DNA of 62,615 nucleotides from Meridianimarinicoccus roseus. Its GTDB lineage: Bacteria; Pseudomonadota; Alphaproteobacteria; Rhodobacterales; Rhodobacteraceae. The position numbers and the translations under genes were made by a program. The stretch spans positions 1 to 62,615 of the forward strand of contig NZ_QGKU01000066.1 in NCBI RefSeq assembly GCF_003172915.1, read 5' to 3'. The notes beneath the pieces are model-generated. The model had not been told where the DNA came from and did not search any database. It was given only the letters and a program-made list of their open reading frames with translations. Positions 1 to 62,615 of this stretch are shown piece after piece. How positions within the stretch are numbered: position 1 is the stretch's first letter; each line of letters begins with the position of its first letter.

Positions 1-1347
1 AGCGCAGCGCGCGGCCGGCGGTGACGCTGGCGGCCATCGCCGGTCTTCGGAGAAGGTTCGGGTTGCGAAACCTGGAACCGAACCGGAGACGACGATGACC
101 GACGATAGAATGACCCTGATGGAGCTGGTGGAGAAGTCCGCCGACGAGGATCTCGTCCGCGACATGCTCGCCTATGCCGCCGAGCGGCTGATGGAGATGG
201 AGGTCGAGGCTGCGACGGGCGCGCCAAAAGGAACGCGCACACCGGCGCGCACCACGCAGCGCAATGGATACCGCGAGAGAGGCTGGGAGACCCGCGCCGG
301 CCGGATCGACCTGGCGATCCCGAAGCTGCGCAAGGGCAGCTACTTCCCGAGCTTTCTCGAACCGCGCAGGACGGCGGAGAAGGCCCTCGTGGCCGTCATC
401 CAGGAAGCCTATGTGCACGGCGTCTCGACGCGCGCCGTGGACGATCTGGTGCGTGCCATGGGCGGGAGTGGCGTGTCTAAGAGCCAGGTGAGTCGGCTCT
501 GCGCCGAGATCGACGAGCGCGTGCTGGCATTCCTCACCCGGCCTCTCGAGGGCGCCTGGCCCTATCTCTGGCTCGATGCAACCTACATCCGGGTGCGCGA
601 GAACGGCCGGATCATCAGCCGTGCCGTAATAATCGCGGTGGCGGTCAACGGGGACGGCCGACGCGAGGTGCTCGGCGTCGCCACCGGCCCCTCCGAGGCG
701 GAGACGTTCTGGACTGGCTTCCTGCGCTCTCTCGCCGATCGCGGCCTGCGCGGCGTGAAGCTCGTCGTGGCCGACGATCACAAGGGGCTCAGGGCCGCAG
801 CCCGCCGAGTGTTCGATGCGACCCACCAACGGTGTCGCGTGCACTGGCTCAGAAACGCGCTCGCCCATGCCCCGGCCAAGAGCCGCACCGCCGTGGCCGC
901 AATGCTCAAGACGATCTTCGCCCAGGAGACCAAGGCCGAGGCGGAGACCCAGTGGGACGCCATCGCCGACGCCCTCCGTGAGAAGAATGACCGGCTCGGC
1001 GCCATGATGGACGCCTCCCGCGACGACGTGCTCGCCTACATGGACTTCCCCAGGGAGCACTGGGCGCAGATCAGCTCGACCAACCCGCTTGAGCGCGTCA
1101 ACAAGGAGATCAAGCGCCGTTCCAATGTCGTCGGGATCTTTCCGAACGACGCGGCCATCATCCGTCTGGTCGGCGCGCTGATGATCGAAACCAACGACGA
1201 GTGGGCCGTCGCGCGCCGTTACATGGGGCTGGAGTCGCTGGCCCGCATCACCGATACTCACAACGTCAGACTGCCCGCCGTGGCGACCTGACCAACTCGA
1301 GCCTCTCCGAAGGCCGGCCCTCTTACACCACGCCGCGGGGCACTACC
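1..1347 (+). mobile_element. IS256-family insertion sequence, left copy (5' end cut by the window edge)
   Basis: Positions 1-1347 are the exact reverse complement of 61269-62615. They contain one complete transposase gene. Identity between the copies stops after the cactacc at 1341-1347, which marks the downstream IS end. The inner part of a terminal inverted repeat is visible: cttcggaga near 45-53 recurs, inverted, near 1305-1313. No outer end matching the downstream terminus is found at the left, so the window starts inside the element. The target-site duplication therefore cannot be read. Confidence 0.85.
95..1291 (+). CDS. IS256-family (mutator-type) transposase
   Basis: A DDE transposase of 398 residues, the usual length for IS256 (Transposase_mut) enzymes, that cuts and joins the IS ends. 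Visible features: an N-terminal DNA-binding part with a GYRERGW segment (residues 58-64), first catalytic Asp in [10 protein letters not shown] (D161), second Asp in VVADDHKG (D227 or D228), the family C-x2-H pair (C247, H250), and the catalytic Glu in [13 protein letters not shown] (E333). The frame is intact with no sign of decay, so this copy could be active. It is identical to the copy at the other end of the window and points inwards, as that copy does. The ATG at 95 follows a weak purine-rich stretch. Confidence 0.93.
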
Positions 1348-1629
1348 GGCGCACGCTTCCCAAGTTACCGCCGGGACGGACCAAGGGCTGGCCAGCCAAT
1401 GCCGCGACAATCGGGGATGATGGTCAGCTACACTTGTGACCGTTGATCCGAACCGCGACGACGAGCTCACCGGGCATCCTCGGAACGATATCCTCCGAAG
1501 GTGTTTTTCTTCGGTCTTTCGGGGCATGGCCGTCAGACCATCACGCGATTGACGGTCGAACTGCGCCGCTATGTTCAAACCGCGGATGCAGCGCTTCGGT
1601 TCTGGAATATGCTGACGTCGCCCACGAAA

Positions 1630-2024
1630 AATGCACGGCGCGGTTATTGCTTGCACGCGCATCTTCGCGGATCCCGGCGACGGAACGAAGGTTTGCGGCG
1701 CCTTTTTTGCCTACGGTGGTAGCTAGACCGACGTGCTCAGCTTCGCGCCGAACCAAGATGCCGTCGTCGCGTTGAATGCATCGAATTACGGCTTTTTCCA
1801 TCGGCGCCTCACTGCTGTCGCCGTCGCCCAGCGTTTCCAGCTTCGGCATTTCTTGTGATGAGCCCGGCAATTGCGGCTGCGGCTGCACGCAGCACCTGAT
1901 GATTGACACCGCGTCCATCCTTGTGCCGGCACCCGCGCTGCTACTGGTAGGCTGTGTCGGCGCGCTTCGGCTAGTTCGTCGCCGAGTTGCGTCGACGGGA
2001 GTGGTTCTTGATGTGGACCCGTAA
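1630..2024 (+). pseudogene. Decayed remnant of a secreted VPLPA/PEP-CTERM-like protein
   Basis: The 707-base stretch between the IS and the next gene holds no intact gene I can support. In one frame, codons around 1664-1830 give a protein-like stretch (FADPGDGTKVCGAFFAYGG, a stop, then FAPNQDAVVALNAS). A different frame at about 1905-1990 encodes VPAPALLLVGCVGALRLVRRR. That is the layout of a VPLPA-CTERM sorting signal: VPxPA, a hydrophobic helix, then an Arg cluster. A frame change plus an in-frame stop suggest a broken gene whose 5' part is missing, perhaps lost when the IS inserted. The signal-like end is seen directly; the rest is inference, and a chance ORF cannot be excluded. Confidence 0.4.
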
Positions 2025-2026
2025 AT

Positions 2027-2044
2027 GGGCCTCGCGTACGGCCC
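2027..2044. terminator. Small hairpin downstream of the ThuA gene
   Basis: GGGCC at 2027-2031 pairs with GGCCC at 2040-2044 around an 8-nt loop. On the plus strand it is followed by CTTTC. It lies just beyond the stop of the minus-strand ThuA gene. The stem is short and there is no good U-tract, so this is a weak terminator call. Confidence 0.3.
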
Positions 2045-2054
2045 CTTTCACTTG

Positions 2055-2786
2055 TCAGGCCGCCGGGCGCGCGCTGGCGGCAGCGCGCCCTTCGGCAGCC
2101 CAGATCATGCCACGGCGAAGGATCTCGGTCACCTGAGGCACTTTCAGGTCATCCAGTTCGTGCCCGATGGAACAGTAGAAGACGCGCCCCTTGTCCCAGC
2201 GACGCTTCCAGACCACCGGCACCACTGTGCCTTCGATCCACCAAAGGTGATCGCCGGAGAAGGTCGTCGTCGCCAGCACCTCGTTGCTGGCATCGGTCAG
2301 CATGAAATACTGTTCGGTCTTCAACCGGAAGCTCTTGATCCCGGCAACGAGCGGATCGGCGGGGCGCGTGATCGTCACGTCGTAGTCGATGTAGTCCTCG
2401 CGCGGTTGCAGGTTGTCGGGCCAGCCCGGCGGATGCGCGACGAACTGCCCGCCGATCAGGAAATGATAGGTCGGCCGGTCCCTGAACGCGTCGCCCATGT
2501 GCCCGTGCCAGCCCGCCAGACCGCAGCCCGCGCCGACCAGCTTCAGCAGCCCGTCCTCCTGCGGTTTGGTCATGTTGCCGAATTCCTCGCGGTGGCCGGA
2601 CCGCGCAGAGGACCAGATCGGCACGATCAGATCGGTGTCGGCCATGCTGTCGGGATCGGCAAGCGGTTCCAGCGTGTCATGCACTGTCACGTCGAAGCCG
2701 TTGGCCTGCAGCAACTCACGGCACCAGTCGGCGAAGGCAGTGGGGTCGTGGCCTTCCCAACCACCGGCGAAAAGAACGGCTTTCAT
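2055..2786 (-). CDS. ThuA-domain protein
   Basis: A 243-residue protein of the ThuA family, which has a class-I glutamine-amidotransferase-like fold and is common in carbohydrate-use operons. The exact reaction is unknown for most members. Family hallmarks are the start KAVLFAGGWEGHD, the central GAGCGLAGWHGHMGDAF (about residues 96-112) and a C-terminal GHELDDLKVPQV segment, where family members often have GH-x-P. No signal peptide is visible. It is the last gene of the minus-strand transporter operon, and its ATG overlaps the stop of the preceding dehydrogenase (ATGA), so translation is probably coupled. The context suggests a role with a sugar or polyol substrate; that is inference. Confidence 0.82.
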   Translation of the reverse strand: MKAVLFAGGWEGHDPTAFADWCRELLQANGFDVTVHDTLEPLADPDSMADTDLIVPIWSSARSGHREEFGNMTKPQEDGLLKLVGAGCGLAGWHGHMGDAFRDRPTYHFLIGGQFVAHPPGWPDNLQPREDYIDYDVTITRPADPLVAGIKSFRLKTEQYFMLTDASNEVLATTTFSGDHLWWIEGTVVPVVWKRRWDKGRVFYCSIGHELDDLKVPQVTEILRRGMIWAAEGRAAASARPAA

Positions 2787-3658
2787 GTTTCCTGCGCCTC
2801 CCCGCGCATGTGGTTCAGAAGCGATGCCATGTCCCGCGCGCCAAATCCGTCCGCGCTGGCCCGTTGCAGGCGTTGTAGGTTCAGCGCAGCCTGCGGCATG
2901 GCGACGCCAAGGCTGTCTGCCAGCGCGCAGGTCACGCGCATATCCTTCGCGGCAAGGTCAAGGGTGAAGGTCACCGCCTGCCCGGCCTCGTCGAGATAGA
3001 GATCGCGCCGGTAGCGCAGCATCGGCGCGCAGGCGGCCGACGCCTCGATCGCATCGAACGCGCCAGCGGTCGGGATGCCCGCTGCATCTGTCAGCATCAA
3101 GGCCTCGGACACGGTCTGGTTCAGACTGTGGATCATCGAATTGATCGCCAGCTTCATCACCGACCCCGCCCCAACCGACCCGAGCGGGATCACCTCGCGG
3201 CCCATCGCGCCCAGCACCGGCGCCAGCCGGTCGGCGGTCGCGCGGTCGGCGCCCAGCATGATCATGAGCGCAGCGTCGGCCGCGGCCTGCGTGGCGCCCG
3301 ACACCGGCGCATCGATGACTTGCACGCCCTGCGGCGCGTCGGAGGCCAGCGCGCGAATATGCTCCGGGCTCATGGTGCCCATCTCCAGCAACACGCGCGG
3401 TCCGACTGCAGCGAAGAGCCCGTCCGCGCCGCGATGCACCGCATCCGACGCCGGATCATCGGCGAGCATGGTGATCACGACCTCGGCCCCCTCGGCCAGT
3501 GCGCGGGGGCTGCGGGCCACCGCTGCGCCAAGGTCCGACGACACCTCGGCCGCCGCGCGAGGCGAGCGGTTCCAGACCGTGACGTCATGGCCCGCGCGCA
3601 CCAGGTTCGCGGCCATGTGCGCGCCCATTCGGCCCAGCCCGGCGAAGCCCAGACGCAT
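2783..3658 (-). CDS. NAD(P)-dependent beta-hydroxyacid dehydrogenase (3-hydroxyisobutyrate dehydrogenase family)
   Basis: A 291-residue member of the 3-hydroxyisobutyrate / 6-phosphogluconate dehydrogenase superfamily, oxidising a beta-hydroxyacid with NAD(P). The N-terminal Rossmann motif GLGRMG (7-12) is followed by the substrate-binding DAPVSG (116-121) and the catalytic Lys in GSVMKLAINS (K169, N173). An acidic residue after the second beta strand is absent; VWNRSPRA (28-35) has Arg-Ser, which leans towards NADP. Length is typical. Its ATG overlaps the end of the ABC ATPase gene (TGATG), and its stop overlaps the ThuA gene. Context implies oxidation of an intermediate of the imported substrate. 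The true substrate cannot be read from sequence. Confidence 0.88.
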   Translation of the reverse strand: MRLGFAGLGRMGAHMAANLVRAGHDVTVWNRSPRAAAEVSSDLGAAVARSPRALAEGAEVVITMLADDPASDAVHRGADGLFAAVGPRVLLEMGTMSPEHIRALASDAPQGVQVIDAPVSGATQAAADAALMIMLGADRATADRLAPVLGAMGREVIPLGSVGAGSVMKLAINSMIHSLNQTVSEALMLTDAAGIPTAGAFDAIEASAACAPMLRYRRDLYLDEAGQAVTFTLDLAAKDMRVTCALADSLGVAMPQAALNLQRLQRASADGFGARDMASLLNHMRGEAQET

Positions 3659-5175
3659 CAGGCCGCCTTGTCGGCCCGGATGCCGGAGATCGCCTGCACA
3701 AGGCTGTCCTCCGTCACTTCGCCAGCGTCGAAGGTACGGATAATCTCGCCCTGGTACATTCCGATAACCCGGTCGGCAACGTGCAGCACCTCGGGCATCT
3801 CGGACGAGATAACGATCACCGCATAGCCAGACTTGGCCAGTTCACGGATCAGATTGTGGATTTCGCCCTTGGCGCCCACGTCGATGCCGCGCGTCGGCTC
3901 GTCCACGATCAGCACGCGCGGCTTCATCGCCAGCCACTTGCCGATCACGATCTTCTGCTGGTTGCCACCCGACAGATTGCCCACAGCCTGCCGCCATGAC
4001 GGCGAGCGGATGTCGAGCCGGTCGCGGTACATGTCGTAGATCGCAACCTCGGCCCCGTTGGACACGAACGGCCCGGTGGTCAGGTCGCCGATCTGCGGCA
4101 GAGTGATGTTGTCGCGGCAGGACATGCCCAGCACCAAGCCCTGTTCCTTGCGCGATTCCGGCACCAGCGAGATCCCCTGCGCGATGGCGTCCACCGGGCT
4201 GTCGATGCGCACCTCCTCGCCCTCCAGCAGGATCGTGCCGGCTGACGGAGTGCGTAGCCCGAAAAGAGTCTCGGCGATCTCGGTGCGCCCGGCGCCGACA
4301 AGCCCGTAGAAGCCCACCACCTCGCCGCGCCGCACCTCGAAGCTGACATCGTGATAGAGCGACCCGCAGGACAAGCCCCGGACCTCTAGCGCGACTTCGC
4401 CCAACTCCACATGCTCGTGGTTGCGCTCGTAGCTCAGCGACCTGCCGATCATCAGGCGCGTCACCTCGTCCTCGTCCGTCTCGGCGGTGACCAGCGTCCC
4501 GCGATAATTGCCGTCGCGCAGCACCGAAAGGCGGTCCGACAGGGTGAATATCTCGTCCATTCGGTGCGAGATGTAGACGATGCCGACTCCCCGTGCCCGC
4601 AGGTCACGGATCACGTCGAACAGTACGACCTTTTCGGCATCGGTCAGCGAAGCGGTGGGTTCATCGAACACCACTGCCTTCGCGTCCACCGTTAGCGCAC
4701 GGGCGATCTCCACCATCTGCTTCTTGGCAATGGAGAGATCCGATACCCGCGTCGTTGCATCGAAATTGCAGTTCAGCCGCTTCAGGATCTCGTTGGTCTT
4801 CGCGTTCAGCGTCGTCCAGTCCACGAAGCCCCAGCGCTTGCGCGGCAATTCGCCAAGATAGACATTCTCGGCGACAGTCAGTTCCTCGGCCAGGCTCAGT
4901 TCCTGATGGATCAAGACCACCCCCTGCGCCTTGGCGTGCAGCGGGCTTTCCATCGTCACTTCCCGCTCCTCGATGAAGATGCGGCCCTCGTTTGGCTGGT
5001 GCATACCGGCCAGAACCTTCATCAGGGTGGACTTGCCTGCGCCGTTCTCGCCCAGCAAGGCATGGACCTCGCCTGCGCGCACCTCGAAGGAGACACCATC
5101 AAGCGCACGCACACCGGGAAATGTCTTGACGATGCCGTCCAGCCGCAGCGCGGGGGTTTGGGTTTGCTCGGTCAT
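3658..5175 (-). CDS. Sugar ABC transporter, double ATP-binding subunit (RbsA/MglA type)
   Basis: A 505-residue cytoplasmic ATPase energising the RbsC-type permeases beside it. It has two ABC domains. The first has Walker A GENGAGKST (42-50) and VFDEPTASLT as Walker B, with a non-canonical signature (DLSIAKKQ). The second has a degenerate Walker A (GLVGAGRTE, about residue 285), a canonical LSGGNQQK signature and VDEPTRGID. This asymmetry is normal for CUT2 ATPases. The start at 5175 was chosen because it gives the usual MTEQ...LDGIVKTFPG beginning and overlaps the permease stop by four bases. An in-frame upstream extension lies inside the permease gene and is not credible. Confidence 0.92.
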   Translation of the reverse strand: MTEQTQTPALRLDGIVKTFPGVRALDGVSFEVRAGEVHALLGENGAGKSTLMKVLAGMHQPNEGRIFIEEREVTMESPLHAKAQGVVLIHQELSLAEELTVAENVYLGELPRKRWGFVDWTTLNAKTNEILKRLNCNFDATTRVSDLSIAKKQMVEIARALTVDAKAVVFDEPTASLTDAEKVVLFDVIRDLRARGVGIVYISHRMDEIFTLSDRLSVLRDGNYRGTLVTAETDEDEVTRLMIGRSLSYERNHEHVELGEVALEVRGLSCGSLYHDVSFEVRRGEVVGFYGLVGAGRTEIAETLFGLRTPSAGTILLEGEEVRIDSPVDAIAQGISLVPESRKEQGLVLGMSCRDNITLPQIGDLTTGPFVSNGAEVAIYDMYRDRLDIRSPSWRQAVGNLSGGNQQKIVIGKWLAMKPRVLIVDEPTRGIDVGAKGEIHNLIRELAKSGYAVIVISSEMPEVLHVADRVIGMYQGEIIRTFDAGEVTEDSLVQAISGIRADKAA

Positions 5176-6161
5176 GTCTTCAGCGCCTCCGCGCCCTTGC
5201 GGGTCAGTTGCTTGTCGAGGAACAGCACGGCGATCAGGATGGAACCGAGGATCACCAGCACGTAGAAGGCCGGCACCTGCATCAGGTTCATCCCGTTGCG
5301 CAAGATGCCGATGGCCAGCACGCCGCCGAAGGTGCCGATGATGCTGCCCGCACCGCCAGTCAGCTTGGTGCCACCCAGAACGACGGCGGTAATCACCCAC
5401 AACTCGTACTCACGCCCCAGGTTCGGCGTCGATGCACCCATCTGCGAGGACAGCGTGACCCCGGCCAGCGCTGCGAAGAAGCCCACGATCATGAAGTTGA
5501 CCACCATGTGCGGGCCGACGCGGATGCCCGCGTTCACCGCCGCCTCGCGATTGCCGCCGACAGCATAGGTATTGCGCCCGTGCACGGTGCGCGACAGCAG
5601 GATATGCACCGCCACCGTGGCGATCAGGAACAGAACCGCCAACGACGGAACTGGACCGACCGACGACATGCCGATGTCCGAAAAAGTGAAGTTCATGGCG
5701 AAGAACGACTGTTCTTCGGTGTAGATGAACACCAGCCCGCGCACGCCCAGCATGGCGCCCAGCGTGACGATGAAGGCATCGACGCCGGTCTTCCACACTA
5801 TGATCCCGTTCAGCGCCCCCAGCGCGGTTCCCGCCGCCAGCGCGGCCAGCAGGGCGGGCAGCATCTGCCAGTTGCCCCAACCCGAGAAGGCCTCCCAGCT
5901 CTGGATATCCACCATGAGAGAGGCGGCCAGCGCGACCACGGCCCCGACACTCAGGTCGATGTTGCCGTTGATCATCACCAGCGTCATGCCAAGCGCGATC
6001 AGACCGATGGTCGAGGTCTGCACGAGGATGTTCTGGAAGTTGCGCATATCGAAGAAGTATTCGTTCGACAGGCTGAAGAAGACGAAGATGATGACGATGA
6101 ACCCCCAGATCGGATTCTGCACCAGCCACTTGCCCGCACGGTTGCTTTTCAGACGTTCCAT
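5172..6161 (-). CDS. Sugar ABC transporter permease (RbsC type), second copy
   Basis: An inner-membrane permease of the BPD_transp_2 family, about 329 residues with some 8-10 hydrophobic segments. Hallmarks are LIALGMTLVMINGNIDLSVGAVVALAA near the N-terminus and GGTKLTGGAGSIIGTFGGVL towards the C-terminus, the loop that contacts the ATPase. I prefer the ATG at 6161, which has GGAG six bases upstream, over a GTG at 6176 that overlaps the preceding stop. It follows a paralogous permease with no gap, so the importer probably uses a heterodimeric channel. Confidence 0.88.
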   Translation of the reverse strand: MERLKSNRAGKWLVQNPIWGFIVIIFVFFSLSNEYFFDMRNFQNILVQTSTIGLIALGMTLVMINGNIDLSVGAVVALAASLMVDIQSWEAFSGWGNWQMLPALLAALAAGTALGALNGIIVWKTGVDAFIVTLGAMLGVRGLVFIYTEEQSFFAMNFTFSDIGMSSVGPVPSLAVLFLIATVAVHILLSRTVHGRNTYAVGGNREAAVNAGIRVGPHMVVNFMIVGFFAALAGVTLSSQMGASTPNLGREYELWVITAVVLGGTKLTGGAGSIIGTFGGVLAIGILRNGMNLMQVPAFYVLVILGSILIAVLFLDKQLTRKGAEALKT

Positions 6162-6172
6162 TGAGGTCTCCG

Positions 6173-7147
6173 TCACGCGATGGGGGAAAACAGGCGGCCA
6201 CGTTTCGCGGCCACGTCAAGCCAGACGGCAAGGATGATCACCACCCACGTCACCAGCCACTGCACGTAGTAGGCAAACCCAAGCAGAAGCAGGCCGTTCT
6301 GGATAAACCCGAGGATCAGCACTCCGATCACCGTCTTCAGGATCGTCCCCGACCCGCCCAGAAGCGACGTGCCCCCAAGGATCACGCCGGCCAGCACCAG
6401 AAGTTCGTAGCCTTGCCCGACATTGTTCTGCGACCCCATCACCCGGCTGCCAAGGATGATCGCCGCCAGCCCGACGCAAAAGGCCGAGATAACATAGGTG
6501 GAAAACACCACCCGGCTGCGGCGGATGCCCGAAAAGACCGACGCCGTCGGGTTGCCGCCCACCGCATAGACCCGTCTTCCATAGGCGGTGGAGGACATTA
6601 CCACCTGCATCACCACCGCAAGCACCGCGAACATCACGATCGGCGCTGCGATACCAAGGATCTCGCCCCGCCCGAACAGTGCGAACCACGTGCCCTCCTG
6701 GTCGGCGATGTCCACGTTCTGGCCGCCCGAGTAAATCAGCGTCAGGCCCTGGATGGCCGACAGCATACCTAGCGTGACGATCAGCGAATTCAGCCGCAGC
6801 ATCCCGACCAGGAAACCGTTCAGGCAGCCAAGGCACAGCACGGCGACCAGCATCACCAGCATTGCGGGCCCGGGTCCGATCTTGTCGTGCAAATCCACCA
6901 CCATGACCGTGGCGAAGGACAGCATTGAGCCGACAGAAAGATCGAGGTTGCCGCTGATGACGACGACGGTCACGCCGATCGCCATCACGCCGATGATTGC
7001 CGACTGCCGCACGACCGAGGTCAGGTTCTCGGTCGAACTGAAACTTTCCGAAAACACCGCGAAGCCGACAAGGAACAGCGCAAAGGCGATCAGGATGCCC
7101 TGCCGCGCCACGATCCCGCCAAGCTGCTTGAGGCGCGTCTCCGCCAT
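6173..7147 (-). CDS. Sugar ABC transporter permease (RbsC type), first copy
   Basis: A BPD_transp_2 inner-membrane permease of about 324 residues, paralogous to the next gene. It contains GVMAIGVTVVVISGNLDLSVGSMLSFATV and GGTSLLGGSGTILKTVIGVL, the conserved CUT2 permease segments. The ATG at 7147 is preceded by GGGGGGAACGGAAAG and starts a typical short cytosolic leader (MAETRLKQLGG). A longer version using a TTG at 7219, inside the upstream SDR stop region, would add a polar His-rich 24-residue leader and has no ribosome site, so it is less likely. Confidence 0.86.
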   Translation of the reverse strand: MAETRLKQLGGIVARQGILIAFALFLVGFAVFSESFSSTENLTSVVRQSAIIGVMAIGVTVVVISGNLDLSVGSMLSFATVMVVDLHDKIGPGPAMLVMLVAVLCLGCLNGFLVGMLRLNSLIVTLGMLSAIQGLTLIYSGGQNVDIADQEGTWFALFGRGEILGIAAPIVMFAVLAVVMQVVMSSTAYGRRVYAVGGNPTASVFSGIRRSRVVFSTYVISAFCVGLAAIILGSRVMGSQNNVGQGYELLVLAGVILGGTSLLGGSGTILKTVIGVLILGFIQNGLLLLGFAYYVQWLVTWVVIILAVWLDVAAKRGRLFSPIA

Positions 7148-7211
7148 CTTTCCGTTCCCCCCGTGTTTGTGGTCTGCCGCCGTACCGGCGGCAGGGGCCT
7201 GCCCCGCCGTG

Positions 7212-8006
7212 TCAGACAAGGGTCATGCCCCCGTCGATCATGATGATCTGGCCCGTCATGTAGTCGCTGTCCGGCGCCGCAAGGAAAGTCGTGGTGCCGG
7301 TGATGTCGCCGGGCCGCGCCACGCGGCCGCGCAGGATGCCTTCGGAAAACGCCTCCATCGCCTCACCCGGGCGGCTGGCTGCGCCGATCTCCATCAGGTC
7401 GCGGTCCACTTCCTGCCACATCTCGGTGGCAACAACGCCGGGCGCGAAGCCGGTTACGGTGATGTTGTGCTGCGCCAGGTCGCGCGCGCCCGATTGGGTC
7501 AGGGATACGACGGCCCATTTGCTCGCGCAATAGGGGGCCACGTTGTCGAAGCCCTGGCGGCTGGCGATGGACGCGGTGTTGACGATCTTGCCTCCACCCT
7601 GCGGGATCATCACGCGCGCGGCCTCCTGCATGCCGATCAAGCAGCCAAGGCCATTGACCCCCATGATGAAATTCCAGTTCGCCTCGGTCACGTCCATGAA
7701 GTTCATGGGCTTGTTGACGCCGGCATTGTTGAACATCACGTCCAATCTGCCGAAGCGAGCGACGACGGCGTCCACCATCGCGGCGACTTGTTCGCGGTCG
7801 GTGACATCCACCTTCGCCGACATGACCTGTCCGCCGCCGACGGCGGCACGGTCCTCATTCTGACGCGCGACGTCTGCGACGCCTTCCTCGCTGATGTCCG
7901 CGAAACAGACATCCGCACCTTCGTCCAACAGCGCCTCGCCGATCGCGCGGCCTATTCCCCGCGCGGCGCCGGTGACGCAGCATACCCGGCCCGAGACTCG
8001 TCCCAT
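7212..8006 (-). CDS. SDR-family NAD(P)-dependent alcohol dehydrogenase
   Basis: A classical short-chain dehydrogenase/reductase of 264 residues. The cofactor motif is TGAARGIG (12-19) and an Asp follows the second strand (FADISEEG), favouring NAD. NNAG is present in FNNAGVNKP, with catalytic Ser in NTASIAS and Y-x3-K in YCASK. The C-terminus GQIIMIDGGM is typical. The overall look resembles acetoin/butanediol or sugar-alcohol dehydrogenases. It sits between the binding-protein gene and the permeases, separated from the former by a strong hairpin. It resembles the SDR at 11128-11934 in sequence and probably oxidises the imported substrate or a close intermediate. Confidence 0.88.
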   Translation of the reverse strand: MGRVSGRVCCVTGAARGIGRAIGEALLDEGADVCFADISEEGVADVARQNEDRAAVGGGQVMSAKVDVTDREQVAAMVDAVVARFGRLDVMFNNAGVNKPMNFMDVTEANWNFIMGVNGLGCLIGMQEAARVMIPQGGGKIVNTASIASRQGFDNVAPYCASKWAVVSLTQSGARDLAQHNITVTGFAPGVVATEMWQEVDRDLMEIGAASRPGEAMEAFSEGILRGRVARPGDITGTTTFLAAPDSDYMTGQIIMIDGGMTLV

Positions 8007-8047
8007 GACGGCCCCTCCCTCGTTTCTTGGTGTCGTGCAGACACGAA

Positions 8048-8088
8048 GGGCGGCGCCGGTCCCGGTCGCTGCCGGGCAGGCGCCGCCC
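8048..8088 (-). terminator. Intercistronic hairpin after the binding-protein gene
   Basis: GGGCGGCGCC at 8048-8057 is perfectly complementary to GGCGCCGCCC at 8079-8088. A nested CCCGG/CCGGG hairpin lies in the loop (8061-8076). It lies between the abundant binding protein (upstream on the minus strand) and the rest of the operon and has no U-tract. This is the usual place for an attenuator or mRNA-stabilising stem that lets the binding protein be made in excess. Confidence 0.55.
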
Positions 8089-8101
8089 CTCGCGGGCCGG
8101 A

Positions 8102-9049
8102 TCAGAAGACCGGCTTGGAAAACTCGCCCATGTTCTCCTGGGTGATCTTCGGCGTCTCGAAGTAGTTCAGGAAAGGCACGTCCTTTCCGTCCAGAACGTC
8201 GATCGCGGTCTGCAGCGCGGCTTCGGCATCGTCCACCGGCGACTGGTAGATCGACCCGTAGTATTCGCCACGGCCCATCGCCTCGTAGCCCACGGCGAAG
8301 TTCGTGGCACCGATGAAGGCGATGCCCTCGCGGCCAGCGGCCTTGGCGGCGTTCAGTGCGCCGACGCCCATGTTGTCATCACCGGCATAGACGCCGTCGA
8401 TGTTGTCATACTTCACGAGGAACGCTTCCATCACGCGCTGCGACTTCTCGCGGTTCCAGTCGCCCGGCTGGGTTTCCATGATGGTCACGTCAGGGCAGGC
8501 CTCGGCCAGTCGATCCTCAAAGCCCTTCTGGCGCTCGATCGCGGTGGTGTAGCCGGGCTGGCCGCTGATCTGCACGATGTTGCCGGACCCATCCAGCGCT
8601 TCGCACATCAGCTCGGCCGAGGACGCGCCCTGCTGGATGTTGTTCGGCCCCGAAAAGGACGCGATGAAGTCGAAACCTTCCTCGGCGATGTTCGAATTGG
8701 TCACAATCACCGGGATGCCCGCGTTCTTCGCCTGGCGGACGGCCGGCACGACGGCCTGCCCGTTGGTCGGCCAGATGATGATCGCATCCACATTCTGCTG
8801 GATCAGGTCCTGGATCTGCGCGATCTGGCGCGCCACGTCGCCGCCCGCATCCAGCACGACGGCCTCCACGTTCTCGTTCGCTTCCGCGGCCGAGATGAAG
8901 GCCTGTTCATAGGTGGTCTGATAGCTGTCCACACCCACATTGTTCTGGGTGATGCCGATCTTGTACTCCTGAGCGGCCGCAGCCCCCGCCAGCGAGAGCG
9001 CCGCGACGGCCGTGGTCCCGGCGATGATCGCCTTCAGCTTGCTTGTCAT
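8102..9049 (-). CDS. Periplasmic sugar-binding protein of the ABC importer (RbsB/PBP1 type)
   Basis: A 315-residue periplasmic substrate-binding protein of the type-I PBP (ribose/galactose-binding) family. The signal peptide occupies residues 1-27 (KLKAIIAGTT then a hydrophobic run ending AGAAAAQ). The mature part starts EYKIGITQNN and contains the typical GGDVARQIAQIQDLIQQNVDAIIIWPTN segment. The ATG at 9049 has GGGAGGAAG at good spacing; an upstream ATG at 9142 would put 31 odd residues ahead of the signal peptide and is rejected. It is the first gene of the minus-strand operon, divergent from the winged-helix/binding-protein regulator. The ligand is not known. Confidence 0.9.
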   Translation of the reverse strand: MTSKLKAIIAGTTAVAALSLAGAAAAQEYKIGITQNNVGVDSYQTTYEQAFISAAEANENVEAVVLDAGGDVARQIAQIQDLIQQNVDAIIIWPTNGQAVVPAVRQAKNAGIPVIVTNSNIAEEGFDFIASFSGPNNIQQGASSAELMCEALDGSGNIVQISGQPGYTTAIERQKGFEDRLAEACPDVTIMETQPGDWNREKSQRVMEAFLVKYDNIDGVYAGDDNMGVGALNAAKAAGREGIAFIGATNFAVGYEAMGRGEYYGSIYQSPVDDAEAALQTAIDVLDGKDVPFLNYFETPKITQENMGEFSKPVF

Positions 9050-9182
9050 CTTTTGTCTTCCTCCCAAGGAATGTGTCAGCGCAACTTGGCGCCGGGGCCG
9101 GTCAGGCCGCCGGGAATCGTCCAAGCGCGACACGTACGACAATTCCCGAACGCCAGATTTTCAGGCACCGTGAAAACCTCCG

Positions 9183-9213
9183 TTTTGGACATTTTTTTAA
9201 TCATTTTGGATAT
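9183..9213. promoter_or_regulatory. Pair of direct repeats in the divergent control region (candidate operator)
   Basis: TTTTGGACAT (9183-9192) and TTTTGGATAT (9204-9213) differ at one base. Their starts are 21 bp apart, about two helical turns, so a dimer could contact both on one face. They lie in the AT-rich 220-bp gap between the transporter operon and the regulator gene, where GC content drops sharply. The second repeat runs into TATATT, a possible -10 element. The likely ligand is the adjacent regulator. Confidence 0.45.
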
Positions 9214-9269
9214 ATTGGTGATTACGAAAAAGTCTCGAATTGATCATTTATGCGGCAAAGGATGCTGGC

Positions 9270-11081
9270 ATGACCGAAACATCCAGAACGGACAGTTCGA
9301 AAAGGTCCATTGTGAAAGATACGCTCGAACATCGCACCAGCGCGCCGCAAGCGGCACAGCGCAAGCCGTCTACGCCGCGGCCGCGCCCGGCGTCGCTGGT
9401 CGATGTGACAGAGTATCTTGACTCGCTTGCTCTGGAAATCGACACCGCGTTCGACCTGTCCGTCGCCAATCCCTATCTCAACATGGCAACGCATCTCGTG
9501 CGCCACCACGTGCAGGGGCGGCTCGTGACCGGCTCTTCCCTGGTCGCGGCCTCAGGTGTGCCCTACGCCACCGGGATGCGCAAGCTGCGCGACATGCTGG
9601 AAGCCGGGCTGATCGAACAGCGCCCGCGCACCAAGTCGGGCAAGACCTTTTCGCTGCACCCTTCGCCGGCGATGCTGGAACAGTTCGACCAACTCGCCGA
9701 CCGGGTGCGCCGCCTGAGCATCGAACGCTTCGGCGGCAACCAGCCCGAGGACGGGCCGCAGGACTATTATTACGGCGACAGCTACATGAACGGGCAGGCG
9801 ATCCAGCCGCCCGCCGTGCTGCCCGAACCGCTGGCCCTGCCCGGCGGGTTGCGCGGGCTGGTGCACGGCGATCCGACCTTCATGGTGATGAAGGACCTCA
9901 AGCGCCAATTTGAACAGGTCTTGGGAACCGACATCCACCAGCGCGCCTTTTCCATCGACCGGCTCCGCGACGAGGCGCTGCGCAACGCGGCACGGCGCCA
10001 GTCGCGTTACGACATCATCGCGGTGGACCTTCCCTGGATCGGCGAGTTTGCCCAGAAGGGCATTCTTGCGCCGCTGGACGCGATCATGGATGTGACCCGG
10101 CTCGATCCGTCGGACTTCCACACCGCGGGCTGGCAGGGCGCGCATTGGGGCGGGCGGCCTTACGGTGTGCCATCCCAGACCACGCCGGAATTGCTGTTTT
10201 ACCGAACCGACCTGTTTGCCGAGGAAGGGCTGGTTCCGCCGAGCAGCACGGCCGAAGTGCTTGACGTGGCCCGGCGGCTGCACCGCCCGGCGCGCGGGCG
10301 CTACGGGATTGCCTGGAATGCGGCACGCGGCACGGCGCTGGGGCACACCTTCATCATGACCTGCGGCGATTTCGGGCAGCCCATCGTGTCGATGCCGCGC
10401 ATCGCGGGCGGTTTCGACGCGAGCCGCCTGGATCGCGGCGATTTCGAACTGCGGATCGACAGCGACCGCGCGCTCGATGCCGCTGAATACCTGCTCTCGC
10501 TTATGGATGTCTCGCCGCCGAATATCCTGTCGATGTCCTGGTATGAACGCATCCGCCCCTACGCCGCGGGCGACGTGGCTATGGCTTATGGCTACACACT
10601 GCTGGCGCCGTATTTTGAACTGGATCCGAAAAGCCCGGCGCAAGGCAATACCGGCTTCCTGCCGCATCCGGCCGGGCCGCTCGGCAGTCCGATTGCGCCG
10701 GTGGGAGGCTACGTGCTGGGCATCCCCAGCAACCTCGCGCCCGAGCGGCGTGCCGCTGCGGTGGAGGCGCTGATCGCGTTCACCTCGCCCGAGGCGCAGA
10801 AACTCTACGTACAGCACGGGGCGCGCACAACGCCGCGCTATTCCGTGGGCGCGGACCCGGACGTCCGGCGCCTGTCGCCGGTGTTCGAGGCGGTGGACGC
10901 GATGTCATGGCGCGACGAGCTGCAGTTTTGGCCACGCCCGCCGATCCCCCGCATTTCCGAGGTCATCACGATCGTCGGCGAGGAACTTCACGACATGCTG
11001 CGCGGGCTGACGCCGCCGCGGATCGCGCTCAAGCGCGCGCAACACCGGGCCGAACGCGCGCTCGGGCAGGCAGACGGCTGA
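9270..11081 (+). CDS. Predicted one-component regulator: winged helix fused to an extracellular-solute-binding-protein fold
   Basis: A 603-residue protein with two parts. Residues about 67-132 look like a winged helix-turn-helix (TGSSLVAASGVPYATGMRKL, then a wing-like KSGKTFSLH). Residues about 193-600 look like a family-1 extracellular solute-binding protein: LRGLVHGDPTFMVMKDLKRQ, YDIIAVDLPWIGEFAQKG, YGVPSQTTPELLFYRTDLF, VGGYVLGIPSNL and ALIAFTSPEAQKLYV. There is no signal peptide, so the binding fold should act in the cytoplasm as a sensor. The start at 9270 has AAAGGA seven bases upstream; an ATG at 9240 is in frame but has no such site. It is divergent from the transporter operon and heads the plus-strand catabolic operon, the classic position of a pathway regulator. 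This job is inferred from architecture and position. Most sugar regulators use a LacI-type sensor instead. Confidence 0.72.
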   Translation: MTETSRTDSSKRSIVKDTLEHRTSAPQAAQRKPSTPRPRPASLVDVTEYLDSLALEIDTAFDLSVANPYLNMATHLVRHHVQGRLVTGSSLVAASGVPYATGMRKLRDMLEAGLIEQRPRTKSGKTFSLHPSPAMLEQFDQLADRVRRLSIERFGGNQPEDGPQDYYYGDSYMNGQAIQPPAVLPEPLALPGGLRGLVHGDPTFMVMKDLKRQFEQVLGTDIHQRAFSIDRLRDEALRNAARRQSRYDIIAVDLPWIGEFAQKGILAPLDAIMDVTRLDPSDFHTAGWQGAHWGGRPYGVPSQTTPELLFYRTDLFAEEGLVPPSSTAEVLDVARRLHRPARGRYGIAWNAARGTALGHTFIMTCGDFGQPIVSMPRIAGGFDASRLDRGDFELRIDSDRALDAAEYLLSLMDVSPPNILSMSWYERIRPYAAGDVAMAYGYTLLAPYFELDPKSPAQGNTGFLPHPAGPLGSPIAPVGGYVLGIPSNLAPERRAAAVEALIAFTSPEAQKLYVQHGARTTPRYSVGADPDVRRLSPVFEAVDAMSWRDELQFWPRPPIPRISEVITIVGEELHDMLRGLTPPRIALKRAQHRAERALGQADG

Positions 11082-11127
11082 CGCGGCCGTCGAACGACAC
11101 GACAGGACAACCGACAGGGAGGACCCA

Positions 11128-11934
11128 ATGGACAGCGAACGCCTCAAGGGCAAGAACATACTGATCACCGGCGCGGCCCAGGGCATGGGGGCGTGCAACG
11201 CCGAGCATTTCGCCGAGCAGGGCGCGAATGTGTGCCTTGGGGACCTTGATCTCGACCTCGCGCAGGAAGTGGCCGATCGCATCAACGCGAAGGGCAACGG
11301 CAAGGCCGTTGCAGTGAAGATGAACGTGACCAGCCGCGCCGACAACGAGGCTGCCGTGGCCGCCTGCGTGGAGGCGTTCGGATCGATCAATGTCGGCGTG
11401 TTCAACGCCGGTCTGAACAAGCCCCGGTTCTTCATGGATATCGATGAAGACAACTGGGACATGATCATGGACGTGAACACCAAGGGCATGTGGCTGGGCA
11501 TGCAGACGGTGGCAAAGCAGATGATCGCGCAGGGCAAGCAGGACTATCCCTACAAGCTGATCTGCGTAGGCTCGATCGCGTCGCGCAAGCCGCTGATCGA
11601 TGTGACGGTCTACTGCACATCCAAGTACGGCTGCCTCGCGCTGACCCATTGCGGCGCGCTGGCGCTGGCGGAACACGGGATCACGGTGAACGGCTATGCG
11701 CCCGGCGTGGTGGTCACGCCGCTGTGGGAACAGCTCGACAAGGACCTGATCGACATCGGGTTCAAGGAACGCGAAGGCCAAGCCTACGAGGACATCGTGA
11801 ACAACGAACTGCAGATCAAGCGCGTGTCCTACCCCAAGGACGTGATGGGCACCGCCGCGTTCCTGTGTTCGCCCGACAGCGACTACATGACCGGGCAGAT
11901 GATCCATATCGACGGCGGTTGGTGCATCCAGTAG
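11128..11934 (+). CDS. SDR-family oxidoreductase
   Basis: A classical SDR of 268 residues. It has TGAAQGMG (14-21), an acidic GDLDLD after strand two (NAD preference), FNAG, a catalytic Ser in CVGSIASR and Y-x3-K in YCTSK. It ends GQMIHIDGGWCIQ. GGGAGG lies eight bases before the ATG. It resembles the SDR at 7212-8006 in the NAGxNKPxxFMD segment and in the APGVVxTxxWxxxDxDLxxIG segment, so the two may catalyse consecutive or stereochemically different oxidations of the same substrate. It lies 46 bp after the regulator and 73 bp before the M24 gene, most likely in one operon with the downstream dehydrogenase complex. Confidence 0.87.
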   Translation: MDSERLKGKNILITGAAQGMGACNAEHFAEQGANVCLGDLDLDLAQEVADRINAKGNGKAVAVKMNVTSRADNEAAVAACVEAFGSINVGVFNAGLNKPRFFMDIDEDNWDMIMDVNTKGMWLGMQTVAKQMIAQGKQDYPYKLICVGSIASRKPLIDVTVYCTSKYGCLALTHCGALALAEHGITVNGYAPGVVVTPLWEQLDKDLIDIGFKEREGQAYEDIVNNELQIKRVSYPKDVMGTAAFLCSPDSDYMTGQMIHIDGGWCIQ

Positions 11935-12007
11935 CGCCCCCCGCCCAACCAAGACAAATCATTCATGGAAAATAGTGGCCCTGCGGGGCCGCTCGGAGGA
12001 TACACCG

Positions 12008-13306
12008 ATGTCTCGTGCCCTGATGCCGAACCTGCTCACCCCGCAGGACCTGCAACCAAACTGGCAGTGGGAAGCCAAGCTGCCTTCCCCCGGCCACATG
12101 TCGGTGGATTTCGAACGCCGCATCGACCATGATCGCCTGCGCCGCTACCGCCTGGCGCGCACCCGGCAATCCCTGCAAGCCTCGAACGCCGGTTCGCTGC
12201 TGCTGTTCGACGTGAACAATATCCGCTACGTGTCGTCCACCAAGATCGGCGAATGGGAGCGGGACAAGATGTGCCGCTTCTGCCTGTTGACCGGCGATGA
12301 CTCCCCCTACGTGTGGGACTTCGGCAGCGCGGCGGTGCACCACCAGAAGTATTCCGACTGGCTGGAACCCGACCATTGCCTTGCCGGCGTCGTCGGCATG
12401 CGCGGCACGATCCCGCCCGAATTCGGGCTCATGCGCAAGTATGCCAAGATGATCGCCCAGTTGATCAAGGACGCGGGCATGGCCGACATGCCGGTTGGCG
12501 TGGACTATGCCGAAACGGCGATGTTCCATGCGCTGCTGGAAGAAGGCATCAAGGTCGTGGACGGCCAGCAGATCATGCTGGCGGCACGCGAGATCAAGAA
12601 CTGGGACGAAATCCAGCTTCTGACGCAGGCGGCCAGCATGGTCGATGGCGTCTACCACATGATCTACGAGGAACTGAAACCCGGTGTGCGGGAATCCGAC
12701 ATCGTCGCGCTGTCCAACAAGCTGCTCTACGAAATGGGCTCCGACGACGTGGAGGCGATCAACGCCATCTCGGGCGAGCGGTGCAACCCGCACCCGCACA
12801 ACTTCACCGACCGGCTGATCCGACCGGGCGACCAGGCGTTCTTCGACATCCTGCAATCCTACCAGGGGTACCGGACGTGTTACTATCGCACGTTCAATGT
12901 GGGCCGCGCGACGCCCGCGCAGAACGACGCCTACGTGAAGGCGCGCGAATGGATCGACGCGTCCATCGCGATGATCAAGCCCGGCGTGACCACCGACAAG
13001 GTCGCCGAGGTCTGGCCGACCGCCGAAAGCCTCGGGTTCCCGAACGAGGACGCGGCCTTCGGGTTGCAGTTCGGGCACGGTCTGGGCCTTGCGTTGCACG
13101 AGCGACCGATCATCAGCCGCGCGGTCAGCCTCGATCACCCGATGGAGATCCAGACCGGCATGGTCTTCGCGCTGGAGACGTATTGCCCGGCAACGGATGG
13201 CTATTCGGCCGCCCGGATCGAAGAGGAAGTCGTGGTGACCGAGAACGGGTGCGAGGTAATCAGCCTGTTCCCGGCCGAGGAACTGCCGATCGCCAACAGG
13301 TACTGA
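12008..13306 (+). CDS. M24-family (pita-bread fold) protein with altered metal site
   Basis: A 432-residue protein of the Xaa-Pro peptidase/creatinase superfamily: a creatinase-like N-domain (residues about 40-190) and a C-terminal pita-bread domain. By spacing to the conserved Gly-Tyr, the five metal ligands should be D280 (FFD), residue 291, H357 (GHGLGLALHE), E390 (ALETYCPA) and E405 (RIEEEV). Residue 291 is Cys (GYRTCYYRTF) where metallopeptidases have Asp. The enzyme may thus bind one metal or none, as in creatinase, and may not be a peptidase. GGAGGA lies about nine bases before the ATG at 12008. The context (SDRs, dehydrogenase complex) suggests hydrolysis or lyase action on a small molecule. 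DddP-type DMSP lyase was considered and not supported. Confidence 0.8.
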   Translation: MSRALMPNLLTPQDLQPNWQWEAKLPSPGHMSVDFERRIDHDRLRRYRLARTRQSLQASNAGSLLLFDVNNIRYVSSTKIGEWERDKMCRFCLLTGDDSPYVWDFGSAAVHHQKYSDWLEPDHCLAGVVGMRGTIPPEFGLMRKYAKMIAQLIKDAGMADMPVGVDYAETAMFHALLEEGIKVVDGQQIMLAAREIKNWDEIQLLTQAASMVDGVYHMIYEELKPGVRESDIVALSNKLLYEMGSDDVEAINAISGERCNPHPHNFTDRLIRPGDQAFFDILQSYQGYRTCYYRTFNVGRATPAQNDAYVKAREWIDASIAMIKPGVTTDKVAEVWPTAESLGFPNEDAAFGLQFGHGLGLALHERPIISRAVSLDHPMEIQTGMVFALETYCPATDGYSAARIEEEVVVTENGCEVISLFPAEELPIANRY

Positions 13307-13314
13307 CCGCCACT

Positions 13315-13343
13315 CCCCGCCGTGGGCGCGACCCCCGGCGGGG
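13315..13343 (+). terminator. Intercistronic hairpin before the E1 alpha gene
   Basis: CCCCGCCG (13315-13322) pairs with CGGCGGGG (13336-13343) around a 13-nt loop, immediately after the M24 gene. No U-tract follows, and the next gene starts 54 bases on, so this is more likely an mRNA-processing or partial-attenuation stem than a full stop. Confidence 0.4.
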
Positions 13344-13397
13344 ATATTCCAGGACAGAAAATGCACCGGGCCCCCAGCGCCCGGCCAGGAGGACATG

Positions 13398-14441
13398 ATG
13401 GCCGCCAAAGCCGCAGCCAAGAAGGGCACAGCGCCCAAGGGCAATGCCGAGGACTACCTGCGGATGTACCGCCAGATGGTGCGCATCCGCGCCTTCGAGG
13501 ACAACGCGAACCAGCTTTACCTGTCGGCCAAGATGCCCGGCCTGACCCACATGTATTCCGGCCAGGAAGCGGTCGCGGTCGGCATATGCGAAGCGCTGAC
13601 CGACGATGACAAGATCACCTCCACCCATCGCGGGCACGGGCATTGCGTCGCCAAGGGCGCCGACTTCAAGGCCATGTTCTGCGAACTTCTGGGCAAGGAA
13701 GAAGGCTACTGCCGGGGCAAGGGCGGATCGATGCACATCGCCGATCAAAGCCACGGCAATCTCGGCGCCAACGCCATCGTGGGCGGGTCCATGGGCATCG
13801 CCACCGGCGCCGCCCTGTCGGCACAGCTGCGCGGCACGGACGAGGTCACGGTGTGTTTCTTCGGCGACGGCGCGACCGCACAAGGACTGTGGTACGAGGT
13901 CATGAACATGGCCGCTCTGTGGAAGCTGCCAGTGATCTACGCTTGCGAGAACAACGGCTATTCCGAGTACACCAAGACCGAGGAGATCGCGGCGGGCAGC
14001 CTGACCGCACGGGCCGAGGCCTTCGGGATCGAGGCGCACAAGGTCGACGGACAGGACGTTCTGGCGGTGAACGAGTTGACCCAGAAACTCGTGGCCCGGG
14101 CGCGCAAGGGCGAGGGACCGTTCTTCATCGAACTCGATACCTACCGCTACCACGGCCACCACGTCGGCGATATCAATCGCGAGTATTACCGTGCGAAGGA
14201 CGAGGAGTCGGAGTGGAAGTCCACCCGCGATCCCATCCTGAATTTCGGCAAGTGGCTCACGGAACAGGGCGTCGTCAGCGAAGACGACCTGGTTGCGATC
14301 AACGACGAGATCCGCGCCGACGCGGAGGCGGCCGTCGCCTATGCCGAAGCCGCGCGCTACCCCGACGCAAGCGAGGTGGACATGCACGTTTACGTGGACA
14401 GTCCCGAGCTTGACGCCGCACTGAGCAAACAATCGGCCTGA
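13398..14441 (+). CDS. Thiamine-diphosphate-dependent dehydrogenase E1 component, alpha subunit (PdhA/AcoA family)
   Basis: A 347-residue E1 alpha subunit. With E1 beta it decarboxylates a 2-oxoacid, or cleaves acetoin, on thiamine diphosphate and passes the acyl group to the lipoyl domain. Seen: GYCRGKGGSMHIAD, GNLGANAIVGGSMGIA and the ThDP/Mg motif from GDGAT to ENNGYSE. It ends in the usual RYHGHHVGDIN...YR region. The wording CRGKGGSMHIAD with GANAIVGG is compatible with both PDH and acetoin dehydrogenase. Two ATGs in tandem precede it; the second (13398) gives the better spacing to AGGAGG. The E1 beta gene follows after 10 bases. Confidence 0.9.
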   Translation: MAAKAAAKKGTAPKGNAEDYLRMYRQMVRIRAFEDNANQLYLSAKMPGLTHMYSGQEAVAVGICEALTDDDKITSTHRGHGHCVAKGADFKAMFCELLGKEEGYCRGKGGSMHIADQSHGNLGANAIVGGSMGIATGAALSAQLRGTDEVTVCFFGDGATAQGLWYEVMNMAALWKLPVIYACENNGYSEYTKTEEIAAGSLTARAEAFGIEAHKVDGQDVLAVNELTQKLVARARKGEGPFFIELDTYRYHGHHVGDINREYYRAKDEESEWKSTRDPILNFGKWLTEQGVVSEDDLVAINDEIRADAEAAVAYAEAARYPDASEVDMHVYVDSPELDAALSKQSA

Positions 14442-14451
14442 GGAGAGAAGA

Positions 14452-15447
14452 ATGCGAGAGATTACACTTTCCAAGGCTGTGAACGAGGCCATCGCCGAAG
14501 AGATGCGGCGCGACCCGACCGTGTTCCTGATCGGCGAGGACGTGGCCGAGGCCGGTACCCCGTTCAAGGTCCTGGCCGGGCTGGTGGAAGAATTCGGCAC
14601 CAAGCGCGTCATCGACACGCCGATTTCCGAACCGGGCTTCACAGGCATGGCCGTGGGCGCGGCGCTGACAGGCTCGCGCCCCATCGTGGACCTGATGTTC
14701 GGCGACTTCATCTTCCTGATCATGGACCAGCTCTGCAACCAGGCCGCGAAGGCCTGTTACATGTCCGGCGGCAAGCTCAACGTGCCGCTTGTTCTGCGCA
14801 CGAACCTGGGCGCAACACGCCGGTCCGCCGCACAGCACAGCCAGTCGCTGCACGCACTCGTGGCGCATATTCCGGGTCTGAAGGTGGCGATGCCGTCCTC
14901 GGCCTACGAGGCGAAGGGCCTGATGAAGACCGCGATCCGGGACAACAACCCGGTCGTGATCTTCGAGGACAAGCTGATGTACCAGGACAAGGCCCCGGTC
15001 CCGGAAGAAGAATACCTGATCCCCTTCGGCAAGGCCAACATCAAGCGAGAGGGCACGGACATCACACTGATCGGCACCTCTTCGATGGTGCAGGTGGCCG
15101 AGAAGGCGGCGGCGCTGCTGGAGAAGGACGGCATTTCGGCCGAGGTGATCGACCCGCGCACGATCGTGCCACTGGACGAGGAGACTATTCTCGCGTCGGT
15201 GCGCAAGACCTCGCGCGCCATCGTCATCGACGAGGGGCACCAGAGCTACGGCGTCACCGGCGAGATCGCGTCGCGGATCAGCGAAAAGGCGTTCTACCAT
15301 CTCGACGCGCCGGTGCTGCGGATGGGCGCCATGGACGTTCCGGTGCCGTTCTCGCCCGCGCTGGAGGACCTGACCGTACCGACGCCCGAGGCCGTCGCCG
15401 AGCGTGCCCGCCAATCGGTCCGGGGGGAGTTGTTCGATGCCGCATGA
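14452..15447 (+). CDS. Thiamine-diphosphate-dependent dehydrogenase E1 component, beta subunit (PdhB/AcoB family)
   Basis: A 331-residue E1 beta subunit that forms the alpha2beta2 E1 with the preceding gene. Conserved segments: GEDVAEAGTPFKV, DTPISEPGFTGMAVGAALTG, the LMFGDFIFLIMDQ stretch, and the C-terminal transketolase-like domain with VIDPRTIVPLDEETI and VIDEGHQSYGVTGEIA. GAGGAGAG gives a strong ribosome site. The 3' end overlaps the lipoyl-protein gene by 11 bases, pointing to translational coupling and matched stoichiometry. Length is typical for both PdhB and AcoB. Confidence 0.92.
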   Translation: MREITLSKAVNEAIAEEMRRDPTVFLIGEDVAEAGTPFKVLAGLVEEFGTKRVIDTPISEPGFTGMAVGAALTGSRPIVDLMFGDFIFLIMDQLCNQAAKACYMSGGKLNVPLVLRTNLGATRRSAAQHSQSLHALVAHIPGLKVAMPSSAYEAKGLMKTAIRDNNPVVIFEDKLMYQDKAPVPEEEYLIPFGKANIKREGTDITLIGTSSMVQVAEKAAALLEKDGISAEVIDPRTIVPLDEETILASVRKTSRAIVIDEGHQSYGVTGEIASRISEKAFYHLDAPVLRMGAMDVPVPFSPALEDLTVPTPEAVAERARQSVRGELFDAA

Positions 15448-16801
15448 GGTGATCATGCCCGCTCTCGGCATGGCGCAGGACAGCGGCGTGCTTGTAGCGT
15501 GGCTCAAGGCGCCGGGCGATCCCGTAAAGGCGGGCGACGCATTGATGGAGGTGGAGACCGACAAGGCCACGATGGAGGTCGAGGCGGCCCATGACGGGTT
15601 TCTGACGGACCTGCGCGCGTCCGAAGGCGAAGCCGTGCCGGTAGGCGACGTGGTCGCGCTGATCAGCGAAACGCCCGAAGGCTCGGGCACGCCCGAGCCG
15701 AAGGCCGAACCGGCGGACGGCCCTGCGGAGGCTTCGGAAGGTTCCGGGGCGGGCGCCGCGCTGCCCGAAGGGCGGCAGGTCATCATGCCCGCACTCGGCA
15801 TGGCGCAGGACACCGGATTGATCGTCGGCTGGTCGGTGCAGCCCGGGACGAAAGTCGGCGCCGACGACGTTCTGCTGGAGGTCGAAACAGACAAGTCCAC
15901 GATGGAGGTGCCCGCAGGCCATGACGGGTATCTTGCCGCGGTGCTCGCTGCCGAGGGCGAGGACGTGCCGGTCGGCGAGGTGATCGCTGTCATCAGCGCG
16001 GACAAGCCGGACGCCCCGGTCCAGCGCAGCCGTGCAGATGCCCCAGCAGCAGCGGCACCCGCGGCAAAGGCCCCCGAGGCGCCTACCGCGGCTCCCGCGC
16101 CCCAAGCCACTCGCGAAGCCCAGGCGCAAGAGGCCGGACCGGCACCTGCTCGCAGGATCGCACCGGACACCGGAGGGCGCATCCTGGCATCCCCGAAGGC
16201 GCGCAGGCTGGCAGCGCAGGAAGGCCTGGACCTTGCTCGGCTCGTGGCCGAGGGCGTTCCGCAGCCGTTCCACGTGGCCGACCTGGACACATTGCGCGCC
16301 ATGCCTCCGGCAGCGGCAGAGACCCCGGCAGCCGCCACTGCCTCCGGCGGAGCGCAGTGCCTGACCGCAGAGATCGACGGTGCGGCCCTTGCCGGGTTCA
16401 CCGACTGGCTGGCCCGCGAGACCGGCCATTCGGCCCCGCGCGCCGCCGCCCTGGCCGCTTTCGCCGCCGCCGCCTGGCATGAAGCGGGCGGCACTTCAGG
16501 CGCAGTGAGCGTCGAGGTGCCAGGCGTCGGCCCGGCACGCGCCTTCGATGTCGCACCCGGCACGCCGCTGGCGGCGCTTGCACCGGGTGACGCAACCCCC
16601 GCGGTGATCTTGCGCGACCTCGCACGAACCGCCATCACTGGCGTGCAGCTTGGGTCCGAGGCGGTCCCGGTTCTGAGCCTGACGCGGCAGGGCGACCTGA
16701 TGCGCGTGACGCTGGAGGGCCGGATGCCGCCGCCTCAGGCCATCACTTTTCTGAATGCGTTTGCGGCGCGTCTTGCCGACCCGCTGCGCCACATTCTCTG
16801 A
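15437..16801 (+). CDS. Double-lipoyl-domain protein with E1/E3-binding domain and degenerate E2 domain
   Basis: A 454-residue swinging-arm subunit. It has two similar lipoyl domains (about 1-78 and 113-188) with lipoylation lysines in VETDKATMEV (K43) and VETDKSTMEV (K153). They are joined by Ala/Pro-rich linkers to a peripheral-subunit-binding domain (ASPKARRLAAQEG, about 246-285). The C-terminal about 145 residues resemble an E2 acyltransferase domain, but where the HxxxDG motif should be the sequence reads EGRMPPPQAITFLN, so the catalytic His and Asp/Asn are gone. It should carry acyl groups but not transfer them to CoA; the separate E2 at 18262-19170 would do that. The start at 15437 begins directly at the lipoyl fold. 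Confidence 0.85.
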   Translation: MPHEVIMPALGMAQDSGVLVAWLKAPGDPVKAGDALMEVETDKATMEVEAAHDGFLTDLRASEGEAVPVGDVVALISETPEGSGTPEPKAEPADGPAEASEGSGAGAALPEGRQVIMPALGMAQDTGLIVGWSVQPGTKVGADDVLLEVETDKSTMEVPAGHDGYLAAVLAAEGEDVPVGEVIAVISADKPDAPVQRSRADAPAAAAPAAKAPEAPTAAPAPQATREAQAQEAGPAPARRIAPDTGGRILASPKARRLAAQEGLDLARLVAEGVPQPFHVADLDTLRAMPPAAAETPAAATASGGAQCLTAEIDGAALAGFTDWLARETGHSAPRAAALAAFAAAAWHEAGGTSGAVSVEVPGVGPARAFDVAPGTPLAALAPGDATPAVILRDLARTAITGVQLGSEAVPVLSLTRQGDLMRVTLEGRMPPPQAITFLNAFAARLADPLRHIL

Positions 16802-16820
16802 CCGGAAACGGAAAAAGATC

Positions 16821-18251
16821 ATGGATTACACCGACCTTTTCATAGACGGCAGCTGGCGCCCCGGACAGGGCGGCGCGCGCTTCGACGTCATCAACCCGGC
16901 GGACGAAAGCGTGCTGGCCTCCGTCGCCTCGGCCGAGATCGCCGATGCGGATGCGGCGCTTGACGCTGCGCAGGCCGCCTTCGCGGACTGGGCGGGTCGC
17001 AAGCCGCGCGAGCGGGCCGAGGTGCTGCGCCGCGCCTGGGAACTGATGACCGCCCGTCTCGACCATTTCGCACACCTGATCACGCTGGAAAACGGCAAGG
17101 CCGGCAATGACGCGCGTGGCGAGGCAGCCTATGCCGCCGAGTTCTTCCGCTGGTTTTCCGAGGAAGCCGTGCGCGCGGATGGCCTGATCACTCACGCTCC
17201 CGCCAGCGGCGCGCGGATCGTCGTACAGCACAAGCCAGCGGGCATCGCCGTTCTGGTCACGCCGTGGAACTACCCGGCGGCGATGGGCACGCGCAAGATC
17301 GCTCCGGCGCTGGCCGCCGGCTGCCCGGTGATCATCAAGCCCGCCGCGGAGACGCCGCTGACGATGCTCGCGCTGATGCCCCTGCTTGAGGAAGCCGGCG
17401 TGCCGAAGGGGCTGGTGAACGTCCTTCCGACCACGAAATCGGCCGAGGTGGTGGACCACCTGCTGCACGATCCGCGTGTGCGGGTGGTCAGCTTCACCGG
17501 CTCTACCGGGGTCGGCCGCAAGCTGCTGCGCGCCGCCGCCGACCAGGTTCTGAAACCGGCGATGGAGCTGGGCGGCAACGCCCCGCTGATCGTGTTCGAC
17601 GATGCAGATATCGATGTCGCGGTCGAGGGCGCGATGCTTGCGAAGATGCGCAACCTCGGCGAGGCATGCACTGCCGCCAACCGGTTCTACATCCACGACG
17701 CGGTGATGGAACCCTTCGTGGACAAGTTCACCGCTCGCATGGCGGCGCTGAAGGTTGGCAACGGCACCGATCCGTCTGTGGATGTCGGCCCGCTGGTCAA
17801 TGCCGCGACGCGGGACAAGGTGGCGCATTTCGTGTCCGACGCGGTGGCCAAGGGCGCGAAGCTGCGCCTCGGCGGCACCGTTCCGAACGGGCCGGGGTTC
17901 TACTATCCGCCGACCGTGCTGACCGACGTGCCGCGCGACGCCGACTGCGTCGATGACGAGATCTTCGGCCCGGTCGCCGCAATCCAGTCCTTCACCGACC
18001 AGGAAGACGTGATCGCGCGCGCCAATGACACCGAATACGGGCTGGTCGCCTATGTCTTCGGCCGCGACATGAAGCGTGCGATGCAGGTTTGCGAACGGCT
18101 GGAATACGGCATGGTCGGGCTGAACCGCGGGCTGGTGTCTGACCCGGCGGCGCCGTTCGGCGGCGTCAAGCAGTCCGGGCTCGGCCGCGAGGGGGGCCAC
18201 GAGGGCATGCACGAATTCATGGAAACGCAATACATCTCGGCCGACTGGTAA
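16821..18251 (+). CDS. NAD(P)-dependent aldehyde dehydrogenase (succinate-semialdehyde-dehydrogenase-like)
   Basis: A 476-residue aldehyde dehydrogenase. Seen: TPWNYPAAMGTRKIAPALAAG (cofactor site), KPAAETPLT, FTGSTGVGR, the general-base Glu in MELGGNAP and the catalytic Cys in GEACTAANRF. The C-terminal FGGVKQSGLGREGG is typical of the SSADH/GabD branch. It lies between the two halves of the split E2, with 19 bp before it and 10 bp after. If the complex cleaves acetoin it would remove the acetaldehyde; otherwise it may oxidise an upstream aldehyde. The start at 16821 is preceded by a purine-rich stretch; an earlier in-frame ATG at 16755 lies inside the previous gene. Confidence 0.88.
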   Translation: MDYTDLFIDGSWRPGQGGARFDVINPADESVLASVASAEIADADAALDAAQAAFADWAGRKPRERAEVLRRAWELMTARLDHFAHLITLENGKAGNDARGEAAYAAEFFRWFSEEAVRADGLITHAPASGARIVVQHKPAGIAVLVTPWNYPAAMGTRKIAPALAAGCPVIIKPAAETPLTMLALMPLLEEAGVPKGLVNVLPTTKSAEVVDHLLHDPRVRVVSFTGSTGVGRKLLRAAADQVLKPAMELGGNAPLIVFDDADIDVAVEGAMLAKMRNLGEACTAANRFYIHDAVMEPFVDKFTARMAALKVGNGTDPSVDVGPLVNAATRDKVAHFVSDAVAKGAKLRLGGTVPNGPGFYYPPTVLTDVPRDADCVDDEIFGPVAAIQSFTDQEDVIARANDTEYGLVAYVFGRDMKRAMQVCERLEYGMVGLNRGLVSDPAAPFGGVKQSGLGREGGHEGMHEFMETQYISADW

Positions 18252-18261
18252 GGGGGACGAC

Positions 18262-19170
18262 ATGGACATCATCGCAAGTCCTGCGACCCGCGCCCATGCG
18301 GCGCGGCAGGGCGTGGACATCGAGGAGGTCGCCAAGGCCAGTGGCCGCGCGAACATCGCCCGCGAGGACGTGGACCGGCACCTTGGCGGCGGGGGCACCG
18401 CAGCCCCTGCGACTCAGTCTGCACCGGGCGCGCCCGACCCGCAGCGCTACTGGGCGGTCGACCATGCCGCGCACGGCCCGGTCCGGGACGAGGCGATGCC
18501 ACGTCTTGCGCAGGTCGCGGCGGCAAATCTTGGCGCGGCACACAGCCTGATCCCCAGCGTCACGCACCATGACCGCGCCGACATGCGCGGCGTCGAGGCA
18601 GCCCGCGCGCGCCTCAAGGCAGAGGCCATGGAGCGCGGCGTGAAGCTGACCGCGCTCGCTTTTCACGTGAAGGCGCTGGCGCGCTGCCTGCGCGACTATC
18701 CGCGCTTCAACGCTTCACTGTCGCCGGACGGCACGACGCTGACACTGAAAGACTATGTGCATGTCGGCATCGCGGTGGACACGCCGCACGGGCTGATGGT
18801 GCCGGTGATCCGCGACGCGGATCGCAAGGGCCTGTGGGCCATCGCGGCCGAGATCACGGACCTTGCAGGGCGCGCTCAGGACCGCAAGGTGCGCGGCGAC
18901 GAGATGGGCGGCGCGTCCATGACAATCTCGAACCTTGGCGGGCTGGGTGGCACTGCCTTCACGCCGATCGTGAACCCGCCGGAACTGGCGATCCTTGGTC
19001 TGACGCGCACCGAAACCGTGCCGCACTGGACCGGCGAGGCATGGGAGCCTGTGCCGATGGTGCCGCTGGATCTGACCTACGATCATCGTGTGATCAACGG
19101 CGCCGATGCCGCACGGTTCCTGTCGCGCTACGCCGCGCTGATCGCGGACCCGCGCCGGATCATGGTTTGA
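18262..19170 (+). CDS. 2-oxoacid dehydrogenase E2 acyltransferase, catalytic subunit without lipoyl domain
   Basis: A 302-residue protein with an N-terminal peripheral-subunit-binding-like domain (IIASPATRAHAARQGVDI, residues 3-40) followed directly by the CoA-acyltransferase domain. Conserved segments are DTPHGLMVPVIRDADRKGL, SMTISNLGGLGGTAFTPIVNPPE and the active-site YDHRVINGADAARF near the C-terminus (H275, N279). Asn in place of Asp in HxxxDG is known in functional E2p enzymes. There is no lipoyl domain, so it must take acyl groups from the double-lipoyl protein encoded two genes upstream. GGGGGAC precedes the ATG. Last gene of the plus-strand operon, followed by a strong palindromic terminator. 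Confidence 0.87.
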   Translation: MDIIASPATRAHAARQGVDIEEVAKASGRANIAREDVDRHLGGGGTAAPATQSAPGAPDPQRYWAVDHAAHGPVRDEAMPRLAQVAAANLGAAHSLIPSVTHHDRADMRGVEAARARLKAEAMERGVKLTALAFHVKALARCLRDYPRFNASLSPDGTTLTLKDYVHVGIAVDTPHGLMVPVIRDADRKGLWAIAAEITDLAGRAQDRKVRGDEMGGASMTISNLGGLGGTAFTPIVNPPELAILGLTRTETVPHWTGEAWEPVPMVPLDLTYDHRVINGADAARFLSRYAALIADPRRIMV

Positions 19171-19174
19171 CCGA

Positions 19175-19208
19175 GGTTGCGGACCGGCGCGCGCGCCGGT
19201 CCGCAACC
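19175..19208. terminator. Perfect 16-bp-stem hairpin between convergent genes
   Basis: GGTTGCGGACCGGCGC (19175-19190) and its exact complement (19193-19208) flank a 2-nt loop. It lies just after the E2 stop and just before the end of the oppositely transcribed chemotaxis gene. It therefore probably serves as a bidirectional, GC-only terminator; neither strand shows a long U-run. Confidence 0.65.
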
Positions 19209-19215
19209 GTTCAGT

Positions 19216-20784
19216 TCAGCAGCGATAGGCGAGGCGCAACCCGCCCCAGTGCTTGCCGCGCACGAAGATCGGCGCGGACAGATCCTTCATCAGAGCGAAT
19301 TCACCGTCGCCCATATCGCGCCGGTAGGCCTGCAGCAGGAATGGTTCCGTGTTGCGACCGGCGGCCAGACCGACCCGGTCGTCGAAGACGCGTCGGTTGC
19401 GGGAATGGGCCGTATTCCATGCCACCTGGCCGGGCAGTTGCGGGCGGCTGAAGCGGCGGTTGTGGGTCGGCAGGTAGCCGTTCGTGTCAACCGCTGCGCA
19501 GAACACCACGCGGTCCGAAAGTTGCAGCATCGGTTCCTGAAACGCGGGCAAGAGGCTGTCCGCAAGTTGCAGGTAGCGCGTGGTGACCTGCTGCGGATCG
19601 GACCCGGCGATCGGTTCGTAGTCCTTATCGAACAAATCGTGCATGGAGATGCGGCCACTGTCCACCGCGTCTTCGAAGGCCTGCGCGATACGTGCGGCGG
19701 TTTCCTGCGCCGCGTGGATGAACGGCGTGTCCACCGTTTCAACGCCAAGACGCGCCGTCACGCCTGTCAGCGCCTCGGAGTTGGCGATCACTTCGGACAG
19801 CCGTTCACCGGCCTTTTCCAGCGATTGCGATGACAAGGCGACGCCTTCGGACAGGTTGCCGATGTTCTCGCGCACGGACTTGACCGACCCGCCAATCTCG
19901 CTTGCGGCAGTGCATATGTCGGCTTGCGCGTCGCGCACCTCGCCGAGCGCGGTGGGGATGTCGTCGATCCGGGAGCCGACACTGTCGGTCTGCTCGCGCA
20001 GGTGCGACGCCAGTTCGACGGCCCCGGACACGTCCGACCCCAGCTTGCGCAGGTCCGCAGACAGCGTTCCGACCGTTGCGCTGATTTCCTCAGCCGCAAC
20101 ACCGGCAAGCGAGGACAATTCCTTCACTTCGGTGGCGACCACCATGAAGCCTTTGCCATGCCGCCCGGCGCGCGCCGCTTCGATCGCAGCGTTCAGCGCG
20201 ACGAGGTTGGTCTTGCGCGACACCATCTCGACCTCGCGCGAAACCTTGCCGACTTGGATCATGCTTTTCTCGATCACTGCCAGCCGTTCGAAAACGGTGT
20301 TGATCCGCTCCACAAGGCCGTTCACGTCATCCACCATCGCCTGAACCTGGCGGCTGGTGGAGGTCACGTCGCCGGTCACCCGGTCGGAAATCGCCATCGC
20401 GTCCTGCGCGGCGGACTCGACCTTGGTGCCCTGGTCGGCCATCTCGACGCTTTGAGCGGCGATCGACCGCAGAACCCCTGCCTGGCGCGACACGCGAGCC
20501 GAGGTGTCGGTCACCTCTCCTGCGACACCGGCTATGGCGATGCTCAGATCGCCGATCCTGCGGGCGATGTCGGTGATGGCCTGGTCGCGTTCGATACTTT
20601 CATGCGCGCAGTGTTCCAGATGGCTCGCCTGGTCATGCTGGGCACTGAATCCTGATCCGTCCAAGTCGGTGCTCCCGGTGTAAAACGCCAGTGGCGATAT
20701 CCAGTTCAGGCAGCAAAGTGACAGACTGTTAATCAGTTCACCATCCAAGCAATCGTCGGACCGGCACACGCTTTCGGCGAGCAA
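19216..20784 (-). CDS. Methyl-accepting chemotaxis protein with C-terminal sensor-like domain, no clear membrane anchor
   Basis: Up to 522 residues. The central signalling domain contains the MCP hairpin tip VSRKTNLVALNAAIEAARAG followed by GKGFMVVATEVKELS, and long heptad-rich helices on both sides. The C-terminal about 100 residues (AAVDTNGYLPTHNRRFS, NRRVFDDRVGLAAGRNTEPF, YRRDMGDGEF, HWGGLRLAYR) form a compact domain seen at the C-terminus of some cytosolic transducers. No two-helix membrane topology is visible, though residues 17-36 are mildly hydrophobic. The start is uncertain: an ATG at 20784 gives a Cys-rich leader, while a TTG at 20664 has GGGAG nearby. It should feed CheA/CheW; no other che gene is in the window. 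Confidence 0.8.
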   Translation of the reverse strand: MLAESVCRSDDCLDGELINSLSLCCLNWISPLAFYTGSTDLDGSGFSAQHDQASHLEHCAHESIERDQAITDIARRIGDLSIAIAGVAGEVTDTSARVSRQAGVLRSIAAQSVEMADQGTKVESAAQDAMAISDRVTGDVTSTSRQVQAMVDDVNGLVERINTVFERLAVIEKSMIQVGKVSREVEMVSRKTNLVALNAAIEAARAGRHGKGFMVVATEVKELSSLAGVAAEEISATVGTLSADLRKLGSDVSGAVELASHLREQTDSVGSRIDDIPTALGEVRDAQADICTAASEIGGSVKSVRENIGNLSEGVALSSQSLEKAGERLSEVIANSEALTGVTARLGVETVDTPFIHAAQETAARIAQAFEDAVDSGRISMHDLFDKDYEPIAGSDPQQVTTRYLQLADSLLPAFQEPMLQLSDRVVFCAAVDTNGYLPTHNRRFSRPQLPGQVAWNTAHSRNRRVFDDRVGLAAGRNTEPFLLQAYRRDMGDGEFALMKDLSAPIFVRGKHWGGLRLAYRC

Positions 20785-20869
20785 GGCCTGTCATTCGGCT
20801 GACCGGCCATCCATTTGCATGCGGCAACGCGACACCTGCAAGCGTCTGGCGAAACCTTTCCGTGCCCTG

Positions 20870-20895
20870 CCCCGGACAGCGTCCTCTGTCCGGGG
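20870..20895 (-). terminator. Hairpin downstream of mmsA
   Basis: CCCCGGACAG (20870-20879) pairs perfectly with CTGTCCGGGG (20886-20895) around a 6-nt loop, just past the mmsA stop and ahead of the chemotaxis gene on the same strand. No U-tract is visible. Confidence 0.5.
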
Positions 20896-20918
20896 GCCTT
20901 GTGCGCAAACGCGACGAA

Positions 20919-22421
<1,503 letters not shown>

Positions 22422-22525
22422 GGGGACTCTCCTCTGTTGCGCCGGTTATGCTATGCATGTTTGAATTTCTGTATGGACGTTTATGGCAATCTGTTATGCG
22501 AAAACGTTAGATCGAAAGACGCAAG

Positions 22526-23440
22526 ATGAACTGGAACGATGCAAAGTACTTCCTTGCCGTCGCCCGCGAGGGGCAGATGCTCGGCGCCGCACGCAGGCTT
22601 GGCGTCAGCCAGGCAAGGCTGAGCCGCCGCATTGCCGCGCTGGAAACCGCACTCGGCACCACGCTTCTGGACCGCGGCCCGCAAGGCTGCGCGCTGACCG
22701 GACCCGGCACCGCGATGCTGCCGCTGGCCGAACGGGCCGAGGCCGCCATGCTGGAAGCCGAAGCCCGTCTGAGCGACCGCGCGGGCGACATCGCGGGCAG
22801 CGTGCGGATCGGCGCGCCCGATGGATTCGGCGCAGGATTTCTCGCCGCGCGGCTCGATCGGTTCACGCAGGCCTATCCCTCACTCGACTTGCAACTGGTG
22901 CCGGTGCCGCGCACGTTTTCGCTGTCCCAGCGCGAGGCGGACATCGCGATCATGATCGACCGCCCGGCGCGCGGGCGCCTGCGTGCGCGGAAGCTGACCG
23001 ACTACACGCTCGGACTCTACGCGGCGCAAGCCTATCTCGACCGGGCGGGCACGCCAACGGAACTGGCCGACCTCGCAGCGCATCGCCTGATCGGCTACGT
23101 GGACGATCTTATCTTCACCCAAGCGCTGAACTACACCGGGGAATTCCTGCCCGGCTGGCATTCGTCGATCGAGATTTCCACCGCGCTCGGCCAGTTCGAG
23201 GCGGTCAAGGCCGGGGCGGGTATCGGCATCCTGCACGACTTCATGGCAGCGGGCGTGCCGGGCCTCGTTCCGTTGTTTCCGACCCGCAGCCTCTCCCGCA
23301 GCTACTGGACCGTCTGGCACGAGAACCAGCGCAGCGCCCGGCCGGTGCGGGCGGCTGTCGACCTTCTGGATACACTGGCGCGCGAGAACCGCAGGCTGTT
23401 CGTCCGGGCCGCCGACACGTTTCGTCAACCCAATCCTTAA
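22526..23440 (+). CDS. LysR-family transcriptional regulator
   Basis: A 304-residue LysR regulator. The N-terminal helix-turn-helix reads MNWNDAKYFLAVAREGQMLGAARRLGVSQARLSRRI; from about residue 90 an effector-binding domain follows (VRIGAPDGFGAGFLAARLDRF). The WNDAKYFLAVAREG opening belongs to the group often found next to mmsA. Being divergent from mmsA, it is the likely activator of that gene in response to a pathway intermediate; this is inferred. It ends 67 bp before pqqA on the same strand. Confidence 0.9.
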   Translation: MNWNDAKYFLAVAREGQMLGAARRLGVSQARLSRRIAALETALGTTLLDRGPQGCALTGPGTAMLPLAERAEAAMLEAEARLSDRAGDIAGSVRIGAPDGFGAGFLAARLDRFTQAYPSLDLQLVPVPRTFSLSQREADIAIMIDRPARGRLRARKLTDYTLGLYAAQAYLDRAGTPTELADLAAHRLIGYVDDLIFTQALNYTGEFLPGWHSSIEISTALGQFEAVKAGAGIGILHDFMAAGVPGLVPLFPTRSLSRSYWTVWHENQRSARPVRAAVDLLDTLARENRRLFVRAADTFRQPNP

Positions 23441-23507
23441 GTCTTATTTCAGTGCGCGGGAGGCTAAGCTACCGTCCGGCTACTGAGCTGACAGAGGAGG
23501 ATCAGTT

Positions 23508-23612
23508 ATGGCTTGGAAGACCCCGATCGCCGTCGAAATCAACTGCGGCATGGAAATCAACATGTACGGCCCGGCCGAGGACGAGCGTCGCCCCGATCAC
23601 GATCTGTTCTGA
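23508..23612 (+). CDS. pqqA: PQQ precursor peptide PqqA
   Basis: A 34-codon gene encoding the peptide from which the cofactor pyrroloquinoline quinone is made. The essential Glu and Tyr occur at the canonical places in CGMEINMY (E16, Y20). The peptide starts MAWKTPIAVEINCG, ends PDHDLF and is followed by TGA. GAGGAGG lies upstream of the ATG. It immediately precedes pqqB (10 bp), completing a pqqABCDE operon. PqqE crosslinks E16 to Y20 with PqqD as chaperone. It is too short to be flagged by many gene finders. Confidence 0.95.
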   Translation: MAWKTPIAVEINCGMEINMYGPAEDERRPDHDLF

Positions 23613-23622
23613 TCGCGGCCCC

Positions 23623-24510
23623 GTGCACATAAAGGTTCTGGGCGCCGGAGCCGGGGGCGGACTGCCGCAATGGAACTGCGGCTGCCGCAACTGCGCCGAT
23701 GCCCGGTCAGGACGTCTGCCAGCGATGAGTCAGTCATCGCTGGCAGTTTCCGTAGACGGGCAAGGCTGGGCCGTACTCAATGCCTCTCCCGACATTCGCC
23801 AGCAATTCGCCGTGACGCCGCAACTTGCACCGACCGGACTGCGAGACAGCCCGCTTCGGGCCGTCGTTCTGACCAACGGCGACATAGACCACGTTGCCGG
23901 GCTTCTGACTCTGCGCGAGAAGACACGCTTCACGGTCTTCGCCACATCGCAAACGCTCGACATTCTCGACGCGAACGCGGTCTTCGCCGTGCTCGACCCC
24001 GCACTCGTGGAAAAAAGCCGCATCGCACTGGACTCGCCCTTCGCGCCGCTTGACGGGCTTGAAGTGACCGCCTTCGCGGTGCCGGGCAAGGTCGCGCTGT
24101 ATCTCGAAGGGGACGAGGTGGATACCAACGCCATGGGTGAGCAGACGGTCGGTCTGCGACTTTCGGCCGACGGGCACACCGTCTACTACATTCCCGGCTG
24201 CGCGAAGGTGACGGACGATCTTCTTGCGCGCCTCGCCGATGCGGACCTCGTGCTGTTCGACGGCACCGTCTGGCGCAACGACGAAATGCCCAGCACCGGC
24301 ACAGGCGCCAAGACCGGCGCGCGCATGGGGCATGTGGCGATGGACGGGCCGGACGGTAGCATCGCGCGGCTTGCCGGTCTGACCTGCCGCAAGGTCTTCG
24401 TGCACATCAACAACACAAATCCGGCGCTGCAGCCCGACGGACCCGAGCGCGCGGCGCTTTCCGCGGCAGGCTGGCAGATCGCCGCCGACGGGATGGAGAT
24501 CACCCCATGA
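23623..24510 (+). CDS. pqqB: PQQ biosynthesis protein PqqB
   Basis: A 295-residue metallo-beta-lactamase-fold protein, proposed to oxidise or hydroxylate the tyrosine-derived intermediate in PQQ formation. The family start KVLGAGAGGGLPQWNCGCRNC (split Cys cluster), the metal segment TNGDIDHVAGLL, and FDGTVWRNDEM with MGHVAMDG are all present. The GTG at 23623 is chosen because the family begins exactly there (V/M-H-I-K-V-L-G-A) and it sits 10 bp after pqqA. A much longer in-frame ORF running back through the LysR region is an artefact. The stop overlaps pqqC by four bases. Confidence 0.94.
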   Translation: MHIKVLGAGAGGGLPQWNCGCRNCADARSGRLPAMSQSSLAVSVDGQGWAVLNASPDIRQQFAVTPQLAPTGLRDSPLRAVVLTNGDIDHVAGLLTLREKTRFTVFATSQTLDILDANAVFAVLDPALVEKSRIALDSPFAPLDGLEVTAFAVPGKVALYLEGDEVDTNAMGEQTVGLRLSADGHTVYYIPGCAKVTDDLLARLADADLVLFDGTVWRNDEMPSTGTGAKTGARMGHVAMDGPDGSIARLAGLTCRKVFVHINNTNPALQPDGPERAALSAAGWQIAADGMEITP

Positions 24511-25265
24511 CCGACCAGAGCCCGACCGCCGCCCATTTCGAGGCGCGCCTGCGCCGCATCGGCGACGAACGATACCACGACAAGCACCCGTTCCATCACC
24601 TGCTCCATTCGGGCGGCTGCACCATGGACCAGGTGCAGGCCTGGGTCATCAACCGTTACTATTACCAGAGCCGCATTCCGATGAAGGACGCGGCCTTCCT
24701 GTCGCGGCTGGACGACCCGAAGATGCGGCGAATCTGGCGATCGCGTATAGAGGATCACGACGGCACCGACACGCGCGAGGGCGGCATAGCCCGCTGGCTG
24801 CGGCTTGCCGAAGGTGTGGGGCTGGACCCGGATTACGTGGCCTCGGGCGTAGGCATCCTGCCCGCCACGCGCTTCGCCGTGGATGCGTATGTGCGCTTCG
24901 TGCGGGACCAGCCGCTGCTGCCGGCCGTGGCTTCGTCGCTGACAGAGCTTTTTGCGCCGAAGATCCACAGCGAACGGATTGCCGGGCTGCTTGAGCATTA
25001 CGATTTCGCGAACCCGGACACGATCGCCTACTTCCAGCACCGTCTGACCGAGGCCCCGAAGGATGTCGCCTTCGGGCTGCAATGGGTGCTGGATCATGCC
25101 GTCACGCAGGCCGATCAGGACGCGGCGGCGAACGCGCTGATCTTCAAGACCGAGGTTCTCTGGGCGCAACTCGATGCGCTGTGGTCGGCCTATGTGGAGC
25201 CGGGACGCATCCCGCCCGGGGCATGGCGGCCCGGCGAGGGGCAGGCCGCCGGGGCAAAGGCATGA
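24507..25265 (+). CDS. pqqC: Pyrroloquinoline-quinone synthase PqqC
   Basis: A 252-residue all-helical oxidase performing the final ring closure and eight-electron oxidation of AHQQ to PQQ. Diagnostic segments: HPFHHLLHSGGCTMDQVQAWVINRYYYQSRIPMKDAAF, including the conserved His and Tyr residues of the active site, and SSLTELFAPKIHSERIAG. Length is typical. It overlaps pqqB (ATGA) and pqqD (ATGA), so the three are translationally coupled. Confidence 0.95.
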   Translation: MTDQSPTAAHFEARLRRIGDERYHDKHPFHHLLHSGGCTMDQVQAWVINRYYYQSRIPMKDAAFLSRLDDPKMRRIWRSRIEDHDGTDTREGGIARWLRLAEGVGLDPDYVASGVGILPATRFAVDAYVRFVRDQPLLPAVASSLTELFAPKIHSERIAGLLEHYDFANPDTIAYFQHRLTEAPKDVAFGLQWVLDHAVTQADQDAAANALIFKTEVLWAQLDALWSAYVEPGRIPPGAWRPGEGQAAGAKA

Positions 25266-25552
25266 GCACACAAGTCGATCTGGCGCGGATTCCCGCGCTT
25301 CCCCGCGGTGTGCGCCTGCACCACGACCGCGTGCGTGGCATGGAGGTGCTGCTGGGCCCGGAGCGGACACTGATGCTGGACGGGATCGGCCATGCCATCC
25401 TGTCCGAACTGGACGGGCAGCGCAGCACGGGCGCAATCGCCGCCGACCTTGCCGCGCGCTTCGGCGCGCCGCCCGAACAGGTGACCGGGGATGTCGTGGC
25501 CTTCCTGCAGGACCTTGCGGACAAGCGGCTGGTGGACATGCACGATGGCTGA
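25262..25552 (+). CDS. pqqD: PqqA-binding chaperone PqqD
   Basis: A 96-residue RRE-type peptide chaperone that binds PqqA and presents it to PqqE. Seen: PRGVRLHHDRVRGMEVLLGPER, a winged-helix-like fold with LDGIGHAILSELDGQRSTGAIAADL, and a C-terminal VVAFLQDLADKRLV helix. The ATG at 25262 overlaps the pqqC stop by four bases; longer in-frame extensions lie wholly inside pqqC. The end overlaps pqqE by eight bases. Confidence 0.93.
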   Translation: MSTQVDLARIPALPRGVRLHHDRVRGMEVLLGPERTLMLDGIGHAILSELDGQRSTGAIAADLAARFGAPPEQVTGDVVAFLQDLADKRLVDMHDG

Positions 25553-26651
25553 GCCCGCGATCCGCCCGCCGCTGGCGCTGCTGGCCGAACTGACCCATCG
25601 CTGCCCGCTCGCCTGTCCCTATTGTTCGAACCCCGTGGAACTGACCCGCGCGTCGGGCGAGTTGCCGACAGAAATCTGGGTGGACATCTTCCGGCAGGCC
25701 GCCGCGATGGGTGTGCTGCACGTGCACCTGTCCGGCGGGGAGCCCGCATCGCGGCGCGACCTCGTGGACCTTGTGGGCGCCGCGCGCGATGCCGGGCTTT
25801 ATACCAACCTGATCACGTCGGGTATCGGCATCACCGCCGACCGGCTTGCCGCACTCGATGCCGCCGGACTGGATCACGTGCAACTGTCGATGCAGGGCGT
25901 CCGGGCCGAAATCGCGGACCGCGTGGGCGGCTATGCGGGCGGGTTCGACAAGAAGATGCAGGTCGCGGACATGATCGCGGACCGAGGCATCCCGCTGACA
26001 CTGAACGCCGTGATGCACCGCCACAACCTTGACGATCTTCCCGAAACGCTTGAACTGGCCTGTCAGCTCGGCGCGCGACGGATCGAAGTCGCCTGCGTTC
26101 AGTTCGCTGGCTGGGCCCTGAAGAACCGCGCGGCGCTGCAACCCACGCGGGCGCAGGTTGATGCCGCAAAGCGCGTCGTGGCGGAGGCACGCACCCGGCT
26201 GCGCGGCGTGCTGGCCATCGATTTCGTTCCGCCAGATTACTACGCCGACTACCCAAAGGCCTGCATGGGCGGTTGGGGATCCACCGGGCTCAATATCGCA
26301 CCGGACGGAAAAGTGCTGCCCTGCCACGCGGCCGAGATCATTCCCGGCATGGTCTTCCAGAACGCACGCGAGGTACCGCTGGCTGACATCTGGTATGGCG
26401 GCGATGCCTTCAACGCCTTCCGGGGCACCGACTGGATGCCCGAAACGTGCCGAAGCTGCGACCGACGCGAAATTGACCTTGGCGGCTGTCGCTGCCAGGC
26501 GATGGCACTGGTTGGCGATGCCCGCGCGGTGGACCCGGTCTGCCGCAAGTCGCCGGACCGGGGCCGCGTCGATGCGCTGCTCGCCGAGGAATCGGTCGGC
26601 GCGGACTGGTCCTATCGCCGCTTTGCCAAGGACACCGCCCCGGCTGAATAG
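25545..26651 (+). CDS. pqqE: Radical SAM PqqA peptide cyclase PqqE
   Basis: A 368-residue radical SAM/SPASM enzyme that forms the C-C bond between Glu16 and Tyr20 of PqqA. The SAM cluster motif is THRCPLACPYCSNP (C20, C24, C27). The HLSGGEPASRRDLVDL segment binds SAM. The C-terminal Cys-rich SPASM part (CRSCDRREIDLGGCRCQ then DPVC) holds the auxiliary clusters. The start at 25545 matches the family; earlier ATGs lie in pqqD. The gene ends only 4 bp from the end of the oppositely transcribed ABC ATPase. Confidence 0.95.
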   Translation: MAEPAIRPPLALLAELTHRCPLACPYCSNPVELTRASGELPTEIWVDIFRQAAAMGVLHVHLSGGEPASRRDLVDLVGAARDAGLYTNLITSGIGITADRLAALDAAGLDHVQLSMQGVRAEIADRVGGYAGGFDKKMQVADMIADRGIPLTLNAVMHRHNLDDLPETLELACQLGARRIEVACVQFAGWALKNRAALQPTRAQVDAAKRVVAEARTRLRGVLAIDFVPPDYYADYPKACMGGWGSTGLNIAPDGKVLPCHAAEIIPGMVFQNAREVPLADIWYGGDAFNAFRGTDWMPETCRSCDRREIDLGGCRCQAMALVGDARAVDPVCRKSPDRGRVDALLAEESVGADWSYRRFAKDTAPAE

Positions 26652-26655
26652 CCGT

Positions 26656-27359
<704 letters not shown>

Positions 27360-27363
<4 letters not shown>

Positions 27364-28109
27364 GACGCATCCCCGAGATAGGCCTCGCGCACGGCAGCAT
27401 CCGCGCGGATGGCGTCGGGCGGGCCGGTGGAGATGATGCGCCCGTAGACCAGCACACTGATCCGGTCGGCCAGCGCAAAGACCGCGTCCATGTCGTGCTC
27501 CACCAGAAGGATCGGCGCCTGTGCCTTCAGCCCGGCAAGCAATGCCGTCATCTCGGCACTGCCATCGGCGCCGAGCCCGGCCAGCGGTTCGTCCATCACG
27601 AAACAGCGTGGTTTGAGCGCGAGTGCGACCGCCAGTTCCAGCCGCCGCCGCTGTCCGTGCGACAGGTCTGCGACCACGCTCGTCGCCTCGCCTGTCAGTC
27701 CGACCCGCGCCAGTGCCTCGCGCGCAGGTCGCACGAGCGCCGGGTCGCGCAGGGCCGCGCCGCGGAACCGCCACGCCCCACCGGCCCGGCCTGCAACGCC
27801 AAGCACAACGTTCTGCAGCACGGTCAACTCCATCGCCAGCGCGGAAACCTGAAAGGTGCGGGCAAGTCCCAGCCGCGCACGCGCCGCCGTGCCAAGCCCG
27901 GTCACGTCGCGTCCCGCCAGCCGCACGCTGCCCGCGTCCGGGCGCAGCGCGCCCGCGATCTGCGCAATCAGTGTGGATTTCCCGGCGCCGTTCGGTCCGA
28001 TCAGCGCGTGCACCTCGCCGCCGCGCAGATCGAGGCTGACGTCGTCGCTGGCCACGATAGCGCCGAACGACTTGCGCAGGCCGCGCACCTCGAGCGCCGG
28101 TTCAGTCAT
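27360..28109 (-). CDS. Branched-chain-type ABC transporter ATPase (LivG family)
   Basis: A 249-residue ATPase with Walker A GPNGAGKST, signature DLSHGQRRRLELAVAL, Walker B CFVMDEPLAGLG and the LivG-type C-terminal VREAYLGD. The start at 28109 gives the usual leader EPALEVRGLRKSFG and overlaps the LivM stop by eight bases. It partners LivF in powering the LivH/LivM channel. Confidence 0.91.
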
Positions 28110-29085
28110 GCGCCACCGCCCGCCCGGCCAGCGCGCCGATGAGTCCACCGCGCGCGAACAGCACAACCGCCAGCAGGCCGAGCCCGAGAAAGATCTGCCA
28201 ATAGTCGCTGACGCCGCCCAGCACATGTTCCAGCGTCACCAGCAGCACCGCTCCCGCGACAGGGCCATAGAGCCGCGCCACCCCGCCAAGCACGACGATC
28301 ACGATCAACTCGCCACTGGTATGCCAGCTGAGCATCGACGGACTGACGAAGCGGTTCAGATCGGCGAAAAGCGCCCCGGCCAGCGCCGTCACCGCACCCG
28401 AGAGCACGAAGGCTGCCAGCCGCAGCGGGAAGACGCCGATGCCCACAGCCTGCACCCGCGCCGGGCTTTGCCGGGCCGCGGCCAGCGCGAGCCCGAAGGG
28501 CGAGGCCCGCAGCCGCGCCATGCCCCAGATCACCGCCATCAGTACCGCGTAGGTCAGCGCGAAGAACTGCAGCGGATCCAGCGTATTCAGACCCGGAAAG
28601 CCGTTTCGCAGATAGATCGAAAGCCCGTCCTCGCCGCCATAGGCGGGCCAGCTGATGGCAAAGTAATAGACCATCTGCCCGAAGGCGAGCGTGAGCATAA
28701 TGAAGTAGACCCCAGAAGACCGCAGGCTCAGCGCCCCGATCAGCGCGGCCAGCAGCGCCCCGCCCGACATCGCCACCAGCCAGATCACGGGCATGGATTT
28801 CGTGCCCGGCACGGTCATCCCGAAGACCTGCATCGGCGTGTACATCTGCGCGTGCCACGCCAGAACTCCCATCGCATAACCGCCAAGGCCGAAGAACGCG
28901 GCATGACCTAGGCTCACGAGGCCGCCGGTGCCAAGCGCAAGGTTCAGCCCGACCCCGGCCAGCGCAAGGATCGCCGCCCGCGTTGCGAGTGTGATGTAGA
29001 ACGGCTCTCCAGCCCAGTGCGCCCAAAGCGGAAACGCCAGCAGCCCCAGCGCCAGTGCGGCGTTCACGATCGTCTCGCGCCGCAT
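28102..29085 (-). CDS. Branched-chain-type ABC transporter permease (LivM family)
   Basis: A 327-residue inner-membrane permease with about 8-9 hydrophobic segments. Family marks are GVGLNLALGTGGLVSLGHAAFFGLGGYAMGVL and GELIVIVVLGGVARLYGPVAGAVLL. The ATG lies one base after the LivH stop with AAGG upstream. It forms the channel together with LivH. Confidence 0.91.
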   Translation of the reverse strand: MRRETIVNAALALGLLAFPLWAHWAGEPFYITLATRAAILALAGVGLNLALGTGGLVSLGHAAFFGLGGYAMGVLAWHAQMYTPMQVFGMTVPGTKSMPVIWLVAMSGGALLAALIGALSLRSSGVYFIMLTLAFGQMVYYFAISWPAYGGEDGLSIYLRNGFPGLNTLDPLQFFALTYAVLMAVIWGMARLRASPFGLALAAARQSPARVQAVGIGVFPLRLAAFVLSGAVTALAGALFADLNRFVSPSMLSWHTSGELIVIVVLGGVARLYGPVAGAVLLVTLEHVLGGVSDYWQIFLGLGLLAVVLFARGGLIGALAGRAVAHD

Positions 29086-29086
29086 C

Positions 29087-30004
29087 TCAGACCTTTCCGA
29101 ACAAACCTGCGGGCCGGAACACCAGCACCAGTGCCATCAGGATGTAGATCGCCATGGAGGCGACCGCGCTGCCCGCCGTGGCCGCCGCCTGCGGGCCGAC
29201 CACGTGGACCATCGCAAGCGGCAGCAGCACCCGACCCAGCGTATCGGTCAGCCCGACAAGAAGCGCGCCGACGAACGCGCCGCGGATCGACCCGATGCCG
29301 CCAATGACGATGACGACGAAAGCCAGGATCAGCACAGGCTCTCCCATGCCGACCTGAACCGACTGGATCGCGCCGACCAGAGCGCCCGCCAGTCCGGCCA
29401 GCGCCGCACCAAGCGCAAAGACAAGCGTGTAGAGCCGGGTGATGTCCACGCCAAGCGCCGCGATCATCTCGCGGTCCGCTTCTCCGGCCCGGATCTGAAC
29501 TCCCAGGCGGGTGCCCGCGATCAGCCAGAACAGGCCCGCCGCAACCGCAAGCCCGACCGCGATGACCGCAAGGCGGTACTTGGGATAATCGATCCCAAGC
29601 GGAAGCGCGACCGGCCCAGCCAGCCAGCCCGGAACGTCAAGGAACAGCGGAAACGACCCGAACAGCCAGCGCGTGCCTTCCGAGAAGATCAGGATCAACG
29701 CGAATGTCGCCAGCACCTGGTCGAGGTGATCGCGCGCATAAAGTCGCCGGATCACGGCCACCTCGATCAGCGCGCCCGCCGCCGCAGCCGCCGCCAGCGC
29801 AGCCCCAAGCCCAAGCAGGAACGATCCGGTGGCCGCCGACACCGCCGCCGCAGCGAAAGCTCCCACCATGTAAAGAGAGCCGTGCGCAAGGTTGATCAGC
29901 CCCATTACGCCGAAGACCAGCGTCAGGCCGGCGGCCATCAGGAACAGCATCACACCGAACTGCACGCCGTTGAGCAGCTGTTCAAGTAGCAGAACACCGC
30001 TCAT
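29087..30004 (-). CDS. Branched-chain-type ABC transporter permease (LivH family)
   Basis: A permease of about 305 residues with LLEQLLNGVQFGVMLFLMAAGLTLVFGVMGLINLAHGSLYMVGAF at the N-terminus and the loop GIGSIRGAFVGALLVGLTDTLGR towards the end, both LivH hallmarks. Two in-frame ATGs (30019 and 30004) are possible. The second gives the standard short leader MSGVLLLEQ and is preferred on weak grounds. The gene follows the binding-protein gene after about 80 bp that hold a small hairpin. Confidence 0.88.
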   Translation of the reverse strand: MSGVLLLEQLLNGVQFGVMLFLMAAGLTLVFGVMGLINLAHGSLYMVGAFAAAAVSAATGSFLLGLGAALAAAAAAGALIEVAVIRRLYARDHLDQVLATFALILIFSEGTRWLFGSFPLFLDVPGWLAGPVALPLGIDYPKYRLAVIAVGLAVAAGLFWLIAGTRLGVQIRAGEADREMIAALGVDITRLYTLVFALGAALAGLAGALVGAIQSVQVGMGEPVLILAFVVIVIGGIGSIRGAFVGALLVGLTDTLGRVLLPLAMVHVVGPQAAATAGSAVASMAIYILMALVLVFRPAGLFGKV

Positions 30005-30076
30005 GGGCGGAACCTGCATCGGGCGGGTCGCGCCACGTGTCTATGCCTCCAGCCGGTCTGGTTCAGGGCGGGTAAC

Positions 30077-30092
30077 GAGGGGCGTGCCCCTC
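30077..30092 (-). terminator. Small hairpin at the end of the binding-protein gene
   Basis: GAGGGGC (30077-30083) pairs with GCCCCTC (30086-30092) around a 2-nt loop and touches the stop codon of the upstream binding-protein gene. Its position between the binding protein and the permease genes fits partial attenuation. Confidence 0.4.
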
Positions 30093-31242
30093 ATTCCATC
30101 GGGCACTCGGCAGCATAGGCGTCGCCGCGTTCCCGCAGGGCGGTGGCGACGATGCGGTTGGTGAACACGTCACCGTCCCGGATCACTTCGCGAACATAGA
30201 TGTCCTGCACCGGGTGCTGGTTCGTGTTGAACCGGAACGCACCGCGCGTGCTGTCGAAATCGGCCTCCTTCAGCGCCGCGCGGAATGCGTCCAGATCGGC
30301 GATGTCGGCCTTGCCCATCGCGCTGATCAGAAGGTTCGCGGTGTCGAAGCCCTGGCTGGCGTAAAGCGACGGCAGCCGCCCATACTCTGCCTCGAAGCTT
30401 TCGACGAAGGCCGCGTTCACCGGGTTGTCCAGGTCCCCCGACCATTGCGAGGTGTTGCGCACGCCAAGCGCCGCGTCGCCCACCGCCTGCAGGATGCCCT
30501 GGTCGAAGCTGAAGGCCGGTCCGATCACCGGCATGTCCACGCCGCTGTCGGCGTATTGCTTCAGGAAAGAGATGCCCATGCCTCCCGGCAGGAAGAAGAA
30601 CACGCTGTCCGCGCCGCTGGCCCGGATCTGCGCGATTTCGGCCGCGTAGTCGGTCTGACCGAGAGCGGTGTAAAGCTCGCCCGCCAACTCGCCTTCGTAG
30701 AACCGCTTGAACCCGGTCAACGCGTCCTGTCCTGCAGGGTAGTTCGGCGCAAGGATGAAGGTGTTGGTGTGGCCTGCGCTGTTGGCATAGGCGCCTGCCG
30801 CCTCGTGCAAGTTGTCGTTCTGCCACGCGACGTTGAAATAGTTCGGATGGCAGCCCGCACCGGCCAGTTGCGACGGCCCCGCATTGGGCGACAGGTAAAT
30901 CTTGCCCTGCGCCACCGCCGACGGGATCACCGCCATCGCGAGGTTCGAGAAGATGATCCCGGTCATCACGTCGACCTTGTCGGACTGGATCAGCTTGTCA
31001 GCCAGTTGCACGGCGATGTCCGGCTTGCGCTGGTCGTCCTCGATAACGACCTCGATCGGGGCTTCGGCCTGCTTGACCGCCAGCAGAAACCCGTCACGCA
31101 CGTCGATCCCAAGTCCGGCGCCACCGCCGGACAAGGTGGTGATCATGCCGACCTTCAGGTTTTCCCCAGCCGCGCCGACGGGCTGCATCAGCCCCAAAGC
31201 CAGTGCGGCGGCCCCCAAAATGCGCCATCCCGTGCGTGTCAT
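30091..31242 (-). CDS. Periplasmic binding protein of the branched-chain-type ABC importer
   Basis: A 383-residue Peripla_BP_6/LivJ-type protein. The signal peptide spans residues 1-26 (MTRTGWRILGAAALALGLMQ, ending VGAAG). The mature part opens LKVGMITTLSGGGAGLGIDVRDGF and contains the family segments DKVDVMTGIIFSNLAMAV and IYLSPNAGPSQLAG. Cysteines at about 139 and near the C-terminus (AAECPME) may form a disulfide. The start at 31242 follows GGGG within a purine-rich leader; an upstream ATG at 31305 would disrupt the signal peptide. The ligand is unknown. The proximity to pqq genes and an SDR hints at an alcohol- or acid-type substrate. Confidence 0.9.
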   Translation of the reverse strand: MTRTGWRILGAAALALGLMQPVGAAGENLKVGMITTLSGGGAGLGIDVRDGFLLAVKQAEAPIEVVIEDDQRKPDIAVQLADKLIQSDKVDVMTGIIFSNLAMAVIPSAVAQGKIYLSPNAGPSQLAGAGCHPNYFNVAWQNDNLHEAAGAYANSAGHTNTFILAPNYPAGQDALTGFKRFYEGELAGELYTALGQTDYAAEIAQIRASGADSVFFFLPGGMGISFLKQYADSGVDMPVIGPAFSFDQGILQAVGDAALGVRNTSQWSGDLDNPVNAAFVESFEAEYGRLPSLYASQGFDTANLLISAMGKADIADLDAFRAALKEADFDSTRGAFRFNTNQHPVQDIYVREVIRDGDVFTNRIVATALRERGDAYAAECPME

Positions 31243-31319
31243 CCCTGTCGTCCCCTCGGTACGTTTGTTTGGCGAGACGCTATGCCACCCGGCCCGCCAC
31301 CGCAAGGCTTGGGCCCCAA

Positions 31320-32072
31320 TCAGGGCAGCCGTATACCGCCATCCAACCTTAGGGTTGTGCCGTTGACGTAGCGGTTTTCGATCAGGAAGGCGGCGGCATG
31401 CGCGAACTCCGTCGGCTCACCCAGACGGGGCGGGAAAACGACGTCCCGCGCCAGGGTTGCGCAGGTTTCCTCGCCCAGGCTTTCAAGCATCGGTGTACGG
31501 AATAGGCCGGGGGCGATGGCGTTCACCCGGATCCCGTCGCGGGCCAGATCGCGCGCGAGCGGCAGCACGAGGCCCGCCACCCCGGCCTTGGACGCGGCAT
31601 ACGCAGCCTGCCCGCGCTGGCCTTCGAAGCCCGCCACCGACGCGGTCAGCACGATTGCGCCGCGACCGCCATCGGCATCCGGCGCGCCCTTCGCCATGGC
31701 CTCGGCTACCGCGGCGGCCATGGTGAAGCTGCCGGTCAGGTTGACGTCGCAGACCTGCGCGAAGGCTGCGCTTCCGTGGCGGCGGCCCCGACCCAGCGTC
31801 GTTTCCGCATGCACCACGCCCGCGCAATGCACCAGCGCGCGCGGCGGACCGAACCAGTCCACCGCCGCCGCCACCGCCGAGAGCACGCTTGCCTCGTCGG
31901 TGACATCTATCAGTTGCAACTGGCCCACGATCTCGGCCGCGACACGCGCACCCGCGATATCCCGGTCCATCAGCACCACGCGGGCCCCGCGTTCGGCCAG
32001 GTGCCGCGCCGTGGCGGCCCCAAGGCCAGAGGCCGCGCCGGTCACGATTACCGGCAAATCGACGATTTCCAT
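31320..32072 (-). CDS. SDR-family dehydrogenase (3-hydroxyacyl-CoA dehydrogenase type-2-like)
   Basis: A 250-residue SDR with TGAASGLGAAT (11-21), DVTDEAS after strand three, CAG in VHCAGVVHA, a catalytic Ser in LTASVAG and Y-x3-K in YAASK. VNAIAPGLFRTPMLESL and YVNGTTLRLDGG end the fold. The LMDRDIAGARVAAE and EGQRGQAAYAASKAG wording resembles HSD17B10-type 2-methyl-3-hydroxybutyryl-CoA dehydrogenases of fatty- and amino-acid degradation. It heads the minus-strand importer operon, 77 bp before the binding protein, so it probably acts on the imported compound or its CoA ester. Confidence 0.86.
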   Translation of the reverse strand: MEIVDLPVIVTGAASGLGAATARHLAERGARVVLMDRDIAGARVAAEIVGQLQLIDVTDEASVLSAVAAAVDWFGPPRALVHCAGVVHAETTLGRGRRHGSAAFAQVCDVNLTGSFTMAAAVAEAMAKGAPDADGGRGAIVLTASVAGFEGQRGQAAYAASKAGVAGLVLPLARDLARDGIRVNAIAPGLFRTPMLESLGEETCATLARDVVFPPRLGEPTEFAHAAAFLIENRYVNGTTLRLDGGIRLP

Positions 32073-32182
32073 GGGCCGTTCCCCCTTGCGGCATATTCCG
32101 AAGGTGTAACCGGCAGGCGGCGGTCGGGCAAACGCTTCGCGCCGCGCGTGGCGCCGGACGGCCTGAGATGGTTGGGCTGCGG

Positions 32183-32359
32183 TCAGTTCCCCGGCAGCGC
32201 GGCGCAATGCCCGCCACTGGCGACCTGCCCTGATCCAAGCGCGAGCAGCGCCGGGGCACGATACGGGTTCGGCACGCTGCCCGCGGCAAGATCCAGCAGC
32301 AGCACAGTGGCGACAAGCGCCAGTGCCAGTCCGGCGGTCAGCCTGCGCGTCGGGGCCAT
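32183..32359 (-). CDS. 58-residue predicted signal-anchored or secreted peptide, coupled to the thiosulfate transporter gene
   Basis: A 58-codon gene whose ATG overlaps the stop of the upstream transporter gene as TGATG, a strong sign of translational coupling. The product has a positive start (MAPTRR), a hydrophobic segment LTAGLALALVATVLLLDLAA (7-26) that could be a signal peptide or anchor, and a short exported tail with one Cys close to the end (SGGHCAALPGN, Cys52). I do not recognise the family. Position suggests a small accessory partner of the YeeE-type transporter or the periplasmic rhodanese, perhaps carrying sulfane sulfur on its Cys; that is speculation. Up to the SDR gene at 32072 nothing else is seen. 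Confidence 0.6.
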   Translation of the reverse strand: MAPTRRLTAGLALALVATVLLLDLAAGSVPNPYRAPALLALGSGQVASGGHCAALPGN

Positions 32360-33477
32360 CAGCGTGCCTCCAGCCCAAGATGCGGGCGCAGGCGCACACC
32401 AAGAACCGCTCCGGCGAAGGCAGCGAGAAACCAGACCCAGCCGTGCAGGCTGCCGGTAGAGATACCGCTGAAGAACGCGCCCACGTTACACCCGAAAGCC
32501 AGCCGCGACGAGTATCCCAGAAGGAACCCCGCCACGACCGCGGCGGCCCAGGCCCGCGCAGGCAACCGTGGCAGGCCCTGACCCAATCCCGCCCGCCAGC
32601 TTGCGACAAGAGCCGCACCGGCGATAATCCCGATATTCGTGAGCGAGGTGACGTCGGTCAGGACGCTGGCCGCCAGCCTATCCTGGTTACCCGCCGCCGA
32701 CCAGAATGCCGACCCGGCAAGGTCCGCGCCCATCAGGCTGGCGCCCTTGGCCGCCCACAGCCCGAGACCGTAAACCACGCCCCAGGGCTGACCGGCGACG
32801 ACGAGGTTGCCAATCGCCAGCGCGGCGACCAGAGCCGCGGCCAGCCACAGGCGCGGGGCCACGCGGCGGTTTTCCGGCGCGGCGCGCCACCACACGAAGG
32901 CGGCGACTGCAGCCAGCGCGGCCAGCGTCACCGCCAGTCCGCCCGTCCCCGACAGCACGACCAGTGGCGCGGAACCGAGATCCGTCCACCAGAACAGATG
33001 ATACGCCCCTGCGAAACTGCCGATGGCGAAGAACGGCAGCGCCACGAGGCTGACCGGGTTGCCGCTGCCAGCGTTCACCAGTGTGCCTGACCCGCAGCCC
33101 AACACGATTTGCATGCAGATCCCGAACACGAAGGCACCGCCGACCATCGCCAGCCCGACCGGCGCATGGGCACCAGCAAGCTCGCCCGGGTTCGCGGCCA
33201 GCAGCGGGATCGCCACGACGGCGACGATCGCTATCGCGCAGAGCTGCGCGATGATCCCGGCGGGATCGCGGCGCAGGATCATCGCGCGCCACGGCCCGGC
33301 AAAGCCGAACCGCAACCCTTCGAGCGTGATCCCGAAGCCAAGGCCGATGGCCAGCAGAAGACCGTAGCGGGCCCCTGCCAGGACGCCGACCAGCGCCACA
33401 AACAGCATCGCCGCCCCGATCAGGGCGGCGCGCCGCGATACGGTTCCGGCGGGGGCCGGTGCCGTTGTATCGGTCAT
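32359..33477 (-). CDS. YeeE/YedE-family thiosulfate transporter (TsuA-like)
   Basis: A 372-residue inner-membrane protein with about 9-10 hydrophobic helices. Two conserved cysteine loops stand out: GCGSGTLVNAG and FGCNVGAFFSGI. These are YeeE/TsuA signatures whose cysteines relay thiosulfate through the membrane in characterised members. A third Cys precedes the first loop (FGICMQIVLGCGSG). The ATG at 33477 has GAGGAACCGG upstream and starts after the rhodanese gene with a 10-bp gap. It likely imports thiosulfate or a related sulfane compound; the partner TsuB is not seen, but a rhodanese lies upstream. Confidence 0.85.
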   Translation of the reverse strand: MTDTTAPAPAGTVSRRAALIGAAMLFVALVGVLAGARYGLLLAIGLGFGITLEGLRFGFAGPWRAMILRRDPAGIIAQLCAIAIVAVVAIPLLAANPGELAGAHAPVGLAMVGGAFVFGICMQIVLGCGSGTLVNAGSGNPVSLVALPFFAIGSFAGAYHLFWWTDLGSAPLVVLSGTGGLAVTLAALAAVAAFVWWRAAPENRRVAPRLWLAAALVAALAIGNLVVAGQPWGVVYGLGLWAAKGASLMGADLAGSAFWSAAGNQDRLAASVLTDVTSLTNIGIIAGAALVASWRAGLGQGLPRLPARAWAAAVVAGFLLGYSSRLAFGCNVGAFFSGISTGSLHGWVWFLAAFAGAVLGVRLRPHLGLEAR

Positions 33478-33487
33478 TACCGGTTCC

Positions 33488-34432
33488 TCAGAAAACGCCC
33501 TTGATCTGGCTCCAGAGGTTCTGCAGCAGCCCCGGAACATTGGCCATGTCATAACCCGCGTTGGACCAGCCGACCATCGATTCGGGATACAGCTTCACGT
33601 TCTCGATCCCGGCCAGCTCGCTCAGGGCGAACCAGTTGGTCGCGGCCCAGTGACCGGTATTGCAAAAGGACACGATCTCGGTTTCCGAAGTATAGCCCTT
33701 CTCGGCGGCCAGCGCGCGCGCAGCGTCGGCATCGACGATCGCGGGACCGCCGTCGAACCAGCCGGAATGTGTGAAATACTGTGACTGCGGCAGGGTGCCC
33801 GGCTTGGCGGCGGCGGCATGGGCGGTCTTGCCCGACCAGAATTCCTCGGGCCGCGCGTCGAGAAGCAGTGCTTCTTCGTCGCCCGCAACGACCGCGCGCA
33901 CATCATCGGTGGTGGCGAGCCATTGCTCCGAGAAGGTCACTGTGAAATCAGACGGCACCGGCTGCGCAGCCTGTGTGGTGAGCGGTTCGCCTGCCGCAGT
34001 CCATGCATTCACGCCGCCGTTCAGGATCGCCAGCGTGCTGACACCACTGGATTTCAGCGTCCAGTAGACGCGAGCGGCAGCCCCGAAATCAGTTTCGTTC
34101 GCGCCTTGGTAGACGACCACGGTCGGACGGTCTGCGGTCACGCCGATCCCGCTCAGAACCTCGGTCAGAACTTCCTCCGGCACGAGTTGGCCGGGGTTGT
34201 CCGATGGGCCACGGAACAGTCCGTAAGGGGCGTTGACGGCGCCTTCTATATGGCCACCGCCAAACCCGTTTTCACCGGGAGCGCGAATGTCGATCACCAG
34301 CGGGTCGAGCGTGGATTGCACCGCGCTCAGACGCTCCACCGAGATCAGTGGCCCAAAATCGGCCTGGTCCTGCGCGAAGGCGGCGCCCTGCAGGGTCAGC
34401 GCCGCGGCGGTGGCAGCAACGAGAAGTCTCAT
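33488..34432 (-). CDS. Periplasmic rhodanese-type sulfurtransferase
   Basis: A 314-residue two-domain rhodanese with a signal peptide (MRLLVAATAAALTLQGAAFA). The first domain carries VIDIRAPGENGFGGGHIEGAVNAPYG. The second has LLDARPEEFWSGK and the active-site loop CNTGHWA, holding the persulfide-forming Cys; this loop differs from the usual CxxGxR/T. AGGAGG lies seven bases before the ATG. It is the first gene of a three-gene operon with the thiosulfate importer and the small peptide, so it probably processes thiosulfate, polysulfide or thiocyanate outside the inner membrane. Confidence 0.87.
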   Translation of the reverse strand: MRLLVAATAAALTLQGAAFAQDQADFGPLISVERLSAVQSTLDPLVIDIRAPGENGFGGGHIEGAVNAPYGLFRGPSDNPGQLVPEEVLTEVLSGIGVTADRPTVVVYQGANETDFGAAARVYWTLKSSGVSTLAILNGGVNAWTAAGEPLTTQAAQPVPSDFTVTFSEQWLATTDDVRAVVAGDEEALLLDARPEEFWSGKTAHAAAAKPGTLPQSQYFTHSGWFDGGPAIVDADAARALAAEKGYTSETEIVSFCNTGHWAATNWFALSELAGIENVKLYPESMVGWSNAGYDMANVPGLLQNLWSQIKGVF

Positions 34433-34696
34433 GGAATCCTCCTGTGGGGGATGTGTGCTTTGAAGCTCATGTCGCGGCTTCGAGGGGCGAAATCAAGTCA
34501 CGTTGCGGGCATCTCGCGGCTCTGCGATCGGAACAGTGTCGCCGCTTTTTGCGCCTCACCGCGCCGAACCGGGCGATTGTCCCGCCAATCCAGCCCACAC
34601 ACGAAAGCTGTTCCAGCGGGCGTGCTCAAGGCCCGGAAACCGTGCTTTTTCACCCGCATCGCCCCGGACCGGCAAGGTGAGCGGGCCAGCATCCGC

Positions 34697-35680
34697 TCAG
34701 GTAACCTCGTCGTTGCCGCCCGAGGCCGCCCCAGGACCCACGCGGCGGCGCATGTCCCACAGCAGGATCGCGCCACCCGGCAGCGTGACCGACAGAAACA
34801 CCAGCCCGAAGGCCACCGATGCGGCCAGCCCGGCCTCGGCACTCGCTCCGACAACCGGGAACAGCATCGCCGCCGCGCTTTCGCGCACGCCCCAGCCCGC
34901 CACCGACAGCGGAACGATCATCGCCAGCAGGATCAGCGGCACGACGGTCAGCATGGCGAACGGGCCGATCACGGTGCCGGTCGCCACCGCGCAGCAGGTG
35001 AAGGCGACCAGCGTGCACAGCGCGGTGCCGAGACTCAGGACGATCTGCCGATAACGAATGTCGCGGTCGAACAGGGCGAACCGCGCCGCGTCGAGGAAGT
35101 CCCGCGAGGCGCGCCCGACCGCGCCCGGAGCCCGTGCGCCGCCAAGAACCAGTAGCGGCAGCAGCACCAGAAGGCCGGCCACCACCAGCGCAGCGGTGCC
35201 GATCACCGCGGGCCATCTGATACCGCCGGGCAGCAGTGCAGAGAGTGCAAGGCCTGGCGCGGCGAGCAGCACCAGCGCGATCTGTCCCGACATCCGTTCA
35301 AACAGCACCGCCTGACCCGCACGTACCAGCCCGGCGCCTCCGCGCGCGCGGAACGCACGTCCGGCATCGCCGACCATGCCGCCCGGCAGGGTCTGGTTCA
35401 GAAACTGCGCTAGGTAGTATTCCCTGACGGCGACCAGCAAGCTGAACCCGTGATCCAGCCGCGCCGCGGTGATCCGCCAGCGCGCGGCAGAAACCACGGT
35501 CTGCAACGTCAGGGCAAGATAGGCAGCCCCGAGCCAGGCCGAGTCAGCGGACCACAGCAGCCGCGCCGCGGAGCGCAGATCGACGATGAAGGCCAGCAGC
35601 ACGACAAGGCCAAGCGTGAACGCAATCCTTATACTGGCCTTGCCGGGGCGCCAGCCGCGCAGCCGTGCAAGCGCCGTCAT
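34697..35680 (-). CDS. Flippase-like integral membrane protein (UPF0104/LPG_synthase_TM family)
   Basis: A membrane protein of about 327 residues with about eight hydrophobic helices. It matches the YbhN/UPF0104 family, related to the flippase domain of lysyl-phosphatidylglycerol synthase: AREYYLAQFLNQTLPGGMVGDAGRAFRAR in this protein corresponds to the family's conserved LPGGxxGDxxR motif, and PLSVAGWGVRESAAAMLF and SVTLPGGAILL follow. The start at 35680 (MTALARLRG) gives a normal leader; an ATG at 35749 adds 23 residues with no better ribosome site. The function is unproven for this family; lipid translocation is assumed. The 264 bases to the upstream rhodanese gene contain nothing I can identify. 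Confidence 0.8.
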   Translation of the reverse strand: MTALARLRGWRPGKASIRIAFTLGLVVLLAFIVDLRSAARLLWSADSAWLGAAYLALTLQTVVSAARWRITAARLDHGFSLLVAVREYYLAQFLNQTLPGGMVGDAGRAFRARGGAGLVRAGQAVLFERMSGQIALVLLAAPGLALSALLPGGIRWPAVIGTAALVVAGLLVLLPLLVLGGARAPGAVGRASRDFLDAARFALFDRDIRYRQIVLSLGTALCTLVAFTCCAVATGTVIGPFAMLTVVPLILLAMIVPLSVAGWGVRESAAAMLFPVVGASAEAGLAASVAFGLVFLSVTLPGGAILLWDMRRRVGPGAASGGNDEVT

Positions 35681-36086
35681 ACGCGGCCCCGCAGGTTCCA
35701 GTGCGGCAGGCACCGCCCCGATTCTCGCGCGCCGCGCGCGGTCCAGCATGTTCCGCAGGCCAGGGCCCGTGCCATCAGCGCCACCTCGATCGAAACCGGT
35801 ATCGCGCGGGGGTGCGCGCCGGACCCGGCAGGAACGGCTTACGCGAGCGTGACCCGCAAGCCAAGTCCGCGGCTGCTGTTTTAGCTCCTCCGGGGCGGCG
35901 TGCGGCGGCCCATCCGTTCATCCCCGCGTTTACCAGACGCACAGGTCCCCTCTTCCAAAGTCAAACCGACTATCCCAATCGTCCCGCCTTCTACCCGGCT
36001 GGTTCGTGGACCGAACCGGGCTTCAGCGGGCATACACGTGTGACGGTAGTTCGATGGTTAACGGTTTCTCGAGGAGAACAGACCCC

Positions 36087-36293
36087 ATGGTCAAGACGAC
36101 AAGACGGCGACGCAATCTTTTGAGTCCAGCAATGGTTATAGGTGGCATTGTGATCGGAGCCTCGCCGCTTGCGGCCTGGCTGCTTTATGCCAGTGGATCG
36201 ACCGTGGTGACCGCGATCCTTGGCGGCGGGGCCTTCGCGCTGTTCCTGACACTTGGCTTCATCGTCATCCTGCGCCTGATCACCGAGATGTGA
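36087..36293 (+). CDS. Small two-helix membrane protein of unknown function
   Basis: About 68 residues. After a basic start (MVKTTRRRRN) come two hydrophobic helices: MVIGGIVIGASPLAAWLLYA (about 16-35) and VTAILGGGAFALFLTLGFIVILRL (about 41-65). GAGGAG lies ten bases before the ATG at 36087. Longer starts at 36054 and 36006 are in frame but carry an unlikely Cys-rich leader. Codon choice is normal for the window. No family recognised. The roughly 400 bases between the start of the flippase gene and this one hold nothing I can assign, and neither do the 130 bases between this gene and the TetR gene. Confidence 0.55.
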   Translation: MVKTTRRRRNLLSPAMVIGGIVIGASPLAAWLLYASGSTVVTAILGGGAFALFLTLGFIVILRLITEM

Positions 36294-36424
36294 TCGCGCC
36301 GCCGGGGGGACAGGCATGCCGCCGGATACCTCGCCGCCACCCAGTTTTATTTCCAGCAGCACTTTTTCGCCCAGCCCCCGGGGCGCGGCTTTCGTCGCGC
36401 GCCGGTCGGCTTCGGCACGTCTGG

Positions 36425-37075
36425 TTACCGCGCCGGGCGCAGACCGGCCAGATAGACAGCCGCGACGCCTTTCGCATCCAATGCGAATTCCGGATTGCGC
36501 GCATGTTGCGCGGCCACGATGGCCCCATCCACCAGAACGACGATGCCCCGCGCCACGTCTTCGGGCCGGTCGACCTGCATCTCGATCGCGGCAGCCTTCA
36601 GCCAGGTAAACAGATGCGCTTTGTGCACGTCGGCCGCCGCACGGATCGCGGGATTGCCGGTTTCGAACTCGGCCACCGCGTTGATGAACGGACACCCGAA
36701 ATAGTTCTCATCGGCGAACCAGTCGCGCAAAACATCGAATACCGCCAGAACACGGTCCTCCGGACGACCGCGCACCTGCCCCAGTCGCCCGAAGAACCAG
36801 CGCCGCCATGCCGCGCCTTCGGCCTCCAGCACGGCTTCGATCAGCGCGTCCTTGGAGGCAAAGTGGTTATAGAGTGTCGCCTTGGCGGTACCCGCGCGCG
36901 CAATGATCGTGTCGATCCCCGTGGCCGAGAAGCCATTGTGACAGAAAAGATGCGACGCCGCCGACAGGATCTTGTCGCGGGCCGTGGCGGGCGCGTGGCG
37001 GGCGAAATTCCAGTCTGGGGCCGACTCGGTGTCGGAAATCGCCGGTGCGGGGTCGCGGGCGTCGAAAGCGGTCAT
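36425..37075 (-). CDS. TetR/AcrR-family transcriptional regulator
   Basis: A 216-residue TetR regulator. The helix-turn-helix region reads ARDKILSAASHLFCHNGFSATGIDTIIARAGTAKATLYNHF (about 30-70). The C-terminal ligand domain includes DWFADENYFGCPFINAVAEF, which matches the TetR_C group with a buried Cys (FGCPF). The ATG at 37075 is chosen because an ATG at 37237 would add 54 residues that lie over the operator region. It is divergent from the sulfonate-type ABC operon, and three similar palindromes lie between them, so it probably represses both itself and that operon. Confidence 0.88.
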   Translation of the reverse strand: MTAFDARDPAPAISDTESAPDWNFARHAPATARDKILSAASHLFCHNGFSATGIDTIIARAGTAKATLYNHFASKDALIEAVLEAEGAAWRRWFFGRLGQVRGRPEDRVLAVFDVLRDWFADENYFGCPFINAVAEFETGNPAIRAAADVHKAHLFTWLKAAAIEMQVDRPEDVARGIVVLVDGAIVAAQHARNPEFALDAKGVAAVYLAGLRPAR

Positions 37076-37143
37076 GGCTGCGCCTTGGTCAAGAAGCCGT
37101 GAAATCTGTCTGGCATAAATGGACGGAACAGGCAATCGGGCTG

Positions 37144-37155
37144 GACCGTTCTGTC
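37144..37155. promoter_or_regulatory. Candidate TetR operator, site A
   Basis: GACCGTTCTGTC fits the palindromic pattern GAC-N-G-N2-C-N-GTC on the opposite strand (GACAGAACGGTC). It lies 69 bp upstream of the TetR start codon, next to a T-rich stretch. The same pattern recurs at 37289 and 37336. Confidence 0.5.
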
Positions 37156-37288
37156 TTTTCTTTTTCGGAATCAGCGGCCCGCTGAACACACCATCGGACC
37201 ATTCGATTGCCCTCAACTTGGCGGAATAATGCGCCAATAATGGGCTTTTTCCGTCTGAATTTTAGCCAGTTCCGAATCCTGATGGAAA

Positions 37289-37300
37289 GACAGGTCTGTT
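37289..37300. promoter_or_regulatory. Candidate TetR operator, site B
   Basis: GACAGGTCTGTT matches the shared pattern at all defined positions except the last base. It lies 76 bp before the ABC ATPase start codon and 47 bp (start to start) from site C. Confidence 0.45.
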
Positions 37301-37335
37301 CACTTGACCCGGGAAAACCATACCCGGTCAGATAA

Positions 37336-37347
37336 GACAGAACAGTC
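37336..37347. promoter_or_regulatory. Candidate TetR operator, site C
   Basis: GACAGAACAGTC fits GAC-N-G-N2-C-N-GTC perfectly and lies 28 bp before the ABC ATPase start codon, a position suited to blocking transcription. Between sites B and C an imperfect inverted repeat (TGACCCGGG / CCCGGTCA, 37305-37330) is also present. Confidence 0.5.
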
Positions 37348-37375
37348 CAGATGACGCCGCAAGGGTGCAGAACAC

Positions 37376-38215
37376 ATGATGGTAGAGCCGATCACACGGG
37401 ACAACGCAGGCCGGACCGCAATGCCCCACGTCGCCGGGCGGCCCAGCGGGGCGCATGTCGCGGTGCGCGGCCTGTCACATGTCTATCGGCGAAGCGACGG
37501 CCCGGTGCTGAGCGATATCGGCTTCACCGCAGAACCAGGCGAGATCGTGGCGCTGCTAGGCCGGTCCGGCTGCGGCAAGTCCACGCTGCTCCATATGGTG
37601 TCTGGGCTGAGCATGCCGACCGCCGGCGAGGTGGTGATCAACGGTAATGCCGTGCGCGGCCCGTCGCCCCGCTGGGTGATGATGTTCCAGGCGCCGTCGC
37701 TTTATCCCTGGATGACCGTCGCGCAGAACGCGGCGCTGGGGTTACGCTTCGCCCGTCGAATGCACGAAGCGCGGGCGCGTATTCCCGAAGTGCTGGACCT
37801 TGTGGATCTTGGCGGTTTCGCCGACCGCAACGCGCAGGAACTGTCCGGCGGGCAGCAACAGCGCGTGGCGCTGGCTCGGTCGCTGGCCCCGAAACCCGAG
37901 GTGCTGCTGCTGGACGAACCGTTCTCGGCGCTGGATGCCTTCACAAGGCGCAATCTGCAACAGGACGTACGGAAGATCGCACGCGGGCTTGGCCTGACGC
38001 TGCTGATCGTGACCCATGACGTCGGTGAGGCGGTCCGCATGGCCGACCGCGTGCTGGTGCTGGACGCCCATCCCGGACGTGTGGCCAGCGACACGCGTAT
38101 CACCCTGACCGATGCCGACCGCAACGGCGGAAACGACGCGTTCCAACGCGAACACACCCGCCTGATGCAAACCTATTCCGACATCGCGCAGGTGCCCGGC
38201 GGCAACCTGACCTAA
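37376..38215 (+). CDS. Nitrate/sulfonate/taurine-type ABC transporter ATPase (SsuB/TauB family)
   Basis: A 279-residue ATPase with Walker A GRSGCGKST, the Q-loop MMFQAPSLYPWMTV, signature ELSGGQQQRVALARSL, Walker B LLLDEPFSALD, and H-loop VTHDVGEAV. These match the SsuB/TauB/NrtD family. The first 30 residues form a polar leader. AAGGG lies upstream of the tandem ATGs (37376/37379). First gene of the plus-strand operon under the TetR operators; it powers the permease at 39515. Confidence 0.9.
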   Translation: MMVEPITRDNAGRTAMPHVAGRPSGAHVAVRGLSHVYRRSDGPVLSDIGFTAEPGEIVALLGRSGCGKSTLLHMVSGLSMPTAGEVVINGNAVRGPSPRWVMMFQAPSLYPWMTVAQNAALGLRFARRMHEARARIPEVLDLVDLGGFADRNAQELSGGQQQRVALARSLAPKPEVLLLDEPFSALDAFTRRNLQQDVRKIARGLGLTLLIVTHDVGEAVRMADRVLVLDAHPGRVASDTRITLTDADRNGGNDAFQREHTRLMQTYSDIAQVPGGNLT

Positions 38216-38255
38216 CCCTGCAATCCGACTTCACCCGACACAAAGCGAGACGCCG

Positions 38256-39518
38256 ATGACCCATGACCCCCACACCCGCCCGATCGACCTGCACGCGGCC
38301 TGCTGCGGCCATGACGGCGTGGACCACGCCAAGCGGCAGACGCTCGACATGCTGGCGCAGGGCGGTCTGGCGGCGGCACTGGCGACGCTGATGGGCGGCC
38401 TGCCCGGCCCGGCGCGGGCACAGGACGACGACATCGTGCGCATCGGCTACCTGCCGATCACCGACGCAACCCCGCTGCTGGTGGCACATGCCAAGGGATT
38501 CTACGCAGACGAGGGGCTGGAGGCGGAACAGCCAACACTGATCCGGGGCTGGTCGCCGCTGATCGAAGGCTTTGCCGCGAACAAGTTCAACCTCGTGCAT
38601 TTCCTCAAGCCGATCCCCGTCTGGATGCGCTACAACAACGACTTCCCGGTCAAGATCATGGCCTGGGCACACACCAACGGCTCCGCACTTGTGGTCGGGC
38701 GGCATACCGAAATCACTGATTTCTCGGGACTTGGCGGCAAGCAGGTCGCAGTGCCGTTCTGGTATTCGATGCACAACATCGTCCTGCAATACGCGCTGCG
38801 ATCGGCCGGGATCACGCCGGTGATCAAGGCGCAGGGCGAACCGCTGGCCCCCAATGAATGCAACCTTCAGGTCCTGCCGCCGCCCGAGATGCCTCCCGCG
38901 CTCGCCGCTCGCAAGATCGACGCCTATATCGTGGCCGAACCGTTCAACGCGCTTGGCGAGCTGATGGCTGGCGCAAGGATGCTGCGCTTCACCGGCGACA
39001 TCTGGAAGAACCATCCTTGCTGCGTGGTCTGCATGAACGAGCAGGTGACCCAGGCCAAGCCGGAATGGACTCAGGCGGTAATGAACGCCGTGGTCCGCGG
39101 GTCGATCTACGCCAGCCAGAACAAGGAAGAGGTGGCCGAACTGCTGTCCAAGGACGGCATGGGCTACCTGCCCGCCCCCGCGCCTGTCGTTAAGCGCGCG
39201 ATGACGGTCTATGACGACAATGCCGAGTACATGGAAACCGGCGCGATCAAGAACGTTGCCGAATATCAGAACGGCCGGATCGACTTCCAGCCCTGGCCCT
39301 ACCCGTCGGCCACCCGGATGATCGTCGAGGCGATGACCGAAACAGTAGTCAGCGGCGAGACGACTTTCCTGCAGGGGCTCGATCCGCAGTTCGTGGCAGA
39401 CGACCTCGTGGATTACGCCTTCGTAAAGGCCGCGCTGGAAAAATTCCCCGAGTGGAAGAACGATCCCTCGGTCAATCCCGGCGACCCGTACAACCGCGAA
39501 GAGGTGCTCAAGCTATGA
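38256..39518 (+). CDS. Substrate-binding protein of the nitrate/sulfonate-type ABC importer
   Basis: A 420-residue NMT1/SsuA/NrtA-like binding protein. It opens with a Cys/His-rich leader (DLHAACCGHDGVDHAKRQTLD) before a hydrophobic stretch (MLAQGGLAAALATLMGG) ending GPARAQ. This pre-leader plus basic pair resembles the Tat-type leaders of NrtA/CmpA-like proteins, although Lys-Arg replaces Arg-Arg. The mature part reads VRIGYLPITDATPLLVAHAKGFYADEGLEAE, then LVHFLKPIPVWMRYNNDFPVKIM, with a CC pair in HPCCVVCMNEQV. The stop overlaps the permease ATG. The ligand is unknown; the downstream genes point to an organosulfur compound. Confidence 0.87.
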   Translation: MTHDPHTRPIDLHAACCGHDGVDHAKRQTLDMLAQGGLAAALATLMGGLPGPARAQDDDIVRIGYLPITDATPLLVAHAKGFYADEGLEAEQPTLIRGWSPLIEGFAANKFNLVHFLKPIPVWMRYNNDFPVKIMAWAHTNGSALVVGRHTEITDFSGLGGKQVAVPFWYSMHNIVLQYALRSAGITPVIKAQGEPLAPNECNLQVLPPPEMPPALAARKIDAYIVAEPFNALGELMAGARMLRFTGDIWKNHPCCVVCMNEQVTQAKPEWTQAVMNAVVRGSIYASQNKEEVAELLSKDGMGYLPAPAPVVKRAMTVYDDNAEYMETGAIKNVAEYQNGRIDFQPWPYPSATRMIVEAMTETVVSGETTFLQGLDPQFVADDLVDYAFVKAALEKFPEWKNDPSVNPGDPYNREEVLKL

Positions 39519-40330
39519 GCGCGGTCGCCGACATTCCGCAAGGCCGCGCCGCGCCGGGGCTCGGCCGCGCGCGGGGCCTCGTGAACGCCGTTCTGGGGAT
39601 CGGCCTGCTGCTTGGCTTGTGGTGGATCGGCGGCGAAATGATCGCGCGCAACGACGATCTGTTCGCCTTCGCCAGTTTCGCGCCCGGCCCCACGCTGTCA
39701 CGGCTGGCCGAACTGGTCGCCTCGGGCGCGGTGATCGACATGTCGGTGCCGTCGCTCTATCGGGTCGGCATGGGACTGGCGCTGGCGGCCGCGATCGGCG
39801 TGCCCGTTGGTATCCTGATCGGACGCGTGGCGATCCTGCGCGAGATCACCAACGTTCCGTTTCAGTTCCTGCGGATGATATCGCCACTGTCGTGGATGCC
39901 CATCGCGGTGATGGCCTACGACACCTGGGACGGGGCGATCATCTTCCTGATCTTCGTTGCCGCCGTGTGGCCGATCCTGTTCGCCACTGCAGCCGGGCTA
40001 CGCCGGATCGACCCTGCCTGGCTGAAGGTTGCGCGAAACCTTGGCGCCAACCCCTTCCACATGCTGTTCGTGGTGATCCTGCCGGCCATCTCGGTCGACA
40101 TTTTGACCGGCATCCGGCTCGCGCTTGGCGTGGCCTGGGTAGTGTTGGTTCCGGCCGAATACCTAGGGGTCACGTCCGGGCTCGGATACGCGATCAACGA
40201 TGCGCGCGACACGCTGGACTACGCCAGCCTCGGCGCGACCGTGGTCATCATCGGCGTCATCGGGTTCTTCCTCGATTTCGCGCTGATGATGGCGATCAAG
40301 AAATTCAACTGGGTGCGCAGCGACGCCTGA
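39515..40330 (+). CDS. ABC transporter permease (SsuC/TauC family)
   Basis: A 271-residue inner-membrane permease with about six helices. The ATPase-contact EAA-like loop is ARNLGANPFHMLFVVILPAI, and FQFLRMISPLSWMPIAVMAY is typical of the family. Its ATG at 39515 overlaps the binding-protein stop by four bases; a longer in-frame start inside that gene is rejected. Confidence 0.9.
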   Translation: MSAVADIPQGRAAPGLGRARGLVNAVLGIGLLLGLWWIGGEMIARNDDLFAFASFAPGPTLSRLAELVASGAVIDMSVPSLYRVGMGLALAAAIGVPVGILIGRVAILREITNVPFQFLRMISPLSWMPIAVMAYDTWDGAIIFLIFVAAVWPILFATAAGLRRIDPAWLKVARNLGANPFHMLFVVILPAISVDILTGIRLALGVAWVVLVPAEYLGVTSGLGYAINDARDTLDYASLGATVVIIGVIGFFLDFALMMAIKKFNWVRSDA

Positions 40331-40363
40331 GCATCCGCAAGATCCAAAAAGAAGGAGGATCCC

Positions 40364-40900
40364 ATGTCTGAACCCGCAACCGTGCTGACCGGCTGTCTTG
40401 CGCCGATCGACAAGACCGGGCTGCAAGGCCTGATCGAAAAGGGCAAGGCCGACCCGACGGCGGTCAAGACGCTGAAATGCAAGACGGTCGCCGAAGGCAA
40501 GTTTCGCCACGCCAACTACATCCGCGATCTCGACCCCTACATCGTGGACGAGCCGCCGGGGCTGCTGGGCGACGACACCGCGCCCAACCCGTCCGAGGCC
40601 TCGCTGGCAGCACTCGGATCCTGCGTGGCGGTCGGGCTGCATGCCAACGCCGTGGCGCGCGGCATCACCGTGCACAAGCTGGAACTGGAACTCGAGGGCG
40701 ACCTGAACATCACCGCGGTCTGGGGCACCGGCGACACGTCAGAAAAGCCCGTTGGCTTCACCGATGTGCGCATCAAGGTTCACATGGAAGGCGACTGCCC
40801 GAAATCCGAGATCGACGAGTTGGTCGCCCATGTCATCCAGTGGTCGCCGGTGTTCAACACCTTCTCGCGGCCGGTGAACATGGAAGCCATCGCCGTCTGA
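40364..40900 (+). CDS. OsmC-family protein with a single conserved cysteine
   Basis: A 178-residue OsmC-like protein. The first conserved Cys sits in EASLAALGSCVAVGLHANAVARGI (C87). At the second redox-Cys position (usually CP) the sequence has Ser: QWSPVFNTFSRPV (S161). Classical OsmC/Ohr peroxidases need both cysteines, so this protein may bind or transfer a thiol, persulfide or acyl group instead. AAGGAGG precedes the ATG. It lies between the importer and the flavoprotein/rhodanese genes, separated from the next gene by a strong hairpin. Confidence 0.84.
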   Translation: MSEPATVLTGCLAPIDKTGLQGLIEKGKADPTAVKTLKCKTVAEGKFRHANYIRDLDPYIVDEPPGLLGDDTAPNPSEASLAALGSCVAVGLHANAVARGITVHKLELELEGDLNITAVWGTGDTSEKPVGFTDVRIKVHMEGDCPKSEIDELVAHVIQWSPVFNTFSRPVNMEAIAV

Positions 40901-40916
40901 TCCGAACCCGACCCCA

Positions 40917-40944
40917 GGTGCCGGGCGGACCGCCGCCCGGCACC
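40917..40944 (+). terminator. Intercistronic hairpin after the osmC-like gene
   Basis: GGTGCCGGGCGG (40917-40928) and its perfect complement CCGCCCGGCACC (40933-40944) flank a 4-nt loop. There is no U-tract, and the next gene's ribosome site (AGGAGAG) follows within 8 bases. It is therefore more likely an mRNA-stability or processing element within the operon. Confidence 0.5.
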
Positions 40945-40964
40945 ATACCCATCAGGAGAGAGCC

Positions 40965-42071
40965 ATGAACATCGCCCTGCCCATCGACCCTGTGGACACC
41001 GCAGAGGTCGACCGCATCACGACCCAGACGCTGGCCCCGATGGTCCGCGAGATCGACGCCGGCGCATACCCCGAAGCCGTCATGCGTGCCTTCGGCGGCG
41101 CGGGCGCCTATGGCAGCCATGTCGACGCCCCCGATGACAGTATCGACGTGATGCGCGCGATCGCGGCAATGTCGCGGGCGGGCGAGGTCTGCACCTCCAC
41201 CGCCTTTTGCATGTGGTGCCAGGACGCGCTGGCCTGGTACATATATTCGTCGGACAACGAGCATCTTAAGACGACGCTCGGCCCACGCGTCGCCAGCGGC
41301 GAGGTGCTCGGCGGCACCGGCCTGTCGAACCCCATGAAGGCGGTGAACGGGATCGAACCGATGCGCCTGAGGGCGCAGCGCGTGCCGGGCGGCTACCGCG
41401 TCAAGGGCGTGCTGCCCTGGGTGTCGAACGTGACCGAGGACAGCTATTTCGGGATCATCTTCGACGCGCCCGTCGAAGGCAGCGAGACCCCGAAAAAGGT
41501 CATGGCGGTGGCCTTCGGCGGCTGGGATGGCGTGAAACTGGTGCTGGACCACGACTTCGTGGCGATGGGCGGCACAGCGACTTGCCAGGTGCAGTTCCGT
41601 GACGCCTTCATTCCGGACGATCATATCCTCGCCGATCCGGCTGAGGCCTTCATCAAGCGTATCCGCGGCGGCTTCGTGCTCATGCAGTGCGGCATGGCCA
41701 GCGGCATGGTGCAAAGCTGCATCGACCTGATGGATCAGGTGCAGACCCCGCTGGGCCATGTGAACCGCTACCTCGAAAAGCAGCCCGACGACTTCCGCAC
41801 CGAACTTGCTGCACTCGTGGCCGAGATCACCGAGCTGGCGCGCACGCCCTACGATCCGTCGAACGCCTATTTCCGCCGCGTGCTGACAGCACGCCTGAAG
41901 GGCGGCGAGATGGCGGTAGAGGCGGCGCATTACGCAATGCTGCATTGCGGCGCGCGCGGCTATGTCAGCCAGGGCGCAGCACAGCGGCGCCTTCGCGAAG
42001 CGTATTTCGTCGCCATCGTGACACCCGCGACCAAACAGTTGCGCAAGATGCTGGCCGACCTGCCAGCCTGA
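40965..42071 (+). CDS. Acyl-CoA-dehydrogenase-fold flavoprotein lacking the catalytic Glu
   Basis: A 368-residue member of the acyl-CoA dehydrogenase superfamily: N-terminal helical domain, middle beta domain (GTGLSNPMKAVNGIEPMRLRAQRV, WVSNVTE) and C-terminal helical domain. In true dehydrogenases a Glu lies in YEGT near the C-terminus; here the aligned segment is REAYFVAIVTPATKQLRKML, with Thr (T353) at that place. Loss of Glu is a feature of class-D flavin-dependent monooxygenases of the DszC/SfnB type that use reduced FMN and oxygen. I infer a monooxygenase or desulfurising role, supported by the sulfonate-type importer upstream and the rhodanese 16 bp downstream. A non-CoA dehydrogenase is the alternative. 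Confidence 0.75.
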   Translation: MNIALPIDPVDTAEVDRITTQTLAPMVREIDAGAYPEAVMRAFGGAGAYGSHVDAPDDSIDVMRAIAAMSRAGEVCTSTAFCMWCQDALAWYIYSSDNEHLKTTLGPRVASGEVLGGTGLSNPMKAVNGIEPMRLRAQRVPGGYRVKGVLPWVSNVTEDSYFGIIFDAPVEGSETPKKVMAVAFGGWDGVKLVLDHDFVAMGGTATCQVQFRDAFIPDDHILADPAEAFIKRIRGGFVLMQCGMASGMVQSCIDLMDQVQTPLGHVNRYLEKQPDDFRTELAALVAEITELARTPYDPSNAYFRRVLTARLKGGEMAVEAAHYAMLHCGARGYVSQGAAQRRLREAYFVAIVTPATKQLRKMLADLPA

Positions 42072-42087
42072 CCAACAGGAGAGTACC

Positions 42088-42942
42088 ATGTCGAACACGT
42101 TGATCACTCCGGCCGACCTAGCCGCCATGCCTGCGGGCAGCACCGTCATCATCGACACCCGTGACCCGGAAAGTTATGCCGCAGGGCATATCGAAGGCGC
42201 GGTGAACCTGCATGACATCTTCACCTACCTCGCCACGTCCGACAGCGCGGGCATGGCCGATCTTGCACAGAAGTTCGCGGCCGATTTCGGAGCGGCGGGT
42301 CTTGATGGCAAGAAAACCGCGGTGATCTATGAACAATCGATGAACACTGGCTTCGGGCAGTCCTGTCGTGGCTACTTCCTGCTCGCCTATCTGGGCTACC
42401 CTTCGATAAAGGTCCTGCATGGCGGACTGGCGGCCTGGACCGCGGCGGGCATGCCCCTGTCCACAGATCCGGTCACGCCGGAGCCCGGCGGGTTCGAGAT
42501 CGACCCGGCGGCGGCCGAGATCATGATGGACGTGGACGCGATGAAGGCCGCGCTGGACGACGCGGAGGCCGCGATCCTCGACGTGCGCGATGTGGACGAA
42601 TGGACCGGTGAAAGCTCCTCGCCCTACGGCAAGGACTTCTGCCCGCGCAAGGGCCGCATCCCTGGCGCTGTCTGGATCGAATGGTACCGGATGATGAAGC
42701 CGTCGGCAGACGGGCCGGTGATGAAATCCGCGGTCGAAATCCTGGCCGAGTGCGCCACGGTGGGTATAACGCCAGATACGCCGGTGCGGCTTTACTGTTT
42801 CAAGGGCGCACGCGCGTCCAACACGTTCCTCGCGCTGAAAGAAGCCGGAATCAAGGACGTCCGGATGTATTTCGGGTCGTGGAACGAATGGTCCCGCGAT
42901 CCGTCGCTGCCCATCGACGAAGGCCTGCCCTACCACCCCTGA
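42088..42942 (+). CDS. Cytoplasmic rhodanese-type sulfurtransferase
   Basis: A 284-residue tandem rhodanese. The N-terminal domain (VIIDTRDPESYAAGHIEGAVNL) has no Cys in its active loop (YEQSMNTG). The C-terminal domain carries DVRDVDEWTG and the catalytic loop CFKGARA (C237). The ending (GSWNEWSRDPSLPIDEG) is the SseA-like GSWSEW segment. No signal peptide, in contrast to the periplasmic rhodanese at 33488. It should receive sulfane sulfur released by the pathway and pass it to cyanide, thiols or sulfite. Eighteen residues of the loop region (residues 173-190) are an insertion with a Cys (KDFCPRKG). Confidence 0.88.
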   Translation: MSNTLITPADLAAMPAGSTVIIDTRDPESYAAGHIEGAVNLHDIFTYLATSDSAGMADLAQKFAADFGAAGLDGKKTAVIYEQSMNTGFGQSCRGYFLLAYLGYPSIKVLHGGLAAWTAAGMPLSTDPVTPEPGGFEIDPAAAEIMMDVDAMKAALDDAEAAILDVRDVDEWTGESSSPYGKDFCPRKGRIPGAVWIEWYRMMKPSADGPVMKSAVEILAECATVGITPDTPVRLYCFKGARASNTFLALKEAGIKDVRMYFGSWNEWSRDPSLPIDEGLPYHP

Positions 42943-43061
42943 GCCGAGCATCGCGGCGCGGAACGGGTTGCGCCGCGCGCCGCTGCTGCGCCAAATAGCA
43001 TGCAGGATCGCGGGCGGCTTGAAAGGGCTGCCCGCGCAACACTAACCAGTTGCGGGAGCGC

Positions 43062-44273
43062 ATGGACAACATCGTCGTGATCGGAGCCGGGCAGGCCGGG
43101 TCTGCCCTTTGTGCGAAACTGAGAGAGCTGGGCTTCGGCGGCGCGCTCACTCTGGTAGGTGAAGAACCAGTCCCACCCTACCAGCGACCGCCACTTTCGA
43201 AGAAATACATGTTGGGCGACATGGCGCTGGACCGGATGTTCCTGCGCCCGGAAGCCTTCTATGCCGACCGTGACATCGCCTTGCGGCTGGGCACGCGCGC
43301 GGATGCGCTGGACACGGTCGCGCGGCGCGTCACGCTGTCGGACGGCACCACGCTGGCCTACGACGCGCTGGCGCTCACCACGGGCGCACCGGCGATGCGC
43401 CTGCCCGCCGCGATAGGGGGGGCGCTGCGCGGCGTTCACACGATGCGGACCCTTGACGATGCCGACGCTCTGGCGCGCGAATGCACACCGGGGCGCCACA
43501 TGCTGGTGATCGGCGGCGGCTATATCGGGCTGGAGGCGGCGGCGGTCGCCGCCGGGCGCGGCCTGTCGGTGACCTTGGTGGAACAGGCCCCCCGCATCCT
43601 CGCGCGCGTCGCTGCACCCGAGACTGCAGACTGGTTCCGCGCCCTGCACGCGGCCCACGGCGTGCGCATCATCGAAGGGACGGGCGTGGCGCAACTGACC
43701 GAAACGGAGGGCCGTTTCAACGGGGCGGAGCTGACGGACGGGCGGCGCATTGACGCCGACTTCGCAGTGGTCGGCATCGGCATACGCCCCGCCACTGCGC
43801 TGGCAGAAGCGGCGGGAATCGCCATCAACAACGGGATAGCGGTGGACGAACTCGGCCGAACCTCCGCACCGGGGATCTGGGCGGCGGGCGATTGCGCATC
43901 CTTTCCGCATCGTGGCGGACGACTCCGGCTGGAAAGCGTGCCCAACGCCATCGAGCACTCGGAAGCGACCGCAGCCGCCATGCTGGGCGGCACCGATCCC
44001 TATGTCGCCAAACCGTGGTTCTGGTCCGACCAGTATGACGTGAAGCTGCAGATCGCGGGTCTGAACACCGGCTATGACCGCGTGGTTGTGCGCGACGATG
44101 CAGGGGCACGCTCGCACTGGTACTACGGCGGCGACACGCTGTTGTCGGTGGACGCAATGAACAATCCGCGCGCCTACATGGTCGCCAAGCGAATGATCGA
44201 GGCTGGCCAGTCCCCAGCACCCGCACGCGTGACGGATCCGGCGCTGACGCTGAAGGACCTGCTGGCCGCCTGA
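43062..44273 (+). CDS. FAD-dependent ferredoxin/rubredoxin reductase-type oxidoreductase
   Basis: A 403-residue two-dinucleotide-binding flavoprotein. It has an FAD motif GAGQAG (8-13), PPYQRPPLSKKYMLGD, an NAD motif GGGYIGLEAAAVA, the FAD-binding APGIWAAGDCA, and a C-terminal reductase domain (PWFWSDQYDVKLQIAGL). This pattern matches ferredoxin-NAD reductases that feed oxygenases, such as those of P450 and dioxygenase systems. The ATG at 43062 has GGGAG just upstream; an in-frame TTG four codons earlier is less likely. No ferredoxin or rubredoxin gene is seen nearby. It could supply electrons or reduced flavin to the adjacent flavoprotein; this is inferred. The 118-bp gap before it has a possible GU-containing hairpin near 43010-43040. 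Confidence 0.86.
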   Translation: MDNIVVIGAGQAGSALCAKLRELGFGGALTLVGEEPVPPYQRPPLSKKYMLGDMALDRMFLRPEAFYADRDIALRLGTRADALDTVARRVTLSDGTTLAYDALALTTGAPAMRLPAAIGGALRGVHTMRTLDDADALARECTPGRHMLVIGGGYIGLEAAAVAAGRGLSVTLVEQAPRILARVAAPETADWFRALHAAHGVRIIEGTGVAQLTETEGRFNGAELTDGRRIDADFAVVGIGIRPATALAEAAGIAINNGIAVDELGRTSAPGIWAAGDCASFPHRGGRLRLESVPNAIEHSEATAAAMLGGTDPYVAKPWFWSDQYDVKLQIAGLNTGYDRVVVRDDAGARSHWYYGGDTLLSVDAMNNPRAYMVAKRMIEAGQSPAPARVTDPALTLKDLLAA

Positions 44274-44276
44274 CGG

Positions 44277-45455
44277 TCAGTCCCGCCGGACCGGCGCCCC
44301 CCCGCGCCAGACCCCTGCCAGAACCGGCCCTGCACCATCGGCTGCGTCGACAAGGTGCACAAGATCGGCGCGCGCCCCCGGCACAAGCGCGCCGATATGC
44401 CCGCCCCGCCCTGCGACCCGCGCGGGCACGGCTGTCGCCATGCGCAGCGCGTGGCCCAGCGGAAGCCCCACATCCCGGCACAGCACACGCAGCGCCGTTG
44501 TCAGGTCCAGATCGGCCCCGGCAAGGGTCCCATCCGCCAGCGTCAACCGCCCGTCGCGGCGCCCGATTCGGCGGCCGTTCAACGTGAAGCCGTCCAGATC
44601 CGTGCCGGCGACCGCCATCGCGTCGCTGACTAGGAACACGTCGCCCGGACCGGCCTTTGCGCGCAGCCCGGCACCCATCGCGGCCGGATGCACGTGGATG
44701 CCGTCCGCAATCAGACCGGCGCTGACCCGCCCGTCCGCCAGCGCGGCGCCGACCACGCCCGGCTCGCGATTGCCCAGCTGGCGCATTGCGTTGAACAGAT
44801 GCGTCACACAGCGCGCGCCCGCATCAAAGGCCGCGCGGCAGGTGGCGAAATCGGCATCGGTGTGGCCCAGAGACACCACCGCTCCGGCCCGCGTCAGCGC
44901 GGCGATCTGGCCGTGGTCAGCCGCTTCGGGGGCCAGCGTGACCATCAGTACCGGCAGCGCATGAGCTGCCGCCAGCAGGGCGTCGAGATCCTGCCTCTGC
45001 ATCGGGCGGATAAGGGCCGGATCATGCGCGCCCTTGCGCCGCGGGTCGAGATGCGGACCTTCGAGATGCAAGCCGATGATGCCAGGAACACTTTCCGCCA
45101 CCGCTGCGCACACCGCTGCGACTGCCGCGGCCGTTACCTCGGGCGTATCGGTGATCAGCGTCGGCAGGATGCTGGTCGCGCCAAGCCGGGCGTGCGCCTG
45201 CGCCATGCGCCGCAGGGTTTTGGGCTCCGGCGCGTCGTTCAGCATCAGCCCGTCCCCGCCATTGACCTGCAAGTCCACATAACCCGGCACGAGCATCCCG
45301 CCGCCAAGATCCTGCACCGCGGTTCCGGCGGGGATATCGGAAGGGCTGGCAACCGCACGGATCGTGCCACCCTGCATCACCACTGCCGCGTCGCGGTGCC
45401 ATTCCGCGCCGTCGTGGATCAGCGGCGCGCGCAGGGCGGACAGCGGGCCGGTCAT
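44277..45455 (-). CDS. nagA: N-acetylglucosamine-6-phosphate deacetylase
   Basis: A 392-residue amidohydrolase removing acetate from GlcNAc-6-phosphate. Metal and substrate residues occur in GYVDLQVNGGDG, GLHLEGPHLDPRRKGAH (metal Glu), VSLGHTDAD, THLFNAM and ADGIHVHPAAM, with the catalytic Asp in LVSDAMAVAG. The ATG at 45455 overlaps the SIS gene's stop by four bases; an in-frame extension further upstream lies inside the SIS gene. Last gene of the minus-strand amino-sugar operon, and it ends 4 bp from the FAD reductase gene's end. Confidence 0.93.
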   Translation of the reverse strand: MTGPLSALRAPLIHDGAEWHRDAAVVMQGGTIRAVASPSDIPAGTAVQDLGGGMLVPGYVDLQVNGGDGLMLNDAPEPKTLRRMAQAHARLGATSILPTLITDTPEVTAAAVAAVCAAVAESVPGIIGLHLEGPHLDPRRKGAHDPALIRPMQRQDLDALLAAAHALPVLMVTLAPEAADHGQIAALTRAGAVVSLGHTDADFATCRAAFDAGARCVTHLFNAMRQLGNREPGVVGAALADGRVSAGLIADGIHVHPAAMGAGLRAKAGPGDVFLVSDAMAVAGTDLDGFTLNGRRIGRRDGRLTLADGTLAGADLDLTTALRVLCRDVGLPLGHALRMATAVPARVAGRGGHIGALVPGARADLVHLVDAADGAGPVLAGVWRGGAPVRRD

Positions 45456-46483
45456 ACCGTCTGGGTCACTTTCTTCAGGTGGCGCGGCGTGTCGGGGTCG
45501 ATTCCGCGTTCCACCGCAAGCCGTTCTACCACCGCGTAGAAGGTTGCAATCAGCGCCAGAGGGTCGGTCAGCGGATGCCCGGTGCGCACGTGCGCCAGCG
45601 ACGCCGCCCCGCCCCGCGCAGGCCCGGTGATGAAGGCCGCTGCGCCCTTGGCCGCGATCTGCGCAGCGATGTCGGCGACCATGGGTTCGGCCGCATCGGC
45701 CGCCGCAAGGCACAGCACCGGGAACCCCGCGTCCACGATGGACACCGGGCCATGCAGCACCTCGGCCGAGGAATAGCTTTCCGCGTGCAGCAGGCAGGTT
45801 TCCTTGAACTTCAGCGCCGCCTCGTTCGACATCGCCCAGGACGGGCCGCGACCAAGCGTATAAAGCGACGTGCGCGGGCCGATGGCGGCGCGCAGTTCCG
45901 GCCAGTCAAGCGCGACGGCATCCGCCAGCGCCTCGGGCAGCGCATGGACCGCGTTCAGCAGCGCCGCGTCCCCGCGCCAGGCCGCCAGCATCCGAAGCCC
46001 GGCCACGGCGGAGCAAACAAAGGTCTTTGTGGCCGCCACGCTGCGTTCGGGCCCGGCATGCAGCGCCAGCGTCCGGTCACATGCCGCGGCAAGCGGCGAG
46101 TCCGGGTCATTCGTGATCGCAAGGCTGAGCGCGCCATCGCGCCGTGCCGCGCGCGCCATTTCTACGATGTCGGGACTCTGCCCCGACTGCGACACCGAAA
46201 GGCAGGCGGCGCGGTCGAGCTTCATACGCCGCTTGTAGACCGACGCCACCGACGGGCCGACGGAGGCGACCGGAACACCCAGTTCCAGTTCGGCAGCGTA
46301 TTTCAGGAAGCTGCAGACGTGGTCGGACGACCCCCGTGCCACTGTTACCAGAACCGCCGGGTCAAGCACCCGCAGATCGGCTGCGGCGCCATCGATGGCC
46401 GCCGCGCCGTCGGTCAGCAGCCGGTCGACCGCCTGCGGGATCTCGTCGATCTCCTGACGCATCAGGCTGGGGGTCGGGGTCAT
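45452..46483 (-). CDS. SIS-domain sugar isomerase/deaminase (GlmS C-domain/AgaS-like)
   Basis: A 343-residue protein with two SIS domains and no glutaminase domain. Seen: VARGSSDHVCSFLKYAAE, SVSQSGQSPDIVEMARAA, TLGRGPSWAMSNEAALKFKETCLLHAESYSSAEVLHGPVSIVD and the C-terminal ERGIDPDTPRHLKKVTQTV, which match the isomerase part of GlmS. Such proteins act as glucosamine-6-phosphate deaminases (NagB-II) in proteobacteria lacking NagB. With NagA downstream this is the likely role: GlcN-6-P to fructose-6-P plus ammonia. AGGAG lies just upstream of the ATG at 46483. Confidence 0.88.
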   Translation of the reverse strand: MTPTPSLMRQEIDEIPQAVDRLLTDGAAAIDGAAADLRVLDPAVLVTVARGSSDHVCSFLKYAAELELGVPVASVGPSVASVYKRRMKLDRAACLSVSQSGQSPDIVEMARAARRDGALSLAITNDPDSPLAAACDRTLALHAGPERSVAATKTFVCSAVAGLRMLAAWRGDAALLNAVHALPEALADAVALDWPELRAAIGPRTSLYTLGRGPSWAMSNEAALKFKETCLLHAESYSSAEVLHGPVSIVDAGFPVLCLAAADAAEPMVADIAAQIAAKGAAAFITGPARGGAASLAHVRTGHPLTDPLALIATFYAVVERLAVERGIDPDTPRHLKKVTQTV

Positions 46484-47247
46484 GGCGTCTCCTGCGGTGT
46501 GGCGATCTGGAGTTCGGCGACGAAGTCGTAGGCGTCTCCGCGATAGAGCGAACGGGTGAATTCCACCACCCGTCCGGTCGCGAGGTAGGACACCCGTTCG
46601 ATCCGAAGCCCGGCCGCATGTTCGGCGACGCCCAGTCGGTCGGCATCGGCCCGGCCGAGATTGACCGCCGAGATCTTCTGCGTGGCGCGCACCGGTCGGT
46701 TGCCCTGGGCGTCCAGCACCTCGTAAAGCGATGTGGTCACGGCGGTCGGCACCGGAAGCAGGTCCGGCGGCAACGAAGCGCGTTCGAGGGCCATCGGCTG
46801 CCCGCCCGAAAGCCGAAGCCGCGCGATCCGCGCCACCTGCGCCTCGGGCGCCAGAGACAGCGCCTGCGCCTCGTCGGCCCCTGGCAGGAACAACCCCCGT
46901 TCCAGCCAGATCGATCGGGTTACCAGCCCACGCTGAGCCATGTCCTCGCTGAAGGATGTCAACCGCGTCAGCGACTGCAGCACCTTGGGGCGCGGGGTGA
47001 CGAAAGATCCGGACCCCTGCTTCTGTTCCACCAGCCCGCGTTCCACCAGCGCATGGATCGCCCGGCGCACAGTGACCCGTGACAGGCCAGTCAGCGCGGC
47101 GATCTCGCGCTCGGGCGGAAGCGGCGCGCCCGGAGGGAGCAAGCCCTCGTCCATGGCCGCCTCCAGCCGCTGACGCAGGCGTGCATAGCGCGGCCCGCCC
47201 CCGGCATCGACCCAACCTTCGGGTGCAAGGAAATCCCCGATGCTCAT
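46480..47247 (-). CDS. GntR-family regulator with UTRA sensor domain
   Basis: A 255-residue GntR/HutC-type regulator. The winged helix is at about 20-85 (LPPEREIAALTGLSRVTVRRAIHALVERGLVEQKQGSGSFV), the UTRA ligand domain at about 100-250 (YEVLDAQGNRPVRATQKISAV, ERVSYLATGRVVEFTRSLYRGD). UTRA regulators of this type sense phosphorylated amino sugars. It overlaps the kinase gene upstream and the SIS gene downstream by four bases each, so it is made with the pathway enzymes and probably controls both arms of the divergent locus through the paired sites at 48130 and 48242. Confidence 0.9.
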   Translation of the reverse strand: MSIGDFLAPEGWVDAGGGPRYARLRQRLEAAMDEGLLPPGAPLPPEREIAALTGLSRVTVRRAIHALVERGLVEQKQGSGSFVTPRPKVLQSLTRLTSFSEDMAQRGLVTRSIWLERGLFLPGADEAQALSLAPEAQVARIARLRLSGGQPMALERASLPPDLLPVPTAVTTSLYEVLDAQGNRPVRATQKISAVNLGRADADRLGVAEHAAGLRIERVSYLATGRVVEFTRSLYRGDAYDFVAELQIATPQETP

Positions 47248-48131
47248 GCGGCGGCCCCGTCCGCCAGCCGGGCGGCCATCCGCAGCGCCCCGTCCAGCGC
47301 CGTTGCCTTTGCCGGGACGATGGCGGCGGCGGTCGGCGCGGGCAGGTAGGGCACGTAGTGCGGCGCAAGCCCCCCGGTCAGGCAAAGTGGGTCCGGTGGA
47401 CGCCATCCCAGCGCCTCCAGCGCGGCCTGCACATGTGCCGCGCCCGCGCGCATCAGGAACAGCCCTGCAGCGTCCCCGTCCCGCGCCGCCGCGACAACGC
47501 GCGGCGCCAGCGCGGCGTAATCCGCCGGACGCGCCCCTGCCACGAAGGCCAGAATACCCTCAGGACCGCCGTCATACCCGTCGCGGGTGGCCCGGCTAAG
47601 CGCCGTTGCGGGAACCAAGCCGTCTTCCACATGCAGCACCCGTGCGAGCAGCCCGCGCCCCAGCCACGCGCCCGACGCCTCGTCGCCCAGCACGAAACCC
47701 CATCCGCCGCGCAGGTCCACCGCGCCGCCCGCCTGTCGTGCGAAGAACGATCCGGTGCCCAGCCCCGCCACTGCCCCGTCCCCGTCACCGAGCGCACCCA
47801 CGACCGCGGGCACGCAGTCCTCGACAACCTTGGCCCGGCCGAGCGGCAGCCGCGCGGCTATGGCGGCGGCGACACGCGGGCCGGTCACCCCGGCCAGCCC
47901 CAGCACGCCACAGGCGCGCTCCAGCCCGTCCCCCTCCAGCCCGGCAAGGCGCGCGGCCTCGTGCAACCCCGCGCGAAGCGTGGCGACTGCGCCATCAGGG
48001 TCCGAATGGACATTGGCCGAGGCGACATGAAGTTCGGTCCTCTCGTCGCCCTTCAAAAGCGCGATCCGGCACGATGTGCCGCCGCCGTCGACGCCGATCA
48101 GACAGGAAGGGTTATGCCGCAACATATGCAT
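47244..48131 (-). CDS. BadF/BadG/BcrA/BcrD-type ATPase, probable N-acetyl amino-sugar kinase
   Basis: A 295-residue ASKHA-fold kinase. PHOSPHATE-1 motif IGVDGGGTSCRIAL (residues 12-25), PHOSPHATE-2-like GLGTGSFFAR, and ADENOSINE-type LTGGLAPHYVPYL. The BadF group includes GlcNAc and MurNAc kinases. In this locus it likely phosphorylates imported GlcNAc or MurNAc at C6 for NagA or MurQ. Two in-frame ATGs at 48131 and 48125 follow the repeat-bearing region closely, leaving a short leader; AAAGG lies about 11 bases ahead of the first. First gene of the minus-strand arm. Confidence 0.84.
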   Translation of the reverse strand: MHMLRHNPSCLIGVDGGGTSCRIALLKGDERTELHVASANVHSDPDGAVATLRAGLHEAARLAGLEGDGLERACGVLGLAGVTGPRVAAAIAARLPLGRAKVVEDCVPAVVGALGDGDGAVAGLGTGSFFARQAGGAVDLRGGWGFVLGDEASGAWLGRGLLARVLHVEDGLVPATALSRATRDGYDGGPEGILAFVAGARPADYAALAPRVVAAARDGDAAGLFLMRAGAAHVQAALEALGWRPPDPLCLTGGLAPHYVPYLPAPTAAAIVPAKATALDGALRMAARLADGAAA

Positions 48132-48145
48132 ACCACTATAATACC
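48130..48145 (-). promoter_or_regulatory. Candidate GntR operator, kinase side
   Basis: On the minus strand this reads GGTATTATAGTGGTAT, a direct repeat GGTAT-N6-GGTAT with an 11-bp period. It overlaps the start codon region of the kinase gene. It matches the 16-mer at 48242-48257 at 13 of 16 positions. Confidence 0.5.
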
Positions 48146-48241
48146 TTTCAGGCTGCGAAAAGCGATTCTTGCATCAATAAAGCTCCAAACCGGACCACTT
48201 GACCGCAATAACAGCCCAAATAGAGTTTTCGTTGGACAACA

Positions 48242-48257
48242 GGTATTCTATCGGTAT
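48242..48257 (+). promoter_or_regulatory. Candidate GntR operator, murQ side
   Basis: GGTATTCTATCGGTAT, the same GGTAT-N6-GGTAT arrangement as the site on the kinase side but facing the murQ arm, 26 bp before the murQ start codon. Together the two sites bracket an AT-rich divergent promoter region with a TTGACC box at 48199-48204. Confidence 0.5.
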
Positions 48258-48282
48258 CTTTTGCGAGATTGCAGGAGATGTG

Positions 48283-49194
48283 ATGGATTCGCCCCCCTCT
48301 GAACCGGATTCGGAAGCGCTGGACGCTCTGCCGCCCACGGCGGCCCTTGATCTGCTGCTGGGCCGACAGCAGGCCGCGCTGGCGGCGGTCCGCGGCGCGC
48401 TGCCCGCATTGCAGGACGGGGCGGCGCTGATGGCGCGCAGCCTGCGTAGCGGCGGGAAGGTCGTCTATGCGGGGGCCGGGTCGTCGGGCCTGATGGCAAT
48501 GGCCGATGCGATGGAACTGCCCGGCACGTTCGGCATTCAGGTGGCGCAGATCGGAATCTGCATGGCAGGCGGATTGCCACGCGATGCCCATATGCCTGGC
48601 GGCACCGAGGACGAGACAGAGGATGCGGCAAGGGAAGCCGCCCTGCTTGGCCCGCATGACACGGCGATCGTGGTCACTGCAAGCGGCAGCACGCCCTTCG
48701 CGCTGGCCTTCGCGCGCACCGCGCGTATGCACGGCGCGACGGTGATCGGGCTGGCGGGTCCGCCCGATGCCGTACTTTTTGCCCATGCAGATGTGGCCGT
48801 GTGCCTGCGTACCCCGCCCGAGCCGCTGGCCGGGTCCACACGGATGGGGGCTGGAACGGCGCAGAAAGCGGCGCTGAACATGATGTCCACGCTCGCGGGC
48901 GTCGCGCTTGGCCACGTCCATGACGGGCAGATGGTCAACCTGCGCGCAGACAACATCAAGCTGCGGGATCGCGCCCGCGCCATGGTCGCACGGATAGGCG
49001 GCGTCGGTGAAGAGCGCGCCGCCGCTCTGCTGGACGCCACCGGAGGCGAGGTGAAACCGGCGATCGCACTGGCATCCGGCGCGCCCGATCCGGGCACGGC
49101 GCGGCGCATCATCGCCGACGCGCAGGGGCATCTGCGCGCCGCGCTCGCCGAGTTGAACAGACAACCACAAAGACAAACGGGGAGACCGACATGA
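48283..49194 (+). CDS. murQ: N-acetylmuramic acid 6-phosphate etherase
   Basis: A 303-residue SIS-fold etherase that removes the D-lactyl ether from MurNAc-6-phosphate to give GlcNAc-6-phosphate. Diagnostic: YAGAGSSGLMAMADAMELPGTFG, the catalytic Glu region GGTEDETEDAAREA, TASGSTPFA, and NLRADNIKLRDRA near the C-terminus. GGAGATGTG precedes the ATG at 48283; an earlier in-frame ATG at 48199 would run through the operator. It is divergent from the kinase/NagA arm and its product is the NagA substrate, tying both arms together. Its stop overlaps the binding-protein gene by four bases. Confidence 0.91.
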   Translation: MDSPPSEPDSEALDALPPTAALDLLLGRQQAALAAVRGALPALQDGAALMARSLRSGGKVVYAGAGSSGLMAMADAMELPGTFGIQVAQIGICMAGGLPRDAHMPGGTEDETEDAAREAALLGPHDTAIVVTASGSTPFALAFARTARMHGATVIGLAGPPDAVLFAHADVAVCLRTPPEPLAGSTRMGAGTAQKAALNMMSTLAGVALGHVHDGQMVNLRADNIKLRDRARAMVARIGGVGEERAAALLDATGGEVKPAIALASGAPDPGTARRIIADAQGHLRAALAELNRQPQRQTGRPT

Positions 49195-50444
49195 AACCGA
49201 ACACCCTTGGCGCAGCTCTGCTGGGCACGACGCTGGCAGCAACCGGCGCGACCGCGCAGGACGTAACACTGACCATCGAAAGCTGGCGCAACGACGATCT
49301 TGCGATCTGGCAGGACCAGATCATCCCGGCCTTCGAAGCGGACAATCCCGGCATCAAGCTGCGCTTCACGCCATCCGCTCCGGCCGAGTACAACGCGGTG
49401 CTCAATTCAAAGCTGGACGCGGGTTCTGCCGGCGACCTGATCACCTGCCGCCCGTTCGACGCCTCGCTGGCGCTTTACGAGGCCGGTCATCTGGCCGACC
49501 TTTCGGACCTGTCCGCGATGGGCGACTTCCCGGATGTGGCCAAGTCGGCCTGGCAGACGGATGATGGCAGCGCGACCTTCTGCGTGCCGATGGCATCGGT
49601 GATCCACGGCTTCATCTACAACGCCGACGCCTTCGCCGAACTCGGCTTGGAAGAACCCGAAACGGTCGACGAATTCTTCGCCGTGCTGGATGCGATCAAG
49701 GAAGATGGCGGCTACATCCCGATGGCGATGGGCACCAACGACCAGTGGGAAGCAGCCACTATGGGCTACAACAATATCGGTCCGAACTACTGGAAGGGCG
49801 AGGAGGGTCGCAAAGCGCTCATCGCAGGTGAGCAGTCGCTGACCGACGAGCCCTGGGTCGCGCCGTTCCGCCAACTGGCCCGGTGGAACGAATATCTCGG
49901 GTTCGGCTATGAAGCCCAGACCTACCCGGACAGCCAGAACCTGTTCACATTGGGCCGCGCCGCGATCTATCCCGCCGGATCATGGGAAATCTCCGGCTTC
50001 AATACCCAGGCCGATTTCGCGATGGGCGCCTTCCCGCCGCCGGTCCCCGAGGCCGGGCAGGAGTGCCATATCTCGGATCATACCGACATCGCGCTGGGGC
50101 TGAACGCGGCATCGCCGAACGCGGAAGCCGCGCGCACCTTCCTGAACTGGGTCGGTTCCGCCGAGTTCGCCAGCCTTTACGCCAACGCGCTGCCGGGCTT
50201 CTTCCCGCTGTCGTCCCATGACGTCCAACTCGAAGACCCGCTGGCACAGGAATTTGTCTCGTGGCGGCAGGAATGCGCCTCCACCATCCGGTCCACATAC
50301 CAGATCCTGTCCCGCGGCACGCCGAACCTCGAGAACGAGACCTGGAACGCCTCGGCCCAGGTGATCCGCGGTGCCGAAAGTCCCGAAGACGCGGCGGCGC
50401 GCCTGCAAGACGGCCTCGCCAGCTGGTACGAGCCGCAGCAGTAA
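49191..50444 (+). CDS. Extracellular solute-binding protein, family 1 (sugar ABC importer)
   Basis: A 417-residue CUT1-type periplasmic binding protein. The signal peptide is residues 1-23 (KPNTLGAALLGTTLAATGATAQ). The mature part runs DVTLTIESWRNDDLAIWQDQIIPAFEADNPGIKLRF, SAGDLITCRPFDASLALYEAGHLADLSDL, FTLGRAAIYPAGSWEISGF. It probably binds GlcNAc, anhydro-MurNAc or a muropeptide sugar, as judged from murQ upstream. It is followed by a strong hairpin and a 300-bp gap before the permeases. Confidence 0.9.
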   Translation: MKPNTLGAALLGTTLAATGATAQDVTLTIESWRNDDLAIWQDQIIPAFEADNPGIKLRFTPSAPAEYNAVLNSKLDAGSAGDLITCRPFDASLALYEAGHLADLSDLSAMGDFPDVAKSAWQTDDGSATFCVPMASVIHGFIYNADAFAELGLEEPETVDEFFAVLDAIKEDGGYIPMAMGTNDQWEAATMGYNNIGPNYWKGEEGRKALIAGEQSLTDEPWVAPFRQLARWNEYLGFGYEAQTYPDSQNLFTLGRAAIYPAGSWEISGFNTQADFAMGAFPPPVPEAGQECHISDHTDIALGLNAASPNAEAARTFLNWVGSAEFASLYANALPGFFPLSSHDVQLEDPLAQEFVSWRQECASTIRSTYQILSRGTPNLENETWNASAQVIRGAESPEDAAARLQDGLASWYEPQQ

Positions 50445-50470
50445 AGCGGCCCGTGATGCCGCGCCAGATC

Positions 50471-50498
50471 GGCCCCTTCGCAGCGCGGCGAAGGGGCC
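50471..50498 (+). terminator. Attenuator-type hairpin after the binding-protein gene
   Basis: GGCCCCTTCGC (50471-50481) pairs perfectly with GCGAAGGGGCC (50488-50498) around a 6-nt loop; no U-tract follows. A second, weaker stem (GGCCCCG 50545-50551 / CGGGGCC 50563-50569) lies in the same 299-base gap, which otherwise shows no gene. The pair probably limits read-through into the permease genes so that the binding protein is made in excess. Confidence 0.55.
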
Positions 50499-50743
50499 GT
50501 ACGCCACCGGCGCGGCACGTTGCGGTCAGAAGCTGCCGGGACGAGGCCCCGCCGCCTTTCGCCGGGGCCGTTCGCTGCCGGACCCCGAAGCGGCCAGAGG
50601 AACGACATTCATGTTTAGTGCACACGGACAAGCCAGCCAAAGGAGCGCGGCAGGGGCAAAACCGCCATTGAACTTGACGGCGGGTGGCCCGCTGTCGGCC
50701 GTGCTGACGGCAACGGGCGGCAACAGCCGCGGGTGGGCGCGCC

Positions 50744-51661
50744 TTGTCTGAGCGCCGCCCGGTTCGATGGCACATCGTGGTGTTTCTTGCGCCCGCGGTG
50801 ATAGTCTACACCGCCGTCATGATCCTGCCGCTCTTCGCCACTTTGCGACTGGCTCTTTTTGCCGAGGTAGAGCAGACGCGCGTCTTTGTCGGGCTGGACA
50901 ATTTCCGCACGCTTTTCGGAGATCCGCGCTGGTCGGCAAGCTTCTGGAACGCGCTTGGCAACAATTTCTGGTTCTTCGCGATCCACATGGCTGTGCAGAA
51001 CCCGATCGGGATCGCGCTGGCAGCGATCCTGTCCAGTCCGCGCCTGCGCTTCGCTCATCTCTACCGCTCGGCCATCTTCGTGCCGACGATCCTCTCCTTC
51101 GTGATCGTCGGCTTCGCGTGGAAGCTGATCCTTTCGCCGATCTGGGGCATCGCACCGAACATGCTCGACGCGATCGGGCTGCAAAAGCTTTATGCCCCGT
51201 GGCTCGGCCTGGAAAGCACGTCGCTGACCACGCTGGCGCTGATCTCGGTCTGGCAGTTCGTCGGCATTCCGATGATGCTGATCTACGCCGCGCTTCTCTC
51301 GATCCCGGATGAAATCCTCGAAGCGGGCGAGTGCGACGGCATCACCGGCCTGTCCGCCTTCTGGAAGATCAAGCTGCCGCTGATCCTGCCATCCATCGGG
51401 ATCATCTCGATCCTGACCTTCGTGGGCAATTTTAACGCGTTCGACCTGATCTATTCGGCACAGGGCGCACTGGCGGGCCCGAATTTCGCCACCGACATCC
51501 TCGGCACATTCATGTACCGGACCTTCTTCGGGTTCCAGTTGCAACTGGGCGATCCGCACATGGGGTCGGCCATCGCAACGGCGATGTTCGGGATCATCCT
51601 GATCGGCGTGTGCATCTACCTGTTCGGCATCCAGACGCGGCTGCGCCGCTACCAGTTCTAG
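50744..51661 (+). CDS. Sugar ABC transporter permease (MalF/UgpA type)
   Basis: A 305-residue inner-membrane permease with about six helices: WHIVVFLAPAVIVYTAVMILPLFATL, HMAVQNPIGIALAAIL and the EAA loop EAGECDGITGLSAFWKIKLPLILPSI. The start is a TTG at 50744 (MSERRPVRWH); no ATG fits the family N-terminus, so initiation is uncertain. It pairs with the MalG-type permease that follows. Confidence 0.87.
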   Translation: MSERRPVRWHIVVFLAPAVIVYTAVMILPLFATLRLALFAEVEQTRVFVGLDNFRTLFGDPRWSASFWNALGNNFWFFAIHMAVQNPIGIALAAILSSPRLRFAHLYRSAIFVPTILSFVIVGFAWKLILSPIWGIAPNMLDAIGLQKLYAPWLGLESTSLTTLALISVWQFVGIPMMLIYAALLSIPDEILEAGECDGITGLSAFWKIKLPLILPSIGIISILTFVGNFNAFDLIYSAQGALAGPNFATDILGTFMYRTFFGFQLQLGDPHMGSAIATAMFGIILIGVCIYLFGIQTRLRRYQF

Positions 51662-51669
51662 GGGCCACG

Positions 51670-52509
51670 ATGACAACAGCCCGCCACAGCCCGCTCAATT
51701 CGCTGGCCGCCCATGCGGCGCTCATCGCCTACGTGATCGTGGCGCTGTTCCCGGTCTTCGTGATCGTGATCAACAGCTTCAAGGACCGCAGATCGATCTT
51801 TCGCGAACCATTGGCCCTGCCCGACGCCGACAGCTTTTCGCTGATCGGCTACCAGACCGTACTGAAGCAGGGGGATTTCTTCCTTTACTTCCAGAACTCG
51901 ATGATCGTCACCGTGGCGTCGCTGTTCTTCATCCTGCTGTTCGGGGCGATGGCCGCATTTGCCCTGGCCGAATACCGGTTTCGCGGCAACCTGCTGATGG
52001 GGCTCTACCTCGCGCTCGGGATCATGATCCCGATCCGTATCGGCACCGTCGCGATCCTTGAGATGATGGTCGCGACCGGCCTCGTGAACACGCTCTGGGC
52101 GCTGATCCTCGTCTACACGGCGCAGGGCCTGCCGCTGGCGGTTTTCATCCTGTCGGAGTTCATGCGCCAGGTGTCCGACGACCTGAAGAACGCGGGGCGC
52201 ATTGATGGGCTGTCCGAATACCGCATCTTCGCGCAGCTTGTCGTGCCGCTGGTGCGCCCCGCGCTGGCCACCGTAGCGGTGTTCAACATGATCCCGATCT
52301 GGAACGACCTGTGGTTCCCCCTGATCCTCGCTCCGGCCGAGGAAACCAAGACACTCACGCTGGGAAGCCAGGTCTTCATCGGCCAGTTCGTCACCGACTG
52401 GAACGCGGTACTGTCCGCGCTCAGCATGGCGATCCTGCCGGTGATGGGCCTTTACGTCATCTTCTCGCGGCAATTGATCCGCGGCATCACATCCGGAGCC
52501 GTCAAATGA
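51670..52509 (+). CDS. Sugar ABC transporter permease (MalG/UgpE type)
   Basis: A 279-residue permease with about six helices (AALIAYVIVALFPVFVIVINSFKDRRSIF) and the EAA loop NAGRIDGLSEYRIFAQLVVPLVRPAL. The ATG at 51670 lies 8 bp after the first permease's stop with AGGGG upstream. The stop overlaps the next gene by four bases. Confidence 0.89.
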   Translation: MTTARHSPLNSLAAHAALIAYVIVALFPVFVIVINSFKDRRSIFREPLALPDADSFSLIGYQTVLKQGDFFLYFQNSMIVTVASLFFILLFGAMAAFALAEYRFRGNLLMGLYLALGIMIPIRIGTVAILEMMVATGLVNTLWALILVYTAQGLPLAVFILSEFMRQVSDDLKNAGRIDGLSEYRIFAQLVVPLVRPALATVAVFNMIPIWNDLWFPLILAPAEETKTLTLGSQVFIGQFVTDWNAVLSALSMAILPVMGLYVIFSRQLIRGITSGAVK

Positions 52510-53540
52510 CCCGCGTTCTGATCGCCGGGCTCGGCAACATGGGCCGGTCCCATGCGCTGGCCCACCATGCCCATGACAGGGCCGAGATTGTCGGGCTGGT
52601 CAACCGCTCGCCCGTGGACCTGCCCGCGGCGCTTCAGGACTATCCGCTGTTCAACGACTATGAAACTGCGCTGGCGGCGACCCGGCCCGACCTGGTGGTG
52701 ATCGCCACCTATTCAGACAGCCACGCGGATTACGCCATCGCCGCAATGCAGGCGGGCGCGCATGTCTTCGTGGAGAAGCCGCTGGCGACCACCGTGGCTG
52801 ATGCGCGCCGCGTCGTCGATTGCGCGCGGGAGCAGGGGCGCAAGCTGGCCGTGGGTTACATCCTGCGCCACCACCCAAGCTGGCAGCGGCTGATCGCCGA
52901 GGCGCGCGCGCTTGGCGGGCCATTCGTCTTCCGGCTGAACCTGAACCAGCAGAGCCGGGGCGCCGAGTGGGCCACGCACAAGGCGTTGATGGAAACCACC
53001 TCGCCGATCGTGGATTGCGGCGTTCACTACGTGGACGTCATGTGCCAGATAACCGACGCCGCGCCGGTGCGGGTGCACGGCATGGGCCTGCGCCTGTCGG
53101 ACGAGATCGCGCCTGACATGTACAATTACGGTCAGTTCCAGGTGATCTTCGACGACGGGTCGGTCGGCTGGTACGAGGCGGGCTGGGGGCCAATGATGTC
53201 GGAGACCGCGTTCTTCGTGAAGGACATCGTCAGCCCCAACGGCGCGGTTTCCATCACCGACGGCAACAAGGGCGCATCGGCCGACGTGGACGGGCACACG
53301 AGGGTCGGCGGGATGCTGGTGCACCGCCCTGAGGGTGACCGGCTGATCGACCTTCCGGACGAGCCGGGGCACCAACAATTGTGCGACGCGGAACAGGCGC
53401 ACATGCTGCGCGCCATCGCCGAGGATCTGGACCTGACGCGGCACATGGAGGACGCGGTCGCAAGCCTCGCCATCTGTCTTGCCGCCGACGAAAGCATCCG
53501 CAGCGGCCGGGTCGTCACGCTGCAGGAGGGCGCCGAATGA
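52506..53540 (+). CDS. Gfo/Idh/MocA-family oxidoreductase
   Basis: A 344-residue NAD(P)-dependent sugar dehydrogenase-type protein. The Rossmann motif is GLGNMGRSHALAH (8-20), the catalytic Lys lies in VEKPLATT (EKP motif), and the C-terminal half carries SPIVDCGVHYVDVMCQITD (family GxHxxD). It is embedded between the permease and ATPase genes of the importer by four-base overlaps, so it must serve the same substrate, perhaps oxidising a modified amino sugar, an anhydro-sugar or a lactyl-sugar. The substrate is not deducible. Confidence 0.87.
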   Translation: MTRVLIAGLGNMGRSHALAHHAHDRAEIVGLVNRSPVDLPAALQDYPLFNDYETALAATRPDLVVIATYSDSHADYAIAAMQAGAHVFVEKPLATTVADARRVVDCAREQGRKLAVGYILRHHPSWQRLIAEARALGGPFVFRLNLNQQSRGAEWATHKALMETTSPIVDCGVHYVDVMCQITDAAPVRVHGMGLRLSDEIAPDMYNYGQFQVIFDDGSVGWYEAGWGPMMSETAFFVKDIVSPNGAVSITDGNKGASADVDGHTRVGGMLVHRPEGDRLIDLPDEPGHQQLCDAEQAHMLRAIAEDLDLTRHMEDAVASLAICLAADESIRSGRVVTLQEGAE

Positions 53541-54541
53541 CCGCGTTGGTGCTGGACGACGTGTGCAAGGCCTTCGGCAAGGTGGAGGTTCTGCGCAACA
53601 TCGACCTCGCGGTCGAGGACGGCGAATTCGTAGTCTTCGTCGGCCCGTCGGGCTGCGGCAAGTCCACCTTGTTGCGAGTCATCGCCGGGCTGGAGGACGC
53701 GACCTCGGGCCGGATCGCCATCGGCGGGCAGCCGGTGAACGGCGTGCCGCCAGCGAAACGCGGCATCGCGATGGTGTTCCAGTCCTACGCGCTGTACCCG
53801 CATCTGAACGTGCGGGACAATATGGCGCTTGGCCTGAAACAGGAGGGTGCCCCCCGGACCCTGATCGCCGAACGGGTGGCCGAAGCCAGCCGGATGCTGG
53901 AACTGGGGGCCTATCTCGACCGGCGCCCGGCGGAACTGTCGGGCGGCCAGCGCCAGCGCGTCGCAATCGGGCGGGCGATCGTACGCCAGCCCCGGCTGTT
54001 CCTGTTCGACGAACCGCTCAGCAATCTCGACGCCAGCCTGCGGATGAACACCCGGATCGAGATCGCGGCGCTGCACCGGTCGCTGTCCGCCGCGATGATC
54101 TATGTCACCCATGACCAGACCGAGGCGATGACCCTGGCCGACCGGATCGTGGTGCTGCGCGACGGACGGGTGGAACAGATCGGTACGCCGATGGAGCTTT
54201 ACAACAATCCCGCCAACCGCTTCGTGGCCGGATTCCTCGGGGCGCCTTCGATGAACTTCCTGCGCGCCGAACCTCTGGGCGGGCCGCCCGGCGCCACGCT
54301 GGGAATCCGGCCCGAACACCTGACCGTCGGCGCGGACGGACCACTGCGAGGCGAGGTCACCCATGTGGAAAAGCTGGGCGGTGATACCAACATCCTCGTG
54401 CGGACCGAGGGCGACGAGACGCTGACCGTGCGGGTCTTCGGACAGTACGACGTGGCGGTGGGGGCCGCTTTGCGCCTTGGCTACGACGAACGGCACGCGT
54501 TCCTCTTCGCACAGGACGGCAGTCGGCTCTCCAACCGTTGA
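53537..54541 (+). CDS. Sugar ABC transporter ATPase (MalK/UgpC type)
   Basis: A 334-residue ATPase with Walker A GPSGCGKST (38-46), signature ELSGGQRQRVAIGRAIV, Walker B LFLFDEPLSNLD and H-loop VTHDQTEAM, followed by the C-terminal TOBE regulatory domain (LGIRPEHLTVGADGPLRGEV). The ATG at 53537 overlaps the oxidoreductase stop by four bases. Last gene of the murQ arm. Confidence 0.92.
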   Translation: MTALVLDDVCKAFGKVEVLRNIDLAVEDGEFVVFVGPSGCGKSTLLRVIAGLEDATSGRIAIGGQPVNGVPPAKRGIAMVFQSYALYPHLNVRDNMALGLKQEGAPRTLIAERVAEASRMLELGAYLDRRPAELSGGQRQRVAIGRAIVRQPRLFLFDEPLSNLDASLRMNTRIEIAALHRSLSAAMIYVTHDQTEAMTLADRIVVLRDGRVEQIGTPMELYNNPANRFVAGFLGAPSMNFLRAEPLGGPPGATLGIRPEHLTVGADGPLRGEVTHVEKLGGDTNILVRTEGDETLTVRVFGQYDVAVGAALRLGYDERHAFLFAQDGSRLSNR

Positions 54542-54572
54542 TCCCGGCACGGCAGGACGACGCACCGGCCGA

Positions 54573-55637
54573 TCATCCGCGCTGCGACGCGCGGAATTGC
54601 TTCGGGGCGGTGCCCGTCCTGCGCACGAAGGCGCGGGTGAAGTTCGCCGGGTCACTGTACCCGAGCGACAGCGCGATGCCGGTCACCGAAAGGTCGGTTT
54701 CGCGCAGAAGGGCGCGCGCCTTGCGCTCGCGCACCCGGTCCAGCAGCGCGCTGTAACTGGTCCCCGACTCCGACAGCCGCCGTTGCAGCGACCTCACGCT
54801 CGTGCCCGCCAGCCGTGCAACCCCGTCGATATCCGCGCGGCCGTCGAGAAGGCGCAGCGTCACAATGGCCTCGACAGCCTCTTCCAGCGTCTGGGTGGTC
54901 CGTCCGGCCAACTGTGCGGCCAGATCGACGCTGGTCGAAAACTGCGCCTCCCGGGCGACCGCGAAGGGCCGCGGCGTTGCGAGAAGCGCGGCGGGAAAGG
55001 TCAGCGACACGCCCGGCCCGTCGAACGACCAATTCAACGCCAGAAGCGCGCTGCGCCGGGCGCTGTCCCCCGGATCGGGATAGTTCATGCGCACCCGCAA
55101 GGGCAGCCAATCCAGCCCAAGATACCGGCGACATACGGCGATCATGACGGGCAGGATGTGGTCGGCATGCTGGGCCTGCGGCACCTGCCCGACCTGCGGC
55201 GCGATATATGTCCAGACCGCCAGCGCCCCGGTGTCCGACGCGGCCGCCGTGGTCGTGCCAGTGCCACGCGCAGTCCCAAGCAAAAGCCGACCATGCGGCT
55301 GGTGCAGGACAATCGTGCGGCATAGTCGCTGCAGCGCTTCACCCAGCGTTGCCGCTGACATCGCGTAGGCGACCCACGATCCATAGCTCAGAGGGGCCAT
55401 GGCCATACCGACACGAAGGCCGAACAGTTGGTCCCCTGCCCGGCGCGCAGCGCCGTCGAACAGCTCCATCATCGCACCGAGCGGCATCTCAGCACCCGGA
55501 TCTTCGAGGATCTCTACGGGAAGCTGCACGGACCGGAACACCTGTTCCACGGCCTTCCCGCCGCACATCTCGTCAAGCAGCCGCGGAAGCGGGCCTATCC
55601 CGCTCGCGCGGGTCATCGCAATGAAACCCACAGTCAT
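54573..55637 (-). CDS. AraC-family transcriptional regulator
   Basis: About 354 residues: an N-terminal effector domain of the Arabinose_bd/OruR type (LLDEMCGGKAVEQVFRSVQLP, VGMAMAPLSYGSWVAYAMSAATLGEALQRLC) and a C-terminal AraC double helix-turn-helix (ADIDGVARLAGTSVRSLQRRLSES, ITGIALSLGYSDPANFTRAFVRRTGTAPKQFR-like). No ribosome site marks the start; 55637 and 55616 are both possible. It is divergent from the sulfatase operon with a 113-bp shared region and is its probable regulator. Confidence 0.86.
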   Translation of the reverse strand: MTVGFIAMTRASGIGPLPRLLDEMCGGKAVEQVFRSVQLPVEILEDPGAEMPLGAMMELFDGAARRAGDQLFGLRVGMAMAPLSYGSWVAYAMSAATLGEALQRLCRTIVLHQPHGRLLLGTARGTGTTTAAASDTGALAVWTYIAPQVGQVPQAQHADHILPVMIAVCRRYLGLDWLPLRVRMNYPDPGDSARRSALLALNWSFDGPGVSLTFPAALLATPRPFAVAREAQFSTSVDLAAQLAGRTTQTLEEAVEAIVTLRLLDGRADIDGVARLAGTSVRSLQRRLSESGTSYSALLDRVRERKARALLRETDLSVTGIALSLGYSDPANFTRAFVRRTGTAPKQFRASQRG

Positions 55638-55750
55638 AGTTTCAAGTTCGCACGCATGGCGTGATATGACAAGCGGCCCGTTTGGCCCGGGGTTAACCTT
55701 GAAAGGTGGCGCGCATTCCGCCACCGAACTTTCCAGAGGAGTGGACACAC

Positions 55751-57370
55751 GTGTTTTTGACAGCGCCACGTGCAACTTGCAGCGCATTGGCCGCCTTGCT
55801 TGCACTCGGTCTTGGCAGCGCCTCCGCGCAGCAGGCCGAAAAGCCGAACATCCTCGTGATCTGGGGTGACGATATCGGTCAGTCGAACCTGTCCGCCTAC
55901 ACGATGGGGCTGATGGGCTACCAGACGCCGAACATCGACCGGATCGCCGACGAGGGCATGATCTTCACCGACTACTACGGCGAACAGTCCTGCACCGCGG
56001 GCCGGTCGTCCTTCATCATGGGGCAGTCCGTGTTCCGGACCGGTCTGTCCAAGGTCGGCCTTCCCGGCGCCGAGGAAGGCATGCAGACCGAAGACCCCAC
56101 CATAGCCGGTCTGCTCAGGGCGGAAGGCTACGCCACTGGCCAGTTCGGCAAGAACCACCTTGGTGACCGCGACGAACACCTGCCGACCAACCACGGCTTC
56201 GACACGTTCTTCGGCAACCTCTATCACCTCAACGCCGAGGAAGAGCCGGAGAACGAGGACTATCCGGGCAACATGGTCATGCCCAACGGCGAGACCTTCC
56301 TCGAAAGGTTCGGGCCGCGCGGCGTGATCAGGTCAAATGCCGTTTATGGCGAGAATGAGATCACCCAGGAGATCGAGGATACCGGCGCGCTGACAATCGA
56401 ACGCCAGCGGGTCGTGGACGATGAAACATCGGACGCCGCGATCGCGTGGATGGAGGAGCAGACGGCCGCGGGCACCCCCTGGTTCCTGTGGTGGTCGGGC
56501 ACGCGGATGCACTTCCGCACCCATGTCAGCGACGAGAACCGCGCGCTTGCAAACGACATCGTCGGCAAGCAGGTCGACGAATACACCGCCGGCATGATCG
56601 AGCACGACATGGATATCGGCAAGTTTCTCGACAAGATCGACGAGTTGGGGATCGCCGACAACACCATCGTCTTCTACTCCACCGACAACGGGCCGCACAT
56701 GAACACCTGGCCCGACGCCGGCATGACGCCGTTCTGGGGCGAGAAGAACACCAACTGGGAAGGCGCATGGCGTGTGCCCGCCATGGTGCGCTGGCCCGGC
56801 CGCATCGCGGAAGGAGAAGTCTCAAACGAGATCGTCCATCACATGGACTGGCTGCCGACCTTCCTGGCCGCGGCCGGCAACGAGACCATCAAGGAAGACC
56901 TGCTTGACGGCGTCACAGTGCCCGAGATGGCCGGGCGCGAATACCGCGTGCATCTGGACGGCTACAACCTTCTGCCGATGCTGACCGGCGAGACGGATGA
57001 AAGCCCCCGGAACGAGATCTTCTATTTCTCTGACGATGGCGACCTGATGGCACTGCGCTACCGCGACTGGAAGATCACCTTCCTCGAGCAAACCAAATGG
57101 GCCACCCTTCGGGCCTGGATCGAGCCGCTGACGCCTCTGCGCACGCCGCTGATCTTCAACCTGCGCCGCGATCCCTATGAACGGGGCTACCGAACGTCGA
57201 ACACCTATTACGACTGGATGCTCGACCGCGCGTTCATGCTTGTACCGGCGCAGCAGTATGTCGGCAACTTCCTCGCCACGTTCCAGGAATACCCGCCTCG
57301 CCAGGAGGCGGCGTCCTTCAGCCTCGACAAGGTGATGGAGAAACTGTCGCAGCCCGGCGGCGCGCAGTAA
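55751..57370 (+). CDS. Periplasmic sulfatase (Cys-type, formylglycine-dependent)
   Basis: About 539 residues hydrolysing a sulfate ester. The GTG at 55751 has AGAGGAG upstream and gives a clean signal peptide (FLTAPRATCSALAALLALGL, ending SASAQQ). Mature features: metal Asp pair in VIWGDDIGQ (D40, D41), the modification motif CTAGR (C81) whose Cys becomes formylglycine, DNGPH (metal) and the Lys-containing EKNTNWEGAWRVP. The C-terminal part (EIFYFSDDGDLMALRYRDWKI, FNLRRDPYE) is as in arylsulfatases. It heads a three-gene periplasmic set with a HAD phosphatase and an octaheme cytochrome. The formylglycine-generating enzyme must be elsewhere. Confidence 0.9.
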   Translation: MFLTAPRATCSALAALLALGLGSASAQQAEKPNILVIWGDDIGQSNLSAYTMGLMGYQTPNIDRIADEGMIFTDYYGEQSCTAGRSSFIMGQSVFRTGLSKVGLPGAEEGMQTEDPTIAGLLRAEGYATGQFGKNHLGDRDEHLPTNHGFDTFFGNLYHLNAEEEPENEDYPGNMVMPNGETFLERFGPRGVIRSNAVYGENEITQEIEDTGALTIERQRVVDDETSDAAIAWMEEQTAAGTPWFLWWSGTRMHFRTHVSDENRALANDIVGKQVDEYTAGMIEHDMDIGKFLDKIDELGIADNTIVFYSTDNGPHMNTWPDAGMTPFWGEKNTNWEGAWRVPAMVRWPGRIAEGEVSNEIVHHMDWLPTFLAAAGNETIKEDLLDGVTVPEMAGREYRVHLDGYNLLPMLTGETDESPRNEIFYFSDDGDLMALRYRDWKITFLEQTKWATLRAWIEPLTPLRTPLIFNLRRDPYERGYRTSNTYYDWMLDRAFMLVPAQQYVGNFLATFQEYPPRQEAASFSLDKVMEKLSQPGGAQ

Positions 57371-57535
57371 CCGCAACCGGACAATCAAGACCAGCCCCGC
57401 CGCCACCGCCGCACCGGCACCGGCGGCGGGGCAAACGGCCGGTGCCGTGCCGGAAGGCGCGGCGCCTGCCGCCGTCATCAGCCGCCCGCGAGGCACCCCA
57501 ACCGCTGCCGCGCAAAACAGTCAGGAGCCGCCTTC

Positions 57536-58507
57536 ATGCCGCACCGTCTTTTGCCCGTTGCCGCGATCGTCGCATCGCTGGCAACAGCCGCCATGTCCGA
57601 CCCGCTGCCAAGCTGGAACGACACCGACGCCAAGGCCCGCGTCGTCGCTTTCGTGGAAAACGTGACCGATCCCGCATCGGACGACTACGTGACGGCCGCG
57701 GACCGGATCGCGGTGTTCGACAACGACGGTACGCTCTGGGCCGAGCAGCCGATCTATTTCCAGTTCCTCTACGCGATGGACCGGCTCGCCGTCCGCGCCG
57801 CCGACGACCCGTCGGTGCTGACGTCGGACGTGCTGCGCGCCGCTGCCGAAGGCGACATCGCCGGCGCGATGGCCGGTGGCGAGGAAGGCCTGCTCGAGGT
57901 CGTGATGCAATCCCATGCCGGGCTGTCGGTCGACGACTTCCAGGCCGACGTGCGCGCGTGGCTCGACACGGCGGTGCATCCGCAGACCGGCCAGCCCATC
58001 CGCGACATGCTCTATCAGCCGATGCTGGAATTGCTGCGCTACCTGCGCGACGAGGGCTTCTCCACCTACATCGTGTCGGGGGGCGGTGTGCATTTCATGC
58101 GCGCCTTCGCCGAAGACGCCTATGGCATCCCGCCCAGCCAGGTGATCGGCAGCGCGGGCAAGTCCAGCTACCAGATCATCGACGGTGTGCCCACAATCAT
58201 GAAGGATCCCGGCATCGCCTTCATCGACGACAAGGAGGGCAAGCCGCTGGGTATCGACAGCAAGATCGGCCAGCGCCCGATCTTCGTGGGCGGCAATTCG
58301 GACGGCGATTTCGCCATGCTGGAATGGGCAACCGCCGGGCCCGGCCCCCGTCTGGGCCTGATCGTGCACCACACCGACGCGGACCGCGAATGGGCCTATG
58401 ACCGCGACAGCCATGTGGGGCGCCTCGATCGCGGGCTGGACGAAGGGCCCGCCCGTGGCTGGGTGATCGTTGACATGGCCTCGGATTGGGCCGACATCTG
58501 GCCTTGA
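57536..58507 (+). CDS. Secreted HAD-superfamily phosphatase
   Basis: A 323-residue HAD hydrolase with a signal peptide (MPHRLLPVAAIVASLATAAMS). Motif I is VFDNDGTLW (D62, D64), motif II YIVSGGG, motif III a Lys in the KDPGIAFIDDKEG region, motif IV GGNSDGDFAML. AGGAG precedes the ATG. It ends VDMASDWADIWP, and its stop overlaps the cytochrome gene (TGATG), so the two are translationally coupled. The export signal suggests a periplasmic phosphomonoesterase; the substrate is unknown. The 165 bases before it hold no recognisable element. Confidence 0.87.
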   Translation: MPHRLLPVAAIVASLATAAMSDPLPSWNDTDAKARVVAFVENVTDPASDDYVTAADRIAVFDNDGTLWAEQPIYFQFLYAMDRLAVRAADDPSVLTSDVLRAAAEGDIAGAMAGGEEGLLEVVMQSHAGLSVDDFQADVRAWLDTAVHPQTGQPIRDMLYQPMLELLRYLRDEGFSTYIVSGGGVHFMRAFAEDAYGIPPSQVIGSAGKSSYQIIDGVPTIMKDPGIAFIDDKEGKPLGIDSKIGQRPIFVGGNSDGDFAMLEWATAGPGPRLGLIVHHTDADREWAYDRDSHVGRLDRGLDEGPARGWVIVDMASDWADIWP

Positions 58508-60438
58508 TGGTTCGTGTTCCCCACCGTATCACGCCTTTGCGCGCATTTGTATTTCTTTGTGTCGCGGCGCTGCCTGCCTCGGCACAGGACTATGTCGGAT
58601 CGACAGAGTGCACCGACTGCCACGAGGCCGCAGCACAAGCTTGGGAAGGGTCGCACCACGCGCTGGCCTGGACGCAGCCCGGCCCTGACACGGTGATTGC
58701 GGATTTCGACGGCACGACGTTTTCCCACGACGGGATGACCGCGCGATTCCGACGCGACGGCACACGCTACATGGTCAGCGTGACCGAGAAGGACGGCAGC
58801 ATTCGAGAAACCCCGGTGCATTCCGTTGTCGGCATCGCGCCTTTGCAGCAATATCTGCTGGAGACGGAACCGGGCCGCCTGCAAAGTTTCGACGTAACAT
58901 GGGATGCTGTCCGCGGGGCTTGGTATCATCTCTATCCCGATCAGGATCTGCCCCCGGATGACGGGCTGCACTGGACCGGCCCCTACAAGAACTGGAACGC
59001 GCGCTGCGCAGAATGCCACGCCACTGGGTTCGAGAAGAACTACGATCCGGCGACGCGCGGCTATGCCTCCACCCAGGCCGAGATCGGCGTCGGCTGCGAG
59101 GCCTGCCACGGCCCCGGTTCGGCGCATCTGGAGTGGGCCGTGACCCGCGATGCGCCCGAGCCAGCCATCGCGCCGACGAATTACGGGTTCACCGCACGCT
59201 TCGAAACCGCCGAGGCAACGATCCAGCAATGCGCCGGGTGCCACGCGCGCCGCACGGCTTTCGGCGCCGGCAACCCGCTGCCGGGAACGCCCTTCGCCGA
59301 TGCCTACGGCCTCGCGCTGCTGCGGCCCGGTCTCTATCACGCGGACGGGCAGATCCTGGACGAGGTCTACGTCTACGGCTCGTTCCTACAATCGAAAATG
59401 TACGCGCAGGGGGTGGGCTGCTCCAACTGCCATGACGCCCATTCCGCGACACTGAAGGCCGATGGCAACGCGGTCTGCACCCAGTGCCATTCGCCCGCCG
59501 GGAACCCGGATTTCCCAAGCCTGCGCGGGGCGGTCTACGAAGATCCGTCTCATCATTTCCATGAACCTGGCAGCGACGGGGCGGCCTGTGCCTCGTGCCA
59601 CATGATCGAACGTACCTACATGGGGATCGACGGGCGGCGAGACCATTCCTTCCGGGTGCCGCGCCCCGACCTTTCAGCCCAGACCGGCGCGCCGGATGCC
59701 TGCACCGACTGCCATGCCGATAAGGACCCTGACTGGGCCGCCGCCGAGATTGCCGGCCGCTTCCCGGACAGCGCGCACCGCGGGCCACATTTCGGTACCG
59801 TGCTTGCGGCGGGCCGCGCCGATCCCGTTGGCACACGCGGCCCGCTGAGTGCACTGGCGCTGGACCGCGCGCAGCCAGGCATCGCGCGCGCCACCGCGCT
59901 GTGGCTGCTGGAACAGGGCGGCGACGCGGCCACCGCAGACGCGGTCGCCGACCTGCTGAGCGATCCTGACCCGCTGGTGCGGGCCGCAGCCGCGGGCGCG
60001 CAGCGTGCCGCCCCCGACCAGACCCGCGTGCTGCGCCTGCTGGACCTGCTGGAAGACCCGCACAGACAGGTCCGCATCACCGCCGCGCAGCAGCTTCTGA
60101 ACGCACCGATTGCGCGGCTTCCCGCGGACCAGCAAGCGGCGATGAATGCCGCGATGGGCGAATGGCGGGCCAGCGTGACCGCGCGTCTCGACTTCCCGGA
60201 AACCCATCTGCAACTGGGCGGCATGGCGTTGACGCTGCGCAACCCGGACGCCGCGCGTGGCGCGTTCCGCGAGGTGGTCACGCTCGATCCCCAGAACGTC
60301 GACGCCTGGGTCATGCTGGTTCGCATCGCCGCCGCGACCGAAGGGCGCAGCGCCACCAGCGCGGTGCTGGGCGAGGCGCTGCAGATCAACCCAGACGCAC
60401 CGGCGCTGAACCAGATGCTGCAGGAGCTGCTTCCCTAA
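58507..60438 (+). CDS. Octaheme c-type cytochrome with C-terminal HEAT/TPR-like repeats
   Basis: A 643-residue exported protein with signal peptide (LRAFVFLCVAALPASAQ). Eight CxxCH heme motifs occur with His at 39, 171, 201, 246, 309, 328, 365 and 403. After the heme part, residues about 440-540 look like HEAT-type helical repeats (PLVRAAAAGAQRAAPDQ, QVRITAAQQLLNAP) and 565-640 like tetratricopeptide repeats (LQLGGMALTLRNPDAARGAFREVVTLDPQNVDAWVML). It should transfer several electrons in the periplasm, with the helical tail binding a partner. The start at 58507 overlaps the HAD stop. Why a multiheme cytochrome lies with a sulfatase is unexplained. Confidence 0.88.
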   Translation: MVRVPHRITPLRAFVFLCVAALPASAQDYVGSTECTDCHEAAAQAWEGSHHALAWTQPGPDTVIADFDGTTFSHDGMTARFRRDGTRYMVSVTEKDGSIRETPVHSVVGIAPLQQYLLETEPGRLQSFDVTWDAVRGAWYHLYPDQDLPPDDGLHWTGPYKNWNARCAECHATGFEKNYDPATRGYASTQAEIGVGCEACHGPGSAHLEWAVTRDAPEPAIAPTNYGFTARFETAEATIQQCAGCHARRTAFGAGNPLPGTPFADAYGLALLRPGLYHADGQILDEVYVYGSFLQSKMYAQGVGCSNCHDAHSATLKADGNAVCTQCHSPAGNPDFPSLRGAVYEDPSHHFHEPGSDGAACASCHMIERTYMGIDGRRDHSFRVPRPDLSAQTGAPDACTDCHADKDPDWAAAEIAGRFPDSAHRGPHFGTVLAAGRADPVGTRGPLSALALDRAQPGIARATALWLLEQGGDAATADAVADLLSDPDPLVRAAAAGAQRAAPDQTRVLRLLDLLEDPHRQVRITAAQQLLNAPIARLPADQQAAMNAAMGEWRASVTARLDFPETHLQLGGMALTLRNPDAARGAFREVVTLDPQNVDAWVMLVRIAAATEGRSATSAVLGEALQINPDAPALNQMLQELLP

Positions 60439-60459
60439 CAAGGTCCGGGACGAGCAAGG

Positions 60460-61205
60460 TCATGGCAGGTCCCAACCGCCCCCGCATTGCAGCCTACCGG
60501 GTTCCACCGACAGCCGCCCGATGCCCGCAGGCTGCCCCATCGGCCAAGCCAGCACCTGCTTCCCGGACGGCACGGGCTTGCCCGGCAGCGCCTCCACATC
60601 ATTGATGATTTCGAGCGTAGGCAGGTTGGTACAGGACAGGACCAGTGCGTCCTCGTCAGGCGCGGCGCCCACCTGAAGCGCCGCCGCGCGGGTCGAGGCC
60701 GGGTCGATCCGGGCCACCCGCGCTTCCACCTTTTTCGCCGAAGCTGGCACAGCGATCCCAGCACCCTCGAACGCTGGATGCACCGGGACCGACACCGCGT
60801 CGATATAGAGGGACACGAGGCCGAGCCGCCCAACCCAGAGGTGGCGCAGCGGCGCGATGGCCGCGCTCAGCGGGTCGGCGAGATGGGCGGTGGTGCAGGC
60901 TATGCGTGCATGTCGGCCCCGCCCAACCCGCCGATCAGCGTCGCGCCCGAGATGCAGGCACAGCCGACCCCGTCGCACAGTGACGCAACCGGCAGCAGGC
61001 CGGACGCCGCGGGCAGGTCGCGTTCCATCCGCGCGATGGTGTCCGGCGTCAGGTCCGCCCCGCTGGGCAGCCGACTGACATGGAGCGTGACATCCGGCGC
61101 CGCGATCAGACAGCGGAAACCCTGTTCCAGCGTCTCGTCGGCCTGCAACACGATCACGGCCAGCGTTGCGCGGGCACCGATCGGTTCGGCCAGTGTGTAG
61201 GGCAT
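60460..61205 (-). pseudogene. Frameshifted Asp/Glu racemase / maleate isomerase-family gene
   Basis: The N-terminal half reads from ATG 61205 (MPYTLAEPIGARATLAVIVL, ASLCDGVGCACISGATLIGG with the first catalytic Cys) and hits a stop near 60898. The C-terminal half continues in another frame (TAHLADPLSAAIAPLRHL, ARIDPASTRAAALQ, LVLSCTNLPTLEIIND with the second catalytic Cys) down to 60460. A one-base loss near 60895-60905 explains the change of frame. Together the parts make a full-length arylmalonate decarboxylase/maleate isomerase-type protein. Either the gene is recently broken or this is a sequencing error. The IS end lies 63 bp upstream of the start and has probably cut off its promoter. 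Confidence 0.75.
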
Positions 61206-61268
61206 ACGGGCCCCGCCGGTCAGTGCAGTACCTGCAGCGCGGCCTGCGCCCACGGACCGAGAAGTTCG

Positions 61269-62615
61269 GGTAGTGCCCCGCGGCGTGGTGTAAGAGGGCC
61301 GGCCTTCGGAGAGGCTCGAGTTGGTCAGGTCGCCACGGCGGGCAGTCTGACGTTGTGAGTATCGGTGATGCGGGCCAGCGACTCCAGCCCCATGTAACGG
61401 CGCGCGACGGCCCACTCGTCGTTGGTTTCGATCATCAGCGCGCCGACCAGACGGATGATGGCCGCGTCGTTCGGAAAGATCCCGACGACATTGGAACGGC
61501 GCTTGATCTCCTTGTTGACGCGCTCAAGCGGGTTGGTCGAGCTGATCTGCGCCCAGTGCTCCCTGGGGAAGTCCATGTAGGCGAGCACGTCGTCGCGGGA
61601 GGCGTCCATCATGGCGCCGAGCCGGTCATTCTTCTCACGGAGGGCGTCGGCGATGGCGTCCCACTGGGTCTCCGCCTCGGCCTTGGTCTCCTGGGCGAAG
61701 ATCGTCTTGAGCATTGCGGCCACGGCGGTGCGGCTCTTGGCCGGGGCATGGGCGAGCGCGTTTCTGAGCCAGTGCACGCGACACCGTTGGTGGGTCGCAT
61801 CGAACACTCGGCGGGCTGCGGCCCTGAGCCCCTTGTGATCGTCGGCCACGACGAGCTTCACGCCGCGCAGGCCGCGATCGGCGAGAGAGCGCAGGAAGCC
61901 AGTCCAGAACGTCTCCGCCTCGGAGGGGCCGGTGGCGACGCCGAGCACCTCGCGTCGGCCGTCCCCGTTGACCGCCACCGCGATTATTACGGCACGGCTG
62001 ATGATCCGGCCGTTCTCGCGCACCCGGATGTAGGTTGCATCGAGCCAGAGATAGGGCCAGGCGCCCTCGAGAGGCCGGGTGAGGAATGCCAGCACGCGCT
62101 CGTCGATCTCGGCGCAGAGCCGACTCACCTGGCTCTTAGACACGCCACTCCCGCCCATGGCACGCACCAGATCGTCCACGGCGCGCGTCGAGACGCCGTG
62201 CACATAGGCTTCCTGGATGACGGCCACGAGGGCCTTCTCCGCCGTCCTGCGCGGTTCGAGAAAGCTCGGGAAGTAGCTGCCCTTGCGCAGCTTCGGGATC
62301 GCCAGGTCGATCCGGCCGGCGCGGGTCTCCCAGCCTCTCTCGCGGTATCCATTGCGCTGCGTGGTGCGCGCCGGTGTGCGCGTTCCTTTTGGCGCGCCCG
62401 TCGCAGCCTCGACCTCCATCTCCATCAGCCGCTCGGCGGCATAGGCGAGCATGTCGCGGACGAGATCCTCGTCGGCGGACTTCTCCACCAGCTCCATCAG
62501 GGTCATTCTATCGTCGGTCATCGTCGTCTCCGGTTCGGTTCCAGGTTTCGCAACCCGAACCTTCTCCGAAGACCGGCGATGGCCGCCAGCGTCACCGCCG
62601 GCCGCGCGCTGCGCT
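61269..62615 (-). mobile_element. IS256-family insertion sequence, right copy (inverted; 5' end cut by the window edge)
   Basis: Exact inverted copy of positions 1-1347. Its downstream end (ggtagtgccccgcgg, 61269-61283) abuts the frameshifted racemase region. As with the left copy, the window stops before the outer terminus of the element, so flanking duplications cannot be compared. Confidence 0.85.
61325..62521 (-). CDS. IS256-family transposase (identical to the left copy)
   Basis: 398 residues, identical in sequence to the left transposase, with the same DDE residues (D161, D227/D228, E333) and C-x2-H pair. It is read inwards, towards the left copy. The complete identity of the two 1.35-kb copies implies very recent duplication, gene conversion, or assembly of one collapsed repeat at both contig ends. 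Confidence 0.93.

Follow-up and report, generated by a model that had tools for sequence, protein, structure and literature searches.

A candidate gene cluster for thiocyanate uptake and conversion to cyanate in Meridianimarinicoccus roseus and other Proteobacteria

A gene cluster of Meridianimarinicoccus roseus combines an ABC importer, a one-cysteine OsmC protein, a flavoprotein of acyl-CoA dehydrogenase fold, a rhodanese and a reductase (Table 1). It lies in a 62,615-nt stretch of DNA analyzed here as a whole (the window). We see an even chance that it encodes a thiocyanate uptake and desulfuration pathway ending in cyanate, with gene content and residues as observed and the substrate and chemistry as we infer them. 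Cyanase (cynS) is the most common additional partner of the cluster among its relatives, which suggests cyanate as the product and thiocyanate (or cyanide) as the substrate. Cyanate is likely formed, and the products are probably cyanate and sulfur. For thiocyanate itself as the substrate the case is evenly balanced, and it is more likely than a sulfonate.

The first-pass annotation had claimed this set of genes, and every one of them was found at its place in one conserved cluster. For the TetR gene the ATG at 37075, inside a longer ORF, is the most probable start in place of 37237, and for the reductase gene it is the ATG at 43062. No RNA elements or tRNAs were found within the window.

Table 1. 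Features of the cluster on the M. roseus contig, with family-model matches and proposed roles.
Feature	Position	Strand	Remarks
Cluster, Meridianimarinicoccus roseus NZ_QGKU01000066.1	36425-44273		TetR divergent from importer-to-reductase operon
TetR-family regulator	36425..37075	-	Divergent from operon; TetR_N E=4e-16
Candidate TetR operator	37140..37155		12 of 16 to GACAGACCGGTCTGTC
Candidate TetR operator, best site in window	37285..37300		13 of 16 to GACAGACCGGTCTGTC
ABC importer ATPase	37376..38215	+	ABC_tran E=2.5e-35
Substrate-binding protein, NrtA/CmpA/CynA type	38256..39518	+	Motif IWKNHPCC; NMT1_2 E=4.5e-42
ABC importer permease	39515..40330	+	BPD_transp_1 E=9e-20
One-cysteine OsmC protein	40364..40900	+	OsmC E=1e-17; C87, R48, E63, E78 invariant
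Acyl-CoA-dehydrogenase-fold flavoprotein without catalytic Glu (T353)	40965..42071	+	Proposed thiocyanate oxygenase
Two-domain rhodanese	42088..42942	+	Loop CFKGAR at C237; Rhodanese E=1.4e-35
Rhodanese-reductase gap	42943..43061	+	cynS site in some relatives; without cynS here
FAD-dependent ferredoxin-reductase-type oxidoreductase	43062..44273	+	Pyr_redox_2 E=4e-63, Reductase_C E=3e-30; proposed electron supply

The pair of OsmC protein and flavoprotein was found repeatedly in Alpha-, Beta- and Gammaproteobacteria, so their pairing is not a product of chance. Neighborhoods were scored by tblastn of reference proteins, which replaced longest-ORF calling since in these high-GC loci the largest recurrent group given by the latter consisted of probable antisense ORFs. 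The named loci are the best 80 of 565, with fetched flanks of up to about 9 kb; the 58 relatives with full flanks, among them 32 Bradyrhizobium, represent 21 genus-level groups. A TetR homolog is present in all 58, a rhodanese in 54, and a binding protein of one of two types in 54 (neither type in four), while a reductase homolog occurs in only 18. The homologs do not lie mostly apart, and the earlier claim of a conserved cluster holds.

cynS was detected within the fetched flanks of 54 of these 58 loci, in 18 of the 21 groups. It lies between rhodanese and reductase in Pseudothioclava, Thalassovita, Thioclava and two Celeribacter (L069-L072, L077) and after the importer permease gene in L097 (Rhodopseudomonas) and L108 (Rhodoblastus). 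In a family sample, all 11 genomes with the flavoprotein also encoded cyanase, compared with 29 of the 284 lacking the flavoprotein (p = 7.6e-11); in a phylum-wide sample the corresponding numbers were 13 of 16 and 57 of 382 (p = 2e-8), the three flavoprotein genomes without cyanase being G475, the Neisseria-like G397 and the AhpD-type G619. M. roseus carries cynS on another contig (C27), unlinked to the cluster, which explains its absence from the window. The other family genomes whose cluster is without cynS (G153, G181) also have it elsewhere. Passages of PMC6504805 describe cyanase as common in heterotrophs and as an unreliable marker for the cyanate pathway of thiocyanate use, which counts against the thiocyanate reading.

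The importer had been annotated as sulfonate/nitrate-type. The binding protein is indeed of the NrtA/CmpA/CynA type, its solved relatives belonging to nitrate and bicarbonate importers, but the sulfonate part of the label fell away. A sulfonate or taurine importer was rejected because curated NCBIfam cut-offs were not reached: scores were 95 bits for the SsuA family (cut-off 163.5), 17.7 for TauA (304.25), 100.6 for TauC (342) and 75.1 for SsuC (347). The nearest models of the permease, NtrB, SaoP and TauC, all remained below cut-off. Matches to SaoX, SaoP and SaoA were likewise below cut-off and were taken as general similarity, and a selenium or Sao link was rejected. The HPCC of the cluster's binding protein corresponds to HPEK in solved NrtA and to HPGK or QPKK in related solved domains, the Lys of HPxK presumably serving as the nitrate ligand. 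HPCC is shared with the binding proteins of cynABDS cassettes, which are about 26-30% identical to it.

These findings bear on two other substrate classes. In the earlier organosulfur reading, a C-S compound (sulfonate, sulfone or thiol) would be imported and oxygenated, with cyanase having no direct role. The neighboring sulfur genes, the pANL context described below and the loss of Glu from the flavoprotein are consistent with this, as are the raised levels of OsmC-like, SQR, rhodanese and MBL-rhodanese proteins reported for dithiodibutyrate use by Rhodococcus (excerpts of PMC5157978). However, the sulfonate-importer models are unmet, and the co-occurrence with cyanase in two samples and the positions of cynS inside the operon argue against this reading, to which we give a slim chance. 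A generic sulfonate or sulfone substrate thus finds no support, and cyanase points to thiocyanate (or cyanide) instead. Another possibility is a different small substrate bearing nitrogen and sulfur, such as thiourea, a thiocarbamate, an organic thiocyanate or an isothiocyanate, which would be oxygenated to cyanate or a precursor of it. The cyanase link and the sulfur genes would suit such a compound, and in several loci rhodanese and cyn genes are separated by a DSBA-domain (HCCA-isomerase-annotated) protein. Yet the likeness of the binding protein to those for small inorganic anions, and the HPCC it has in common with cynS-linked ones, speak against these compounds, and we regard them as rather improbable substrates.

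The flavoprotein has the fold of an acyl-CoA dehydrogenase without its catalytic Glu. Four of five alignments (SCAD and 1ws9) pair T353 with the Glu of the IYEGT / IGEGT stretch and have a one-residue gap directly behind it, at P354. All 116 homologs carry both T353 and P354 (the homolog sets for all residue counts include duplicates and many Bradyrhizobium sequences). This confirms the earlier report of Thr at the expected Glu position. A Glu supplied from elsewhere was not seen at the second known place: in the fifth alignment M240 is the counterpart of the LDYER Glu of isovaleryl-CoA dehydrogenase, which we take to be the other catalytic base position, and 114 of 116 homologs have Leu or Met there. 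The RxxFG motif and the Gln before GGxGY, presumably the FAD-interface residues of acyl-CoA dehydrogenases, are also missing. The R and F of RxxFG fall opposite L263 and V266 in a profile alignment and opposite P262 and H265 in a single-sequence alignment, while the Gln falls opposite L326 (Leu in 114 of 116 homologs). Cys76 was considered as a sulfur acceptor and dropped, since the aligned SCAD has a Cys there too.

The first-pass annotation had likened this protein to class-D flavin monooxygenases. The likeness holds for the Glu-less acyl-CoA-dehydrogenase fold, common to DszC, SfnB, XiaF and 3-HSA hydroxylase, all of which have presumably lost the catalytic Glu, but not for the nearest relatives. 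The structure model (mean pLDDT 92.9) has ordinary acyl-CoA dehydrogenases as its closest solved folds, and SCAD (E=1e-25) and other acyl-CoA dehydrogenases are the best PDB matches among the 60 of 74 listed. Among these listed matches 3-HSA hydroxylase 2rfq reached E=4e-7 over positions 138-224 only. XiaF matched at E=7e-4. The flavoprotein is therefore nearer to acyl-CoA dehydrogenases than to class-D monooxygenases in both sequence and fold.

That the OsmC protein keeps one of its two catalytic cysteines was borne out. Cys87, R48, E63 and E78 are invariant in 109 of 109 homologs, all of which read S161-P162 at what is presumably the usual seat of the second catalytic Cys. Other cysteines are less constant (C11 in 101 and C39 in 102 of 109). 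R48, E78 and C87 presumably take the roles of the Arg-Glu-Cys site of OsmC/Ohr peroxidases; the second, resolving Cys of these enzymes is missing. The rhodanese has its active-site Cys loop, CFKGAR, in the C-terminal domain; the loop is present in 91 of 92 homologs, the remaining one lying outside its alignment coverage. Judging from its translation, the rhodanese is predicted to be cytoplasmic. Rhodanese can also detoxify cyanide. One could imagine that the flavoprotein and its OsmC or AhpD-type partner serve as a stress system, acting on hypothiocyanite, cyanate adducts or peroxides to reduce or detoxify them without feeding metabolism. OsmC and AhpD-type proteins substitute for each other at the equivalent position among loci, and both AhpD-type genomes of the phylum sample are without cyanase, as such a system would allow. 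With an importer adjoining 54 of 58 clusters and sulfur oxidation genes next to some, we consider this very unlikely.

The sulfur-handling context claimed earlier is supported by sulfane-sulfur genes that adjoin the cluster in five loci, each named gene being confined to between one and three of 116 loci. These include the Blh-type half of a persulfide dioxygenase (L059, L060), a weaker related MBL protein after cynS (L018), SoxB with TsuA-like and SoxH-like proteins (L108) and an SQR-III-like protein (L097). SoxB was present in 11 of 11 flavoprotein genomes (p = 0.006), a co-occurrence weakened by its commonness in the family background (186 of 295).

The main rival to a thiocyanate pathway is that the flavoprotein is a cyanide monooxygenase, turning cyanide into cyanate for cyanase, with rhodanese as a second cyanide sink and the importer recovering cyanate. 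A two-step route of cyanide monooxygenase and cyanase is described in passages of PMC5778177, and rhodanese is present in 54 of 58 loci. A cyanide context was seen in one locus only (L061/L153 of genome G440), which has cydAB, 5-aminolevulinate synthase and a Nit6803-type nitrilase cluster as neighbors. However, HCN should need no ABC importer, and a binding protein lies near 54 of 58 loci; nor is there an obvious role for the OsmC, persulfide-dioxygenase, SQR and Sox neighbors. Of 295 family genomes, 11 encode a Nit6803 nitrilase that scores over its cut-off. None of these is among the 11 flavoprotein genomes, although zero would be expected by chance with P = 0.65. We consider cyanide oxygenation unlikely.

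For the thiocyanate pathway we infer the following reaction, step order and electron path. The CynA-like importer would take up thiocyanate, which the flavoprotein would oxygenate at sulfur to an OSCN--like intermediate using electrons from the ferredoxin-reductase-type protein or, in other genomes, a rubredoxin-reductase fusion. Cys87 of the OsmC protein could capture this intermediate as a sulfenyl thiocyanate, and attack of water on the nitrile carbon would then free cyanate and leave a persulfide on the protein. As drawn, this OsmC-persulfide step is doubtful. The rhodanese may receive the sulfane sulfur for assimilation or oxidation, and cyanase would convert cyanate and bicarbonate to ammonia and CO2. 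We tentatively suggest that the flavin oxygenase of acyl-CoA dehydrogenase fold and the one-cysteine OsmC sulfur acceptor form a new enzyme type, yielding cyanate and a protein persulfide, and that through the cluster many aerobic heterotrophs, Bradyrhizobium and roseobacters among them, have a complete, importer-equipped pathway to the nitrogen and sulfur of thiocyanate. If true, a widespread Glu-less acyl-CoA-dehydrogenase family would gain a function, as would the one-cysteine OsmC proteins, and the pathway would be relevant to the clean-up of thiocyanate waste. In the tblastn neighborhood search, a rubredoxin-like stretch was seen at the Neisseria locus.

An operator-like motif accompanies the regulator. 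The best site reached 12 of 16 or more in 85 of 97 TetR-operon intergenic regions vs about 1.1% of Markov shuffles; the consensus had been derived by eye from these very regions. In M. roseus, cynABDS on C27 adjoins its own PAS/sigma54 activator and has no operator-like site of at least 12 of 16 upstream, which gives no support for joint regulation there.

Thiocyanate hydrolase, thiocyanate dehydrogenase and an earlier-postulated, uncharacterised hydrolase are the thiocyanate enzymes named in passages of PMC6504805 and PMC5778177, and the cluster offers a concrete further candidate with importer, regulator and operator-like motif in culturable bacteria. The cyanate pathway of Thioalkalivibrio and Thiohalobacter has the same proposed net change, thiocyanate to cyanate and sulfur. 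In the passages available (PMC5778177, PMC6504805) oxidation is by thiocyanate dehydrogenase, whereas the cluster has a flavoprotein, importer, OsmC protein and rhodanese. For Nitrospina gracilis, rhodanese is named as a thiocyanate enzyme together with cyanase; this is a genome-annotation statement which, in the part consulted, names no linked flavoprotein, OsmC protein or importer. The cynABDS operon, often at the same locus, has cyanase and HPCC binding proteins but, unlike the cluster, no flavoprotein, OsmC protein or rhodanese. Cyanide monooxygenase with cyanase also oxygenates a pseudohalide to cyanate, as proposed here, and is described as an activity in the passages of PMC5778177. Our literature search, mostly without subscription journals and preprints, found no title or opening of an abstract that connects the flavoprotein or OsmC protein with thiocyanate or cyanase.

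Two sulfur-related systems share parts of the cluster. In Rhodococcus erythropolis MI2, excerpts of PMC5157978 report an OsmC-like protein, rhodanese, SQR and a persulfide-dioxygenase-like MBL-rhodanese fusion together in a dithiodibutyrate cluster, with an acyl-CoA dehydrogenase in a different cluster; a word search of this source found neither cyanase nor thiocyanate. On plasmid pANL of Synechococcus elongatus, a relative of the flavoprotein (31%) is followed by an ATPase, a binding protein (43%) and a permease (45%). An SCO4226-like (DUF4242) protein replaces OsmC there, and tblastn of the 15.8 kb examined matched neither rhodanese nor cynS. The srpI gene of this plasmid is induced by sulfur starvation, the induction being reported for srpI in passages of PMC8049743.

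The first-pass annotation had read this region as a possible organosulfur uptake and oxidation cluster, and its genes were indeed found there (see table). It had also pointed to Thr at position 353 of the acyl-CoA-dehydrogenase-fold flavoprotein and to an OsmC protein retaining one of its two cysteines, both of which were confirmed in tblastn homologues. T353 and P354 of the flavoprotein were invariant in 116 of 116 homologues, one per locus. OsmC residues C87, R48, E63 and E78 were invariant in 109 of 109 homologues, with S161-P162 at the place of the second cysteine. The CFKGAR loop of the rhodanese was present in 91 of 92 homologues, the remaining one lying outside the alignment coverage. 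All three homologue sets include many Bradyrhizobium and some duplicates, the same locus having been retrieved both from the genome set and as a contig (e.g., L039 and L068). While the cluster stands, its generic organosulfur reading gives way to a more specific one, that of a probable cyanate-yielding pathway with thiocyanate favoured.

Coordinates of the cluster and of features near it or its relatives (L, loci of flavoprotein relatives)
Feature	Sequence	Positions	Strand or content
Whole cluster	window	36425-44273	TetR on minus strand, remaining genes divergent
Divergent operon	window		ABC ATPase, substrate-binding protein, permease, OsmC protein, flavoprotein, rhodanese, ferredoxin-reductase-type flavoprotein
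Best match to GACAGACCGGTCTGTC, candidate site	window	37285-37300	
YeeE/YedE-type transporter and two-domain rhodanese	window	32359-34432	minus
N-acetylglucosamine-use-like genes	window	44277-48131	minus
DSBA-domain protein	L015	9917-10522	
AhpD-type gene, flavoprotein and fusion-like stretch	Neisseria L023	7294-9062	
cydAB, 5-aminolevulinate synthase and nitrilase cluster	L061	4610-8336	
Same gene set	L153	6989-10656	

Cyanase was seen repeatedly around 36 loci (the window, 10 plasmid-collection records and 25 genomes). Scanning genome contigs gave at least 565 confirmed relatives, the best 80 of which were kept; neighbourhoods were counted in the 58 of these with at least 8.5 kb on either side, excluding the other 22, and 32 of the 58 are Bradyrhizobium. 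OsmC and TetR accompany the flavoprotein in all 58, rhodanese and cyanase in 54 each, and the reductase in 18; the importer's own binding-protein type occurs in 23, a cyn-type binding protein in 32, and either type in 54. Of 21 genus-level groups, 18 have cyanase; it was not found in the flanks of Fluviibacterium, Filomicrobium, Ferrovibrio and one of two Rhodopseudomonas. Depending on the lineage, cynS separates rhodanese from reductase, follows the reductase or comes straight after the flavoprotein; in others it stands behind a cyn-type ABC cassette or immediately behind the permease of the cluster importer. Linkage in several arrangements is stronger evidence than a single inherited order.

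The association extends to whole genomes. The family was sampled at one genome per genus, 295 in all, and 11 of these encode the flavoprotein (E up to 1e-60): the window's own and ten others, whose proteins are 62-68% identical to it. Cyanase (PF02560) was detected in 40 of the 295 and in 11 of 11 with the flavoprotein (p = 7.6e-11), and in 38 of 260 genomes at least 90% complete and 9 of 9 with the flavoprotein (p = 1.3e-8). In a phylum-wide sample of 398 genomes, cyanase was detected in 70, among them 13 of the 16 that encode the flavoprotein at E up to 1e-45 (p = 2e-8). All these p values treat genomes as independent and are weakened by relatedness. The flavoprotein genomes lacking cyanase in the phylum-wide sample were G475, the Neisseria-like G397 and the AhpD-type G619. 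Cyanase lay within the fetched stretch in 8 of the 11 family genomes and on another contig in G153, G181 and the window's genome, where it follows an NrtA/CynA-like binding protein, permease and ATPase on contig C27, adjoining a PAS/sigma54 activator gene. Loci L016, L057 and L061 carry OsmC, flavoprotein and importer with no rhodanese or cyanase match nearby; the genome of L061 (G440) has cyanase on another contig, and none was found in that of L057 (G475). OsmC, flavoprotein and importer may therefore form a minimal unit that functions without these two enzymes.

The centre of the probable pathway is the Glu-less flavoprotein, a putative oxygenase. Compared with solved structures by single sequence and by profile, it matched short-chain and related acyl-CoA dehydrogenases best. 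A Foldseek search with its predicted structure (mean pLDDT 92.9) also placed these dehydrogenases first, at 14-20% identity among the 50 matches listed. Class-D-type entries rank far below: XiaF at E = 7e-4 in the single-sequence search, and the 3-HSA hydroxylase 2rfq at 4e-7 (positions 138-224) against 1e-25 for SCAD among the 60 of 74 profile matches listed. The catalytic Glu of SCAD aligns with T353, slightly uncertainly given an adjacent gap, and the Glu of LDYER in isovaleryl-CoA dehydrogenase aligns with M240, which is Leu or Met in 114 of 116 homologues. Neither known base position thus holds Glu, which bears out the loss noted by the first-pass annotation and extends it to a second site. 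In acyl-CoA dehydrogenases, the ADP part of FAD is held by Arg and Phe in the RxxFG motif together with the Gln preceding GGxGY. Here the former are replaced by L263/V266 in the profile alignment (P262/H265 in another) and the latter by L326. Loss of the base and of FAD-interface residues fits an enzyme no longer dehydrogenating acyl-CoA, whose cofactor may be FMN.

The solved relatives of the binding protein belong to nitrate and bicarbonate importers. It has HPCC where NrtA has HPEK and related solved domains have HPGK or QPKK, and binding proteins of cynS cassettes share HPCC. Among the 12 commonest forms of each group, all 49 cluster-type sequences have HxCC and all 61 cynS-cassette sequences HPCC; this one motif suggests a common pseudohalide-type ligand. 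The TetR-operon intergenic region contains the palindrome (A)ACAGAMCKGTYTGT(T). Of 102 loci scanned, 97 had a usable region, and the best match to GACAGACCGGTCTGTC reached at least 12/16 in 85 of these versus about 1.1% of first-order Markov shuffles, a contrast flattered by drawing the consensus from the same, often closely related, regions.

With cyanate and sulfur as probable end products and a small-anion importer as the start, thiocyanate fits best and is, on balance, the likelier substrate among the readings weighed. We propose a scheme giving every conserved part a role: thiocyanate would be oxygenated at sulfur, OsmC Cys87 would capture the product, hydrolysis would release cyanate and leave a persulfide, and the sulfur would pass to rhodanese. 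Passages of PMC6504805 and PMC5778177 name thiocyanate hydrolase and thiocyanate dehydrogenase as thiocyanate-degrading enzymes, and the former states that cyanase alone is no marker of thiocyanate use. For Nitrospina gracilis, a passage of PMC3578206 ascribes conversion of thiocyanate to cyanate, at annotation level, to rhodanese with cyanate hydratase, which fits the rhodanese and cyanase of the cluster's relatives. For dithiodibutyrate use, PMC5157978 reports OsmC alongside rhodanese, SQR and an MBL-rhodanese protein; this supports a role of OsmC in sulfur handling and also leaves some probability for an organosulfur substrate.

SoxB, which 186 of the 295 family genomes encode, including all 11 with the flavoprotein (p = 0.006), is a modest signal for the sulfur side. 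Genes adjoining the cluster offer hints and no rule, each being matched in one to three of 116 loci. L059 and L060 have a Blh-type persulfide-dioxygenase half (383 and 390 bits; the 625-bit cut-off applies to the two-domain form), and Caballeronia L018 has a weaker MBL relative (104 bits) after cynS. In Rhodoblastus L108, SoxB scores 873 bits, above its cut-off, and there are also proteins resembling TsuA (78 bits; cut-off 400) and SoxH (139 bits; cut-off 280). Rhodopseudomonas L097 has an SQR-III-like protein (94 bits; cut-off 525). Pointing the other way, L061/L153 shows a cyanide context. The Nit6803 nitrilase belongs to a gene cluster linked with cyanide utilisation, and in L061/L153 a nitrilase cluster of this type, including radical SAM and AIR-synthase-like proteins, lies near the flavoprotein with cydAB and 5-aminolevulinate synthase, a possible cyanide or thiocyanate island. 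In the family, the nitrilase exceeded its cut-off in 11 of 295 genomes and 0 of 11 with the flavoprotein (chance of zero, P = 0.65).

The small partner of the flavoprotein is exchangeable: Moraxella, Bartonella and Neisseria records have an AhpD-type protein at the usual place of OsmC, and the Synechococcus elongatus plasmid pANL has an SCO4226-like protein. Flavoprotein and small partner are thus the most constant core of the loci seen, with cyanase, rhodanese and reductase as frequent additions. In Marinobacter, Acetobacter and Caballeronia the flavoprotein is followed by a rubredoxin-reductase fusion. A short stretch resembling this fusion accompanies the AhpD-type gene and flavoprotein in Neisseria L023 and L062, next to an apparent D-lactate dehydrogenase gene; this AhpD-type protein may be NMB0995 (NafA, PMC3128610). 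On pANL (L021), cysK is about 3 kb away from the genes for the flavoprotein relative and importer, which share the plasmid with srpI, described as sulfur-regulated in a passage of PMC8049743. A DSBA-domain protein annotated as HCCA isomerase often follows rhodanese, as in L015, with similar proteins in L041, L043, L045, L047 and L048. Some 2 to 5 kb away from TetR, the window encodes a second rhodanese, whose translation begins like an export signal, and a sulfur transporter of the YeeE/YedE type, which scores 48.5 bits against TsuA (cut-off 400). On the other side of the cluster, translations resemble NagA, a SIS domain protein, a GntR regulator and a sugar kinase.
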